DNA of 44,049 nt from a virus: positions 1 through 44,049 of IMG/VR virus record IMGVR_UViG_3300042731_005931. One strand, 5' to 3'. Positions within the stretch are counted from its first letter, which is position 1, and each line of letters starts with the position of its first letter. Position numbers and translations under genes: made by a program. Below are positions 1-44,049 of the stretch, in pieces. The notes below the pieces were generated by a model. That model was not told the origin of the DNA. It did not search any database and was given only the letters and a program-made list of their open reading frames with translations.

Positions 1-217
1 AATTTGCGGAATGCTGATTTGCGTTATGCTGATTTGTGTCATGCTGATTTACGGAATGCTGATTTGTGTCATGCTGATTTACGGAATGCTGATTTGTGTC
101 ATGCTGATTTGCGTTATGCTGATTTGTGTCATGCTGATTTACGGAGTGCTGATTTGTGTCATGCTGATTTACGGAGTGCTGATTTGCGTTATGCTGATTT
201 ACGGAATGCTGATTTGG
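1..217 (+). repeat. 15/30-base tandem repeat coding for pentapeptides
   Basis: About 14 imperfect 15-base units (pattern GCTGATTTRYGKNAT, often alternating as a 30-base unit) are nearly identical at DNA level, including synonymous positions. This indicates recent slippage or recombination rather than old protein repeats. The same units recur at 43941-44049. Confidence 0.9.
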
Positions 218-405
218 ATTTCAGTGTTTTCCCTTTGTGGTGCGGCTCGTTTAATATAAAAGATGATGGGCGATTGGTGAAGCAGCTATTGGGGCATATT
301 GCACGAATGGAGATAACAGACAAAAAGCTGCAAGCTTGGGTAAAGCGTATTCCTAAAAAATATGTGAACGATATTTGTAAAAGGCATGCTGTAGAAAAAC
401 TTTAG
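1..405 (+). CDS. Pentapeptide-repeat protein, C-terminal part (5' end cut by window edge)
   Basis: The reading frame is open from base 1 and encodes about 14 tandem pentapeptides of the A(D/N)Lxx type ([20 protein letters not shown]), which normally build a right-handed quadrilateral beta-helix. A non-repeat tail of about 60 residues follows, containing FPLWCGSF and ending in KRHAVEKL. The true start is missing here. The matching N-terminus lies at 43863-44049 in the same frame and ends in the same repeats, so the two are most likely one gene split by the window boundary. Phage pentapeptide proteins are common and mostly of unknown function; some mimic DNA. The number of repeats is uncertain because an assembler may have collapsed them. 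Confidence 0.85.
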   Translation, partial: NLRNADLRYADLCHADLRNADLCHADLRNADLCHADLRYADLCHADLRSADLCHADLRSADLRYADLRNADLDFSVFPLWCGSFNIKDDGRLVKQLLGHIARMEITDKKLQAWVKRIPKKYVNDICKRHAVEKL

Positions 406-415
406 GGGTGTAAAA

Positions 416-619
416 ATGAATAAAGCAGAACAAAAAGTAGTTGAAATAGTTGAGCTAGAGCCTTGGAAATTCCTTGTGCGTAGTTCTAATAAGCTGACGT
501 ATTACGAGATTATTAAACGAAGAGATGAAAGTTTTAGTTGTGCTTGCCCCTCATTTAAGTATAATGGCGGGGAATGTAAGCATATACAAGCTGTGAAGGC
601 AATGATAGGCGGTGACTAA
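416..619 (+). CDS. Small SWIM-type zinc-finger protein
   Basis: This is a 67-residue protein. Its C-terminal half holds a CxC...CxH arrangement (CAC, nine residues, then CKH), the ligand pattern of SWIM zinc fingers that bind DNA or protein. The N-terminal part reads as beta strands (PWKFLVRSSNKLTYYEI), as in the strand pair preceding SWIM motifs. A GGGG motif lies just upstream and the gene abuts the next start directly (TAA then ATG). It heads a string of small accessory genes. The SWIM assignment rests on the motif only; the partner is unknown. Confidence 0.75.
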   Translation: MNKAEQKVVEIVELEPWKFLVRSSNKLTYYEIIKRRDESFSCACPSFKYNGGECKHIQAVKAMIGGD

Positions 620-970
620 ATGAGCATGAATCAAGTAGCTAGAGAGGCATTAGAAAAAACAATTATTGAGAAATGGCAGCCTTTGTATGACGCATTAAAG
701 CACAAACGAAAATGGAGCATAGATGTTGAAAGAATTTTGTTTTCTTTAGAGCGTGGAGCTGAAAATTGTGTGCTCTGTAAAAAATATCTTTTGCCTCTTT
801 CCTCTTCCTGTTGTCATGGATGCCCTGTTTTTTTAAAAACTGGGGTAAAGGGTTGTGGCTTTACACCTTATCCTGATGTTTGTCGAGCTAAAAGAAAACG
901 AAATTTAAAACAATTAAAAATTGCAGTAAAAGCAGAATTGGAGTTTCTTAAATCTTTAAGGGAGGAATAA
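620..970 (+). CDS. Cysteine-rich phage protein of unknown function
   Basis: A 116-residue protein with a helical N-terminus, then cysteine pairs CVLC, CCHGC and GCGFTPYPDVC around residues 50-90, and a basic helical tail. This layout (CxxC, CxxCPV, then GC-TPY) recurs in many uncharacterised phage proteins and suggests one or two zinc knuckles. The start codon follows the SWIM gene stop immediately, implying translational coupling. Confidence 0.75.
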   Translation: MSMNQVAREALEKTIIEKWQPLYDALKHKRKWSIDVERILFSLERGAENCVLCKKYLLPLSSSCCHGCPVFLKTGVKGCGFTPYPDVCRAKRKRNLKQLKIAVKAELEFLKSLREE

Positions 971-974
971 GTGC

Positions 975-1628
975 ATGAAAAAACGAATAGGGAATAGGAA
1001 TCAAGCGGGCATCTTCTTTAAAATTTCTGGCTTTTTGCCTGAAGAAATAGATGATATTATTTATAGACAAAAAGCTGTTAAGCAAGCACTCAAAGATAAA
1101 AAAAGCAGGTTACGAATAGAAAAACAACAAATTAATCTTAATAAGCACAGAAAAAAATTAACGCTAAATGAAAATATTGCCAAGAATCATATTTTGCTGC
1201 GAAAAAATAAAAGCACAAAGGCAGAGAAGCAAGCGGAACAGATTCAGAACGGATATAACCTTGCGGTTAAATGGGCAAGAGAGGCTAAAGAGAGGCAAAT
1301 TAAAAAAGGCTCTGTTGATGTTGAAACACGAATGGTCGGTATTTCAAATGACCCTGAGCCTGGTTTGAGCGAGGCATATACAGATTGTTTTACATATATT
1401 AATTTGAATATCACAAAAATAATTAAGGAAGCTAAAATTACTGGCGTAACTTTTAACCATTGGTTTGAAAACTGCGTTTCACATGAGTATATACATTGTA
1501 TATTAGCTAAATATATAAATTATGATGCTGCTATTACCTTTGATAATATTTGTGCTATAAAACAAGTTAACTTATTAGGTAAAGTGATGCGTAAAAAGTG
1601 GCGTGGAGGGCTGCCTTGGTGGGAATAA
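975..1628 (+). CDS. Protein with coiled coil and HExxH metalloprotease-like motif
   Basis: A 217-residue protein. Residues 25-110 are rich in Lys, Glu and Gln and probably form a coiled coil. Near residue 175 is HEYIH, an HExxH zinc-protease signature, within SHEYIHCILAKYIN and followed by a conserved-looking FDNI. Short viral proteins with an isolated HExxH helix followed by an FDNI-like block are widespread and uncharacterised. The ATG has a good upstream GGGAGGA. Peptidase activity is inferred from the motif alone; the third zinc ligand is not obvious. Confidence 0.7.
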   Translation: MKKRIGNRNQAGIFFKISGFLPEEIDDIIYRQKAVKQALKDKKSRLRIEKQQINLNKHRKKLTLNENIAKNHILLRKNKSTKAEKQAEQIQNGYNLAVKWAREAKERQIKKGSVDVETRMVGISNDPEPGLSEAYTDCFTYINLNITKIIKEAKITGVTFNHWFENCVSHEYIHCILAKYINYDAAITFDNICAIKQVNLLGKVMRKKWRGGLPWWE

Positions 1629-1682
1629 TGAAGAAAAAAGAAGAAATAATTGTTTATGTAGATTTTCAGGTATGGTGAGAAA

Positions 1683-1919
1683 ATGAAGTTGTGGTATGCA
1701 ATAAAAAAACAATTACCAAACGCTGAAATTGATATTAAAAATTGTAATTATTGTTTTAATTCATTACGAATGTTGACAGATTTGCATCCAGACCAAGTAT
1801 TAGTGATTGTGCCCGATAGAAACTGTTTTGGTGTAATTACAAAATATCATTTAGGTAGAATTAGGCGTGAGGCAATAAATAAAACAAAAATCTATAAAGA
1901 TTTGGAGGGAGATATATGA
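1683..1919 (+). CDS. Hypothetical protein (78 aa)
   Basis: Not recognised. It has two cysteines (NCNYC), an alternating hydrophobic stretch (DQVLVIVPDRNCFGVI) suggesting a small alpha/beta fold, and a basic C-terminus. The next gene starts inside its stop codon (ATGA), so the pair is probably co-translated. Confidence 0.55.
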   Translation: MKLWYAIKKQLPNAEIDIKNCNYCFNSLRMLTDLHPDQVLVIVPDRNCFGVITKYHLGRIRREAINKTKIYKDLEGDI

Positions 1920-2233
1920 ATAATAACCCGTATGAAACAAGACCGCATCTTGCATGTAATGGCAAGGAAAAAGGTAGGCTGATGTTTGACCATGTAGAGA
2001 CAAAAAAATTCTTAGTGAATAAGCGAGCTGTGAAACGATTTGGGGCAAAGCCAGAATATAAAGAAATTAGCCAGGACATTTATGTATGCGACAAGTGTGG
2101 CGAATTTGCTGTTGTTATTGTTTGCCCAAGCTGGAAGGATTACGTGCTTAGTGGAAGAATACGTGTGGCTAAATGGCTTTATAGGCAAATCCGAGATGAT
2201 GATATAAAGATGAAACAGAGGCAGAGACAATGA
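1916..2233 (+). CDS. Hypothetical protein with single CxxC (105 aa)
   Basis: Not recognised. A CDKC pair near residue 59 and a later isolated Cys suggest a partial zinc ribbon. The C-terminus is very basic (KMKQRQRQ). It overlaps both neighbours by four bases (ATGA at each end), placing it in a tightly coupled operon. Confidence 0.6.
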   Translation: MNNNPYETRPHLACNGKEKGRLMFDHVETKKFLVNKRAVKRFGAKPEYKEISQDIYVCDKCGEFAVVIVCPSWKDYVLSGRIRVAKWLYRQIRDDDIKMKQRQRQ

Positions 2234-2604
2234 GTGCGGGAGATTTAATCTATTGTTACACATGCGGTGGCATTACAATAGATAATACTAATCATAAATT
2301 ACAAGATAGTAGATACAACTCTAATTGGGTAGACCGTTGTGTGCATTGTCTTAGTTTTCGCACTGTAAATGCTACGCAGTTTTTAGAAGGAAATAAGACA
2401 GAGATTACTAGACCTATAGCCAAAAGTCGAAATCTTGTAGCGTTGAGAGCAGAAGGTAAGCGTTTAGTAGAGCAGGGTATTATTAAGGAATTTAGAATTA
2501 ATAATAATAGACCTGTTTGTGTGCTTTATGAACGTAGAAGAGTAAGGCGAGAATTGCAGAAAGCAATTAAACAATGGGAATTGGGGGTAAAAACAAAGCT
2601 TTAA
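2230..2604 (+). CDS. Putative zinc-ribbon protein (124 aa)
   Basis: Two cysteine pairs (CYTC at residues 9-12 and CVHC near 36-39) about 25 residues apart form a zinc-ribbon pattern at the N-terminus. The C-terminal half is helical and rich in Arg and Lys (YERRRVRRELQKAI), suggesting nucleic-acid contact. The function is unknown. Confidence 0.65.
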   Translation: MSAGDLIYCYTCGGITIDNTNHKLQDSRYNSNWVDRCVHCLSFRTVNATQFLEGNKTEITRPIAKSRNLVALRAEGKRLVEQGIIKEFRINNNRPVCVLYERRRVRRELQKAIKQWELGVKTKL

Positions 2605-2637
2605 ATAGCAGTAGCCACAAATAAGGTATCGTTTAGT

Positions 2638-2982
2638 ATGAATATAGAGAAATTTAATGCATTATTAAAATGTCGTATAGCACTAATGCGGAGTGTGCTT
2701 GCAGCTAAAAGTGAAGAGTATTCAACAGAGCAGGATAAGCTTCATAACTTTAAGCGAGCAGGGCAGATGCTTCAATGCACGCCAGAAAAGGCTTTGATTG
2801 GTATGTGGACAAAGCACATTATTTCTATTCTTGATATTGTAGATAAAATAGAAGAGTATGATAAATCTCATACGCCCTCTGTTTATAATGAAGTAAATAT
2901 TGAACTTATTGAAGAAAAAATTGGAGATGCAGTGAATTATCTTATTCTATTAGAAGCTCTTTTAAAAGAAAGGTTAGAATAA
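2638..2982 (+). CDS. Nmad1/MazG-like all-alpha protein
   Basis: This 114-residue all-helical protein has the layout of the phage DUF1599/Nmad1 group: an N-terminal helix ending AAKSEEYSTEQDKLHNF, a helix with MWTKHIISILD, and a C-terminal EEKIGDAVNYLILLEALL. The acidic residues in EEY and EEKIGD correspond to the metal-binding helices of related MazG/dUTPase-like NTP pyrophosphatases. Nmad1 is linked by gene context to nucleotide modification, and this genome also encodes a C5-methyltransferase-like protein and an HD hydrolase. Enzymatic activity is inferred only. Confidence 0.65.
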   Translation: MNIEKFNALLKCRIALMRSVLAAKSEEYSTEQDKLHNFKRAGQMLQCTPEKALIGMWTKHIISILDIVDKIEEYDKSHTPSVYNEVNIELIEEKIGDAVNYLILLEALLKERLE

Positions 2983-3149
2983 TGACAAAATATGCAAAAG
3001 CAATAACAGTGAATAGGTTGCGGATTGCTGCAACTGACAAAGATAGTTTTGATGAGTGCAATAAAGCCATTCTGGCTGAATTAGAGCTTGCAGATGTAGA
3101 TGAGCAAACTAAAAATGAAATAAAGAGGATTGTTTTAAATGAAAGCTAA
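2982..3149 (+). CDS. Small protein, tandem paralogue 1 (55 aa)
   Basis: It starts in a TAATG overlap with the upstream stop. It contains DKDSFDECNKAILAELE, which resembles a segment of the next gene product, so the two look like a tandem duplication. The codons for AILA here (3066-3076) are one copy of the GCCATTCTGGC dispersed palindrome. The function is unknown. Confidence 0.6.
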   Translation: MTKYAKAITVNRLRIAATDKDSFDECNKAILAELELADVDEQTKNEIKRIVLNES

Positions 3150-3312
3150 AAAAGGTATGGTATTAGGCATTGCTCCTTATCGCACTGTTACAATTGAAGT
3201 ATCTGATATGGATAATTTTGAAGCATGCGATAAGGAATTAAAGAAAGAGCTTAACCGTATGCCTGAAATCAAAAAATTAAATGCTGCTGATATTAAAAAG
3301 GTGTTGCCTTAA
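3139..3312 (+). CDS. Small protein, tandem paralogue 2 (57 aa)
   Basis: It starts inside the preceding gene and ends in a TAATG overlap with the following one. Its segment DMDNFEACDKELKKELN aligns with the preceding product (pattern DxDxFxxCxK). Not recognised otherwise; beta-rich N-terminus (RTVTIEVSD), helical C-terminus. Confidence 0.6.
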   Translation: MKAKKGMVLGIAPYRTVTIEVSDMDNFEACDKELKKELNRMPEIKKLNAADIKKVLP

Positions 3313-3503
3313 TGAGCAAAGTAGATAAAAATTTTGTAAAGGGAGTTAATGTTAATTATGACAAAATGATTTCTAGTTTTACTGAAACTGCTGCTAAGAT
3401 GAAAAGCACTATGCCCCTTGCTGCTTCAAGTTTACTGTTGACTGTTGAAATTATTGAAGTTTACAAGAAGGCTTTTAATGCCAACGTGCCAAAAACAAAG
3501 TAA
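3312..3503 (+). CDS. Hypothetical small protein (63 aa)
   Basis: Not recognised. It is mostly helical, with a hydrophobic stretch (MPLAASSLLLTVEIIEVY) that is borderline for a membrane helix. It is coupled to the upstream gene by TAATG and overlaps the next gene by about 25 bases. Confidence 0.5.
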   Translation: MSKVDKNFVKGVNVNYDKMISSFTETAAKMKSTMPLAASSLLLTVEIIEVYKKAFNANVPKTK

Positions 3504-3939
3504 AGGCAAAGCGGTGCTCTTTATTGAAAGTCAACCTCCACATATAGGGGAGTTGTTACAAATAATTAGTGCTTTACAACATTATAATTTTTTGTATGTC
3601 TGCATTAATCCTAATTCAATTGTTATGCCTATACAAAATGTAATTGCTGTTTGGAACTCGATATTATATTCTTTACAAGCAAATGTGAAGTTAGCGACTT
3701 TTGATGCGGATTTAAGAGAGGTATCTATTGATGGATTGCCCTCATTATTTAAAGATTGTGTATATCTTACTGAGGATAGAGCAGCTTTTGTTCATTTAAG
3801 TTCATTAAATATTAAAGTTCAACTTATGCCTAAAGCTTTTGGATATTGTGGTATATTTTTAAGAAGTGCTTATAGGCAAAGTAGAGCTTTTACATACTTA
3901 GAAAATAAATTTTTAACTCCTATGATGGAGAAAAGATAA
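3478..3939 (+). CDS. Nucleotidyltransferase-fold-like protein (HIGE motif)
   Basis: The first internal ATG (3478) fits best because it lies at the end of the upstream gene, giving 153 residues. The N-terminus reads VLFIESQPPHIGELLQII, matching the position and hydrophobic pattern of the HxGH loop of HIGH-superfamily nucleotidyltransferases (NMN or pantetheine adenylyltransferases), but with HIGE instead of HxGH. A C-terminal GIFLRSAYRQ occupies the place of the ISxTxIR block. The altered catalytic motif suggests divergence or loss of activity. A canonical family member exists elsewhere here (10593-11018). The fold is assigned by pattern only. Confidence 0.5.
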   Translation: MPTCQKQSKGKAVLFIESQPPHIGELLQIISALQHYNFLYVCINPNSIVMPIQNVIAVWNSILYSLQANVKLATFDADLREVSIDGLPSLFKDCVYLTEDRAAFVHLSSLNIKVQLMPKAFGYCGIFLRSAYRQSRAFTYLENKFLTPMMEKR

Positions 3940-3951
3940 GAGGTAAAGTTA

Positions 3952-4206
3952 ATGATAAAAAATTCTAAGACCAAATTTAAAAAAGTTACTGAAGCTATTG
4001 ATTGGTTAAATATAGAACATGAACAATATAGAACATATGTATTTTCAAACGGTTTAAATATTGTAATAAAAAGTCCAAGATTACTTAATATTAGTTCTAC
4101 TGGAAGTCATAGAGTATTAGATGCTGATAATGTAGCTCATTATATTCCTAAAGGATGGGTGCATCTTTATTGGGAAACAGTAGACGATGTAGCTTTTAGA
4201 TTTTAA
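3952..4206 (+). CDS. Hypothetical protein (84 aa)
   Basis: Not recognised. It is a short alpha/beta protein with an N-terminal basic segment and aromatic-rich C-terminus (GWVHLYWETVDDVAFRF). It has an upstream AGAGGT and sits just before the putative OB-fold protein, possibly in the replication operon. Confidence 0.5.
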   Translation: MIKNSKTKFKKVTEAIDWLNIEHEQYRTYVFSNGLNIVIKSPRLLNISSTGSHRVLDADNVAHYIPKGWVHLYWETVDDVAFRF

Positions 4207-4227
4207 AAAATTAAGAGGTAATAAAAA

Positions 4228-4599
4228 ATGTGTCCAGTATTTGTAAAAAATGAAACTGAAGATGAAGATGTTTTGTTTGCAACTTTTGGCAAACTTAAAC
4301 CAAATCAAGATAAAAATAAATCTTTGGTTATAAAAGAAGGAGAAAATCTTACTGGAGTTGTTACAGATATTTCTGACTCTGGAACTTATAAAAAAATTTA
4401 TAGGTTAAAAGTTAAAGGGCAAGCAAAGCCAGTTGTCGTTTTAGGTAAATCAAATCTAAACGATAAGATGGGCTACGGAACTAAAAAAGTAACTCGACAG
4501 GTCAAAGTTAATGACACTATCCAGATTACTTTTGACGGTGTAAAAAAGACCCAAAAAGGCAGAGACCTTTATACGTTTTCTGTAGGAATTGCTAAGTAA
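4228..4599 (+). CDS. Putative OB-fold / single-stranded DNA-binding-like protein
   Basis: A 123-residue protein dominated by beta strands: GENLTGVVTDISDSG, IYRLKVKG, KPVVVLGKSN, VNDTIQITFDG and LYTFSVGI. The order and spacing resemble an OB-fold barrel. Small acidic OB proteins directly upstream of a viral DNA polymerase often act as ssDNA-binding proteins or polymerase accessories. The N-terminus is acidic (NETEDEDVL). An AGAGGT ribosome site precedes the ATG. The function is inferred from fold pattern and position. Confidence 0.5.
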   Translation: MCPVFVKNETEDEDVLFATFGKLKPNQDKNKSLVIKEGENLTGVVTDISDSGTYKKIYRLKVKGQAKPVVVLGKSNLNDKMGYGTKKVTRQVKVNDTIQITFDGVKKTQKGRDLYTFSVGIAK

Positions 4600-4610
4600 G
4601 AGCTTATTGC

Positions 4611-4636
4611 GGGGTGCAATTCCCCTCATTCTTTTA
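4611..4636 (+). terminator. GGGG/CCCC hairpin after putative OB-fold gene
   Basis: GGGG (4611-4614), loop TGCAATT, CCCC (4622-4625), followed by TCATTCTTTT. It could end the upstream operon. The loop also resembles a tRNA T-loop (TTCAATT with one change), so a degenerate tRNA fragment is an alternative. Confidence 0.35.
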
Positions 4637-4679
4637 GCAGAGATGATACTGCTTCATCAAACATACATGTTGGTTAACC

Positions 4680-4796
4680 CATAGCTGAACATTAGGAGTT
4701 GGTGAATTGCCTCAGCAAATGTATTTTGGCAAAGAAAGAAAGCTAAAAAGACTGTTGGAATGTGCTACAAGGAGTGTTCGATTCACTCCAGCTATG
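4680..4796 (+). ncRNA. tRNA-like element with perfect acceptor and T-arm, atypical interior
   Basis: CATAGCTG (4680-4687) is fully complementary to CAGCTATG (4789-4796), an acceptor-like stem. Immediately inside is GAGTG (4772-4776), TTCGATT (4777-4783), CACTC (4784-4788), a textbook T-arm matching the TTCRANN loop. The total of about 116 bases is some 40 longer than a tRNA. One reading pairs AGCA (4714-4717) with TGCT (4763-4766) as part of an anticodon stem, placing T33 and GTA in the loop and implying an intron after it, but the D-arm is poor. No CCA is encoded. It could be an intron-containing, degenerate or tRNA-mimicking RNA. Confidence 0.4.
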
Positions 4797-4890
4797 TATG
4801 ATTAAAAATTATAGAGTTCAAATTATAGAACATAATGCTATTTACAATCAATGGGGTATAACTAGGCATCATGCTATGTAGAGGTTTATT

Positions 4891-6711
4891 ATGAAACATA
4901 TTATAACATACTATGAAGAATTTTTAGCCAGATTACCAAAGAACGCTCCAATAGCTATAGATACAGAGACAAAATCATTACAAGATAGAACTATGGTAGG
5001 TTTTTCAATTGCTTATGGTAAGTATGAGTATTACATTGCAGTGCGAGATGAATTTTTAGAAAATATGGATATAACAAAAGCTCAGAAACTTTTAAATTAT
5101 ATCATGCAAAATTGTAATTATATTGTATTTCATAACTCATCTTTTGATATTCCAGTCCTCAAGCGTTTTGGTGTGAAAATTCCTAACAATAAACAATTTG
5201 AAGATACATTAATTATATCAAATCTTTTAGATGAAAATATGAGGCATGGTTTGAAAGCTCTGACTAAAAAATATCTTGCTTATCAAATGATAGAACTTAA
5301 AGAGCTGTGTGGCACTGGTAAAAAGCAAATTGGATTCCATGAAGTGCAAGATAAAAAAAAGATTAAGTATGCCACAGATGACGCAAAATACACTTTGAAG
5401 CTTTATAATTTATTTAATAAAGAGTTAAAAAAGATTCCTGAAGTGCAAGCAGTTTATACGCAGATTGAACGCCCATTATTACCTGTTGTGGCTCAAATGC
5501 ATGTTAATGGAGCACGCATCAATGTAGAACAAGTGCAAAAAATAGCTGCTATGTGTCAAAAAAAGATTAGTGCAGCAGAAAAAAAGTTGCGTTCCTTAAT
5601 GGGTGAGGATATTAATTTTTCCAGCTCTAAGCAACTTAGAGAATACTTTATAGATAAGATTAAAATGCCAGTGCTTAGACGTAGTGAAAAAACAAATGCA
5701 CCTTCAGTTGACAAAGAAGTGCTAGAGGCATATGCAGAGAGTAATAAAGAAGCAAAATTACTTTTAGAGTTTAGAAAGTATTCTAAGATTTATTCTACTT
5801 TTATTCCAGCTCTTACGCCTCAAAAATGGGATTCAAAGAACATGTCAGGCTATATTTATACATCATTTAATCAAGCTGGAACTGTTACAGGTAGATTTAG
5901 TAGTAGTAGCCCTAATCTTCAAAATATTCCACATGAGGATAAGTTTTTACCTAACGGAAAATTAAATCCTGAGTATTTAGGGATTAGGGAAGCGTTTATT
6001 CCTGAAGAAGAGCATATTTTTGTAGGTGCTGATTTTTCTCAGATTGAACTTAGAGTGCTTGCTCATTTTTCACAAGATGATAATTTATTGCATGCTTATA
6101 ATACAGGTGTAGATATACATCAACAGACAGCAGATGCACTTAGTATTAAGCGTTATGATGCTAAGACAATTAATTTTGGTTTAGTCTATGGTATGGGAGC
6201 TAAAACGCTAGGTAAGCGTATTAAAATATCACAAGAAGAGGCTCAACATTACATAGATAAATATTTTGAAACATACCCTAGAGTTAAATTATTTTGGAAA
6301 AGAGCAGAGCAGGATTTTAGAGTGCAAGGATATGTCCAAACTATTTCAGGGCGTAAAAGGAGGCGTTCTCAACATTTCTTTGCCAAAGATGATTACGAGC
6401 AAGGGGCTGAGATTCGTAGTGCAATTAACTCTATTATACAAGGCACAGCAGCAGACCTTATAAAGATTGCAATGGTAAACATGCATAAAGCATTAAATTC
6501 ACTTGGAGCAAAACTTATATTGATTGTGCATGACGAAGTGCTTGTTTCTTGCCCTATCAAGAATGCTCAAGCTGTATATGCTATAATTGAACGTAGTATG
6601 CTAGAGGCTGCAAGTTGCCTTTCTGTGCCTGTTGATGTTGATATTAAATATGGTCGAACATGGGCTGAAGCTCATGGAGATGGCATTAAGTTAAAGAAGG
6701 TGAAAAAATGA
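4891..6711 (+). CDS. polA: Family A DNA polymerase with 3'-5' exonuclease
   Basis: A 606-residue replicative DNA polymerase of the Pol I family without a 5' nuclease domain. The N-terminal DEDDy exonuclease has Exo I AIDTET (about residues 22-27), Exo II VFHNSSFDIPVL (about 80-95) and Exo III YATDDAKYTLKLY. Polymerase motifs follow: TGRFSSSSPNLQNIP, motif A GADFSQIELRVLAH, the O-helix KTINFGLVYGMG, and motif C IVHDEVLVS. All catalytic carboxylates are present. Tyr replaces Phe in the O-helix (GLVYGMG), as is usual in T7-like enzymes. It sits about 95 bases after the tRNA-like element and overlaps the HD gene by four bases. Confidence 0.97.
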   Translation: MKHIITYYEEFLARLPKNAPIAIDTETKSLQDRTMVGFSIAYGKYEYYIAVRDEFLENMDITKAQKLLNYIMQNCNYIVFHNSSFDIPVLKRFGVKIPNNKQFEDTLIISNLLDENMRHGLKALTKKYLAYQMIELKELCGTGKKQIGFHEVQDKKKIKYATDDAKYTLKLYNLFNKELKKIPEVQAVYTQIERPLLPVVAQMHVNGARINVEQVQKIAAMCQKKISAAEKKLRSLMGEDINFSSSKQLREYFIDKIKMPVLRRSEKTNAPSVDKEVLEAYAESNKEAKLLLEFRKYSKIYSTFIPALTPQKWDSKNMSGYIYTSFNQAGTVTGRFSSSSPNLQNIPHEDKFLPNGKLNPEYLGIREAFIPEEEHIFVGADFSQIELRVLAHFSQDDNLLHAYNTGVDIHQQTADALSIKRYDAKTINFGLVYGMGAKTLGKRIKISQEEAQHYIDKYFETYPRVKLFWKRAEQDFRVQGYVQTISGRKRRRSQHFFAKDDYEQGAEIRSAINSIIQGTAADLIKIAMVNMHKALNSLGAKLILIVHDEVLVSCPIKNAQAVYAIIERSMLEAASCLSVPVDVDIKYGRTWAEAHGDGIKLKKVKK

Positions 6712-7271
6712 AAACTTTAATAGTGGATATAGATTATATTAGAAAAAGATATTATGATTTTTTATATATGTATTACAAAAATTCTGGATTATTGTTATAC
6801 ACTTATTTAGTTGACCAGGGGTTTTTTGAAGCTCCAGCTAGTGCAGGGCATCATTTAAGTATTGATGGGGGGTTAGCTATACACAGTTTTTCTGTTATGG
6901 AATATGCAGTAATGCAAGCACAGCAATATAACCTTCCTATTTCAATCAATTCTATAATTATATGTGCATTATTGCATGATGTTTGTAAAATGTTTTATTA
7001 TAAAAAAATTAATGGGGAATGGGTATATGCAGATAATAATAGAGAAAGGCATGGACAACACTCTATAGATATTATTGAATCTTTTATAGAACTTACAAAA
7101 CAAGAACGAGAAATGATTCTTTGGCATATGGGAGTTTATTCAGAATATTTTGATGGGCATAAGTCTGGAGATTTCTTAAAGTGGAGTGCAGATAAACAAA
7201 ATAAAGATATAAATGCAGCTTTATTTTTATATATGTGTGACCATTTTTCAAGCATGTTTTTGGAGGGTTAA
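6708..7271 (+). CDS. HD-domain phosphohydrolase
   Basis: A 187-residue metal-dependent hydrolase of the HD superfamily. Visible ligands are H in GGLAIHSFSV (about 59), HD in ALLHDVCK (about 89-90), H in RHGQHS (about 114), H in LWHMG (about 140) and a final D in MCDHFSS. This order matches phage HD proteins related to dNTPases and nucleotidases. The ATGA overlap with the polymerase gene suggests it supplies or trims nucleotides during replication. The substrate cannot be read from sequence. Confidence 0.85.
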   Translation: MKTLIVDIDYIRKRYYDFLYMYYKNSGLLLYTYLVDQGFFEAPASAGHHLSIDGGLAIHSFSVMEYAVMQAQQYNLPISINSIIICALLHDVCKMFYYKKINGEWVYADNNRERHGQHSIDIIESFIELTKQEREMILWHMGVYSEYFDGHKSGDFLKWSADKQNKDINAALFLYMCDHFSSMFLEG

Positions 7272-7274
7272 GCA

Positions 7275-7571
7275 TTGATTCCAATTACAAACATAGAAAG
7301 AAAATTATTATTGAGGTTTATGATGGTTTCTAGGCAAATGGGAAATGTATCTGGAGATATAATTTATTTACTTCGTAAAATAGATGGCAATTGCGATAAA
7401 TTTGACCAAGTAAAATTGAAAGTAAATTTATCAGATGCAATACAACAATTAAAATTAATTTGTAAAGATTTGAATTTAGATTATACAGAAGTTTCAGACT
7501 TAGGCGAAAAAAGATACCTGGAGCGAAAACGAGAATTTATTGAAGTTGGAAAAGGAGATTTGTTTGTATAA
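7275..7571 (+). CDS. Hypothetical protein (98 aa), TTG start
   Basis: TTG is chosen because GGAGG (7262-7266) lies eight bases upstream; the next in-frame ATG would cut into the first helix. The product is all-helical, ending LICKDLNLDYTEVSDLGEKRYLERKREF, a helix-turn-helix pattern reminiscent of small MazG-like or nucleotide-pyrophosphatase-associated phage proteins. The family is not certain. It overlaps the next gene by one base. Confidence 0.55.
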   Translation: MIPITNIERKLLLRFMMVSRQMGNVSGDIIYLLRKIDGNCDKFDQVKLKVNLSDAIQQLKLICKDLNLDYTEVSDLGEKRYLERKREFIEVGKGDLFV

Positions 7572-7810
7572 TGCATAAAGATAAGCTTCTCGGAAAATAC
7601 GTAATGTATGAAAACAAAGGTGCTAAAGCAAATGGCACACGTTTAGGCAAAGTGGTAAAGATTACAGGCAACACACTCACAATTATAGATGCATATAAAG
7701 AAAGACATAGAATACATTGTAAAACGCAGAGAATATTAGGCGTGCTTAAAAAGAGAAAAATTTCAGGTTTAACACAAGAGCAATATTTGGAGGAAATTGA
7801 ATGGGGATAA
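7571..7810 (+). CDS. Small beta-barrel-like phage protein (79 aa)
   Basis: Not firmly recognised. The central pattern GKVVKITGNTLTIIDAYKERHRI looks like an SH3-like small barrel, followed by a basic turn (KKRK) and an acidic C-terminus. It overlaps the following membrane-protein gene by ten bases. Confidence 0.55.
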   Translation: MHKDKLLGKYVMYENKGAKANGTRLGKVVKITGNTLTIIDAYKERHRIHCKTQRILGVLKKRKISGLTQEQYLEEIEWG

Positions 7811-8073
7811 TTTATTTCATAGCAGATTTACTTGGAGCTAGCGGTATGTTCTTTTTCTTTTTTGCTGAAGTGCTTCAATTACGTAAGATACTACGCAAGC
7901 ATACAGTTAGAAGTATTAGTTACAATACATATAGAAGTAAATTAGCAGCTTTATTATTAACTCTTGCTTGTTTTGGCTTATCTTGTTTATGGCTGTCTTT
8001 TACAGTGCTATTTCTTGAATTGCTTGTAGTGCTGTATATTATGCATCTTATGAAAAAATTTAGAGGGAGGTAA
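7801..8073 (+). CDS. SemiSWEET / PQ-loop-like membrane protein
   Basis: A 90-residue protein with three probable transmembrane helices (about 3-24, 43-62, 64-82), the size and topology of a SemiSWEET monomer. Helix 1 ends in AEVLQLRKILRKHTVRSISY, which matches the PQ-loop segment (PQLxKixxxkSvxxiS) except that LQ replaces PQ. SemiSWEETs dimerise to transport small sugars. A transporter or membrane modulator role is possible. The missing Pro is a point of doubt, and holin-like use cannot be excluded. It sits in a nucleotide/DNA-modification operon. Confidence 0.6.
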   Translation: MGIIYFIADLLGASGMFFFFFAEVLQLRKILRKHTVRSISYNTYRSKLAALLLTLACFGLSCLWLSFTVLFLELLVVLYIMHLMKKFRGR

Positions 8074-8075
8074 GA

Positions 8076-8708
8076 ATGAAAAAAATTATATTAGACTTAT
8101 GTGGTGGAACAGGAGCTTGGTCTAAACCATATGCAGATGCAGGTTATGATGTTCGAGTAATAACTTTGCCAGATTATGATGTGCGTTTATATAAGCCCCC
8201 TAAAAATGTTTATGGGATTCTTGCAGCTCCGCCTTGCACTGAATTTTCTTTTGCTAAAACAAATAGTAAATATCCTAGAAAAATACATGAGGGAATGGAA
8301 ATTGTATATCATTGTTTACGGATTATATGGGAATCTCAATATAATTTACCTACTCCTTTAGCAAAGACTACGACATTAAAATTTTGGGCACTAGAGAATC
8401 CTTTTGGACTTTTAAGAAGGTTTTTAGGCAATCCAATAATGGAATTTAATCCTTATGATTTTGGAGATGCTTATCAAAAACGAACTTGTTTATGGGGATT
8501 TTTTAATTTACCAAAGAAACAACCTGTTAAAAATTATTCAAAAAATTTTATTCATACTATTAGTCCTAGTGGTAAACCATTAAAAAAATTTGATAAGCTA
8601 TTAACGCAGGAAATTCATCCTGAATTTTATGGGCAACTTACGAGACAAGAAAGAAGAGCAATTACGCCACAAGGTTTTGCAAAAGCATTTTATGAGGCGA
8701 ATAAATGA
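8076..8708 (+). CDS. Cytosine-C5 DNA methyltransferase-like protein
   Basis: A 210-residue SAM-dependent enzyme of the Dcm type, shorter than stand-alone C5 methyltransferases (300-400). Motif I is DLCGGTGAWSKPYADAGYDV (residues 7-26), the catalytic Pro-Cys is in AAPPCTEFSF, and motif VI is ALENPFG. A conserved C-terminal TPQGFAKAF corresponds to motif X-like sequence. The target-recognition region is minimal, as in many phage versions. It could methylate viral DNA for protection or act on a nucleotide. It overlaps the next gene by four bases. Confidence 0.8.
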   Translation: MKKIILDLCGGTGAWSKPYADAGYDVRVITLPDYDVRLYKPPKNVYGILAAPPCTEFSFAKTNSKYPRKIHEGMEIVYHCLRIIWESQYNLPTPLAKTTTLKFWALENPFGLLRRFLGNPIMEFNPYDFGDAYQKRTCLWGFFNLPKKQPVKNYSKNFIHTISPSGKPLKKFDKLLTQEIHPEFYGQLTRQERRAITPQGFAKAFYEANK

Positions 8709-9157
8709 AAACATTTTATCTAGCTCATCCATTTAATCAAAGAAAAAAGATTAGAGATTTTGAGCTATATTTAGAGGCAAACTATAATATTAGTTTAGAC
8801 AATCCTTTTTACGATAACACACAAAGAAATGATATGCAGAAATTAGATGCGATGGGAGAAGGCAGTAAAGAGCAAATAGAATACTTTAAAACTAGAGATA
8901 CTACTAATTTAGTAGAGGATGATTTACGCATGATACGAAAGAGTGATGGACTTGTGGCTTTTCTTGGTGAAAAACGAATGATAGGAACTCCTATGGAAAT
9001 TATGTATGCTGCTAGAATTTTACGTATTCCAGTATATGTTATTACTGCTGATTATGCTTACCATCCTTGGATTAAAAAATTCGCTACAAAGATTTTTTGT
9101 AATGCACGCGAATTTGAAAGATGGATATTAAGTGAGTTTGGGGAGAGGATTACATAG
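8705..9157 (+). CDS. Nucleoside 2-deoxyribosyltransferase-like protein
   Basis: A 150-residue protein opening MKTFYLAHPFNQR, as in NDT-like/DUF4406 enzymes where YLA-P binds the nucleoside. Later DGLVAFLGEKRMIGTPMEIMYAARI carries the G-xxE-A block with the likely catalytic Glu. These Rossmann-like enzymes cleave or exchange nucleobases. Alongside PolA, HD, Nmad1-like and C5-methyltransferase genes, it supports a nucleotide-metabolism or base-modification module. Confidence 0.75.
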   Translation: MKTFYLAHPFNQRKKIRDFELYLEANYNISLDNPFYDNTQRNDMQKLDAMGEGSKEQIEYFKTRDTTNLVEDDLRMIRKSDGLVAFLGEKRMIGTPMEIMYAARILRIPVYVITADYAYHPWIKKFATKIFCNAREFERWILSEFGERIT

Positions 9158-9363
9158 ATACACTTATATGGAAAGAACGTGGAAAGTATTACAAAGCGTG
9201 TTATTTTCCAACAAAATTTACTCTATCTGTATTTGAATTAGTTGACTATATAAATAAACAAGATTCATTACATCGTTTATATACTAAATATAATGTATCG
9301 CTTCTTGAATGGAATACATTTATGCGGAGAGTGTTAAAGCGTGGAAAAAAAGTTGAATTGTGA
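9154..9363 (+). CDS. Small protein with apparent ATA start (69 aa)
   Basis: An open frame runs from an upstream stop at 9133 to TGA at 9361-9363, but no ATG, GTG or TTG occurs before the last third. ATA at 9154 overlaps the preceding TAG as ATAG (like the ATGA overlaps common here) and follows GGGAGAGG with five bases of spacing. The product looks protein-like (KYYKACYFPTKFTLSVFELV, then LLEWNTFMRRVLKRGKK). It may use a non-canonical start, or a sequencing variant may hide an ATG. Function unknown. Confidence 0.45.
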   Translation: MDTLIWKERGKYYKACYFPTKFTLSVFELVDYINKQDSLHRLYTKYNVSLLEWNTFMRRVLKRGKKVEL

Positions 9364-9511
9364 TAGATGCGGAAAAGAAATAACTATAGAAGAATGGGTC
9401 AAAAATTCTAAAACACTTTGGACTTTAGGATTGCCTTTAATATTTCATTTTTGTGGTGAATGTATTTATGCTATACAAAAAGAGGAGGGTGTAAATAATG
9501 CCTTATATTAA
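9341..9511 (+). CDS. Small zinc-ribbon protein (56 aa), GTG start
   Basis: GTG start inside the preceding gene. CDRCG near the N-terminus and CGEC near residue 39 make a two-knuckle zinc ribbon separated by about 28 residues. It overlaps the next gene by 14 bases. One of about 20 tiny CxxC proteins in this genome. Confidence 0.65.
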   Translation: MEKKLNCDRCGKEITIEEWVKNSKTLWTLGLPLIFHFCGECIYAIQKEEGVNNALY

Positions 9512-9746
9512 AGATATGCGTCATAGAACAATGTTAGATAGGATAATAGATAATTTGCTCAAGCTTTGGGTAAAACCTGGCTATATAAATTATTTTTTAT
9601 TTAAGCTGGCAAAACGCACTTGCACCAATTATGAACAATATAGAAATTTTATCGGAGAGCTGGAAGCATGTAAAGCAGAAATTTATAGGCGACTTGCTGC
9701 TCCATACGAAGAACAGAAAATACAAGAAAACGGAGATGTGAGATAG
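9498..9746 (+). CDS. DUF6899-family phage protein
   Basis: An 82-residue protein beginning MPYIKDMRHRTMLDRII and ending RRLAAPYEEQKIQENGDVR, with the invariant-looking E-CKAEIYRR-AAPYE-K-NGDV block typical of this widespread small phage family. A GAGGAGGG ribosome site precedes it. The role is unknown. It overlaps the next gene by one base. Confidence 0.8.
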   Translation: MPYIKDMRHRTMLDRIIDNLLKLWVKPGYINYFLFKLAKRTCTNYEQYRNFIGELEACKAEIYRRLAAPYEEQKIQENGDVR

Positions 9747-10027
9747 TGGAAAACAAGAAAATTTTTGCTGTAGCTTGTCCTTCTTTACATGAGTTCATGC
9801 ATTACATGGAATATTTATTAAGAAATCAAAATTGCACAGCAACTACTATAACTGGAGATAGGAGCACAAGAGTTATTGATGATAAAATTTTTATTTGGTT
9901 TAATGGAACAAATATAGAACGATTCTACGGTTTAAAATTATATTCTATCATTAAAATTGGTGAGTGGTATAGAATAAATCATCAAGAATTGAATAAACTC
10001 GAAGTGAGGTTACATGGTAGAACATAA
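9746..10027 (+). CDS. Hypothetical protein (93 aa), GTG start
   Basis: Not recognised. A small alpha/beta protein (KIFAVACPSLHEFMHYMEYL, then strands DKIFIWFNGT). GTG is chosen because it overlaps the upstream stop and has GGAGATG upstream. Its last 14 bases overlap the LicD-like gene. Confidence 0.5.
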   Translation: MENKKIFAVACPSLHEFMHYMEYLLRNQNCTATTITGDRSTRVIDDKIFIWFNGTNIERFYGLKLYSIIKIGEWYRINHQELNKLEVRLHGRT

Positions 10028-10592
10028 ATATATTAAAGCATCCTTACTTGCTTTTAAAAAAGTCATGGAGAAGAATAAAATCCAATTCTGGCTTGAATAC
10101 GGAACACAACTTGGAGCTGTGCGTGAAGGGAGAATTATTCCTTGGGATATAGATGGAGATGTCGGAGTCTGGCTCGCAGATGTGCAACGTATGAAAGATG
10201 CAGAACAAGATTTTTTAGACGCAGGAATACAACTTTCTTATCAACCAAGTCATATTTATGTTAATTTAAAAATTAGTGAAAGAGAATGGCGAATGACGCT
10301 TGATGTATATACTTTTGATATAATTGGTGATTGGTTAGTTAGAATTGAAAATGGAAAAGAAAAAGATGTGCGTTCTCCCATCGTTTATTATATTAAACTT
10401 GAGGATATTCAATTTCTTGATACTTTATTTCCTGTGCCTTGGATGGCGAAAAGTGCATTGGAGTTTGCTTACGGTAAAGAATGGAAAACACCTATTAAAA
10501 AACCTGCGGTGCAGATTATGATAGGTGAGCCTACGCCTGAGCAATTGAATAAGATGGGCAGAACTCATCATAAAAAGATGGAGGATTTATAA
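10014..10592 (+). CDS. LicD-family nucleotidyl/phosphotransferase
   Basis: A 192-residue protein with the LicD signature FWLEYGTQLGAVREGRIIPW followed directly by DIDGDVGVW (about residues 25-52). The GT-LGa and DxDxD elements are the nucleotidyltransferase-fold core of the family. LicD enzymes attach phosphocholine or similar groups to teichoic acids and surface glycans. It is immediately followed (no gap) by a cytidylyltransferase, whose CDP-activated product could be its donor, and a cupin. This points to modification of a host or virion sugar. The acceptor is unknown. Confidence 0.85.
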   Translation: MVEHKYIKASLLAFKKVMEKNKIQFWLEYGTQLGAVREGRIIPWDIDGDVGVWLADVQRMKDAEQDFLDAGIQLSYQPSHIYVNLKISEREWRMTLDVYTFDIIGDWLVRIENGKEKDVRSPIVYYIKLEDIQFLDTLFPVPWMAKSALEFAYGKEWKTPIKKPAVQIMIGEPTPEQLNKMGRTHHKKMEDL

Positions 10593-11018
10593 ATGAAAAG
10601 TGGAGTAATTTTTGGTTGCTGGGATTTATATCACGTAGGACATTTACACGCATTACAAGAAGCAGCGAAACATTGTGATTATTTATATATAGGAGTATTC
10701 TCTGACCGTGTAATCAAAGAGTATAAAGGGCATGCTCCAATAGTTCCACAGAAAGAACGGTTAGAGTTAATGAATAGTATAGATTTGAGTGCTTATAAAT
10801 GCAGAGCACTTTCATTTTTAGTAGATTATAGAGAGCCTATAGTTTGGCGAATTTATGATTACTTATTTGTGAGTGAACAGCTAAGAAATAAAGAGCTAGC
10901 AATGATAGACAAGAATAGTGATGGGCAGGTAATCTATGTTCCATACACGAAGGGCATTTCTACATCACATATTAGAAGCAAAATTTTAGATGGAGGATGC
11001 GTTTGTAAATGCAAATAA
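10593..11018 (+). CDS. Cytidylyltransferase (TagD/RfaE-C type)
   Basis: A 141-residue nucleotidyltransferase with all family marks: GCWDLYHVGHLHALQEA (HxGH at residues 15-18), the GVFSDRVIKEYKG block, a YDYLFVSEQ segment and ISTSHIRSKIL near the end. It would couple CTP to a phosphorylated small molecule (glycerol, ethanolamine, ribitol or a heptose). The ATG follows the LicD stop with a GGAGGA upstream. Together with LicD it forms an activation-transfer pair. Confidence 0.88.
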   Translation: MKSGVIFGCWDLYHVGHLHALQEAAKHCDYLYIGVFSDRVIKEYKGHAPIVPQKERLELMNSIDLSAYKCRALSFLVDYREPIVWRIYDYLFVSEQLRNKELAMIDKNSDGQVIYVPYTKGISTSHIRSKILDGGCVCKCK

Positions 11019-11554
11019 CACATTATGAGCAAACTACTAAGGATTTAGTTTTACTAGAGCATGTTGGTAAGCAGAAAAAAACCATGCTGGCTAAAACTGA
11101 CCTTTCAAACGCAATCATTTTCAAACCTTGGGGCTTTGAGTATATGATTATGAATGAAGGAAAATCATGTGGCTGGATGCTACATATTAATAAATTTCAT
11201 GGCACATCTTTTCATTGTCATATGACAAAGCAAACTGTAGTGCTTGTAGTAAGTGGTATGTTATTACTGACTACTTCACAAAAGAAACAATTGATGATGC
11301 CAGGGGATATGGCATATATTGATAAAAAAACTTTTCATATGATGGGCACACATACTAAAGATACACGGGTTATTGAAATTGAAACTCCATCATATAAACC
11401 TGATGCAGTGCGTATCATTGATTTTTGGGGGCGTAAAGGAGAGCCTTATGAATCGCAATGCAAGGTTGTGCATTTAACTAAAAAATCCTCCATAGATGAA
11501 ATAGAGAAGAGAGGGAAGGGAAAGAGGCATAAACCTTCCCTATCCTCTCGTTAA
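11009..11554 (+). CDS. Cupin-domain protein (mannose-6-P isomerase type II-like)
   Basis: A 181-residue protein with one cupin barrel: PWGFEYMIMN, then FHGTSFHCHMTKQTVVLVVS (metal-binding HxH plus following residues), PGDMAYIDKKTFHMM and RVIEIETPS. This resembles the sugar-phosphate isomerase cupins found with nucleotide-sugar pathways. The tail is basic and its coding end contains the terminator hairpin. It overlaps the cytidylyltransferase by ten bases, so the three genes form one cassette. The substrate is unknown. Confidence 0.8.
   Translation: MQITHYEQTTKDLVLLEHVGKQKKTMLAKTDLSNAIIFKPWGFEYMIMNEGKSCGWMLHINKFHGTSFHCHMTKQTVVLVVSGMLLLTTSQKKQLMMPGDMAYIDKKTFHMMGTHTKDTRVIEIETPSYKPDAVRIIDFWGRKGEPYESQCKVVHLTKKSSIDEIEKRGKGKRHKPSLSSR
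11509..11549. terminator. Hairpin at convergent junction of plus and minus operons
   Basis: GGGAAGG (11513-11519) pairs with CCTTCCC (11534-11540), extended by GAGA (11509-11512) with TCTC (11546-11549). It lies at the end of the cupin gene, exactly where the plus-strand early genes meet the minus-strand late genes, so it may stop transcription from both sides. No strong T-run follows. Confidence 0.5.
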
Positions 11555-11653
11555 TCATAGTTTGTTTATTACAACTCTATAAAGAGAGATTAAAGCTGCA
11601 ATAGCTATTCCTAAAAGAAAACAACTAAATACGATTGCAGCTCCAGTATTCAT
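11555..11653 (-). CDS. Tiny membrane protein (32 aa)
   Basis: This reads MNTGAAIVFSCFLLGIAIAA followed by a basic stretch and stop: one transmembrane helix with a short basic tail. It starts two bases after the stop of the holin-like gene, forming the last gene of the late operon. It could take part in lysis or membrane targeting. Confidence 0.5.
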   Translation of the reverse strand: MNTGAAIVFSCFLLGIAIAALISLYRVVINKL

Positions 11654-11655
11654 GT

Positions 11656-11823
11656 TTATTCCAACTGTTCTTTAGTTATTAATCTAAGCAATAAGTTAAC
11701 TATACCAAGTGCAAGCACTTCATGTTCAGGAGTAATTGTCCAGCCTAATTCTGCACGGATTATAATACTAGCAATAGCTATAATATTTACCCAAAGAGTT
11801 TTACTTTTCCACCAAGATTTCAT
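11656..11823 (-). CDS. Small holin-like membrane protein (55 aa)
   Basis: The ATG at 11823 is chosen for its AAGGTGA ribosome site. The product opens MKSWWKSKTLWVNIIAIASI, has a second hydrophobic segment (EVLALGIVNLLLRLI) and ends KEQLE. The WWKSKT-W-N opening, two hydrophobic helices and charged tail are shared by many small phage membrane proteins placed near lysis genes. A lysis role is inferred, and no endolysin is recognised nearby. Confidence 0.65.
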   Translation of the reverse strand: MKSWWKSKTLWVNIIAIASIIIRAELGWTITPEHEVLALGIVNLLLRLITKEQLE

Positions 11824-11834
11824 ATTTTCACCTT

Positions 11835-12083
11835 TTAGATTAATGCAGCAATAGCCAGAATGGCTATAGTCGCAGTGAAAAACCACATCATCAATCGAGT
11901 CTTTGTTTTCATTACTGCAATATCTGTCCGTAAATCAAGAATCTCTTTTACAATCCAAAGATTCATATCTTTATTCGGAATACGTAAGGAGGAATTGCCA
12001 TTATAAGCTTTATATGCTTTACTGAGTTCTTTGATTTCACTCTTTATTACGTTTGTTAGTTTTTCTATTATTTGCTTTTCCAT
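11835..12083 (-). CDS. Coiled-coil plus C-terminal membrane anchor protein
   Basis: The second ATG is preferred because GGGGAGG sits nine bases upstream of it. The product has a charged helical N-terminal region and a C-terminal transmembrane helix (LMMWFFTATIAILAIAALI), the architecture of XhlA-type lysis accessory proteins. It lies upstream of the holin-like gene. The codons AILA contain one copy of the GCCAGAATGGC palindrome (11854-11864). Confidence 0.6.
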   Translation of the reverse strand: MEKQIIEKLTNVIKSEIKELSKAYKAYNGNSSLRIPNKDMNLWIVKEILDLRTDIAVMKTKTRLMMWFFTATIAILAIAALI

Positions 12084-12252
12084 TCGCATTTACCTCCCCT
12101 TGCTGCTTTTGATTTTCAGCCATAATGGTATTTTGAACTTTGATACGAAAGTTGATTAATTTATAAGCAACTATCGGCTTTAATTTTACTTCTTTATCAA
12201 GCAATATGTCAAGTGCTTGAAGTTCATCTTGTTTTATGTCTATTTTTACCAT
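12037..12252 (-). CDS. Hypothetical protein (71 aa)
   Basis: Not recognised. A helical N-terminus (DELQALDILLDKEVKLKP) is followed by a very hydrophilic Asn/Lys-rich tail (NANGKANNRKTNKRNKE). An AGAGGTAAT ribosome site precedes it. It overlaps the next gene downstream by about 47 bases, in keeping with compact late genes. Confidence 0.55.
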   Translation of the reverse strand: MVKIDIKQDELQALDILLDKEVKLKPIVAYKLINFRIKVQNTIMAENQKQQGEVNANGKANNRKTNKRNKE

Positions 12253-12279
12253 CTTTATTACCTCTTTTTATTTACTTAT

Positions 12280-13275
12280 TTAAGCTATATTTCCAATTAT
12301 AATTGTAGTAGTAGCACCTACGCCATCAGTATAAGCATAAATTAAGTCACCGTCATCTCCAGTTCCAGTTCCATCAGATACCCATATCGCACCATGATTA
12401 TTAGGCGGGGTATAATCAGCATTACGTTTTTCCATTCTTAGAACATCATGTATATCAACTACGCCATTATCAAATTCACCTAATATTAATGGGTCAGAAG
12501 AATTAGAGTTATTAATATATAAACGATTGGCTGTTGCGTTATCGCTGCCTGCATCATAACCAATGTAGACACAACCACTAACTAGAGCATTTTCTCCAGC
12601 GAGTGCTCCAATAGCTACGTTTTGGTCTCCTGTTACATTATCTAAAAGTGCTTGATAACCAATTGCAACATTACTGTTAGCACTTGTAGCGTTTTGTAAT
12701 GTTTGATGACCTATAGCAATATTGTAATCACCACTTAATGCTGCCTTTGATGATTGGTAGCCTATTGCGATATTAGCTTCTCCAGTATTAGATAACAGTG
12801 CTTGAGAGCCAATGCCTATAACATAAGCTTGTGTATTATTTTTGCCTGCTTCTGAGCCAATTGCAATAATATTAGAAGCTATATTATTTAATCCTGCTTG
12901 AAATCCCATTACAAGATTATGTGTAACGCCAACAGCAGTATTTCCAGCAGCAGTATATCCAAGAGCTACATTATAACTTCCTGTAGTTATTGCATTTCCA
13001 GCATTGTAACCAAGGAATGTATTATCTAGTCCGCTAGTTATTGAATCTCCAGCTCCATGACCGATATATGTTTCATCATTATCAATCATTATAGCCCTGT
13101 CACCGTCAAATTCAATATCATTATTTCCACCAAATTTAAAAACTGCTCCAGTGCTAGGACAAGTGCCATAAATTGTAAAATCCGTGCAAGCACTATGTTG
13201 AATATATTGAGTCATATTATTCCATTCTGTAGGAGTAATACAATCACTTGCTGTTTGTATATTATACCATGCCAT
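12280..13275 (-). CDS. Tail fibre with YadA-head-like repeats
   Basis: A 331-residue protein whose centre (about 85-245) has repeated motifs of the type N(V/I)A(I/L)GYxA at 20-26-residue spacing (NVALGYTAAG, NIAIGYQSSK, NIAIGHQTLQ, NVAIGYQALL, NVAIGALAGE). This is the left-handed beta-roll seen in trimeric autotransporter heads and in phage fibres. Acidic Asp-Gly segments near the C-terminus could bind calcium. It lies at the distal end of the tail cluster and is the best candidate for the host-binding fibre. Confidence 0.75.
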   Translation of the reverse strand: MAWYNIQTASDCITPTEWNNMTQYIQHSACTDFTIYGTCPSTGAVFKFGGNNDIEFDGDRAIMIDNDETYIGHGAGDSITSGLDNTFLGYNAGNAITTGSYNVALGYTAAGNTAVGVTHNLVMGFQAGLNNIASNIIAIGSEAGKNNTQAYVIGIGSQALLSNTGEANIAIGYQSSKAALSGDYNIAIGHQTLQNATSANSNVAIGYQALLDNVTGDQNVAIGALAGENALVSGCVYIGYDAGSDNATANRLYINNSNSSDPLILGEFDNGVVDIHDVLRMEKRNADYTPPNNHGAIWVSDGTGTGDDGDLIYAYTDGVGATTTIIIGNIA

Positions 13276-13276
13276 A

Positions 13277-14176
13277 TTAATTACCTCTTACTTTTTCAAG
13301 AGTCATATTCCACGCATAAGCGTTAATAGCACCTTTTATATTATCATAATGAAAGTGCTTGATTATATAGACACCATCCATACAATCACCTAATCCAGAA
13401 ATAGTCACTTCTTCATTATTATTAGACATTTCTGTAATAAATCGCATTTTGTTAGTAAATTTCATATTAAAGCATAATGAGAAATGAGCATCGCTTTCAA
13501 ATGAAATACCGCATAAATCATCTTCACAAGATGCAAATTCTACTCCAGTTAAAACTAAAGGTTGAGAATTAATGCCATCATCATTTACTTCATAATTGCC
13601 AGACCAAAAAGATTTTCGGTCTATATCTTTTACTATTTTGTTATCTTCTCCGCCCCAAATAGGAGCACTTAATAATACTGTATAAGAGTCTCCAGCTATT
13701 GAGAATGTATCACAATCATTACAACTAGAATATGTCACTCTCATTTCAACTTTAGCTATTTTATTTGATGAGGAATGATTTATAGATTGACAATAACATT
13801 GAAAATTTATTATATCGCTCCAAGTCCATTTTATAGGAGCGTTTGTATCATAAGTTATATTAAACCATTCAGACCATGAAGCAGTTGTGCTTGTCCATTG
13901 AGATATATGGTTATCACCATTTCCATTGTCAAATATTGGAATAAGTTGTGTGCGATTATTAGTTCTGTTGCCTGCTCCAGCTTTACCATAAACTCTGAGT
14001 TCAACTGTTTGTATTGCACCTGTAAGAGCAGTAACACAAGTATTAGAGTTAAGAGTCAATATTGAAGCTATGCCTGCTGAAGCAAAATTGGCTAAATTAT
14101 TATCTACCATTCTTTCAGGAAAACCCCAATTTGTATTATCAGTATAACCGTCAAAATAATATGTAGCAACTGCCAT
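13277..14176 (-). CDS. Distal tail / receptor-binding-like protein 1
   Basis: The ATG at 14176 overlaps the preceding stop by one base (TAATG) and is chosen over an upstream in-frame start, giving 299 residues. The beta-rich N-terminal module contains APIKWTWSDIINFQ, a repeat also present in the next gene upstream. The C-terminal domain (RKSFWSGNYEV, LVLTGVEF, then EEVTISGLGDCMDGVYII) is homologous to the C-terminus of 14176-15567, so the two share a tail-associated domain. Cysteines are frequent (CYCQ, CNDC). Confidence 0.65.
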   Translation of the reverse strand: MAVATYYFDGYTDNTNWGFPERMVDNNLANFASAGIASILTLNSNTCVTALTGAIQTVELRVYGKAGAGNRTNNRTQLIPIFDNGNGDNHISQWTSTTASWSEWFNITYDTNAPIKWTWSDIINFQCYCQSINHSSSNKIAKVEMRVTYSSCNDCDTFSIAGDSYTVLLSAPIWGGEDNKIVKDIDRKSFWSGNYEVNDDGINSQPLVLTGVEFASCEDDLCGISFESDAHFSLCFNMKFTNKMRFITEMSNNNEEVTISGLGDCMDGVYIIKHFHYDNIKGAINAYAWNMTLEKVRGN

Positions 14177-15567
14177 TATGCATACTCCAATTCTAATATC
14201 CAATCCATTTTAAGTGGTGCGTCACTTATTTTTTTCCAGCCAAAGCTTATAATTCTGAAGGTGCGGTCATATTCGCTACTTCCACCTACTCCTGATAAAG
14301 TTATTTCGTCTCCAGCTTCACCCATAGCACGAACACATTCAATGTTTGTGCATGAGTCATTTCCATATTGTGTTCCAGATAATACTAAACTTCTGCCCGC
14401 TCTTGATAAACCATAAACAGCTCTATTACCACTCCAAAAATTTAACATTTTAATGTTTTGTCTGTGGTCAAAAGATACTTTTTCGGGTTTGTTCAAAGAG
14501 CAAGTTATTTCTTCATCATAATTAACTTTTGCATATACTTGCGTAGTTCTTATCTCAGGATTAATATTTTCGTTGTAATAGACCACAACATATACTTGTG
14601 TGCAGTATGACCAACAGCCAACAGCTCCAATTGAATCTAAACGCACTCCAGCTTGAAGTGCATCAATATCTGCCCAAGTCCAAGCAATCCCTGTATTAGG
14701 GTTTGTAGTCCAATCATCACTGTATATTACATAATCAGTAGATAGCATATTTTGTGTGCCATTATATTCTGTTCCACCAGTTTTTATAAGTGGTTGTGTA
14801 AAAGGATTTGTGCAATATGCGTTTGCTTTTTTAGCTACTACAAAAACTGAAACTTTAGTTATAGTTCCTGTTTCTGATGAATGATTTTCTAAATTATATA
14901 AATCATATCCTGGATTACTAGCTGCATCTTCAATCCAAGATACCCTTGTAGCATCTCCATCTGAAGTTGTTTCATCTACTAGAGTATAGTTTGTAGCAGC
15001 TCCAAATGTAGAGCCATCAGTATTTCCAAGTGCAGTATTATCTCCAGCAGCATTAGGTCTAATTACTAAGAGTTTTGAAGCTCCCATTATTGTTGGACTA
15101 CTACATTCAATTCCTACTTGTAAATTATCAATATCGCTCCAAGTCCAAGTTGTCGCTGTTCTTGGATTTGTAGTCCATATATTGTCGTATGTTAGATATG
15201 ATGTAATTAAATTAATATCATTTGATTTATAAATATTTCCACATGCATTATCAGTTAATATTATTTTAAAGATACCATTCTGGCTTTGGGCATCAATATG
15301 TGATTTTGCTCTAGCATATACTTGAACATAATTTATAGTTCCTGTTTCTGTAGTATGGTTTGGTAATAAGTATAAATCGTAATTTAAATCAGTAGCGGAG
15401 CTATAGACATATGAAGTATCATCATCAGGATTAAGTCTTGTATCATCTATACATAGATAATTGCTTGGTTGCCCTACAGGAGTTAAAGCTGTATTGCATC
15501 CATCATTAGACGGAGTCAAATATAATTCTGCTCCTTCCCTGATTTGAATAATATCAAATGTTGCCAT
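14176..15567 (-). CDS. Distal tail protein with duplicated beta-sandwich modules
   Basis: A 463-residue protein with two copies of a module of about 150 residues (roughly 35-165 and 185-335). Each has a YDLY-L-NH segment ending in TETGTI or SETGTI, then TWTWSDIDNLQVGI or AWTWADIDALQAGV, consistent with jelly-roll or lectin-like folds. A C-terminal domain (LNFWSGNRAVYGLSRAGRSL, then GDEITLSGVGG) matches the neighbouring protein. The order after the tape measure supports a baseplate or receptor-binding role. Confidence 0.7.
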   Translation of the reverse strand: MATFDIIQIREGAELYLTPSNDGCNTALTPVGQPSNYLCIDDTRLNPDDDTSYVYSSATDLNYDLYLLPNHTTETGTINYVQVYARAKSHIDAQSQNGIFKIILTDNACGNIYKSNDINLITSYLTYDNIWTTNPRTATTWTWSDIDNLQVGIECSSPTIMGASKLLVIRPNAAGDNTALGNTDGSTFGAATNYTLVDETTSDGDATRVSWIEDAASNPGYDLYNLENHSSETGTITKVSVFVVAKKANAYCTNPFTQPLIKTGGTEYNGTQNMLSTDYVIYSDDWTTNPNTGIAWTWADIDALQAGVRLDSIGAVGCWSYCTQVYVVVYYNENINPEIRTTQVYAKVNYDEEITCSLNKPEKVSFDHRQNIKMLNFWSGNRAVYGLSRAGRSLVLSGTQYGNDSCTNIECVRAMGEAGDEITLSGVGGSSEYDRTFRIISFGWKKISDAPLKMDWILELEYA

Positions 15568-15575
15568 GTTGCCTC

Positions 15576-16136
15576 TTATAATCTAAATGGTATCGTAATC
15601 CATACATCTTTCCATGTGTTGTCATTTGAGTGCATTAAATGGGTGCACGCATCACATTGGACTTCAATACGTAAAAAGAGTCTTTCATGTTCAGTAATTT
15701 TTTGCTCTTCCCATACATTAATCCAAAATGGATAAACCATTTCATCTCCAATACTTAATCCTGCATCCCAAGTAAGAGTATCATTTACTGTAATCCATCC
15801 AGTAGTAGCGAGTTCCGCATCAGGGAATGCAGCACCTTCATATGTTTTACAAATAGTTACTCTATATGATGTTACTGTTGATGTGCATCCACTTGCTGCT
15901 AAAACAATATTTCCTTTCACTACTCCTTCAATATAGTATGTTTTTTTAATGTGGTGCGGATAAAGAAATTCATGTGTAATAGAAGCTTCAGAAGAATCTA
16001 ATGTAGAACAGCCATCACTTACATAATCTTGTTCTAGTAGATAATGATGGTTTGAAAATGAGCCAAATGTCTCTGCCCAATCATAGGTGTAATACCCATA
16101 AAAATCTATAAATTCTCTTTGGTCATCAGCAGCCAT
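15576..16136 (-). CDS. Structural (tail) protein, beta-rich (186 aa)
   Basis: Not assigned to a family. It is rich in Trp, Tyr and beta-branched residues (DFYGYYTYDWAETF, KKTYYIEGVVKGNIVL), with scattered cysteines (VQCDACTH). It overlaps the small zinc-ribbon gene by one base and sits between tape measure and fibre genes, so a distal tail role is likely. Confidence 0.6.
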   Translation of the reverse strand: MAADDQREFIDFYGYYTYDWAETFGSFSNHHYLLEQDYVSDGCSTLDSSEASITHEFLYPHHIKKTYYIEGVVKGNIVLAASGCTSTVTSYRVTICKTYEGAAFPDAELATTGWITVNDTLTWDAGLSIGDEMVYPFWINVWEEQKITEHERLFLRIEVQCDACTHLMHSNDNTWKDVWITIPFRL

Positions 16137-16327
16137 TAATCAAATCTCCCATGTGGTTTTTTAAATTTATAAATTGTTTCTCCAGTTTTATTTTTCACGA
16201 TTACAAGGTCTTTTCTTTTTCTAATTTCTCTTAATTGTTTAGCAGTGATTGTTGGAAATTTAAAGCCACAGTATTTACAGAAAGCATTTATACGTTGCAA
16301 TCCTCCACAGTTTTGACATTTCCACAT
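16136..16327 (-). CDS. Small zinc-ribbon protein in tail operon (63 aa)
   Basis: CQNCG at residues 4-8 and CKYCG at 17-21 form a compact zinc ribbon, followed by a basic helix and a beta hairpin (DLVIVKNKTGETIYKF). AGGAG lies upstream. A tiny zinc ribbon inside a tail gene cluster is unusual; it may be a virion component or a late regulator. Confidence 0.65.
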   Translation of the reverse strand: MWKCQNCGGLQRINAFCKYCGFKFPTITAKQLREIRKRKDLVIVKNKTGETIYKFKKPHGRFD

Positions 16328-16333
16328 TTATGC

Positions 16334-16471
16334 TTAACTCCTTTGATAATTGTAGCGTAACACAATAATTTTACTATCATCAGATGTAAGACCTACAATA
16401 ATGTCTTTTGCTCCAAGAGTTGTTAACGCTCCATCTGAATTAGTAACATGGTCAATTATATAATTTGCCAT
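16334..16471 (-). CDS. Small beta-rich protein after tape measure (45 aa)
   Basis: It begins MANYIIDHVTNSDGALTTLG and ends LRYNYQRS. The beta pattern DIIVGLTSDDSKIIVLRYN suggests a small structural protein. It starts two bases after the tape-measure stop and ends at the ribosome site of the zinc-ribbon gene, so it is firmly within the tail operon. Not recognised. Confidence 0.6.
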   Translation of the reverse strand: MANYIIDHVTNSDGALTTLGAKDIIVGLTSDDSKIIVLRYNYQRS

Positions 16472-16472
16472 A

Positions 16473-19322
16473 CTATCCTGTCCTCATTCTAAACCTTGTT
16501 TTTCCATTTTTATCTAATAGCTGTGAATTTTTTGCTGATGAGAGTAAAGCTGCGAGTTTTTCTACATCTCCAATATCAGCTATTTGCTGCACTTCTATTG
16601 TAAGATGCTCTATAGTTAAATCGTTTGTAGTTTGTTTTCCTGAAGCACTTATACTTTCGCCTCTATGGACTAAAGCTAATCCAGTTTCAGGCACGTATTC
16701 TATTCCTCTAGCAAATTGTCCTGTATATACTCCGCCTTTATAATTATAAGATGTAAAATCATATCCTTGGTATGGGTCAAAATCTGCGGGTGGCAGGTCT
16801 GCTGGCGTAGCTTCTCCAGCAGTTACAGCTTCTTCATAGGTTATAGGTCTAATAGTAGCAGTTTCTTTATTAGTTTTTATATTCCATGTTCTACTTGTGA
16901 GGTCTATTAAATCTTGCATTAATCCTTGCACCCCATCCCGTAGTTCAAGTATATCAATATCTATAATATCGAAAGCAGACAACAATTCAGGGTCAGCAAT
17001 AATAGCATGTAACTCTCTCATTAATTCTTCACCAAGAGTTTTTATTTCATTACTTGTTTCTGTCCATTGTTGCCTTCTATCCTCTAATATATCTTTTTCA
17101 TAATCTATAGTATCTTGTAAATCTTGCACTTGTTGGTCATAAGTGTATTCTAATTGATATTGAGCTTCTTCTAAATCTCTTACATAATCATCTAGCATTG
17201 CTTTACGTTCATAGTATTCAGTATGTAATTCAGCAGTTTCTTCTTTTGTTTCTTTCATATTTTTTAGACGAAGTTTTGCCTGCTCTATCTGTAATTGCTT
17301 CATTCTTTTCTGCTCACTTCTAGTAAGTCCTCTTCGTCTAATCATGCCTACAAGCTGAAGCTCCATTACTTGAATTTGTAATTTACGCAGTGCTATATTC
17401 ATTAACTCTGTTTCTTCTCTATCTTTTTTTATGGCATTCTCATGTTCTCGGATAATACGCACTGCCTCTTGCTGCTCTGCATTAAGCACTTTATATTGAT
17501 AAGACTCATCTGCAAGTCCTGAAGCAATATCATGTCTTACATCTACTAATTCTTGTTCTACTAAAAGAACTTGCATATCATAGTTAAGTGTTCCTTTTAG
17601 TCCCTCCTGTATTCCATGTTCTGCTTCAAATCTTTCTTGAAATCCACCCCATCCAAACTGGATAGGTTTTTCTAATTCGCCTCTAAGACGTTCAATATCA
17701 TAAGATAATTCTTCTAATGTTAAATATAATTTTTCTAATTGTTTAATGCCTCCAAGGATTTCTTCTCCAAATACTTCATTGAAAGTATCTCCTAATTCGG
17801 CTGAAATTGAATTTAAAATTAATAGTCTATTATTTAAATTTTCAACTTTAGTTTCTTGTCCAGCTCTCATAGCTGTAAGAAGTTGACCTGATATTTTAGC
17901 AATCTCTTGCTGTAACGTAAGATAGTCAAGCATACTTTCTTCAGCAGTTTTGGTATTCTTATCCATTATGCTCCAATATGCTTTTCCTTGATTAACGTAT
18001 TCTTTAAAACCCTCATCTCCAGGCTCAAAATATTTTTTACCTAGATATTGTTCCTCTTTTCCCATTCTCCATTCTCCAAGCTTTAAATCTGCTTGGTAAT
18101 CAGCCATTGTAAAACCTATACCGAATAGAGGTATAAAAGATTTCCAATCTTTAACAATGTTTGCAATAGTTTGTTGTGCTCCAAGAGCAATTTTATCCCA
18201 AGCTTCGCCTACATCTCTTTGTGTTTGTTCCCATTGTTGCGATATTTGATTTGATGCAAATTGACTTGTATTTTTAATTTTATTAAGAGCTTGTTCAGTT
18301 CTTCCTGAAGCAACAGATAATTTATCCATATCATCTAATAAACCTTCAAAACCTTCTTCTCCAGCTAAAACCATTGCTACTCTTAAAGAACGCATATTAG
18401 GAATTAATTCGTTTAAAACTATTTTTCCATATTCCTGTGTCTTATTGAACATTTCTCCAAAAACGCCAGAAATACCTTTAACTCTTAGAGCAAGTCCACT
18501 CATCTCTATTCCGTATTTCTTTGCAGCTTTAGCAGCACCTTCTGATGGATTAATAATGTTCTGCATAGCTAAAGCTAAACCTCTACTTGCCATATCTAAG
18601 TGGAGACCATGCCTTGTAGTCGTAGATAATGCAGCCATAAGTTCATTAAAAGCTACGCCTGCTTGAGCTGCAATAGGCACAACATAACCAAGAGCTGATT
18701 CTAACTCTTCAAATTGAAATTTACCACGCACAACTGATTGAAATAATGCATCAGAAACACTTGTAGCTTCATAAACACTCATACCATAAGAATTGAGCAC
18801 TGTTGTAAAAATATCTACAGAAGTTCTTACATCAGATAATCCAGCTATTGATGCTTTAGTCGCAGTATTTAATAAAGATATTGCATCTTTAGCACTAAAA
18901 GCTGCTGACATAATGTCATAAAGACCTTTAGTTAAGTCGCTTGTGCTTTGTCCGAATGATAGAGATAAGTTTTCGATTCCAGATTTCATTCCAGTAAGAG
19001 CTGTTTGGAAGTCATCAGTCATAATTGTGCTTACTTCAGCTAAGCGTGTTTCAAACTCTCTGAATTTAGTAACGCTTTCTGCTACGTATTCATAGAGCCT
19101 ACGCTGACTAGCCATTACTTCATTAAGAATAAGATTATATCCGACAAATCTTAATGCAAGTCCTTTAACTGCACCTGCATGCTTTGTAGCTCCTACTGCT
19201 CCTTGTGCATTTGTTTTATTAACTGCATAATTTATAGAATTTAATTTTCCATCTATAAATTGGAGCTGAGTCAACATTGCTTTTGCATTCATAAGCATGT
19301 CAACTTGAATATCGTTACTCAT
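16473..19322 (-). CDS. Tail tape measure protein
   Basis: A 949-residue protein, the longest in the window, placed directly after the frameshifted chaperone pair as expected for a tape measure. The N-terminal third carries the TP901/PhageMin_Tail-type core (FREFETRLAEVSTIM, YDIMSAAFSAKDAISLLN, FQFEELESALGYVVPIAAQA). The middle is long coiled coil with heptads (YQLEYTYDQQVQDLQD). Late residues include PADLPPADFDPYQGYDFTSY and a Gly-rich patch. No lytic transglycosylase or peptidase domain is visible. The length predicts a tail of roughly 140 nm at the usual 1.5 angstrom per residue. Confidence 0.92.
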   Translation of the reverse strand: MSNDIQVDMLMNAKAMLTQLQFIDGKLNSINYAVNKTNAQGAVGATKHAGAVKGLALRFVGYNLILNEVMASQRRLYEYVAESVTKFREFETRLAEVSTIMTDDFQTALTGMKSGIENLSLSFGQSTSDLTKGLYDIMSAAFSAKDAISLLNTATKASIAGLSDVRTSVDIFTTVLNSYGMSVYEATSVSDALFQSVVRGKFQFEELESALGYVVPIAAQAGVAFNELMAALSTTTRHGLHLDMASRGLALAMQNIINPSEGAAKAAKKYGIEMSGLALRVKGISGVFGEMFNKTQEYGKIVLNELIPNMRSLRVAMVLAGEEGFEGLLDDMDKLSVASGRTEQALNKIKNTSQFASNQISQQWEQTQRDVGEAWDKIALGAQQTIANIVKDWKSFIPLFGIGFTMADYQADLKLGEWRMGKEEQYLGKKYFEPGDEGFKEYVNQGKAYWSIMDKNTKTAEESMLDYLTLQQEIAKISGQLLTAMRAGQETKVENLNNRLLILNSISAELGDTFNEVFGEEILGGIKQLEKLYLTLEELSYDIERLRGELEKPIQFGWGGFQERFEAEHGIQEGLKGTLNYDMQVLLVEQELVDVRHDIASGLADESYQYKVLNAEQQEAVRIIREHENAIKKDREETELMNIALRKLQIQVMELQLVGMIRRRGLTRSEQKRMKQLQIEQAKLRLKNMKETKEETAELHTEYYERKAMLDDYVRDLEEAQYQLEYTYDQQVQDLQDTIDYEKDILEDRRQQWTETSNEIKTLGEELMRELHAIIADPELLSAFDIIDIDILELRDGVQGLMQDLIDLTSRTWNIKTNKETATIRPITYEEAVTAGEATPADLPPADFDPYQGYDFTSYNYKGGVYTGQFARGIEYVPETGLALVHRGESISASGKQTTNDLTIEHLTIEVQQIADIGDVEKLAALLSSAKNSQLLDKNGKTRFRMRTG

Positions 19323-19330
19323 ATTTTACC

Positions 19331-19908
19331 TCAAATCTTTTTTGGTCTTTGTGCTTTTCTTCTTGCAATCATATCTTTAGATGATTGTGGTAAGCCATGT
19401 TCAATATAAGGTTTTCCACTCTCAATTAATTTTTTCTTTTTGAGAGTTTGCATAATACTCCTAAAACGCCAATAATTCATGCGGAGTATTTCTTCAAGAT
19501 TGCCCTTTTCTAAATAAAGGACATTAACTGTTTCTTGAAATTTTTGAAGCTCTTCATCCCAATAAATTTTTACTTTTTGTCTTTTTGGGTCTTTCCCTTC
19601 TTGCGAAAATTTTCTTCCTTATAATAAATGTCCTCCCTGCCAGCATTATAAACTGCATTAAATAATTCAACTATTGTTGCAGGGTGTCTAGGAATATCTT
19701 CAAATTTGCAATCAGGGTCTAGCTCCAAGAGAGTTTCATGGACTACAAAAAACTTAAATTGTTTATTAGCTTCTACATCTGTCCATTTATTTTCTTTTTG
19801 TGCCTCAACTAATTTAGCTAAAGCTTTCTCATGTTTTTCAGGAGTCCAATTTGGCATTACAAAAGGTTTGCCTTTATTAACACATTTTAAATTATATTTT
19901 TGCACCAT
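19331..19908 (-). CDS. Tail assembly chaperone GT (-1 frameshift product)
   Basis: The short chaperone frame shifts -1 at GGGAAAG (19597-19591) and continues as GKDPKRQKVKIYWDEELQKF to a TGA at 19331-19333, giving about 192 residues. The extension has no start codon of its own near its beginning, has good protein character (NYWRFRSIMQTLKKKKL), and ends just before the tape measure. This is the lambda G/GT arrangement, in which the extended protein bridges tail tube and tape measure during assembly. Confidence 0.85.
19570..19908 (-). CDS. Tail assembly chaperone G (zero-frame product)
   Basis: A 112-residue mainly helical protein downstream of the tail tube gene and upstream of the tape measure. 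It opens MVQKYNLKCVNKGKPFVMPN and has the central acidic helix region typical of G-type chaperones. It ends KKGKTQKDKK 24 bases past the slippery site. It binds the tape measure and is not expected in the virion. Confidence 0.8.
   Translation of the reverse strand: MVQKYNLKCVNKGKPFVMPNWTPEKHEKALAKLVEAQKENKWTDVEANKQFKFFVVHETLLELDPDCKFEDIPRHPATIVELFNAVYNAGREDIYYKEENFRKKGKTQKDKK
19591..19597 (-). promoter_or_regulatory. Programmed -1 ribosomal frameshift site (GGGAAAG)
   Basis: In the zero frame the codons are AAG GGA AAG, so G GGA AAG is a canonical X-XXY-YYZ heptamer, identical to the lambda G/T slippery sequence. The -1 frame stays open for about 88 codons after it. No obvious stable downstream pseudoknot was found by eye. 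Confidence 0.85.
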
Positions 19909-19937
19909 ACTTTTACCTCTTTTAAACTAAAATATAT

Positions 19938-19953
19938 GGAGGGCTATCCCTCC
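19938..19953 (-). terminator. GGAGGG/CCCTCC hairpin between tail tube and chaperone genes
   Basis: A six-base-pair perfect stem with four-base loop CTAT in the short gap after the tail tube gene. It may reduce transcription into the tail assembly genes. A TATATAAAC-like element on the minus strand near 19986-19995 just upstream could instead place the hairpin in a new leader. Confidence 0.5.
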
Positions 19954-20012
19954 GAATCGTTTTTATGATATGTAAGTAAAGTTTATATAGTAGTTTTTTT
20001 ACCTACATATGT

Positions 20013-20936
20013 TTAACTGACTGAGCTTACAATGTTATTACAAGCAGATGGTTTGCAAGTAAATGGGCTAGAGTTCATTATAGCTTCTCCACTTGTGTCT
20101 GCTGTTGCACTTGCATTTTTCCACTCACAGTTTGGAAGTGTGATACGTGGACAGCCAGAGCCTCCCATATCTATTTGAAGTGTAAATGCAGTATTAGCAA
20201 GAACTTCTCCAATATGAGCAGCACCGCCCCCATCTAGTGAAATATCAACTGAGCCTTCAATATCCATATCACCCTCTGTTAAGAATGATTTGTATAATGA
20301 ATCATGGTCTGTATATCCATTTAATTTATGTGATACAGTTATTTCAATTGAGTTAGTGATAAATGCGATGTGGTCAGTATTGACAACTACTCCGCCTGTT
20401 TTTGTAATTTCTCCAGCAATGTTAAATGCAAGATAAGCACCTGTTAAAGCACTTGGAGCACTTCCAGTCGCAGATGTGCTTGTTACAATAGAACGAGCTT
20501 CAAAATCAATTACTACAAGATATTCTGTATTTTTAGAGCCAGAAATTCTTACAGTAGCAGGTTTTAATCCGTCTACAAGATAGTAACTAACATCATCACT
20601 GTCAGCTTCGTTTGTATTCATGCCAATACACATAGTCAGTGATTGTAATGTGCACTCTGAAGAGCGGTCAATCACATCATCTATTAATGTATCATCACAT
20701 TGCGGAATGTATTCTAAATGCACTTTTGGCTCATGTGTTTGTTTTAACAAGTGACATGCTAAAGGTGAGCCTATATCTTTTAACACTTTATGTCTATCAC
20801 CTGTATCTACCCTAACATTTTGTATTTTGCATGAAATAGGCAATGTTGCGGTGCTTGTATCAGCAGTTCCATAACTTGATTCTAGCCAATACCATGCAGT
20901 CCCTTGAAAGGGTTTTCCTAATTGGTCTAAGGTCAT
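20013..20936 (-). CDS. Major tail (tube) protein
   Basis: A 307-residue beta-rich protein with GxxL and acidic turns (GDMDIEGSVDISLDGGG), a helix-poor composition and a C-terminal cysteine-containing segment (CEWKNAS, CKPSACNN). Its position between the neck proteins and the G/GT chaperones is diagnostic of the tail tube protein in siphoviruses. Eleven or so cysteines are unusual for a tube protein. Confidence 0.75.
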   Translation of the reverse strand: MTLDQLGKPFQGTAWYWLESSYGTADTSTATLPISCKIQNVRVDTGDRHKVLKDIGSPLACHLLKQTHEPKVHLEYIPQCDDTLIDDVIDRSSECTLQSLTMCIGMNTNEADSDDVSYYLVDGLKPATVRISGSKNTEYLVVIDFEARSIVTSTSATGSAPSALTGAYLAFNIAGEITKTGGVVVNTDHIAFITNSIEITVSHKLNGYTDHDSLYKSFLTEGDMDIEGSVDISLDGGGAAHIGEVLANTAFTLQIDMGGSGCPRITLPNCEWKNASATADTSGEAIMNSSPFTCKPSACNNIVSSVS

Positions 20937-20965
20937 TATATATCCTCCAATTTATTTTATCTTAT

Positions 20966-21460
20966 TTAACATAAATCATAATACAAACAATATAAAGTAG
21001 CTTCATAATGAAAGATTACTCTTCCGCCATCTTTTTCAGGTGTAAGTCCATCATCTTCTACATTCATAAAAGTTATTCCTGTAGTTGTGCTTTGATTGTT
21101 ACGCACCAAGTTGTGCAACTCATCTTTGATTTTTTTTGCAAATGCAGTTCTGTCTATATTGTCTAAATTTGCAAAATAAATATGTATTTTTATATAAGAT
21201 TCTACTTTTCTTGTGGCTGCCTTTATATCATGTGGTGCGTAAACAGTTCCTCCAGGCGGTATATGCATTTCCATAAATGGAAAATGAGGCAGATTTTCTG
21301 AATCTACTTCTTCAGTTAAATATATTGGCACATATACAGTTTGGTTTATATTATCAGTAACGGTTATGCAATATTGTTGCACGTTATCTTCATCATACCA
21401 TTCAGTGCCAAGTGCTTCACGAAAAGCTACTCTAGGGTCAAAAGAAGTGTAAGTTGTCAT
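20966..21460 (-). CDS. Putative tail terminator / tail completion protein
   Basis: A 164-residue alpha/beta protein. Its central KVESYIKIHIYFANLDNIDR and FAKKIKDELHNLVRNNQ segments, with a late HYEATLYCLYYDL strand, match the layout of tail-terminator (gpU-like) proteins. It lies between the connector-like protein and the tail tube. The role is assigned by position and pattern. Confidence 0.55.
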   Translation of the reverse strand: MTTYTSFDPRVAFREALGTEWYDEDNVQQYCITVTDNINQTVYVPIYLTEEVDSENLPHFPFMEMHIPPGGTVYAPHDIKAATRKVESYIKIHIYFANLDNIDRTAFAKKIKDELHNLVRNNQSTTTGITFMNVEDDGLTPEKDGGRVIFHYEATLYCLYYDLC

Positions 21461-22407
21461 TAATTTTCACCTGGAATCATTCCTGCACCTACAAGGGGCT
21501 TTTTTACTTTTCTTAATGCTTTTTTATATTGTTTTTTCATTCTGTTTTTACTTAAATACAAATCTTTTTGATTTGAATTTAAATCAGCCAGATTGGCTTT
21601 ATCCAGAGCCTTAAATGACTCTATACATTTATATGCAGCTAAATAAGCTACAGCAAATCTAAATATACGTTCTTTATAAGTATGCCATTCAGTGCGATAA
21701 TTTAGTCTTACCCATTTACAGTCACTTGGTATTGCAGTTCCATCTAATTGAGTTATAGTAATATTACCGCAATGAGCATCATTCACAGTTACATTTACTC
21801 TATGACAATTGCCATCAGAATCTTTCCACCATCCGTCAATATCTGTGCCACAAGAAGCTTCACCATATCCACGAATTACTCCATCCCCGTCAGCATCAGC
21901 TATTGGAGCGTGTGCAGTTTCAAATGTAGTATTAGTTCCGTTAAACCATTCTCTAGTATCAGGATTACATTTTGGAACATCGTTACTATGTAGCTCATAA
22001 ACTTCGTCAAGAGCTTCATTATATGCTTCCCATATTAATTCAGCTATATCATTATCGCTCATAGATTTTTTTGTTTTAATGCCAGAGAAACGTCTTACTT
22101 GATTTGTTATATTCCAAGGAAATATAAAGAAATTATCATCAAATGTTTGCACATCTCCAGCAGCATCAGTAGCCACTACTTGTATTGTATATTCACCATA
22201 GACACAGTTTGCAGGTATAGCATAAGTATATTGATAATATCCTGTTGCATCTGTAGCCATAGAGCCATTTGTAACTAATTGATTACCGCATCTGTCATAC
22301 AGATTAAAATATACAGTGCCTCCATCATCAGGATAAACAGTAGTGTTGTTTCTATCCCTTATTAATAGCCTATGAACGTATGTTTCGCCACAAGTATATA
22401 TTGACAT
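21460..22407 (-). CDS. Neck/adaptor-region protein with N-terminal Ig-like domain
   Basis: A 315-residue protein. Residues 1-95 form an Ig/bacterial Ig-like beta sandwich (TVYFNLYDRCGNQLVTNG, YGEYTIQVVATDAAGDVQ). The middle holds a helical segment (NDIAELIWEAYNEALDEVY), a DADGDGVIRGYGE calcium-loop-like motif and a second beta region, and the C-terminus is helical and basic (LYLSKNRMKKQYKKAL). It could be a head-tail connector fused to a surface Ig domain. An AGGAG site precedes the ATG. Confidence 0.55.
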   Translation of the reverse strand: MSIYTCGETYVHRLLIRDRNNTTVYPDDGGTVYFNLYDRCGNQLVTNGSMATDATGYYQYTYAIPANCVYGEYTIQVVATDAAGDVQTFDDNFFIFPWNITNQVRRFSGIKTKKSMSDNDIAELIWEAYNEALDEVYELHSNDVPKCNPDTREWFNGTNTTFETAHAPIADADGDGVIRGYGEASCGTDIDGWWKDSDGNCHRVNVTVNDAHCGNITITQLDGTAIPSDCKWVRLNYRTEWHTYKERIFRFAVAYLAAYKCIESFKALDKANLADLNSNQKDLYLSKNRMKKQYKKALRKVKKPLVGAGMIPGEN

Positions 22408-22411
22408 AATA

Positions 22412-22567
22412 TTACTCCTGTTTTATGGCTTTATATTTATAGTTATCTCCTTTAATTTCTTTGTATTTGTAATCGTCTCCCTTGATGCTTTTAATTGGAA
22501 ATCTAAATTCTGTTCCAAAGCATAATGGAAAAGTGCTGTCATGTGCAAAACAAAATCCTGTAGCCAT
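22412..22567 (-). CDS. Small protein with repeated IKGD(D/N)YKYK (51 aa)
   Basis: It begins MATGFCFAHDSTFPLCFG and carries two copies of IKGD-YKYK in its C-terminal half. It sits in the structural operon with its stop close to the ribosome site of the next gene. Not recognised; perhaps a head-decoration or neck protein. Confidence 0.55.
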   Translation of the reverse strand: MATGFCFAHDSTFPLCFGTEFRFPIKSIKGDDYKYKEIKGDNYKYKAIKQE

Positions 22568-22568
22568 A

Positions 22569-23324
22569 TTATTTCCTTTTTCTTAAAAAGGCATATTTGC
22601 CTAATTTATATTTCCATTCATACACATCAAGAGCAGAGATAAATGCTCCAAATTGAGCTTTTAATTCTTCAGTTGTTTTTTCTTTAACTTGAATTTTTCC
22701 GCCATGTATTCGTGCAATAAAAGCTCCTTCTGCTTTTAATCCAGTGAGTTCTTCTAATGCTACAATGTAGGCAGTAATTTGTAACCAGTATTCTTGATAA
22801 ACATCTTTACCTGTTTTCCAATCACCAATTACAAATGAATCTTTTTTAAATTTAGGTTTTTTAACTCGTTTATGTTCTATGATTTCTGCTGCAAGATATT
22901 CTATTGGAGTTATATAATTTCCGATATAATCTGGAGTTCCAGCATACCTATATTTATTGCTCCAAAGAGGTTGCTCTAATAGTTTAGGTTTTAATTTTGC
23001 AGCTTTTTTAAATTTATTAAATTCTAATAATCCATCTTGTATTTCTTGTTCATATGAACTAAGATTTATATCTTTACCTTTTAGATTAAGTTCCACAAGT
23101 TTATGCACATGTGTTCCTAGAACTTGCCTGTTTTCTAAGATTTTAGCTGCTTTCTTGTGTCCTACTTTACCCATCCAATTTCTAAGACCATGTTTTGCTA
23201 TGATACCTAAGATGGAAGTTACACGATAATATTCTTTCCCGTCAATCTTGTAGCTTTTAGGACTTACAAATATCTCATGTTTTTTTAATTGTCTTATTGC
23301 ATAGGAATCTGATTTGGTAGTCAT
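22569..23324 (-). CDS. PD-(D/E)XK nuclease (RecB/Cas4-like)
   Basis: A 251-residue nuclease. Visible motifs: GTHVHKLVE (His of the RecB-like N-terminal motif), AGTPDYIGN (motif I Asp), VIGDWKTGK (motifs II-III, D-x-K) and EYWLQITAYIVALEE (QxxxY motif). These enzymes resect DNA ends or process packaging and recombination intermediates. It is placed within the structural module between neck and capsid genes and probably driven by its own promoter near 23470. Confidence 0.85.
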   Translation of the reverse strand: MTTKSDSYAIRQLKKHEIFVSPKSYKIDGKEYYRVTSILGIIAKHGLRNWMGKVGHKKAAKILENRQVLGTHVHKLVELNLKGKDINLSSYEQEIQDGLLEFNKFKKAAKLKPKLLEQPLWSNKYRYAGTPDYIGNYITPIEYLAAEIIEHKRVKKPKFKKDSFVIGDWKTGKDVYQEYWLQITAYIVALEELTGLKAEGAFIARIHGGKIQVKEKTTEELKAQFGAFISALDVYEWKYKLGKYAFLRKRK

Positions 23325-23326
23325 AT

Positions 23327-23443
23327 TTAGCCCTCAAATAAGCGATACCAATTTTTCCCTTGCACTTTTATTTTATCCTCTTTTTTGCTCCAAGGATAAA
23401 TTGTAATGATTTTTCCGTTTAGAGCATTTTTATATTTTGTCAT
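23327..23443 (-). CDS. Tiny protein upstream of nuclease (38 aa)
   Basis: It opens MTKYKNALNGKIITIYPWSK and ends NWYRLFEG, with a beta-hairpin pattern. It starts right after TATA-like sequences and shortly after the capsid terminator, making it the first gene of the nuclease operon. Function unknown. Confidence 0.5.
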   Translation of the reverse strand: MTKYKNALNGKIITIYPWSKKEDKIKVQGKNWYRLFEG

Positions 23444-23467
23444 AAACCTTATATAATTTTTGAAGAT

Positions 23468-23477
23468 TATATAAAGA
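23468..23477 (-). promoter_or_regulatory. TATA-box-like promoter for nuclease operon
   Basis: On the minus strand the sequence reads CTTTATATAATC. Its centre lies about 29 bases upstream of the ATG at 23443, the distance expected for an archaeal promoter with a nearly leaderless transcript. A second TATA-like TTATATAAGG lies closer to the ATG. Confidence 0.45.
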
Positions 23478-23500
23478 AAAAAGAAAAGGGTTTAATCCCT
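23474..23500 (-). terminator. Terminator after major capsid gene
   Basis: On the minus strand AGGG, loop ATTAAA, CCCT is followed by TTTTCTTTTTTC just after the capsid stop. The weak stem plus long T-tract fits either a weak bacterial or an archaeal T-rich terminator. Confidence 0.5.
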
Positions 23501-23504
23501 AATC

Positions 23505-24839
23505 TTAGGCTGGATTGACTACGTGCCCAATTGCGTTTGTATCTAATTCACCAATAGCGACATATGCCCATTGGTCAATACGATAGCTGTTACAGTTGGT
23601 TTGGAAGAATTTATAGGTTTTTGGTTTTTGTCCAAAGACACAACCTACTGCTCTTCGTGAATCAATGACAATTGCAACTTCTTGGTTAGCCAAGTCAGTG
23701 CAAGAGTTAGCTCCGCAATATTCAATGACTTTTAAGCCAGCCATCTTTTTCAGTCGCCCTTCATCATCAAAGGAAATATCTCCCATCCAAGGCATAGGGG
23801 TAGGGGTTTGCATTCTCTTGAAGATTGCAGCGACAGTTGGACTAAGAATCAAATAGTCAGGATTATACGGGCTAGTTCCTTCTCTCATACTAGCGACAAG
23901 GTTATGTATAGCGTTATATAAATTAACTAATGAAGCATCAGTGCAACAGCTTCCGCTAATACTTGGTGTGCAGCTTAAATCAGCAGGTAAAGTTTCTGTA
24001 GTTCCAGGCGTGGCTGTCTCTAGTTCAGAATAAATTTGTGCATCAAACCATTGTGCCCAAGAAGCAGCCATACTTTTTAGATATGAATCCATTAGAATAG
24101 AGCCTACATCCCAAATATCCTTGTCACAGACTATTGCTTCAAGGTTGTATTGTTTAAGAGTTAAGCTGTATGTGCTGAAAGATATACTGGCACAAGAAGC
24201 ACATTCACAAGCACCTAAGCTTGATGGGTCTCCAAATGAGCCAAAAGCTCGAATTTGAACACCTAGACCTTGTCCAGGATTTATAGAAATTCCCTTGACG
24301 CAAATTCTCATCAAATCAGCAGTGCAAACGAAAGTTTCCCAAACAATTTTGGCATACACATCATCAGGACTCCAAGATGAAACTACATCATCACAACCTG
24401 AATCAGAATTTGTATTGCCCCAAAGTCCGTCAAGTCCACATTCTTTCCACTGTTGGTCTTCGTAAATTTGAAATCGCATTTTCTCTGCGGTTTCTCTTTT
24501 GTTGATGTATTGAGATTTAGTCTCAAACTCTTCGTTACGTTTCTTGTAATTTTGATAAAATTTAACTTGTGGTGCATTTTCAATATTTTGTTCTTCGCCT
24601 TTCTCTCCAATTTCAGGTTTTGGTCTGTGTTCAGGGTGTTCTTTAAAGTATTCTTCTTGCCATTGCTCTTTTAGTTTAGCTTCTTCAGCTTCTTTTTCTA
24701 ATCGAGCTTCTTCTAGTTTTTCTTCCTCAAGAGCAGCTTGTTTCTTTTTAAGGTCTCTTAATTTAATTTCTTTGTTAAGAGACTCTTCATATTCTGCTAG
24801 CTCTTCTTCAGACATTTCGTCTATTTTTTTATCGGTCAT
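23505..24839 (-). CDS. Major capsid protein (HK97-like) with N-terminal scaffold-like region
   Basis: A 444-residue protein. Residues 1-100 are a highly charged coiled coil (SEEELAEYEESLNKEIKLRD and onward), like a delta/scaffold domain removed on maturation. The rest has HK97-type features: a spine-like GVQIRAFGSFG, the E-loop-like cysteine-rich segment, PDYLILSPTVAAIFKRM and a late VAIVIDSRRAVGCVFG block. The globular part holds many cysteines (ACECASCAS, SGSCC, CGANSC), which is uncommon for a capsid and may mean disulfides or metal clips. It follows the putative protease gene as in HK97-type heads. Confidence 0.85.
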   Translation of the reverse strand: MTDKKIDEMSEEELAEYEESLNKEIKLRDLKKKQAALEEEKLEEARLEKEAEEAKLKEQWQEEYFKEHPEHRPKPEIGEKGEEQNIENAPQVKFYQNYKKRNEEFETKSQYINKRETAEKMRFQIYEDQQWKECGLDGLWGNTNSDSGCDDVVSSWSPDDVYAKIVWETFVCTADLMRICVKGISINPGQGLGVQIRAFGSFGDPSSLGACECASCASISFSTYSLTLKQYNLEAIVCDKDIWDVGSILMDSYLKSMAASWAQWFDAQIYSELETATPGTTETLPADLSCTPSISGSCCTDASLVNLYNAIHNLVASMREGTSPYNPDYLILSPTVAAIFKRMQTPTPMPWMGDISFDDEGRLKKMAGLKVIEYCGANSCTDLANQEVAIVIDSRRAVGCVFGQKPKTYKFFQTNCNSYRIDQWAYVAIGELDTNAIGHVVNPA

Positions 24840-24841
24840 AA

Positions 24842-25657
24842 CTAATCCTCCAATAAAGTTTCTTTTAATTTTTTTATTCTTTTAATCTGTTCTTCTCTCT
24901 TTTGTTTAATAATAGAATCCTCTTCAGATTCATGGTTATCATCTTTCAATTGTTCTAAGAGATTTTGGTCTATTTTAGAAAGGTCACATTCACAAGCATT
25001 TCCACTGCGTATTCCACAGCCATCTTTATCTCCGCATCTCCCTTGAAGCACTGTAGAAACACAGAATGGAATTATGTTAGTTAATACTGGCACAAGGTCG
25101 TCTTTTCCATAACCTTCTTTTTTCCAATCAGCTTCTTTCGGTAATTCTGATGTTGGAACAAATTTTCTTTGTGCAAAGTATGTAACAGATACGTTTGGAA
25201 TTTGTCCTGCCATGCTACAAAGTTCTATGTATGCTTGCCATGCTTCTGCAAATTTAGTTCTATTATGTATTACAAGTTCCATTGACACAGCTTTTGAAGC
25301 TTCATCATATTTGACATTTTTATGATAACCTATAAAGTAAGTAATATCAGTTTGCATTAAAAAAAATCCAGTAGAAGTTCCCATATGATTTATGTCATGT
25401 AAAGTTCCATTCCATTGTTTATATGATTTCTGTAATACTTCTTTAGGAAGAAATCCGCCATTCATAAAGCGGTCTCCTATAACTGCTATCATATTAGTAT
25501 CTTTTCCTGGCATTGCAGAGCCTTCTTGATTTTCTTGTGACTCTTTAACTTGATGTTTAATGTGTAGTTCAGCAGAGGAACTAAATAATTCATAGCCTTT
25601 AATTTTCATAGCAATAATTAAATTATTTATATACTTTTCTTTAGACTTATCAGACAT
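24842..25657 (-). CDS. Putative prohead protease / scaffold protein
   Basis: The ATG at 25657 is chosen (AAGG ten bases upstream), giving 271 residues. The N-terminal region has GTLHDINHMGTSTG and FIGYHKNVKYDEASKAVSMEL, then QIPNVSVTYFAQR, a plausible His/Ser arrangement of an HK97-type or XkdF-like protease. The C-terminal 60 residues are a charged coiled coil (EEQIKRIKKLKETLLE). A cysteine cluster (CGDKDGCG, CECD) near residue 225 may bind metal. Position directly before the capsid gene supports this. Catalytic residues are not proven. Confidence 0.55.
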   Translation of the reverse strand: MSDKSKEKYINNLIIAMKIKGYELFSSSAELHIKHQVKESQENQEGSAMPGKDTNMIAVIGDRFMNGGFLPKEVLQKSYKQWNGTLHDINHMGTSTGFFLMQTDITYFIGYHKNVKYDEASKAVSMELVIHNRTKFAEAWQAYIELCSMAGQIPNVSVTYFAQRKFVPTSELPKEADWKKEGYGKDDLVPVLTNIIPFCVSTVLQGRCGDKDGCGIRSGNACECDLSKIDQNLLEQLKDDNHESEEDSIIKQKREEQIKRIKKLKETLLED

Positions 25658-25662
25658 AATAA

Positions 25663-26172
25663 TCAATCCTTTTTGCTTAATAATTTTTTATGACGTTTAT
25701 CTTGAATTGATGGAGTAAATATTGTTTCTTCTAAACTCATACCATTTTTAGGAATTTTGCCTTCTTTTTTTAATTGCCTACTTTTTTCTTTTGAAGTTAG
25801 CCATTGATTTGCAATCCATTCTTCAGGCGGTTTAACATAAGGTTTTAGCATACGTTTAAATTCTTCAGGATGGTCAAATGCTTTATCAAGTGTCCAAAAG
25901 AAAACATCTCTATAAGCTGTATCTTTTGTTACCATCCAAAGTAATGCTTGACCATAACCAAGTGTCATATCTTTCTGCCATTTTCCGCCTTTAGGATTAA
26001 ATTGACTCGCTCCAAGTATAACAAGCTGATTTAAATTTGCAATAACGGGATTTTGGGTGTATTGTAAATCGTTAGCTATCATTTCCATGTCTCGTTTACA
26101 TGTTTTATAGCCTAATTTTAACAGCATGCGAAAGACTTTTTTTAGTTTTTCACCGTGAACTATATCTGCCAT
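25663..26172 (-). CDS. Hypothetical head-region protein (169 aa)
   Basis: Not recognised. It is helical, with aromatic-rich segments (GQALLWMVTKDTAYRDVFFW) and a basic C-terminus. It lies in the head gene block, two bases from its upstream neighbour, so it is probably a head morphogenesis or internal protein. Confidence 0.55.
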   Translation of the reverse strand: MADIVHGEKLKKVFRMLLKLGYKTCKRDMEMIANDLQYTQNPVIANLNQLVILGASQFNPKGGKWQKDMTLGYGQALLWMVTKDTAYRDVFFWTLDKAFDHPEEFKRMLKPYVKPPEEWIANQWLTSKEKSRQLKKEGKIPKNGMSLEETIFTPSIQDKRHKKLLSKKD

Positions 26173-26174
26173 GC

Positions 26175-26777
26175 CTACTTACCTTTCTTTTTTGTGGCTC
26201 TTTCCGTGTTCTTTTTTATAGCTTCTTTTTTAGCTTCTGTAAATTTTGCTTTTGTTTCAGGGTCATTCATCAGTTTTTCAAATTCTGCTTCAAAGAGATT
26301 TTCTTCATCCTCAATACCTTTTCTAGCTGGAACTATATGTTTAGCCTTGAGGCTTTTAAATCTATTTGCAAGATATTCTCTAGTGCGTATAGCAGATTCA
26401 CAGTATTCTTCATATCTATGTGTTATTTGTCCTTCCAATGCTTTTAAGCTATTTTTATAATTTGTTAATTGGTCATCAAAGAATTTTAATGCTTTTTTCT
26501 TATCATGTTCAGGGTAACTCATTACATTAGGAATTAAAGTTACTGTAACGGGCAATTTGATTTGTCCGCTTTGAATTTTTTTTCTATCTGTATTAAGTTT
26601 ATTAATTATATATTCAAATTGAGCTTTTTGTTTTAATAAAGCTGCATATCTATTTGATGTTTCTACTAGCTCCTGAAAATATTGAGCCTCAACTTGCATC
26701 AATGGTTTAACAGGTGCTTTTTTCTTTATTTCAGCCTTATCTTTAGATTTTGTAGTATTTGCTCTTCTTCTAGCCAT
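26175..26777 (-). CDS. Basic coiled-coil protein in head operon (200 aa)
   Basis: Both termini are strongly basic (MARRRANTTKSKDKAEIKKK; ATKKKGK) and the middle is long amphipathic helix (SNRYAALLKQKAQFEYIINK). It could be an internal scaffold or DNA-associated head protein. A clear AGAGGT site precedes the ATG. No family recognised. Confidence 0.6.
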   Translation of the reverse strand: MARRRANTTKSKDKAEIKKKAPVKPLMQVEAQYFQELVETSNRYAALLKQKAQFEYIINKLNTDRKKIQSGQIKLPVTVTLIPNVMSYPEHDKKKALKFFDDQLTNYKNSLKALEGQITHRYEEYCESAIRTREYLANRFKSLKAKHIVPARKGIEDEENLFEAEFEKLMNDPETKAKFTEAKKEAIKKNTERATKKKGK

Positions 26778-26812
26778 ATTTTTACCTCTTTTTAATTATT
26801 ATGACAAGATAT

Positions 26813-26971
26813 TTATGCATCCTTGGTTTTTAGTAATTTATATTGTTCTTTAGTCATTCTGACTTGTCCACCATAATCATCTGTTATGGTTACTTTATTC
26901 TCATTGTCAGAAATATCTACTACGGGGCAACAGCCTCCTTTTGGATTTCCACATAATACAATTTTTGTCAT
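26813..26971 (-). CDS. Conserved tiny phage protein with CCP motif (52 aa)
   Basis: It starts MTKIVLCGNPKGGCCPVVDI, then TITDDYGGQVRMTKEQYKLL. The pattern C-x-GGCCP-(V/T) followed by ITDDYGG-V-MT is shared by a widespread short protein family of phages and bacteria with unknown function. It sits between head-tail joining and head genes, where it may be a virion or regulatory peptide. Confidence 0.65.
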   Translation of the reverse strand: MTKIVLCGNPKGGCCPVVDISDNENKVTITDDYGGQVRMTKEQYKLLKTKDA

Positions 26972-26983
26972 TTTTTCTACCTC

Positions 26984-27403
26984 TTAATAATATTGTTTTA
27001 GCATGACTTCTTTAAATAATTTATCCCGCTCTCTAAGAGTCCTCCAAACAGCCCATCTTATATATGGTAAAAAAGCTCTTTTACCACTACTGCTCGTATA
27101 TATTCTAGGATTTTCAGGTGTGCCGATTGGAATAAATCTATTTAATCCAAATTCTAATATTTCAGGATATGCTACTCCTTGTTCATTTTTGACTGGACAT
27201 AGTATAATTATGTTTGAGCCACTTAATTTATAATGAATGCCACGAATCAATTTTCCAGTTTTCCTTGGAGCTACATATTTTGCTCTATTAGTTACTTTTA
27301 TTGCGAATGCTTCATTAAATACATTTGATTCTAAATCTTTTATTAATTTTTTATTTTTTTGAATAAGTTCTTTAAGCCCATTAATTCTTATTTGTATCTG
27401 CAT
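26984..27403 (-). CDS. HK97 gp10-like head-tail / minor tail protein
   Basis: The internal ATG at 27403 (139 aa) is chosen because the longer TTG form overlaps the portal gene more. The region AKYVAPRKTGKLIRGIHYKL matches the HK97-gp10 signature (ArxxaPvdTGxLrxSI), and a later YPEILEFGLNRFIP supplies the YaxxvEfGT-like block. It is predicted to act in head-tail joining. Gene order (directly after portal, before capsid) differs from HK97, where gp10 follows the capsid. Confidence 0.7.
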   Translation of the reverse strand: MQIQIRINGLKELIQKNKKLIKDLESNVFNEAFAIKVTNRAKYVAPRKTGKLIRGIHYKLSGSNIIILCPVKNEQGVAYPEILEFGLNRFIPIGTPENPRIYTSSSGKRAFLPYIRWAVWRTLRERDKLFKEVMLKQYY

Positions 27404-28874
27404 TTTTATCTTGCTCTTTAAGTATCTCTTCGCCAAGTTTCTTTTCTCTAGCTATTTGTGCTTTGCGTTTTTGAATCATAATTTTCTGTGATGCAGTAAG
27501 TTGAGATTTATATAAATCTAAGTCCTCTATAGCTTGTTCTTCTTTATCTTTTTTCTTTTCTTTTTCTTGTGGCTGTGTAATAGGCTCTTTAGCATCTATT
27601 TTTTTATCAGGCTCTAATTTAATTTGTCCATCATTAAAGATTCTTCTTGCTTCTCGCATGTCTATGAATCCGCCTGCTCCACGAATACCATTATACGCCA
27701 TCTCTGCTGCACGAACTTTTTTCTCAAGAATGTCAGCTTCAGATAATTCATCAATATAAATAGGATTCCAAATAATTTCATAGTTATTCCAAGAACGCCC
27801 ATGAGCTTTAAGAATCATACGGTATAATCGCTCCAAGAGAGGATTATAATCTAATTCTTGGTCATCTTTTAAATCCTTAACATAATCGCCAGTTCCAATT
27901 TCAGCTCCAGTAACTTTACCTATTTGTATTCCAGTAAGAATATGTGTAGGCATAAAAAACGAAGCTGCTATAGATAGTATTAAATAATCATAAAATGGTT
28001 TTGGGTCTATTGCTTGTGGTGCAATTGCTTTTATTTCTGCTTCTTCTTTTCCGTATATATATGCTCCTGGGTGCTTGTTTACTATAGTCTCCCATCTTTT
28101 AATTTCGCTATCATTTGCATCATCTAGCCCTATATCTAAAAGTCCATGTGCAAACCAAGCAAGTATTTCTCCAGTAGCTATGTCAACATTGACTGAAGAA
28201 CGTATAATGTTACGAAGTAAATTAACTTTTGAATTTCCAAATTCTCTAAATAATTGGTCATTAGTCATATGAATAATTCTATCTGGATAAATCCATATGT
28301 CCTCACCACTATCTGTATCTACATAATGAAATGATTTAATTAAATTATTCTCATCCTGTTTTCTTTTTGGATTAAACCCGATTTCTGTAATACATTGACT
28401 TTTCAATAAATTTAATTTGTAAGGGATTGCACCTTCTGAAGGCGGGTTTGCTAAATTATTTTTTTCATCTTTATCAAATGTGATTAATAGATAACCATCT
28501 CCAGCTACAAATGCAGCTACTCTGAGACGTAACCACAAAGCTTTTAGATTGTTTCTTCGAGAAAAGTTCTCAATATGTTGTAAATCAATTTTAACAGGTT
28601 TTTTTGTCTTATCAATATGTTCTATTTTATGCCAAGCTCTGATAGAATCTTTAGCTTTTTTTCTAGCACCTTTCATAAATAAAGGGCATTGTTCTGCTAC
28701 TGATATACACTTTTCAACTGTTAGTTTTTTAGTGAAAGGGTTATGTTTTTGTTCAGGAAAACCAGTATCTCCAGCTACAAGGACTTCTTCTTTTCTTCCT
28801 TTCTTTATATCCTCTTTAGTCGGAGCAATATAATTTTGCCATACATTTCTTAAACGGTCTCCTAAAGTAGCCAT
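27381..28874 (-). CDS. Portal protein
   Basis: A 497-residue protein directly downstream of terminase. Segments typical of the DUF1073/gp6-type portal include YPDRIIHMTNDQLFREFGNS, the ATGEILAWFAHGLLDIG wing-to-stem region, and LILSIAASFFMPTHILTG with GAEIGTGDYVKDLKD near the clip. The C-terminal 80 residues are highly charged helix (KEKKKDKEEQAIEDLD). It forms the dodecameric DNA channel at the head vertex. Confidence 0.88.
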   Translation of the reverse strand: MATLGDRLRNVWQNYIAPTKEDIKKGRKEEVLVAGDTGFPEQKHNPFTKKLTVEKCISVAEQCPLFMKGARKKAKDSIRAWHKIEHIDKTKKPVKIDLQHIENFSRRNNLKALWLRLRVAAFVAGDGYLLITFDKDEKNNLANPPSEGAIPYKLNLLKSQCITEIGFNPKRKQDENNLIKSFHYVDTDSGEDIWIYPDRIIHMTNDQLFREFGNSKVNLLRNIIRSSVNVDIATGEILAWFAHGLLDIGLDDANDSEIKRWETIVNKHPGAYIYGKEEAEIKAIAPQAIDPKPFYDYLILSIAASFFMPTHILTGIQIGKVTGAEIGTGDYVKDLKDDQELDYNPLLERLYRMILKAHGRSWNNYEIIWNPIYIDELSEADILEKKVRAAEMAYNGIRGAGGFIDMREARRIFNDGQIKLEPDKKIDAKEPITQPQEKEKKKDKEEQAIEDLDLYKSQLTASQKIMIQKRKAQIAREKKLGEEILKEQDKNADTNKN

Positions 28875-28883
28875 ATTTTCACC

Positions 28884-30161
28884 TTAAAAATCCCAAAGAT
28901 TACGCTTTGCATAACCTACTAATGAATGTTTTTTAAAGCTCCTGAATCCAGTAAGTCCATAGCCAAGTGCATCAGGAGCATCATCATCTTCTTCTACAGG
29001 TTTCTCAGTATTTTTTTTATAACGGTATGCTTGCATTTGAGCTATAAGATTTCTGCATAACGCATCAATGTGCAATTTATTGTTTTTTAATAGTCCTTTG
29101 ATTTTCCCGATTCTACCATCTACATCTCTTTCAGATTTAATGGCAGGCACTCCTAAATCAGAAGCTTGCACTATTAAATCAGGTTTTGAAGCATCAATGT
29201 AAACTTTTTTAAAGTGGAAGTCATTATGAAAATCTTTAATTTTTTCAGCCACTTGGGGCGTTGTCATACCTTTTTCAAAATGTTCTTTTAATACTATTAT
29301 ATCTTTATCCTCAGTAATTGCTATAGCTAATATACAAGTAGCGTGCCTGTGCCCCCAATCAACGCCACAGACAGTATATTTATAAGCTTTGAAATTTTTA
29401 TAATTTCCTACATGTTTTTCTGGATTAAAGTTTTTGTAAATCTGTCCTGCGTATGCTCCCCATTTACCATTAAGAAAACGAAGAATCCAATCCTCATCTA
29501 AATTTTGTTCTGTGCTTTTAATAAATTTAACATATTGTGGTAGAAGCACATTATCATATGTAGTTGTTTCTACAGTATAATGTTCTTCTGTCGCATTAAC
29601 AAAGAAATTTTGATAAATCCAATGGGATTGACTTCCAGGATTCGTAGTAAGTAATAAGAATGTATTTTCAAGATGTCCTCCTGAAATTCTTTGAATCAAT
29701 TGTTTATAGATTGTTTCATCAATTTCAATTGGCTCATCTAATATTGCAAAATCCAAAGTATAACCTCTAATTTTTTCCTCTTTATCACAGGATTTAAACA
29801 TTACTTCTGACCCATTCCAAAAAATAGCTTTCATATCTCCTTTACTAAATTTCATTCGAGCTAATTGAATTGGAATATTATTTTTATCCAGCACATCTTG
29901 ATAATATTTTAATTCTTGCTGAAATACTTTAAAAACAACATCTGTTAATTGCGGTGTAGTTAATGAGCCAATGAATCCTTGACAGCCAGGATTTTTAATA
30001 CAAGTTATAATTGCCACATGAGCAGCAAGAAGAGTTTTTCCTGCTCGGACAGCTCCAGAATAAAGAATGTATCTAAATTTTTTCGTAGCTTCAAATATTT
30101 CTAGCTGTTGTGGCAAAAATCTTCTTTCTATGTTATCTATTATATTAATGTGCCCTCCCAT
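28884..30161 (-). CDS. terL: Terminase large subunit
   Basis: A 425-residue packaging motor. Walker A is SGAVRAGKT (residues 35-43), Walker B FAILDE (138-143) and the coupling motif TTNPG (172-176). The nuclease domain has GVDWGH (Asp268), YIDASKPDL (Asp323) and DDDAPDALGY (about 392-401), the three acidic clusters of the RNase H-like fold. It begins the minus-strand late block next to a divergent promoter region. The length and motifs fit the Terminase_6/PBSX-type group. Confidence 0.95.
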   Translation of the reverse strand: MGGHINIIDNIERRFLPQQLEIFEATKKFRYILYSGAVRAGKTLLAAHVAIITCIKNPGCQGFIGSLTTPQLTDVVFKVFQQELKYYQDVLDKNNIPIQLARMKFSKGDMKAIFWNGSEVMFKSCDKEEKIRGYTLDFAILDEPIEIDETIYKQLIQRISGGHLENTFLLLTTNPGSQSHWIYQNFFVNATEEHYTVETTTYDNVLLPQYVKFIKSTEQNLDEDWILRFLNGKWGAYAGQIYKNFNPEKHVGNYKNFKAYKYTVCGVDWGHRHATCILAIAITEDKDIIVLKEHFEKGMTTPQVAEKIKDFHNDFHFKKVYIDASKPDLIVQASDLGVPAIKSERDVDGRIGKIKGLLKNNKLHIDALCRNLIAQMQAYRYKKNTEKPVEEDDDAPDALGYGLTGFRSFKKHSLVGYAKRNLWDF

Positions 30162-30203
30162 TCCCGAAATGCTTTCGCTCCTAGTTTACCATCAAACAAA
30201 TTT

Positions 30204-30211
30204 TATATAAA
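30204..30211 (-). promoter_or_regulatory. TATA-like promoter of late (terminase) operon
   Basis: The minus strand reads GCATTTATATAAAA. Its centre is about 46 bases upstream of the terL ATG, leaving about a 20-base leader if transcription starts 26 bases downstream. No matching bacterial -35/-10 pair stands out. Confidence 0.4.
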
Positions 30212-30292
30212 TGCATTAATATAAGGTTTTAAATAAAATCAATGTATATAAACTTAACGGTTTGCAGTGGTTTTTGGGGATAAAAAGGTAGC

Positions 30293-30300
30293 TTTATATA
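30293..30300 (+). promoter_or_regulatory. TATA-like promoter of the divergent plus-strand operon
   Basis: GATAAAAAGGTAGC precedes TTTATATA; the upstream purine-rich run could be a BRE. Its centre is about 29 bases from ATG 30326, implying a leaderless or near-leaderless transcript. A second TATATAAAC lies at 30245-30253. Confidence 0.45.
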
Positions 30301-30325
30301 TGATGAGCACGCATAAGTAAGGTTG

Positions 30326-30805
30326 ATGACAGTTGCACAAGAAAAGAGATGGAAAGCGGAAGCAGAGATTATTAAAAAACTCAATAAAATTCCGTCTAGT
30401 CGAGAAATGCAACGTATTTTAAAAGAAGATTATGGTATAGTGGCTAATCATAACACTATTAATGCAGATTTAAAGAATGACCTTGAAGCATTGACTACAG
30501 AAGAATACAATAATCAAAAAGCAGGCATTTTAAAAATGATTGATGATGAGATTAACATCGCTCACAGTATTTCTCAAAAATCTGGAGATGCGGAATTACA
30601 GCTTAAAGCCATGAATACTGTTTCTAAGCTAAGTAAAACTAAATCTGAAATTCTTATTAAGTTTAAAAAGGCACAAGCACAATTATCGAAAGAGGATAAG
30701 CCTGAAATAAATGTTTATATAGGTGAGCCTAAAAAAATAGACATGGAAAAATTCAGGAAACTTGAAGGAGAAATAAAAGATGAAGAAACTGAGCAATCTT
30801 ATTAA
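30326..30805 (+). CDS. Putative terminase small subunit
   Basis: A 159-residue protein with an N-terminal helix-turn-helix-like segment (SSREMQRILKEDYGIVANHN, then TINADLKNDLEAL), a long central helical region and a charged tail. This is the form of DNA-binding small terminases, and it is adjacent to terL, though divergently transcribed. ATG 30326 is preferred over TTG 30323. Assignment by architecture and position; a transcriptional regulator is the alternative. Confidence 0.55.
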   Translation: MTVAQEKRWKAEAEIIKKLNKIPSSREMQRILKEDYGIVANHNTINADLKNDLEALTTEEYNNQKAGILKMIDDEINIAHSISQKSGDAELQLKAMNTVSKLSKTKSEILIKFKKAQAQLSKEDKPEINVYIGEPKKIDMEKFRKLEGEIKDEETEQSY

Positions 30806-31010
30806 AAAGTTAAAAGAATATTTACCTATAACAAGAAAGATATATAAAGAAGATATGAAAAATTTTTTTATTATTATAAATGGTATAAAACAAAGCGAAG
30901 CACAACATTCTCAAATGGAGATGAATCTTATTCAGCAATTAGATTCTTTAAAATCTAAAAAGCCTTCTTCGGATTCAAAAGAAAAAAATCCATCGTCTTT
31001 TTATGCATAG
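30780..31010 (+). CDS. Hypothetical basic helical protein (76 aa)
   Basis: A short helical protein with a Lys-rich N-terminus (MKKLSNLIKKLKEYLPITRK) and a Ser/Lys-rich tail. It overlaps the upstream gene by 26 bases with a GGAG site. Not recognised. Confidence 0.5.
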   Translation: MKKLSNLIKKLKEYLPITRKIYKEDMKNFFIIINGIKQSEAQHSQMEMNLIQQLDSLKSKKPSSDSKEKNPSSFYA

Positions 31011-31045
31011 GGGGAGATATTATAGCACAACCTAATCCACATTTA

Positions 31046-31699
31046 ATGTTAAAAAAAGATTTAGTTAAATATATGAGTGGCAGATGTAAACATCGTCATA
31101 CTTATGCAGAGCATCCTGGGTGTTGGTGGAAAGAGCAAGGCAGAAAACCTGTTATTGGATTTATAGATATTGAAACTAGCAATCTTGATGCTAATTATGG
31201 ATTTATTATTACTTATTGTATTCTTAATGATGATACTGGAGAAATTATTGAAGATAAAATAAATATACAAGATATAAGAAACGGAGATTTTGATAAGCAT
31301 TTTTGTAAACAATTGATTAAAGATATGCTTAAATTTGATGTGCTTATGGGGTATTGGTCAACAGGTTTTGATATTCCTTATATTAGAGCACGCTGTCTAA
31401 AATGGAAATTAGAATTTCCTGTTTTTAAAACTATAGAACATAAAGATGTTTATTACATGGTTAAAAGACTTTTAAAGTTAAATCGAAATTCTTTAGAAAC
31501 AGCTTGTGCACATTTTGGGATTAAAGGTAAAAATCATGTGCATGGCGACAAGTGGATAGTAGCTGTAATGTGTGACGGGGAAAAGCAGAAAAAGGCAATG
31601 CAATATATTATTGACCACAATAGACGAGATGTTATCATACTCAGAAAACTATATCATAAACTTAAAGCATATGATAGAGGACAGACTAAATCTATTTAG
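31046..31699 (+). CDS. RNase H-fold 3'-5' exonuclease-like protein
   Basis: A 217-residue DEDD exonuclease-like protein. Motif I is IGFIDIETSNLD, motif II GYWSTGFDIPYIRARC, and motif III lies in DHNRRDVIILRKLYHKL (HxxxD type). CKHRHTYAEHPGCWW near the N-terminus has Cys/His residues that may bind zinc. The first ATG is 31046, but no ribosome site precedes it. GGGGGAG (31010-31016) lies five bases before an in-frame ATA at 31022, which would add IAQPNPHL. The exonuclease is separate from the one in PolA and may serve repair or recombination. Confidence 0.8.
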   Translation: MLKKDLVKYMSGRCKHRHTYAEHPGCWWKEQGRKPVIGFIDIETSNLDANYGFIITYCILNDDTGEIIEDKINIQDIRNGDFDKHFCKQLIKDMLKFDVLMGYWSTGFDIPYIRARCLKWKLEFPVFKTIEHKDVYYMVKRLLKLNRNSLETACAHFGIKGKNHVHGDKWIVAVMCDGEKQKKAMQYIIDHNRRDVIILRKLYHKLKAYDRGQTKSI

Positions 31700-31706
31700 G
31701 GATAAC

Positions 31707-31958
31707 ATGACTAAACAATGTAAAAGATGCAGATGTAACTTTAAACCTAACAGTAATGCACAAAAATTTTGTTCCGATTGTGCCTATATTGTAAATCTTG
31801 ATAAAGCTAGGAAGTCAGCTCAGAAAAAGAGGCAAAAAACAAATGGCACATTTGGAGCAGACCCTATAAAGAAAAACGGTAAAATTAATTTTGAAGCAGA
31901 GCATAGAGCTATTAAAAGAGAACTGATTAGAATAGGATTAAGGAAAAATTATGCTTAA
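31707..31958 (+). CDS. Small zinc-finger basic protein (83 aa)
   Basis: The ATG at 31707 is chosen because the zinc module then begins the protein: CKRCRC and FCSDC about 15 residues apart form a zinc ribbon of the kind seen in replication initiators, followed by a Lys/Arg-rich tail. It overlaps the primase-helicase gene by eight bases, so it may assist replication initiation. Confidence 0.65.
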   Translation: MTKQCKRCRCNFKPNSNAQKFCSDCAYIVNLDKARKSAQKKRQKTNGTFGADPIKKNGKINFEAEHRAIKRELIRIGLRKNYA

Positions 31959-34164
31959 TATTCCTAAACAACTTCAAGATAAAAAATTTCGTTTTATTAA
32001 AATCAATCCTAAAACTAAAAAACCAACTGAAAAGGATTGGGCATTAGATAACAATTATCGTTATAACGAAAAAGAATTTATGCAATATTTAAAATCTGCT
32101 AAAAGTTATGGAGTAGTTTGTGGTTTTGGTAACTTAGCCATAGTTGATATTGAAAATATTGATGATAAGTCCGTAGCTAATTTAGTGATGCAGCATAAAT
32201 TCCCTGAAACTTTTACAGTGCAAACAGGAAGTGGAGGATGGCATCTTTATTACTTTGTAAAAGATATTAATAAAAGAATCCGAATTACTACAGATGAACA
32301 ACACTATGGAGAAATACAGTCAAAAGGGAATCAATGCCTTGGTGCTGGCAGTGTGCATCCATCTGGAACTAATTATGCAATTATTAATGATAGTCCAATT
32401 ACAACTGTGACTAAAAAACAACTTTTAGACGTATTAAAAGGTTATATTGCAGAGGATAAAGATAAATCTAAATTTGTAGATAATTCTATAACTGGTCTTA
32501 ATTGGAACATTTCAAAATTATTAAAATATTGTCCAGATTTAAAAACTAAAGATGATGTTAAATTTCAAGGCTCGCATCCTACACACGGTAGCACTGGAGG
32601 ACAGAATTTTGAAATAGACTTGGATAAGAATACTTGGTATTGTTTTAGATGTGAATGTGGCGGAGATGCAATTAATTTAATAGCAATGTTAGAAGGATTA
32701 GTTAAATGCACTGATGCATGCCCATCTAAGCAAAAATTTAGAGAAATTTTTAAAGAGGCTAAAAAACTAGGAATTAAAAAATATGGTTTTAAAAGCGATG
32801 ACTATAAACCTTCAAAGCAAAAAATACAGAGCACAGATAAATGTCCTGATTTGTTTGTTTGCAACAACAAGGGGCGTATTATTGGCAAAAATATAGAACG
32901 AGTAGTTGAGTGGTTTATAGCTCGTAATCCAACAGTTGCAATTGAAAGTATGGCAGGTAAAGGCACTCATATTTATGTTTACAGAGATGGCTATTATAGA
33001 ATTGATGGGCAGAACATTATTAGAGCTTTTATAAAAAAACAATTTAAGTTGCAAAATCAATTATGGACTTCTGGATATGAAAATGAGATTATAAACTATA
33101 TAATGACATTTAATGTTAAATCAAGAAAAAATTTTAGTGCACCAAAAAAATTAATTAACTGTGGTAATGTAACCTACGATTTAGAACGACCTAATAAACC
33201 CTTGGAACATTCTCCAGAACATAATTTTTTGTATAAAATTCCTTGGAATTATTCTAAAAAAAATAAGAAATTAACTCCAGAATTAAGGAATTATTTTTTA
33301 TCCACTTTTGATAACAATAAAGAAATAATTAATTTAGTTCAAGAATTATTTGGTTATTGTCTTTATTCAGGTTATCCATTTGCAGGAATTTTTTATCTTT
33401 ATGGAACTGGAGGCAATGGTAAAAAAGTATTTACTGCATTATTAGAAGCATTGCTTGGCGAGGATAACGTAGCTAGTGAATCTCTTAACTCTTTAGTGTC
33501 TCGTAGATTTTCTACTGCACAACTTTATGGTAAGCTGTTAAATTCTTGTGGTGAACTTTCAAGTAAAACGCTACAAGAGAGTGATTTACTTAAAAGTTTG
33601 AGTAGCGGAGATAGAATTACTGCTGAATTTAAAGGTTTAGATGGCTTTACTTTTTTGAATGTGGCTAAAATTGTAACAGCTTGTAATGCTATACCGAATG
33701 CTTATGATACATCTTATGGATGGTATGATAGACAGATTGTAATACCATTTATACGTAAATTTAGATACTCTAAAGAAGAAGATACAAATTTAATAGAGAA
33801 GCTTACAACTAAAAAGAATATGGAAAGCCTCTTATCTTGGGCAATAGAAGGATTACATAGATTACTTAAAAATAATGGTTTTACTTATCCATCTAATAGA
33901 GAAGAAATTTATAAAATGTATCAAGGAAATGCAAAATACTTTGTAAGTAATTTTTATACTAGAAGTAAGGATTATAATAATTATGTTAAAGTAGAAGATA
34001 TAAGAAAAGATTATTTAATATGGTGTAAGAAAAACAATATTCCAGAGGATAGTGAAGTATCTCTCGGAAAAGCATTTAGATACTTTGAGCTTCCATCTGC
34101 GGAATGTATAACGCAGAATAATAAAAAAATTTATGTCCGTTATGGATTAAAAAAGGTGAATTAA
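31951..34164 (+). CDS. Primase-helicase (AEP primase plus SF3/D5-type ATPase)
   Basis: A 737-residue replication protein. The N-terminal prim-pol domain has AIVDIENID (metal-binding acids near residues 65-72) and GSGGWHLYYFV. A zinc segment, HPTHGSTGGQ followed by NTWYCFRCECGGDAIN, is at about 205-235. The C-terminal helicase has a D5_N-like region and an SF3-type ATPase: GTGGNGKKVFTALLEALLG (Walker A, residue 485 on), SCGELSS (Walker B region) and VTACNAIPN (sensor/motif C). The residue after the Walker A lysine is Lys rather than Ser/Thr. It likely opens the origin and primes PolA. Confidence 0.88.
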   Translation: MLNIPKQLQDKKFRFIKINPKTKKPTEKDWALDNNYRYNEKEFMQYLKSAKSYGVVCGFGNLAIVDIENIDDKSVANLVMQHKFPETFTVQTGSGGWHLYYFVKDINKRIRITTDEQHYGEIQSKGNQCLGAGSVHPSGTNYAIINDSPITTVTKKQLLDVLKGYIAEDKDKSKFVDNSITGLNWNISKLLKYCPDLKTKDDVKFQGSHPTHGSTGGQNFEIDLDKNTWYCFRCECGGDAINLIAMLEGLVKCTDACPSKQKFREIFKEAKKLGIKKYGFKSDDYKPSKQKIQSTDKCPDLFVCNNKGRIIGKNIERVVEWFIARNPTVAIESMAGKGTHIYVYRDGYYRIDGQNIIRAFIKKQFKLQNQLWTSGYENEIINYIMTFNVKSRKNFSAPKKLINCGNVTYDLERPNKPLEHSPEHNFLYKIPWNYSKKNKKLTPELRNYFLSTFDNNKEIINLVQELFGYCLYSGYPFAGIFYLYGTGGNGKKVFTALLEALLGEDNVASESLNSLVSRRFSTAQLYGKLLNSCGELSSKTLQESDLLKSLSSGDRITAEFKGLDGFTFLNVAKIVTACNAIPNAYDTSYGWYDRQIVIPFIRKFRYSKEEDTNLIEKLTTKKNMESLLSWAIEGLHRLLKNNGFTYPSNREEIYKMYQGNAKYFVSNFYTRSKDYNNYVKVEDIRKDYLIWCKKNNIPEDSEVSLGKAFRYFELPSAECITQNNKKIYVRYGLKKVN

Positions 34165-34364
34165 TGTATTTATATAAAGTAGAAGTAACTGAAAATGAGG
34201 AAGAGAATGAGCAAAATTTGTTTACATTTAGAGAAGGTAAATTAGCATGTCAAGCAATTTTAACTCTGTATTTTTTAGAGACAGATAGATATTTAGCATC
34301 TGCTTTAAATGAAATACAAAAAAATTTTAAAGAGTATAAGGAAAAGCATAAAAAGGTGAATTAA
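34164..34364 (+). CDS. Hypothetical protein (66 aa)
   Basis: Not recognised. Acidic N-terminus (TENEEENEQNLF), then helices ending KEKHKKVN. It starts on the last base of the primase-helicase stop. Confidence 0.5.
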   Translation: MYLYKVEVTENEEENEQNLFTFREGKLACQAILTLYFLETDRYLASALNEIQKNFKEYKEKHKKVN

Positions 34365-34625
34365 ATGGGGAAATGTAATAATTGTGGAAAAAAAATTGAG
34401 TATAATAAATTCAAAAGATACCGTAAAAAAATTCTTTGTTATGAGTGTTACGATACTCGATTAGAACGCAAGAAAGTTAAAAAAGACGCTGCTGAGTTAG
34501 CTGCAAAGAATGAAGAAGAACTGCAAAAGAAAACTGAAGAGTTTGCATTAGCGAATGGTGATTTAGCCGAGCCTATAGATATGGACAGTGGTAAAGATGA
34601 GCAGCCAGAAGAATCAGAGGACTAA
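34365..34625 (+). CDS. Zinc-ribbon protein with acidic tail (86 aa)
   Basis: CNNCGKK (residues 4-10) and CYEC (about 25-28) form a zinc ribbon, followed by a basic patch, a Lys/Glu helix and an acidic end. It starts directly after the upstream stop. It is one of three consecutive tiny zinc-ribbon genes before cysteine synthase. Confidence 0.65.
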   Translation: MGKCNNCGKKIEYNKFKRYRKKILCYECYDTRLERKKVKKDAAELAAKNEEELQKKTEEFALANGDLAEPIDMDSGKDEQPEESED

Positions 34626-34758
34626 TCAAGCTCCTATTTGTGCTGAATGTAAAAAGAGGATAGAAGTTTTTGAAAAATATGCTAAAAATGATAAAGATGG
34701 AACAATTCTTTGTAAAGCATGTTTTGATGAATTAAGGAAAAAAGGAGTAATAGCATGA
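34597..34758 (+). CDS. Small zinc-ribbon protein (53 aa)
   Basis: It overlaps the upstream gene end by 29 bases and shares an ATGA with the next start. CAEC and CKAC separated by about 22 residues form a zinc ribbon resembling that of the preceding gene, suggesting duplication. Confidence 0.6.
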   Translation: MSSQKNQRTNQAPICAECKKRIEVFEKYAKNDKDGTILCKACFDELRKKGVIA

Positions 34759-34946
34759 GTAAAGAAAAAAAAGAGGCAATATTTTATTATTTAGAAGTTC
34801 TTAATGAAACTGAGCAACTTATGATTTTTACAACTAAAGAAGAAAAAATAGGCATAGACTTAATATTAAATACTGCATTACCTATTGAAATACAGAATAT
34901 TCAAATTAATAAAAAAATAACTAAACTTTTAGAGGCTAAGGAATAA
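34755..34946 (+). CDS. Hypothetical protein (63 aa)
   Basis: Not recognised. Alpha/beta pattern (EAIFYYLEVLNETEQLMIF, then IGIDLILNTALPIEI). ATGA overlap upstream; TAATG overlap downstream. Confidence 0.5.
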   Translation: MSKEKKEAIFYYLEVLNETEQLMIFTTKEEKIGIDLILNTALPIEIQNIQINKKITKLLEAKE

Positions 34947-35077
34947 TGCAGAAATGCCCTATTTGTAAGGGTAAAATGCTTTGGGTAGAACACACTCTTG
35001 TTTGCCCCAAGTGTAATAACTTTTTACTTAGAGTTTTAAATTGGCAAAAAAGGTTAATTAATGAGCATACTAAATAA
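34946..35077 (+). CDS. Tiny zinc-ribbon protein (43 aa)
   Basis: CPICKGKM and CPKCNN, 17 residues apart, make a minimal zinc ribbon. It overlaps the cysteine synthase gene by 17 bases, so the two are co-expressed. Confidence 0.6.
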   Translation: MQKCPICKGKMLWVEHTLVCPKCNNFLLRVLNWQKRLINEHTK

Positions 35078-36017
35078 TATAGGCAATACGCCTTTAGTAG
35101 AAATAAAGAAAATTTGGAAATCTGAAGATGTGCGTATCTTTGCTAAAGTCGAAGGTATGAATCCAGGAGGCAGCATTAAAGACCGTATAGCTAAAGCAAT
35201 GATTCTTGATGCAATAAAGAAAAAACAATTAAAGCCAGATATGGAAATCATTGAAGCTACATCAGGCAATACAGCAATCGGAATCGCTATGGTTTGTGCA
35301 GCCTTGGGGCGTAGATGCACGCTAGTAATGCCTAATAGTGTATCAAAAGAACGAGCACAGATATGCAGAGCTTATGGAGCTAATTTAATTAAAATTAAAG
35401 GTAACATGGACAGAGCTATTGCATATGTTGAAGAAATGCTTGAAACTTATAGAGAAAGGGGCAAAGGACATTTACTTTACAATTTAAATCAATTTGATAA
35501 TCCTATGAATTGGAGAACACATTTCCATAATACTGCTCCAGAAATATGTGAACAATTAATGAAACAGTTGTATTGGACAGGTTATTATTCTCCTAATCCA
35601 ACTCATTTTGTAGCTGCATGTGGAACTACTGGAACTATAGTAGGATGCTCTAAAAAATTTAGAGATTATTACTTACGTATAAAAAGTTCACCATATCCAG
35701 AAGAAATACGAACTTATGTGCATGCTGTCTTTCCAAAAAAAGATAGCAAGATTCAAGGGCTTAAAAATCTTCAATTCTCTCGTATGCCTAAAATTTATGC
35801 TCCAAGATTAATTCATGGTTATAGCTATGCTAATGATGCAGAAGCTTTTGCTATGACTAAAAGACTGGCTAGAGAAGAAGGGCTATTTTGTGGTATATCA
35901 AGCGGTGCTGCAATGGCTGAGGCTGTTAAACTTGCTAAGACTGTAAAGTCAGGAAGCTTTATAGTTGTTATATTGCCTGATAATGGGTATCGCTATTTAT
36001 CTGAAAAGGTGTTTTAA
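35061..36017 (+). CDS. Cysteine synthase (PLP-dependent, CysK/CysM type)
   Basis: A complete 318-residue fold-type II PLP enzyme. The Schiff-base Lys is Lys40 in NPGGSIKDRIAKAM, the substrate loop is TSGNT (67-71), NQFDNPMNWRTHF follows, the phosphate-binding loop is GTTGT (188-192), GISSGAA is at 278-284 and the end is PDNGYRYLSEKVF. It makes cysteine from O-acetylserine or O-phosphoserine plus sulfide; the residues that separate these substrates cannot be decided by eye. It is intact and in an operon of cysteine-rich genes, so a functional viral metabolic gene is likely. Confidence 0.93.
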   Translation: MSILNNIGNTPLVEIKKIWKSEDVRIFAKVEGMNPGGSIKDRIAKAMILDAIKKKQLKPDMEIIEATSGNTAIGIAMVCAALGRRCTLVMPNSVSKERAQICRAYGANLIKIKGNMDRAIAYVEEMLETYRERGKGHLLYNLNQFDNPMNWRTHFHNTAPEICEQLMKQLYWTGYYSPNPTHFVAACGTTGTIVGCSKKFRDYYLRIKSSPYPEEIRTYVHAVFPKKDSKIQGLKNLQFSRMPKIYAPRLIHGYSYANDAEAFAMTKRLAREEGLFCGISSGAAMAEAVKLAKTVKSGSFIVVILPDNGYRYLSEKVF

Positions 36018-36235
36018 TGAAAATAATAAAAGAAGTGAAAATTAAGAAAGAAGAATTTTTTTATTTGGAAGTGTGTTGCAAAGATTTTAAAGATTTATAT
36101 TACAATTTTTCAGTGATTACCTTAGATGGTGAAGGAAAGTTATGTATTGGAGCACAGAGCGAAGCTAATCACAGTTTTTATAGAAAAATAAAATATTGTC
36201 CTTTTTGTGGAGAAAAAATAGAGGAAGCGAAATGA
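36017..36235 (+). CDS. Small CxxC protein (72 aa)
   Basis: Beta-rich N-terminal part (EEFFYLEVCCKDFKDLYYNF) and a C-terminal CPFCGEKI knuckle. It starts on the last base of the cysteine synthase stop and overlaps the next gene by four bases, so it belongs to the same operon. Confidence 0.6.
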   Translation: MKIIKEVKIKKEEFFYLEVCCKDFKDLYYNFSVITLDGEGKLCIGAQSEANHSFYRKIKYCPFCGEKIEEAK

Positions 36236-36978
36236 TAGAATTAAAAGATTTAGGATTGAGTCCAAAAGATTATAGAAAAGTGAAAAATTGGCTAAATAAT
36301 TTTGTAGCCCATTTCACAAATAAAGCTGAAGGTGCAAAAGGAACAGTTGAGCGATATGACCTTGAGAATTTAGATTTCTTCTATTTCACTGATTGTAGAG
36401 ACGTGCTTAATAAGCATCCTGAAAGCAAAGGGCAAGAGGACAATAAAAAAATTATCAGGCGTAAACGTGCAGTAGAGTATCAATTAATATTTCGTAGACT
36501 CTTAGGTGAGCAATTAGGAAAGAATCGTCCTTGCTCTCATTGTGGTAATGGCTATCGCTGGATTAATTCCCTTGGAGATGGCACAGGGCATTATATTTAT
36601 TGCCCCAAGTGTGCAATGACTACGGTAGTTACTTATCCTGATGGCTATAATACTTGTATAGATAGAATTAAACAAGATATTACAAATAATGTAAAACAAA
36701 TCGTGAATAAAAATTTTAAAATTACTGGAGAAAAATTACACGTTAAACAGGAATACGAAGAACAAAAGCCTGTTTATGGAACTCCAGTAATAACCACTAT
36801 TGAAGATAGATATGAATCTGGAACACAGAATAGTTTAGGTGAGCCAATAGATGAAGATATGGATAAAAAGCCTAAATTACCTAAAGAGCCTCCATTGAAA
36901 ACAATTTCAGGATTCTTAAAGAAAAAGAAAAAACGATGCACAGGGGATTGCCAGAACTGCGAAAGGCATCTGTGCTAG
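36232..36978 (+). CDS. Zinc-ribbon protein with second cysteine cluster (248 aa)
   Basis: ATG at 36232 (ATGA overlap) is chosen over a longer form. A central ribbon (CSHCGNGYRW and YCPKCAM, about residues 100-130) and a C-terminal CTGDCQNCERHLC cluster are joined by a Pro/Lys-rich linker. The N-terminus is helical (DYRKVKNWLNNFVAHF). The rubredoxin- or transcription-factor-like ribbon may bind nucleic acid. No family recognised. Confidence 0.6.
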   Translation: MIELKDLGLSPKDYRKVKNWLNNFVAHFTNKAEGAKGTVERYDLENLDFFYFTDCRDVLNKHPESKGQEDNKKIIRRKRAVEYQLIFRRLLGEQLGKNRPCSHCGNGYRWINSLGDGTGHYIYCPKCAMTTVVTYPDGYNTCIDRIKQDITNNVKQIVNKNFKITGEKLHVKQEYEEQKPVYGTPVITTIEDRYESGTQNSLGEPIDEDMDKKPKLPKEPPLKTISGFLKKKKKRCTGDCQNCERHLC

Positions 36979-36987
36979 GGTGAACAT

Positions 36988-37293
36988 ATGAAATTTACTT
37001 ACGATTTACCAGATTTAAATAAAACTATAAAACATAATTGGCAGACTATATTAATTAAGCTATACAATGATGAAAAAATATGTGGTATATATGGGTTATT
37101 CCATAAAAACAAATTAGTATATGTTGGTCAAAGTCGTCATGTATATAAAAGAATTAAACAACATCAGAGGACTAAAAAAATACCGTTCACACATTATTCT
37201 ATTTTTAAAACATCTTGTAAAAGAGCAGAAATGTCAATAATTGAATCTATATACATTAATTACTATAGTCCATTGTATAATAAAGAAATATAA
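36988..37293 (+). CDS. GIY-YIG nuclease-domain protein
   Basis: A 101-residue protein with the GIY-YIG core: GIYGLFHKNKLVYVGQSRHV (the two motif strands), a following R in YKRIKQH and a Glu in SIIESIYI. The size is that of a minimal domain without a DNA-binding module, as in UvrC-N-like or homing-type stand-alone nucleases. It may be mobile. No intron is visible next to it. Confidence 0.8.
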   Translation: MKFTYDLPDLNKTIKHNWQTILIKLYNDEKICGIYGLFHKNKLVYVGQSRHVYKRIKQHQRTKKIPFTHYSIFKTSCKRAEMSIIESIYINYYSPLYNKEI

Positions 37294-37329
37294 AGTAATA
37301 GATAAAATACTTATAGAAAAAGTTTTACA

Positions 37330-37340
37330 GCCAGAATGGC
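37330..37340 (+). repeat. GCCAGAATGGC dispersed palindromic motif (intergenic copy)
   Basis: AGCCAGAATGGCT can fold as a short hairpin. Identical or reverse-complement copies occur at 3066-3076, 11854-11864, 38405-38415 and 39812-39822. A near copy (GCCAGATTGGC) lies near 21587-21597. Confidence 0.75.
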
Positions 37341-37366
37341 TTTAAAATCAATATATGAGGAAATTG

Positions 37367-37852
37367 GTGCGTATTATGGTAAATAAATCAAAAAAAGAGG
37401 AAAAAGCGGAAGATAAATGTAATTGTGAACATTTATGTATTGAATGTAAACATATATACGAGCAAGAAGGAAAATATCCACGTTGTTATGCATCAGCTAA
37501 AGAAATAATTAACTGTGTTGATGGAGAAAAAGAAACTGAATATAAACTGTGTGAGCAATTGAACAAGAATGGGCAATGTAAAAAATGGAAACGTGATGAA
37601 GCAAAATACCGAAAACAAAAAATAATTAATGCACTTAAAGACTATTTAGGACTTAATGATGAAATATATCATAGCAGTTATTATCCAAGTATAGGTCGTT
37701 ATTTAGCACATCAACTATTAGATTACTTAAATGACAGAGAAACTGATTTTTTTATTCCTTCTTATGAAGAATGCGAAAGAGTGCACTATAAATACAATGA
37801 AAACAAAAATTATACTAAAGCCTATAAAAAATATGCTAATTTGGAAGAATAA
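37367..37852 (+). CDS. Cysteine-rich protein (161 aa)
   Basis: GTG 37367 is favoured by GAGG six bases upstream; ATG 37355 or 37376 are alternatives. The N-terminal half holds CNCEHLCIECKHIYEQ and further cysteines (RCYAS, INCV, LCEQ, QCKKW), probably two zinc or iron-sulfur sites. The C-terminal half is helical and Tyr-rich. An unknown family, part of the Cys-rich mini-gene run. Confidence 0.6.
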   Translation: MRIMVNKSKKEEKAEDKCNCEHLCIECKHIYEQEGKYPRCYASAKEIINCVDGEKETEYKLCEQLNKNGQCKKWKRDEAKYRKQKIINALKDYLGLNDEIYHSSYYPSIGRYLAHQLLDYLNDRETDFFIPSYEECERVHYKYNENKNYTKAYKKYANLEE

Positions 37853-37854
37853 GT

Positions 37855-38061
37855 ATGCTTAATAAAGAAGCAGGGCTTAAAGTAAACAATTTTTGTATCA
37901 CATGCAAATATATGCAGTATTCTAAACGTGGAGACCATAAATGCGGAACTAAGCCTGTGACTAAAGTTGATTATGTTAAGCGTAGAACAAGAATAGTGCA
38001 TGTGTTGTGCAGCAAGAGGAATAAACAGGGCGATTGTCCTTACTGGAGAGCAAAGAAATGA
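37855..38061 (+). CDS. Cysteine-rich small protein (68 aa)
   Basis: FCITCKYM, HKCG, LCSKR and DCPYW give five cysteines in a layout resembling the N-terminal half of the preceding gene (CxxCK..., C...W), so the two are probably related. It overlaps the next gene by four bases. Confidence 0.6.
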   Translation: MLNKEAGLKVNNFCITCKYMQYSKRGDHKCGTKPVTKVDYVKRRTRIVHVLCSKRNKQGDCPYWRAKK

Positions 38062-38186
38062 TTTTTATCTATAGATGTGATAAGTGCAATAAGAAGCTTA
38101 AAACCTGTATCTGCAATAAGACAGGTAGTAAATGCCCCAAGTGTAAAAAAGGCACGCTGTATAAAGTAGGAAGGGAGTTTGATTAA
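38058..38186 (+). CDS. Tiny double-CxxC protein (42 aa)
   Basis: CDKC, CIC and CPKC occur within 30 residues, a compact zinc ribbon. ATGA overlap upstream; the next start follows the stop at once. Confidence 0.6.
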   Translation: MIFIYRCDKCNKKLKTCICNKTGSKCPKCKKGTLYKVGREFD

Positions 38187-38342
38187 ATGAGATGCAAATA
38201 CTGTCCTTTTTATAAAACAAACAGTGACCAATCTTTTTGTTGGTTAGGTAAATGCATATCAGTATCAGGTAAATGTATAGTGCTAGGTGCATTAAAAGAA
38301 AGAATAAAATACAGAATGACTAAATTAGTAAAGGTGAGATGA
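38187..38342 (+). CDS. Tiny cysteine-rich protein (51 aa)
   Basis: It opens MRCKYCPFYKTNSDQSFCWL and continues with two spaced cysteines, then a basic helix. Five cysteines suggest a metal-binding knuckle. It overlaps the next gene by four bases. Confidence 0.6.
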   Translation: MRCKYCPFYKTNSDQSFCWLGKCISVSGKCIVLGALKERIKYRMTKLVKVR

Positions 38343-38527
38343 TGAGAATAAATAGCATTGATTTTTGGATAGTATGTGGAGATTACGATTTCAAAAAATT
38401 TAAAGCCATTCTGGCTAAAAGATTCGGAAACACACGTTGCAAGTTTTGTGAATTTTGTAATCGTTGGGAAAGAGCAATATTTATTAGCATAATAGTATTA
38501 TGGATTATAATTTTCGTAGTGTGGTAA
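38339..38527 (+). CDS. Zinc-knuckle membrane protein (62 aa)
   Basis: CKFCEFC near the middle followed by a C-terminal transmembrane helix (AIFISIIVLWIIIFVVW). This places a metal knuckle at the membrane face. It contains a copy of the GCCATTCTGGC motif encoding AILA. Confidence 0.6.
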   Translation: MMRINSIDFWIVCGDYDFKKFKAILAKRFGNTRCKFCEFCNRWERAIFISIIVLWIIIFVVW

Positions 38528-38529
38528 GC

Positions 38530-38700
38530 ATGATAACAAATAAGTGTGTTGTGTGTAAAAAACAAATAGCTAATGATTCAGGGCATCATACAATTCATGG
38601 ACTGACTGTTTGTGGAGATTGTGCTGATATTTATGAAATTATCTATGCTTTGGTTAATGGAACTACAAACGCTTGTTATTGCAAGGTGACTAAAAGATGA
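38530..38700 (+). CDS. Small zinc-ribbon protein (56 aa)
   Basis: CVVCKKQI and CGDC about 22 residues apart form a ribbon with an intervening His pair (GHHTIHGLTV), then a helix and final CYCK. The ATG at 38530 lies two bases after the upstream stop. Confidence 0.6.
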   Translation: MITNKCVVCKKQIANDSGHHTIHGLTVCGDCADIYEIIYALVNGTTNACYCKVTKR

Positions 38701-38789
38701 TAAAGATTATAGTCAAAGGCATCAAGGAAGTAATTCAAGCATTGGAGCAATTTAGAGAGCATACTGAGAAATTACGGAGGATTAAATAA
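38697..38789 (+). CDS. Very small helical protein (30 aa)
   Basis: A single amphipathic basic helix (EVIQALEQFREHTEKLRR). ATGA overlap upstream and TAATG downstream favour translation. Function unknown. Confidence 0.4.
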   Translation: MIKIIVKGIKEVIQALEQFREHTEKLRRIK

Positions 38790-38917
38790 TGAGCATGCCA
38801 GAACATAATCCAAAAGAAGATATTTGTGAGCATACTGATTGTCCACATTACAATAATTGCAAATTTAAACACAATTATGCAGCATGTTTTAAAGCTTCTT
38901 TTGGTAACTGCGTCTAA
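38789..38917 (+). CDS. Tiny cysteine/histidine-rich protein (42 aa)
   Basis: CEHTDCPHYNNCKFKH has three Cys and three His in 16 residues, with two further Cys near the end, a probable zinc site. TAATG-coupled to the upstream gene. Confidence 0.55.
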   Translation: MSMPEHNPKEDICEHTDCPHYNNCKFKHNYAACFKASFGNCV

Positions 38918-38930
38918 AAGAGGTTAAAAT

Positions 38931-39092
38931 ATGAGATGCCCTGTTTGTGGTAGAAAATTATATGAGATAAATCCTCCTGGTGGAGAATGGGTATGCTGTA
39001 AAGAATGTCCTGCAAATCAAAATAATGGTTGCTGTGCATTAACAGAATATTATGGAACTACTCAAAAAGAAATCAATAAACAAAAAATATAA
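38931..39092 (+). CDS. Tiny cysteine-rich protein (53 aa)
   Basis: CPVCGRKL, then CCKECP and GCCAL, seven cysteines in 35 residues. AGAGG lies upstream. It is the last of the Cys-rich mini-gene run. Confidence 0.6.
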   Translation: MRCPVCGRKLYEINPPGGEWVCCKECPANQNNGCCALTEYYGTTQKEINKQKI

Positions 39093-39117
39093 AGGAGTAA
39101 ATTTAGAGGGGATAAAA

Positions 39118-39207
39118 ATGAATGTAGAAACTGTAATAATAGTATTCATTGTTGGGATATGTGGGGCTATAATTGTATCGCATATCATTGATAAATATTT
39201 ATTTTAA
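39118..39207 (+). CDS. Single-pass membrane peptide (29 aa)
   Basis: Almost the whole product is one transmembrane helix (TVIIVFIVGICGAIIV) with a short polar tail. AGAGGGG lies upstream. It ends the plus-strand operon before the non-coding region. Confidence 0.45.
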   Translation: MNVETVIIVFIVGICGAIIVSHIIDKYLF

Positions 39208-39951
39208 AAATTATACAGCATTCAAAAATTATACAGTTAAAAGTTAATCAATAGTGCCCAGCATTTTTATTTTTTGCGGGGAATATTTAAAACTTTATAA
39301 AAATCAATTTATATTATTAATTATATATTAATCAATAGATAAAAGTTGAGCGATATTTTTATTTGCTTTTTAATATATAAGTATAAATATAGAACTATAA
39401 TTTGTTCAATTTTTATTTTTATATTAATAAACATATAATATTGCTTTTATAATTTTATAATTATATACAAGAGGGAATAGAATTACTATTATTTCTATTC
39501 ATTAATTAGTATAATATAATAAGTATTTTAGAATAAATATTAATTAGTTTTATATTCCTTATTTTATATTACGTATTACTATATTAGTATTAAATATTAT
39601 GCATTGTATATTGCTATTAATATATTAATATGTAATACGTATTAATAATTAAATATTGCCCTCTAAATAATTATCTCTAAATAATATTTATTCAGCATCA
39701 AGGTATATATAAGCTTTGTTTAATAAAATATAAATAAGATTGTTTATTGCATGCTAAATAAAAATAAACGCATCAAGGTTAATGTAATGTATTGCGTGTT
39801 ATAGACTAAAAGCCAGAATGGCTTTAAAATTTTTTATAAGCGAATCGAATAATAATAAATAACATATTATGATTTATATAATAATGTGCTATAATTAATC
39901 TTGGTGCTTATATCTTTAACTATGAATTAAAAGAAAAAAATAAAAAGAGAT
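39208..39951. other. AT-rich non-coding region (possible origin/control region)
   Basis: No convincing gene. It is extremely AT-rich with runs of TATTAATATATTA type. It holds GCATCAAGGT at 39695-39704 and 39770-39779 (a third, GCATCAAG, at 40365-40372), one GCCAGAATGGC copy and a GCATGC site. Long AT tracts with short direct repeats fit a melting region or replication origin. Confidence 0.45.
39806..39836 (+). terminator. GCCAGAATGGC hairpin followed by T-run
   Basis: AAAGCC, loop AGAAT, GGCTTT, then AAAATTTTTTATA. The dispersed motif here has the form of an intrinsic terminator, far downstream of the mini-gene operon. Confidence 0.45.
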
Positions 39952-40125
39952 TTATTTTAGATAGAAGATTTTTCTTGCATGCTTAGCATTAAATTTTAAT
40001 TTATCCTTCTGCCATCGAGTTTTTATTTTACGCTCTCTTTTTTCCTTCTGCATCCATTTAAGCTCGTTTATAAGATAACGAATTTCAAAGAGAACATCAA
40101 ATATTTTTCTTTGTGCTTTATCCAT
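39952..40125 (-). CDS. Possible small basic protein (57 aa)
   Basis: It opens MDKAQRKIFDVLFEIRYLIN and continues with a strongly basic helix (WMQKEKRERKIKTRWQKDKL). It has no ribosome site, but TTTATATC on the minus strand lies about 25 bases upstream of the ATG, fitting a leaderless archaeal-type promoter. It is the only minus-strand gene outside the late block, so it could be an early regulator, or not a gene. Confidence 0.4.
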   Translation of the reverse strand: MDKAQRKIFDVLFEIRYLINELKWMQKEKRERKIKTRWQKDKLKFNAKHARKIFYLK

Positions 40126-40280
40126 GCATAACAGTATAAACAACAGATATAAAAAATTGTTGGAATAATGTCAATGTGTAACTATGTCATTATGCTTATT
40201 TTATCGTTTTGTTAAAATAGCAATTAATATATTTTAACACCAAGATTTTAAATAGCATGAGCAACAGATATATAATTAAT

Positions 40281-40340
40281 AATAAAGCCTATCCGACTCT
40301 CTTTAGGGGTGGTTGCCTTGGCAGCCCGTGATGCTTTATT
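40281..40340 (+). ncRNA. Compact structured RNA candidate
   Basis: AATAAAGC (40281-40288) pairs perfectly with GCTTTATT (40333-40340). Inside are GGTTGC/GCAGCC with a CTTG loop and ACTC/GGGT around CTCTTTAGGGG, together a possible three-way junction. It stands out by its GC content in a non-coding AT-rich stretch. The strand is not determined. Confidence 0.4.
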
Positions 40341-40390
40341 GTTTTAGTATCATACGCAAAAAACGCATCAAGTGTTAACTTTATTCGTGC

Positions 40391-40410
40391 TTGCCTCTTT
40401 AGGGGGGCAT
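40391..40410 (+). ncRNA. Second hairpin sharing CTCTTTAGGGG
   Basis: TGCCTC pairs with GGGGCA around a TTTAGG loop. The 11-base CTCTTTAGGGG is identical to that in the structured element 96 bases upstream (40299-40309), suggesting a duplicated RNA or protein-binding site. Confidence 0.35.
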
Positions 40411-40573
40411 ACGTGCCTTAAACTCGATTCAATCTTTAATGCCAAGGCTGTAAGATTTAGATTAACTAAAAGTCTTAGATACCATATAAAATAAAACACC
40501 TTTCGTATTTTTTTCTACAGCTCTAAATGTGTTTTTCGCATTTGAGCGGAAATTTAAATATGGAGGTAAAATT

Positions 40574-40660
40574 ATGAAAAAAGAAGGATATAAATTAAGC
40601 AGTGGAATGCTAATATTTTATTATGGTAATCGAGCTTTAAAAAATAAGGAGGTCTATTAA
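40574..40660 (+). CDS. Tiny protein (28 aa)
   Basis: GGAGG sits upstream with good spacing. The product ends KNKEVY because its last codons form the ribosome site (AAGGAGGTCTATTAAATG) of the next gene. Possible leader peptide or coupling ORF. Confidence 0.4.
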   Translation: MKKEGYKLSSGMLIFYYGNRALKNKEVY

Positions 40661-40807
40661 ATGAAGAATGAAGTCATAGTAACTGTAAAATTTAGATATG
40701 ATAAAATTAAAGGGAAAAATAAACAGTATTATAAAAATAAAGCTTTTGATGAAATATATAATTCTGATGATACTATACATACTTTTGATGTTAAGGGGGT
40801 CTATTAA
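40661..40807 (+). CDS. Small hypothetical protein (48 aa)
   Basis: Basic beta-like protein (MKNEVIVTVKFRYDKIKG). It ends DVKGVY, since its tail again encodes the following ribosome site (AAGGGGGTCTATTAAATG), nearly identical to its own. Confidence 0.45.
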   Translation: MKNEVIVTVKFRYDKIKGKNKQYYKNKAFDEIYNSDDTIHTFDVKGVY

Positions 40808-40900
40808 ATGAGTGCTGGCGATAAAATCGGGTTATTATTTAGTCTAGCTTATGGGGTAATTTATCCTATAGGACTCTTTATTTATTTTGGTATCTTATAA
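40808..40900 (+). CDS. Single-pass membrane peptide (30 aa)
   Basis: Mostly one hydrophobic helix (IGLLFSLAYGVIYPIGLFIY). Start abuts the upstream stop. A clear terminator follows. Confidence 0.45.
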   Translation: MSAGDKIGLLFSLAYGVIYPIGLFIYFGIL

Positions 40901-40908
40901 AAAATAAA

Positions 40909-40938
40909 ATAGGGGCAATTACCCCTTAATTTTTTTAG
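40909..40938 (+). terminator. Intrinsic terminator
   Basis: AGGGG, loop CAATT, then ACCCCTTAATTTTTTT. A GGGG/CCCC stem plus a seven-T run ends the three-gene mini-operon. Confidence 0.65.
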
Positions 40939-41037
40939 ATTTCATGGTTATAAACTGCATGCCTGCCGAAATAAAAAAGCTGCATGCTTAAACTCATTTC
41001 TTTTTTTGTTTGCATTACACATGTAATGTGTATGTGC

Positions 41038-41046
41038 TTATATAAA
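41038..41046 (+). promoter_or_regulatory. TATA-like promoter (TTATATAAA)
   Basis: It is centred about 26 bases upstream of the ATG at 41068. GGAGG at 41053-41057 also fits as a ribosome site, so transcription may instead start earlier. Confidence 0.4.
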
Positions 41047-41067
41047 CTTTATGGAGGTAAATAAAAT

Positions 41068-41184
41068 ATGTTTGCATCAATGGGAATAGAAGCAATCAAT
41101 GCATGCATAAAATATGCATATAATGAGAGTTTTAAAGATGAACAAAATTTTTCTAAGATGTTTTTAGAGGTCAATAATGGATAA
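41068..41184 (+). CDS. Tiny protein (38 aa)
   Basis: MFASMGIEAINACIKYAYNE then an acidic-basic helix. GGAGG lies ten bases upstream. It overlaps the next start by eight bases. Unknown. Confidence 0.45.
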   Translation: MFASMGIEAINACIKYAYNESFKDEQNFSKMFLEVNNG

Positions 41185-41338
41185 AAAAACGAAGAAAAAA
41201 ATTAAAAAATATAGTATTGCTTTTTTAATTGGACTCTCTTTTATATTATACAATTTATTATTGTTTGCATCCACTATTATTGGCATGCAAAATAGTAATA
41301 AATTAAATATGGTTAATAAGAAAAAAAGAAAAAAATAA
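41177..41338 (+). CDS. Small membrane protein with basic ends (53 aa)
   Basis: Lys-rich N-terminus, one transmembrane helix (IAFLIGLSFILYNLLLFA) and a KKKRKK tail. Topology like small holin or antiholin-type peptides. Function unknown. Confidence 0.5.
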   Translation: MDKKTKKKIKKYSIAFLIGLSFILYNLLLFASTIIGMQNSNKLNMVNKKKRKK

Positions 41339-41416
41339 AACTCTATTTATTTTTATAAAGTCAGCATGCACCTTTAAAGTGTGTGTTGACGTAAAAATAT
41401 CTATGGAGTGAGAAAT

Positions 41417-42262
41417 ATGGTATCGCACCAAGAAGTAATATATAACTATTTTAATGCTGGAGATAGGCAACACTATAATAAAGGCAATAATGTCTTTTTT
41501 GAAGGCGACACTTTATATAGCTATGGAACGTATTTTATTTTAGCCCAAAAAATAAAAAACGGTTATTTAATTAACGGTGATTCTTACAGTAAGAGCACTT
41601 CTGAACATCAAAGGATAGTTAGATACAATATGCCAAGCAATAACATAATAATACCCCTTAGTGCTTTATTACAGCCTTTAAATGACATGCAGATAAAAGA
41701 CATTGAGATTTTAGACCGCAAAGAGGACACATATGACACTGTCGAAAGAGTAAATAGTGAGGGTAATAAATATATGGCTACTATACATCATTTAGGAGCA
41801 TCACTTTTTAAATACAAATCTAAGTATTTTTTAAGTGGGATTGATAACTCAAGTAAAAACTATGCTTATTATCTTATTTTGCTTAAAAAGCCAGCTCAGA
41901 CAGTCGAAGAGGCATTTAGACAGTTAGCGGGGAATCTAACAGATGAGGAGTATAAAGATTATTTACAGGGCATTATTAAACGTCAAGGTGAATATTTTTT
42001 AATACCTTCAAAACTCACAACAGCACAACTAAAACGCATGGATGCAATAACACCACGTAAAATAAAACATGATGTTGACCTATCCAAAGGGGTAGGTAAT
42101 GCACATATAGCCAAGGATTTAATTAAAATGTCTGATGGGCTGTATATTAGACGTTCTTTAAGACACCGAGAACACCGCATGATAAGCCTTAAAAATACCT
42201 GGCATAAAGTAGTAAAAAATATTCAAAAAAACTCCTGGAGTGCTGACGGTAGAATAGATTAA
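41417..42262 (+). CDS. Conserved phage protein of unknown function (281 aa)
   Basis: ATG 41417 has GGAG eight bases upstream. The N-terminal half has GNNVFFEGDTLYSYGTYFIL and SYSKSTSEHQRIVRYNM, motifs shared by a large uncharacterised family in phage genomes (GNxxFxxxTxYSYGxHF, then STxxHxxxV). The C-terminal half is helical and basic (RRSLRHREHRMISLK). The Ser/Thr-His pattern could be catalytic, but no function is known to me. Confidence 0.7.
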   Translation: MVSHQEVIYNYFNAGDRQHYNKGNNVFFEGDTLYSYGTYFILAQKIKNGYLINGDSYSKSTSEHQRIVRYNMPSNNIIIPLSALLQPLNDMQIKDIEILDRKEDTYDTVERVNSEGNKYMATIHHLGASLFKYKSKYFLSGIDNSSKNYAYYLILLKKPAQTVEEAFRQLAGNLTDEEYKDYLQGIIKRQGEYFLIPSKLTTAQLKRMDAITPRKIKHDVDLSKGVGNAHIAKDLIKMSDGLYIRRSLRHREHRMISLKNTWHKVVKNIQKNSWSADGRID

Positions 42263-42342
42263 AACCGCCTCCATTCCTTCTTTTATTTTTTAGATTTATT
42301 ATTTTTATCATTAATTTTTATTAGTTTTATAAAGGTGAAATT

Positions 42343-42453
42343 ATGGAAAAAATTATATGGATATGTAGAAATAAAAAAGCTTGCACGCTCCAAGGTGCTA
42401 AAGGAGAGCCTATGGAGAGCTGGAGCGTTTTTTCGGACTCTCCGACAAAATGA
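42343..42453 (+). CDS. Possible small ORF ending in SPTK (36 aa)
   Basis: AAAGGTGAA lies upstream of the ATG and the frame ends at the first CCGACAAAATGA repeat. Most of the ORF is occupied by a strong inverted repeat with T-run (42385-42433), so it may be leader RNA rather than protein. Confidence 0.35.
   Translation: MEKIIWICRNKKACTLQGAKGEPMESWSVFSDSPTK
42385..42433 (+). terminator. ACGCTCCA/TGGAGCGT inverted repeat with T-run
   Basis: ACGCTCCA (42385-42392) pairs perfectly with TGGAGCGT (42421-42428), followed by TTTTTT. It may be a terminator or attenuator for the gene at 41417. A second small hairpin, TCGGA-CTC-TCCGA, follows. Confidence 0.5.
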
Positions 42454-42679
42454 GCACTTTAATTTTTAAAGACGCACCGACAAAATGAATGATTTTTTAT
42501 ATTTAAGGAGGTAAATAAAAATGATAATAGTTGGACTATTAGATAGTATAGAGGCTGCTGAGCAGGTAAAACAAGTAGCAAAGTTTCACACAATCGGACA
42601 AAGAGCCAGGTATCTAAGCCGACAAAGTAAGAAACGCACCGACAAAATGGACAAAATTAAGAGTGCTCCGACAAAATGA
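42442..42679 (+). repeat. CCGACAAAATG(A) repeat cluster
   Basis: Five copies start at 42442, 42477, 42619 (one mismatch), 42639 and 42668. Copies 1 and 5 share CTCCGACAAAATGARCACTT; copies 2 and 4 share ACGCACCGACAAAATG. In three cases (42451, 42477, 42677) the ATGA is a stop after ...PTK codons. Confidence 0.7.
42521..42679 (+). CDS. Small basic protein ending in SAPTK (52 aa)
   Basis: AAGGAGGT lies upstream with ideal spacing. It opens MIIVGLLDSIEAAEQVKQVA, then becomes very basic (RYLSRQSKKRTDKMDK), with its last third lying in the CCGACAAAATG repeats. The N-terminal helix may be a small regulatory protein. Function unknown. Confidence 0.5.
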   Translation: MIIVGLLDSIEAAEQVKQVAKFHTIGQRARYLSRQSKKRTDKMDKIKSAPTK

Positions 42680-42709
42680 ACACTTAGAAATTGAGCAGAA
42701 GGAATGCAT

Positions 42710-42925
42710 ATGAAAGTAAATAAAACACAAGTAGAAGAAATAATGGATTTAATCCATGAATGGTCTGATTACGATGTCAGTGTGATAGGTTACCATGACT
42801 ATGAAATTGTGCCTATCATTCCTACAAACGTAATGCCAGATTTAATCACAGAGGTAAACAAAATACTTAAATCACAAAACAAAGTTTGGTTAAAGTTTAA
42901 AAAACTTTTTAGGTTATGGAGATGA
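42710..42925 (+). CDS. Hypothetical protein (71 aa)
   Basis: ATG 42710 is chosen (AGAAGG seven bases upstream). Alternating helix and strand (VEEIMDLIHEWSDYDVSVIG) with a basic aromatic C-terminus (WLKFKKLFRLWR) that could contact membrane or nucleic acid. Not recognised. Confidence 0.55.
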   Translation: MKVNKTQVEEIMDLIHEWSDYDVSVIGYHDYEIVPIIPTNVMPDLITEVNKILKSQNKVWLKFKKLFRLWR

Positions 42926-42929
42926 TATT

Positions 42930-42998
42930 TTGCAAACTTTTCTACCATATGCAGATTTTGTTAAAACTGCAAAATGTTTAGATTATATTTGGAGGTAA
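42930..42998 (+). pseudogene. Relic of an MSMEG_6728-like gene (N-terminal fragment)
   Basis: From TTG 42930 the frame reads LQTFLPYADFVKTAKCLDYI and stops at 42996. The motif MQTFLPYxDFxxSAxxLD is the characteristic opening of MSMEG_6728/pyrimidine-dimer-glycosylase-like proteins, which normally run to about 130-180 residues. Here only the first 22 remain, and the last codons double as the GGAGG site of the next gene. It is either a decayed gene or a reused leader ORF. Confidence 0.5.
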
Positions 42999-43002
42999 AA
43001 AT

Positions 43003-43404
43003 ATGAGAAAAAAAGAAAAGCAATTATTTGAAAAATTAGATAATTGGGAAGCTGAACTTATTCGATGGATTCGTAAAACTAGACCAACAATCTATACTCA
43101 ATTAGAGCACGTTTCTCAATCAGGCATGTTTAGAAGAATAAGTGTATGTGTAATGCGAAATAATAAGCCTGTTTGGATTAACGAATTAATTGATAAATTA
43201 ACCATATACAAAACAGATAAAAGAAAAACTGGATTAAGGGTCTCAGGTTGCGGAATGGACATGGGTTTTGCTGTAGTTTACAATTTCAGCAGTAAAGTAT
43301 TTCCATATGGTTTTAAATATAGAAAAAACGAGTTGCATCGAAACGGAGACCCCGCACCAATAGACCCGAATGGTGGTTATGCACTTAAGCAAAGATGGCT
43401 ATAA
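43003..43404 (+). CDS. Conserved phage protein with HVSxSGM and GCGMDMGF motifs (133 aa)
   Basis: The signature segments LEHVSQSGMFRRISVCVM, LRVSGCGMDMGFAVVYN and the terminal DPNGGYALKQRWL are strongly conserved in a common phage/prophage family of unknown function. GGAGG precedes the ATG. The full length of the family is present. It lies downstream of the MSMEG_6728-like relic. Confidence 0.8.
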   Translation: MRKKEKQLFEKLDNWEAELIRWIRKTRPTIYTQLEHVSQSGMFRRISVCVMRNNKPVWINELIDKLTIYKTDKRKTGLRVSGCGMDMGFAVVYNFSSKVFPYGFKYRKNELHRNGDPAPIDPNGGYALKQRWL

Positions 43405-43862
43405 TCGGTTATGCTAATCTTTACCATGACACAACCCTACAAGCCACTTCCCTAGCACTATACTACAGAAATTTATATTTTATTTTTTCTCTTCCCCGCA
43501 TTGTCAGGTAGAGGTCTAACATGGTTAAGATTATAAGGAGAAATCAACTTGGAGAGTATAACGTGCAAAAGTCACCCTATTTAAACCTTGTGGCGTAAAA
43601 ATAGCTAAAAATGCACAAAAAGTAGGCAAAAAAGGCAGAAAAAGAGGGCAAATTGGTGCTTTTTGCTTATCTTTTAAATGCTTTTCGGTCTGTTCTTCGA
43701 GAACACAGACAGGTGCTATATAAATTTAACTGCTCGGATAACCGATAAATTTTTGAGTTTTGAAAATTTTTAGGTATGCCTAAATTGAAAAATCGTGATA
43801 TACTCTCTTTCCAAAAAATAGCAGATTTTTATAAGAATTAGGTTAAATTTGGAGGTATAAAT
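43405..43862 (+). other. Non-coding leader region of the pentapeptide gene
   Basis: Only one weak short ORF (43521-43598, 25 aa) is present. Visible elements are a hairpin (GTCTG 43688-43692 with CAGAC 43706-43710), a TATA-like sequence, a CGGATAACCG palindrome near 43735 and a TTTAGG/CCTAAA inverted repeat (43769-43784). The leader after the TATA element is about 115 bases. Confidence 0.5.
43688..43724 (+). promoter_or_regulatory. Inverted repeat plus TATA-like promoter
   Basis: GTCTG...CAGAC with inner TTCT/AGAA forms a dyad of about 23 bases directly upstream of CTATATAAA (43716-43724). The arrangement suggests a regulator-bound operator next to a TATA box driving the pentapeptide gene and the early region. 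Confidence 0.45.
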
Positions 43863-44049
43863 ATGAAAGAAGAAGAGTTAGAGCAAGTGCTTTTAAAGCA
43901 CAAAAAATGGTTGAATGATAAGGCTGGAGGACAAAAGGCTAATTTGCGGAATGCTGATTTGCGGGATGCTAATTTGCGGAATGCTGATTTGCGTTATGCT
44001 GATTTGTGTCATGCTGATTTACGGAGTGCTGATTTGTGTCATGCTGATT
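43863..44049 (+). CDS. Pentapeptide-repeat protein, N-terminal part (3' end cut by window edge)
   Basis: It starts at ATG 43863 with GGAGG eight bases upstream. The opening [20 protein letters not shown] followed by [13 protein letters not shown] is the usual lead-in of phage pentapeptide proteins. About nine repeats follow to the window end. The frame matches the gene at 1-405, so it is almost surely the same gene across a circular junction. Joining the ends without overlap would create a stop (GAT TAA), so the true sequence must overlap or contain more repeats. Confidence 0.85.
43941..44049 (+). repeat. Terminal copy of the pentapeptide tandem repeat
   Basis: Bases 43971-44049 equal bases 1-79 except one (G for A at the position matching base 56). 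This is the signature of a circular or terminally redundant contig broken within repeats. Confidence 0.85.

Follow-up and report, generated by a model that had tools for sequence, protein, structure and literature searches.

The window is a 44,049-bp IMG/VR record of an uncultured tailed virus. Besides terminase, portal, tape measure and tail tube genes and those for a family-A DNA polymerase and a primase, it encodes an intact and conserved viral cysteine synthase, a fold-type-II enzyme dependent on pyridoxal phosphate (PLP). The reading we favor, at a probability of about 0.55, is that a CysM-type synthase supplies cysteine during infection. That the gene encodes an active PLP-dependent enzyme of the CysM type is itself predicted with considerable confidence from the following features and comparisons.

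An intact cysteine synthase gene

35061..36017, plus strand: CysM-type cysteine synthase of PLP fold type II, 318 aa (PF00291, solved relatives, tree)
35178..35180, plus strand: codon of Lys40, the predicted PLP Schiff-base lysine (SIKDR), found in every alignment row covering the site

The reading frame starts with ATG and is free of internal stops. The Pfam PALP profile (PF00291) matches residues 4-307 over profile positions 2-295 of 295 (E = 2e-66), and PHROG 11528 matches as well (E = 1e-67). The original prediction held that the PLP, substrate-loop and phosphate-loop motifs are intact, and all of them are indeed present: SIKDR with Lys40, TSGNT (67-71), Gln144 within NQFDNP, the phosphate loop GTTGT (188-192), GISSGAA (278-284) and PDNGYRYLS (306-314). 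The single correction concerns residue 72, directly after TSGNT, which is Ala in the window and in the related contig G001 but Gly in nearly all relatives. The hallmarks of fold type II, namely the lysine of S(I/V)KDR, TSGNT, the glutamine of QFxNP, SSGxA and a glycine-rich phosphate loop, are all found. The synthase reaches none of the NCBIfam equivalog cut-offs, its best match being the cysKM subfamily (277.9 bits vs a cut-off of 344) and its score for cysM being 261 bits (cut-off 394); this bears on the fine naming of the enzyme, not on its fold. Among the synthases of the relatives, pN is 0.25-0.30 and pS is 0.64-0.81, the latter mostly saturated, and pN well below pS indicates purifying selection on the synthase.

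The synthase belongs to the CysM side of the family

In trees of 39-41 sequences, an analysis that had been called for earlier, the synthase groups with CysM and not with CysK. The CysM/CysK split is supported at 98/93 without long branches and more weakly when these are kept. The viral clade (100/100) nests among enzymes with an IQGLKN loop, which form a separate, supported branch on the CysM side. The synthase also shows features of that side: GTTGT, a short loop without the SPVLSGGxPGP insert, and a basic residue at the position of Arg210/220/297. Its best solved relatives are CysM of Salmonella (2jc3) and E. coli (2bhs), the latter 37% identical. These two and the M. tuberculosis CysM (3dwg) share with it the short loop with a basic residue, GTTGT and the full-length fold; unlike the window enzyme, they have Arg where its IQGLKN loop has Lys, and the window enzyme lies below the cysM equivalog cut-off. 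A fold search with an AlphaFold model (pLDDT 72.7) retrieves the cysteine-synthase superfamily, with O-ureido-L-serine synthase as the top match and CysM scoring almost equally. Identity as CysK was rejected, as the GTGGT loop and the KIQGIGAGF loop with its insert are absent and the tree disagrees.

The cellular neighbors in the tree are standalone CysM enzymes or the N-terminal halves of ~780-aa fusions of CysM to cysteinyl-tRNA synthetase (CysRS); they belong to the same phylum as a Syntrophorhabdaceae MAG (G012). Their CysM domains show ~42-45% identity to the viral synthase in blastp, and up to 50% in the genome search, and carry an IQGLKN(L/M) loop; the standalone enzymes of this phylum are the sister group of the viral clade. 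The viral synthase differs from these relatives in being standalone, without the CysRS part, and in lacking the C-terminal CALCPP tail of the standalone cellular enzymes. Its nested position among cellular enzymes indicates that it derives from a cellular metabolic gene. The cellular sampling comprised the G012 phylum, three further genomes (two actinobacterial, one Rubrivivax) and plasmid and phage collections; given that sampling, finding the closest relatives in this phylum is no proof of a donor. A capsid homologue, sought as a prophage trace of the host, was absent from 395 genomes of the phylum in a search run without a positive control, and we take the GC content of the window, 32%, to be no obvious fit to this phylum. 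Matches in Acinetobacter "phages" look like bacterial contigs, their neighboring genes being host genes. One of these records, L052 (CAKLQH020000014.1), has housekeeping genes around its cysM and looks misfiled as an Acinetobacter phage.

Among the genomes sampled from the G012 phylum, CysM-CysRS fusions seem common (L193, L192, L194, L196, L197, L199-L201, L203, L204 and L206). Their frames span ~765-836 aa; the domains (PF00291, tRNA-synt_1e, DALR_2 and CysS_C) were confirmed in L193 (79-2394, minus strand), the only fusion that was domain-scanned, and the others are recognized solely by length. A literature search on such fusions gave nothing specific. The frequent fusion to CysRS in the nearest cellular relatives links these enzymes directly to the cysteine used in translation.

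Lys235 and the choice of substrate

35763..35765, plus strand: Lys235 codon, within the IQGLKN loop; the residue lines up with Arg210 (enteric CysM), Arg220 (M. tuberculosis CysM) and Arg297 (A. pernix OPSS)

The CysK enzymes in the alignment have no basic residue at this position. Arg210 in OASS-B has been linked to the choice of O-phosphoserine in some organisms (PMC3805590), and the CysK of T. kodakarensis, an inferred O-phosphoserine user, has Lys there (PMC5120207); C. jejuni CysM does not use O-phosphoserine (PMC9855970). Lys235 at this selecting position favors O-phosphoserine use, and we predict at roughly even odds that the window synthase accepts it. Against this, a basic residue by itself is insufficient: enteric CysM, which has Arg at this position, counts as an O-acetylserine enzyme. 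The loop that holds Lys235 (232-246) has a pLDDT below 50 in the AlphaFold model.

A replaceable gene in the replication operon

31951..34164, plus strand: primase-polymerase/helicase (Prim-Pol, CHC2-like zinc, D5_N, DUF5906), the conserved operon start
34365..34625, plus strand: 86-aa C4 zinc-finger protein, dksA/traR-like, below the Pfam cut-off, 74-85% identical in relatives
34588..34758, plus strand: 56-aa CxxC...CxxC zinc-ribbon-like protein, start codon uncertain
34755..34946, plus strand: conserved 63-aa protein (LNETEQLMIF), with homologues in G001, G003, G004, G005, G007 and G011 and a similar one in G010
34946..35077, plus strand: 43-aa zinc-ribbon-like protein (two CxxC pairs) whose gene immediately precedes the synthase gene in G000, G001 and G003
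36017..36235, plus strand: 72-aa Cys-rich protein downstream of the synthase, with a similar one at the same place in G004
36196..36978, plus strand: protein of 248-260 aa with CxxC pairs, start probably 36232, with homologues in G001, G004, G005, G007 and G010

The synthase had been described as lying among tiny zinc-ribbon genes, and small CxxC genes do flank it on both sides. Among the window ORFs shorter than 130 aa, 30% (13/43) contain CxxC, vs 9.8% (66/673) in background viral contigs (P = 3e-4, Fisher test). A consensus-only scan for terminators gave a single terminator-like site, at 35093-35081 in minus orientation. The plus strand showed none from the primase to the synthase, which fits a single operon.

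Close relatives of the synthase were not found in viral contigs by a single-protein scan; they came to light through related viruses, located with terminase and capsid as queries, and through an alignment. Synthase homologues are present in G001 (62% identity), G010 (61%), G003 (58%) and G011 (57%, partial at a contig end), and G005 has a separate, divergent PALP gene (31%). The order primase, zinc proteins, synthase is common to G000, G001, G003 and G011, whereas in G005 and G010 the synthase overlaps the start of the DNA polymerase gene instead. A PALP gene is thus seen at one of two replication-operon sites in five other contigs of the group, and among those longer than 34 kb only G004 is without one. 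At the same place G004 (42 kb, perhaps incomplete) has a sulfotransferase-family gene (PF13469, E = 3e-9), adjoined by the 43-aa protein with two CxxC pairs; this gene is L039 18603-19253. The slot holds a Cys-rich protein in G005 and nothing in G007. Because the contents differ among related viruses, this is best seen as a cargo slot. Moreover, the G005 PALP falls elsewhere in the tree. The group thus acquired PALP genes on at least two occasions, although the long branch of G005 calls for caution here. As an auxiliary gene should, the synthase lies between viral genes, and related viral contigs have it in the same operon. As a metabolic gene it is accessory and replaceable, not essential. 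No serine acetyltransferase, sulfur-carrier or partner gene is known for the virus.

Elsewhere in the window, LicD-like, cytidylyltransferase-like and cupin genes stand in a row at 10014-11554, conserved in G001, G003 and G004, and may modify a surface glycan. The two window ends (1-260 and 43930-44049) share a 15-bp pentapeptide-repeat array, and a circular or permuted genome was thus probably opened within this repeat during assembly. In the long AT-rich stretch at 38735-43000, clear genes are sparse and small possible ORFs numerous.

Cysteine content and cysteine demand

23505..24839, minus strand: probable major capsid protein, 15 Cys (gene order, N-terminal coiled coil; no Pfam match)
20013..20936, minus strand: tail tube protein, 9 Cys, 5 of them invariant (PF18906 Phage_tube_2, E = 5e-7)
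13277..15567, minus strand: two distal-tail-like proteins from overlapping ORFs, 10 Cys each, function by position only

The proteome was predicted to be Cys-heavy, and a frequency check agrees: Cys makes up 2.0% of the window proteome vs a mean of 1.21% (sd 0.47) across 65 IMG/VR contigs, which were selected because they share a ribosome-binding-site pattern; 5 of these are as high. The seven relatives range from 1.7 to 1.9%. The virion proteins are rich in cysteine too, as had been proposed, with 15 Cys in 444 residues of the probable capsid protein, 9 in 307 of the tail tube and 10 in 463 and 10 in 308 of the distal-tail-like proteins; the tape measure protein has no Cys in 949 residues. 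The probable capsid protein, so assigned partly because its gene follows terminase, portal and a probable protease, reaches 3.4% Cys, as do 2.5% of the background ORFs of 250-600 aa. In eight viruses, 12 of its 15 Cys are invariant vs 45% of all positions (P = 0.005, hypergeometric), which is only mild evidence because Cys is conserved in general. The protein contains CECASC and SGSCC motifs. Its cysteines could serve in disulfide or metal stapling; the AlphaFold model (pLDDT 48.7) is too poor for disulfide geometry.

Does the gene serve to raise the cysteine supply for the virus's own proteome, as originally proposed? The intact synthase and the Cys-rich proteome agree with this idea, but a causal link is only partly supported. 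G004 is equally Cys-rich (1.90%, with 15 Cys in the capsid protein) although it has no cysteine synthase, and cysteine synthases occur in viral contigs of ordinary Cys content, namely Lactococcus phage P087 (1.11% Cys, from the 50 kb read) and MT835718 (1.36%), as well as in the fragments L057 (0.70%) and L058 (1.45%). These results indicate that demand does not require the gene. Cys demand may favor it, and whether cysteine supply is its main benefit we regard as evenly balanced.

How the synthase may act and what else it might do

In the proposed mechanism, the synthase would be made alongside the replication genes. PLP would be held by Lys40, an aminoacrylate would be formed from O-phosphoserine (favored by Lys235) or O-acetylserine, and the addition of sulfide would yield cysteine. 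Cysteine would thereby stay available for translating the zinc-ribbon proteins and the Cys-rich proteins of the virion even if the host provides too little. Serine acetyltransferase (CysE) is feedback-inhibited by cysteine, and it would be bypassed if O-phosphoserine is accepted. A more far-reaching picture, in which a tailed-virus family combines a disulfide-stapled, Cys-rich virion with its own O-phosphoserine synthase that bypasses serine acetyltransferase, placing cysteine under viral control during virion production, seems quite unlikely as a whole.

The enzyme might instead be mainly degradative or act in exchange, so that host cysteine gives off sulfide and the redox state or the sulfide level changes. 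A redirection of host sulfide had also been suggested at the outset, and for phage cysK it is the published view: a review, summarizing work on Lactococcus lactis and its phage, lists the gene under "sulfide production from cysteine degradation" (PMC12713726). The PDB relatives of the synthase include an H2S-producing enzyme. We nevertheless consider this unlikely, as the P087 enzyme is a true CysK from another branch, the virus itself consumes much cysteine, and the frequent CysRS fusions of the nearest cellular relatives point to synthesis. It is improbable, too, that the synthase is another beta-replacement enzyme (e.g. S-sulfocysteine, cystathionine, cyanoalanine or O-ureidoserine synthase) whose product is not cysteine: the sequence ranking and the tree favor CysM, and GTTGT and IQGLKN match cellular CysM-type enzymes, some of them CysRS-fused, although the top fold match is O-ureido-L-serine synthase, at a score close to that of CysM, and no equivalog cut-off is reached.

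The variable slot (synthase in G000, G001, G003 and G011, a sulfotransferase-family gene in G004, a Cys-rich protein in G005, nothing in G007) also raises the idea that the gene is cargo carried along in a hot spot, hardly affecting fitness. With catalytic positions kept and pN well below pS at ~60% identity, and with PALP genes gained at least twice in the group, this seems no less improbable than another beta-replacement product. A non-catalytic role, e.g. through binding to a regulator or to serine acetyltransferase, as known for CysK of several bacteria, is very improbable; moonlighting of CysK is established for the family, but here the catalytic residues are retained, no partner gene was found, and the CysE-CysK complex is, as far as we know, a property of CysK, whereas the window enzyme is of the CysM type. 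A CysM-type synthase supplying cysteine during infection is the reading we retain.

Comparison with known systems

Viral cysteine synthases are already known, and the window adds a case, a variant lineage and a testable substrate prediction. They are usually read as sulfur-cycle genes; the present one comes from another branch, and its Lys suggests a different substrate. Moreover, one member of this Cys-rich group has another gene in place of the synthase, and a comparison of genomes with and without the synthase can test self-supply for the capsid. Viral cysK has been reported in trench and seamount sediments and in jumbo phages; these metagenomic genes, set beside the window synthase by description, are cysK in other viruses. 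With respect to the virion, the closest parallel is the disulfide-stabilized Agrobacterium phage Milano, in which 1.4% Cys was called significantly high (T4 0.9%, A511 0.7%) (PMC10491603). Milano shares with the window a Cys-enriched proteome and Cys-enriched structural proteins, which in Milano form a disulfide network (PMC10491603); disulfides were seen there, whereas the window virion is known from its genes. The best-known phage case of the enzyme is the putative cysteine synthase of Lactococcus phage P087 (Teubervirus), likewise a phage-borne PALP protein of equal size encoded among small genes and 39.7% identical to the window synthase. The P087 enzyme, however, is a CysK near those of Firmicutes, on the other side of the tree, and the window synthase comes from another branch.
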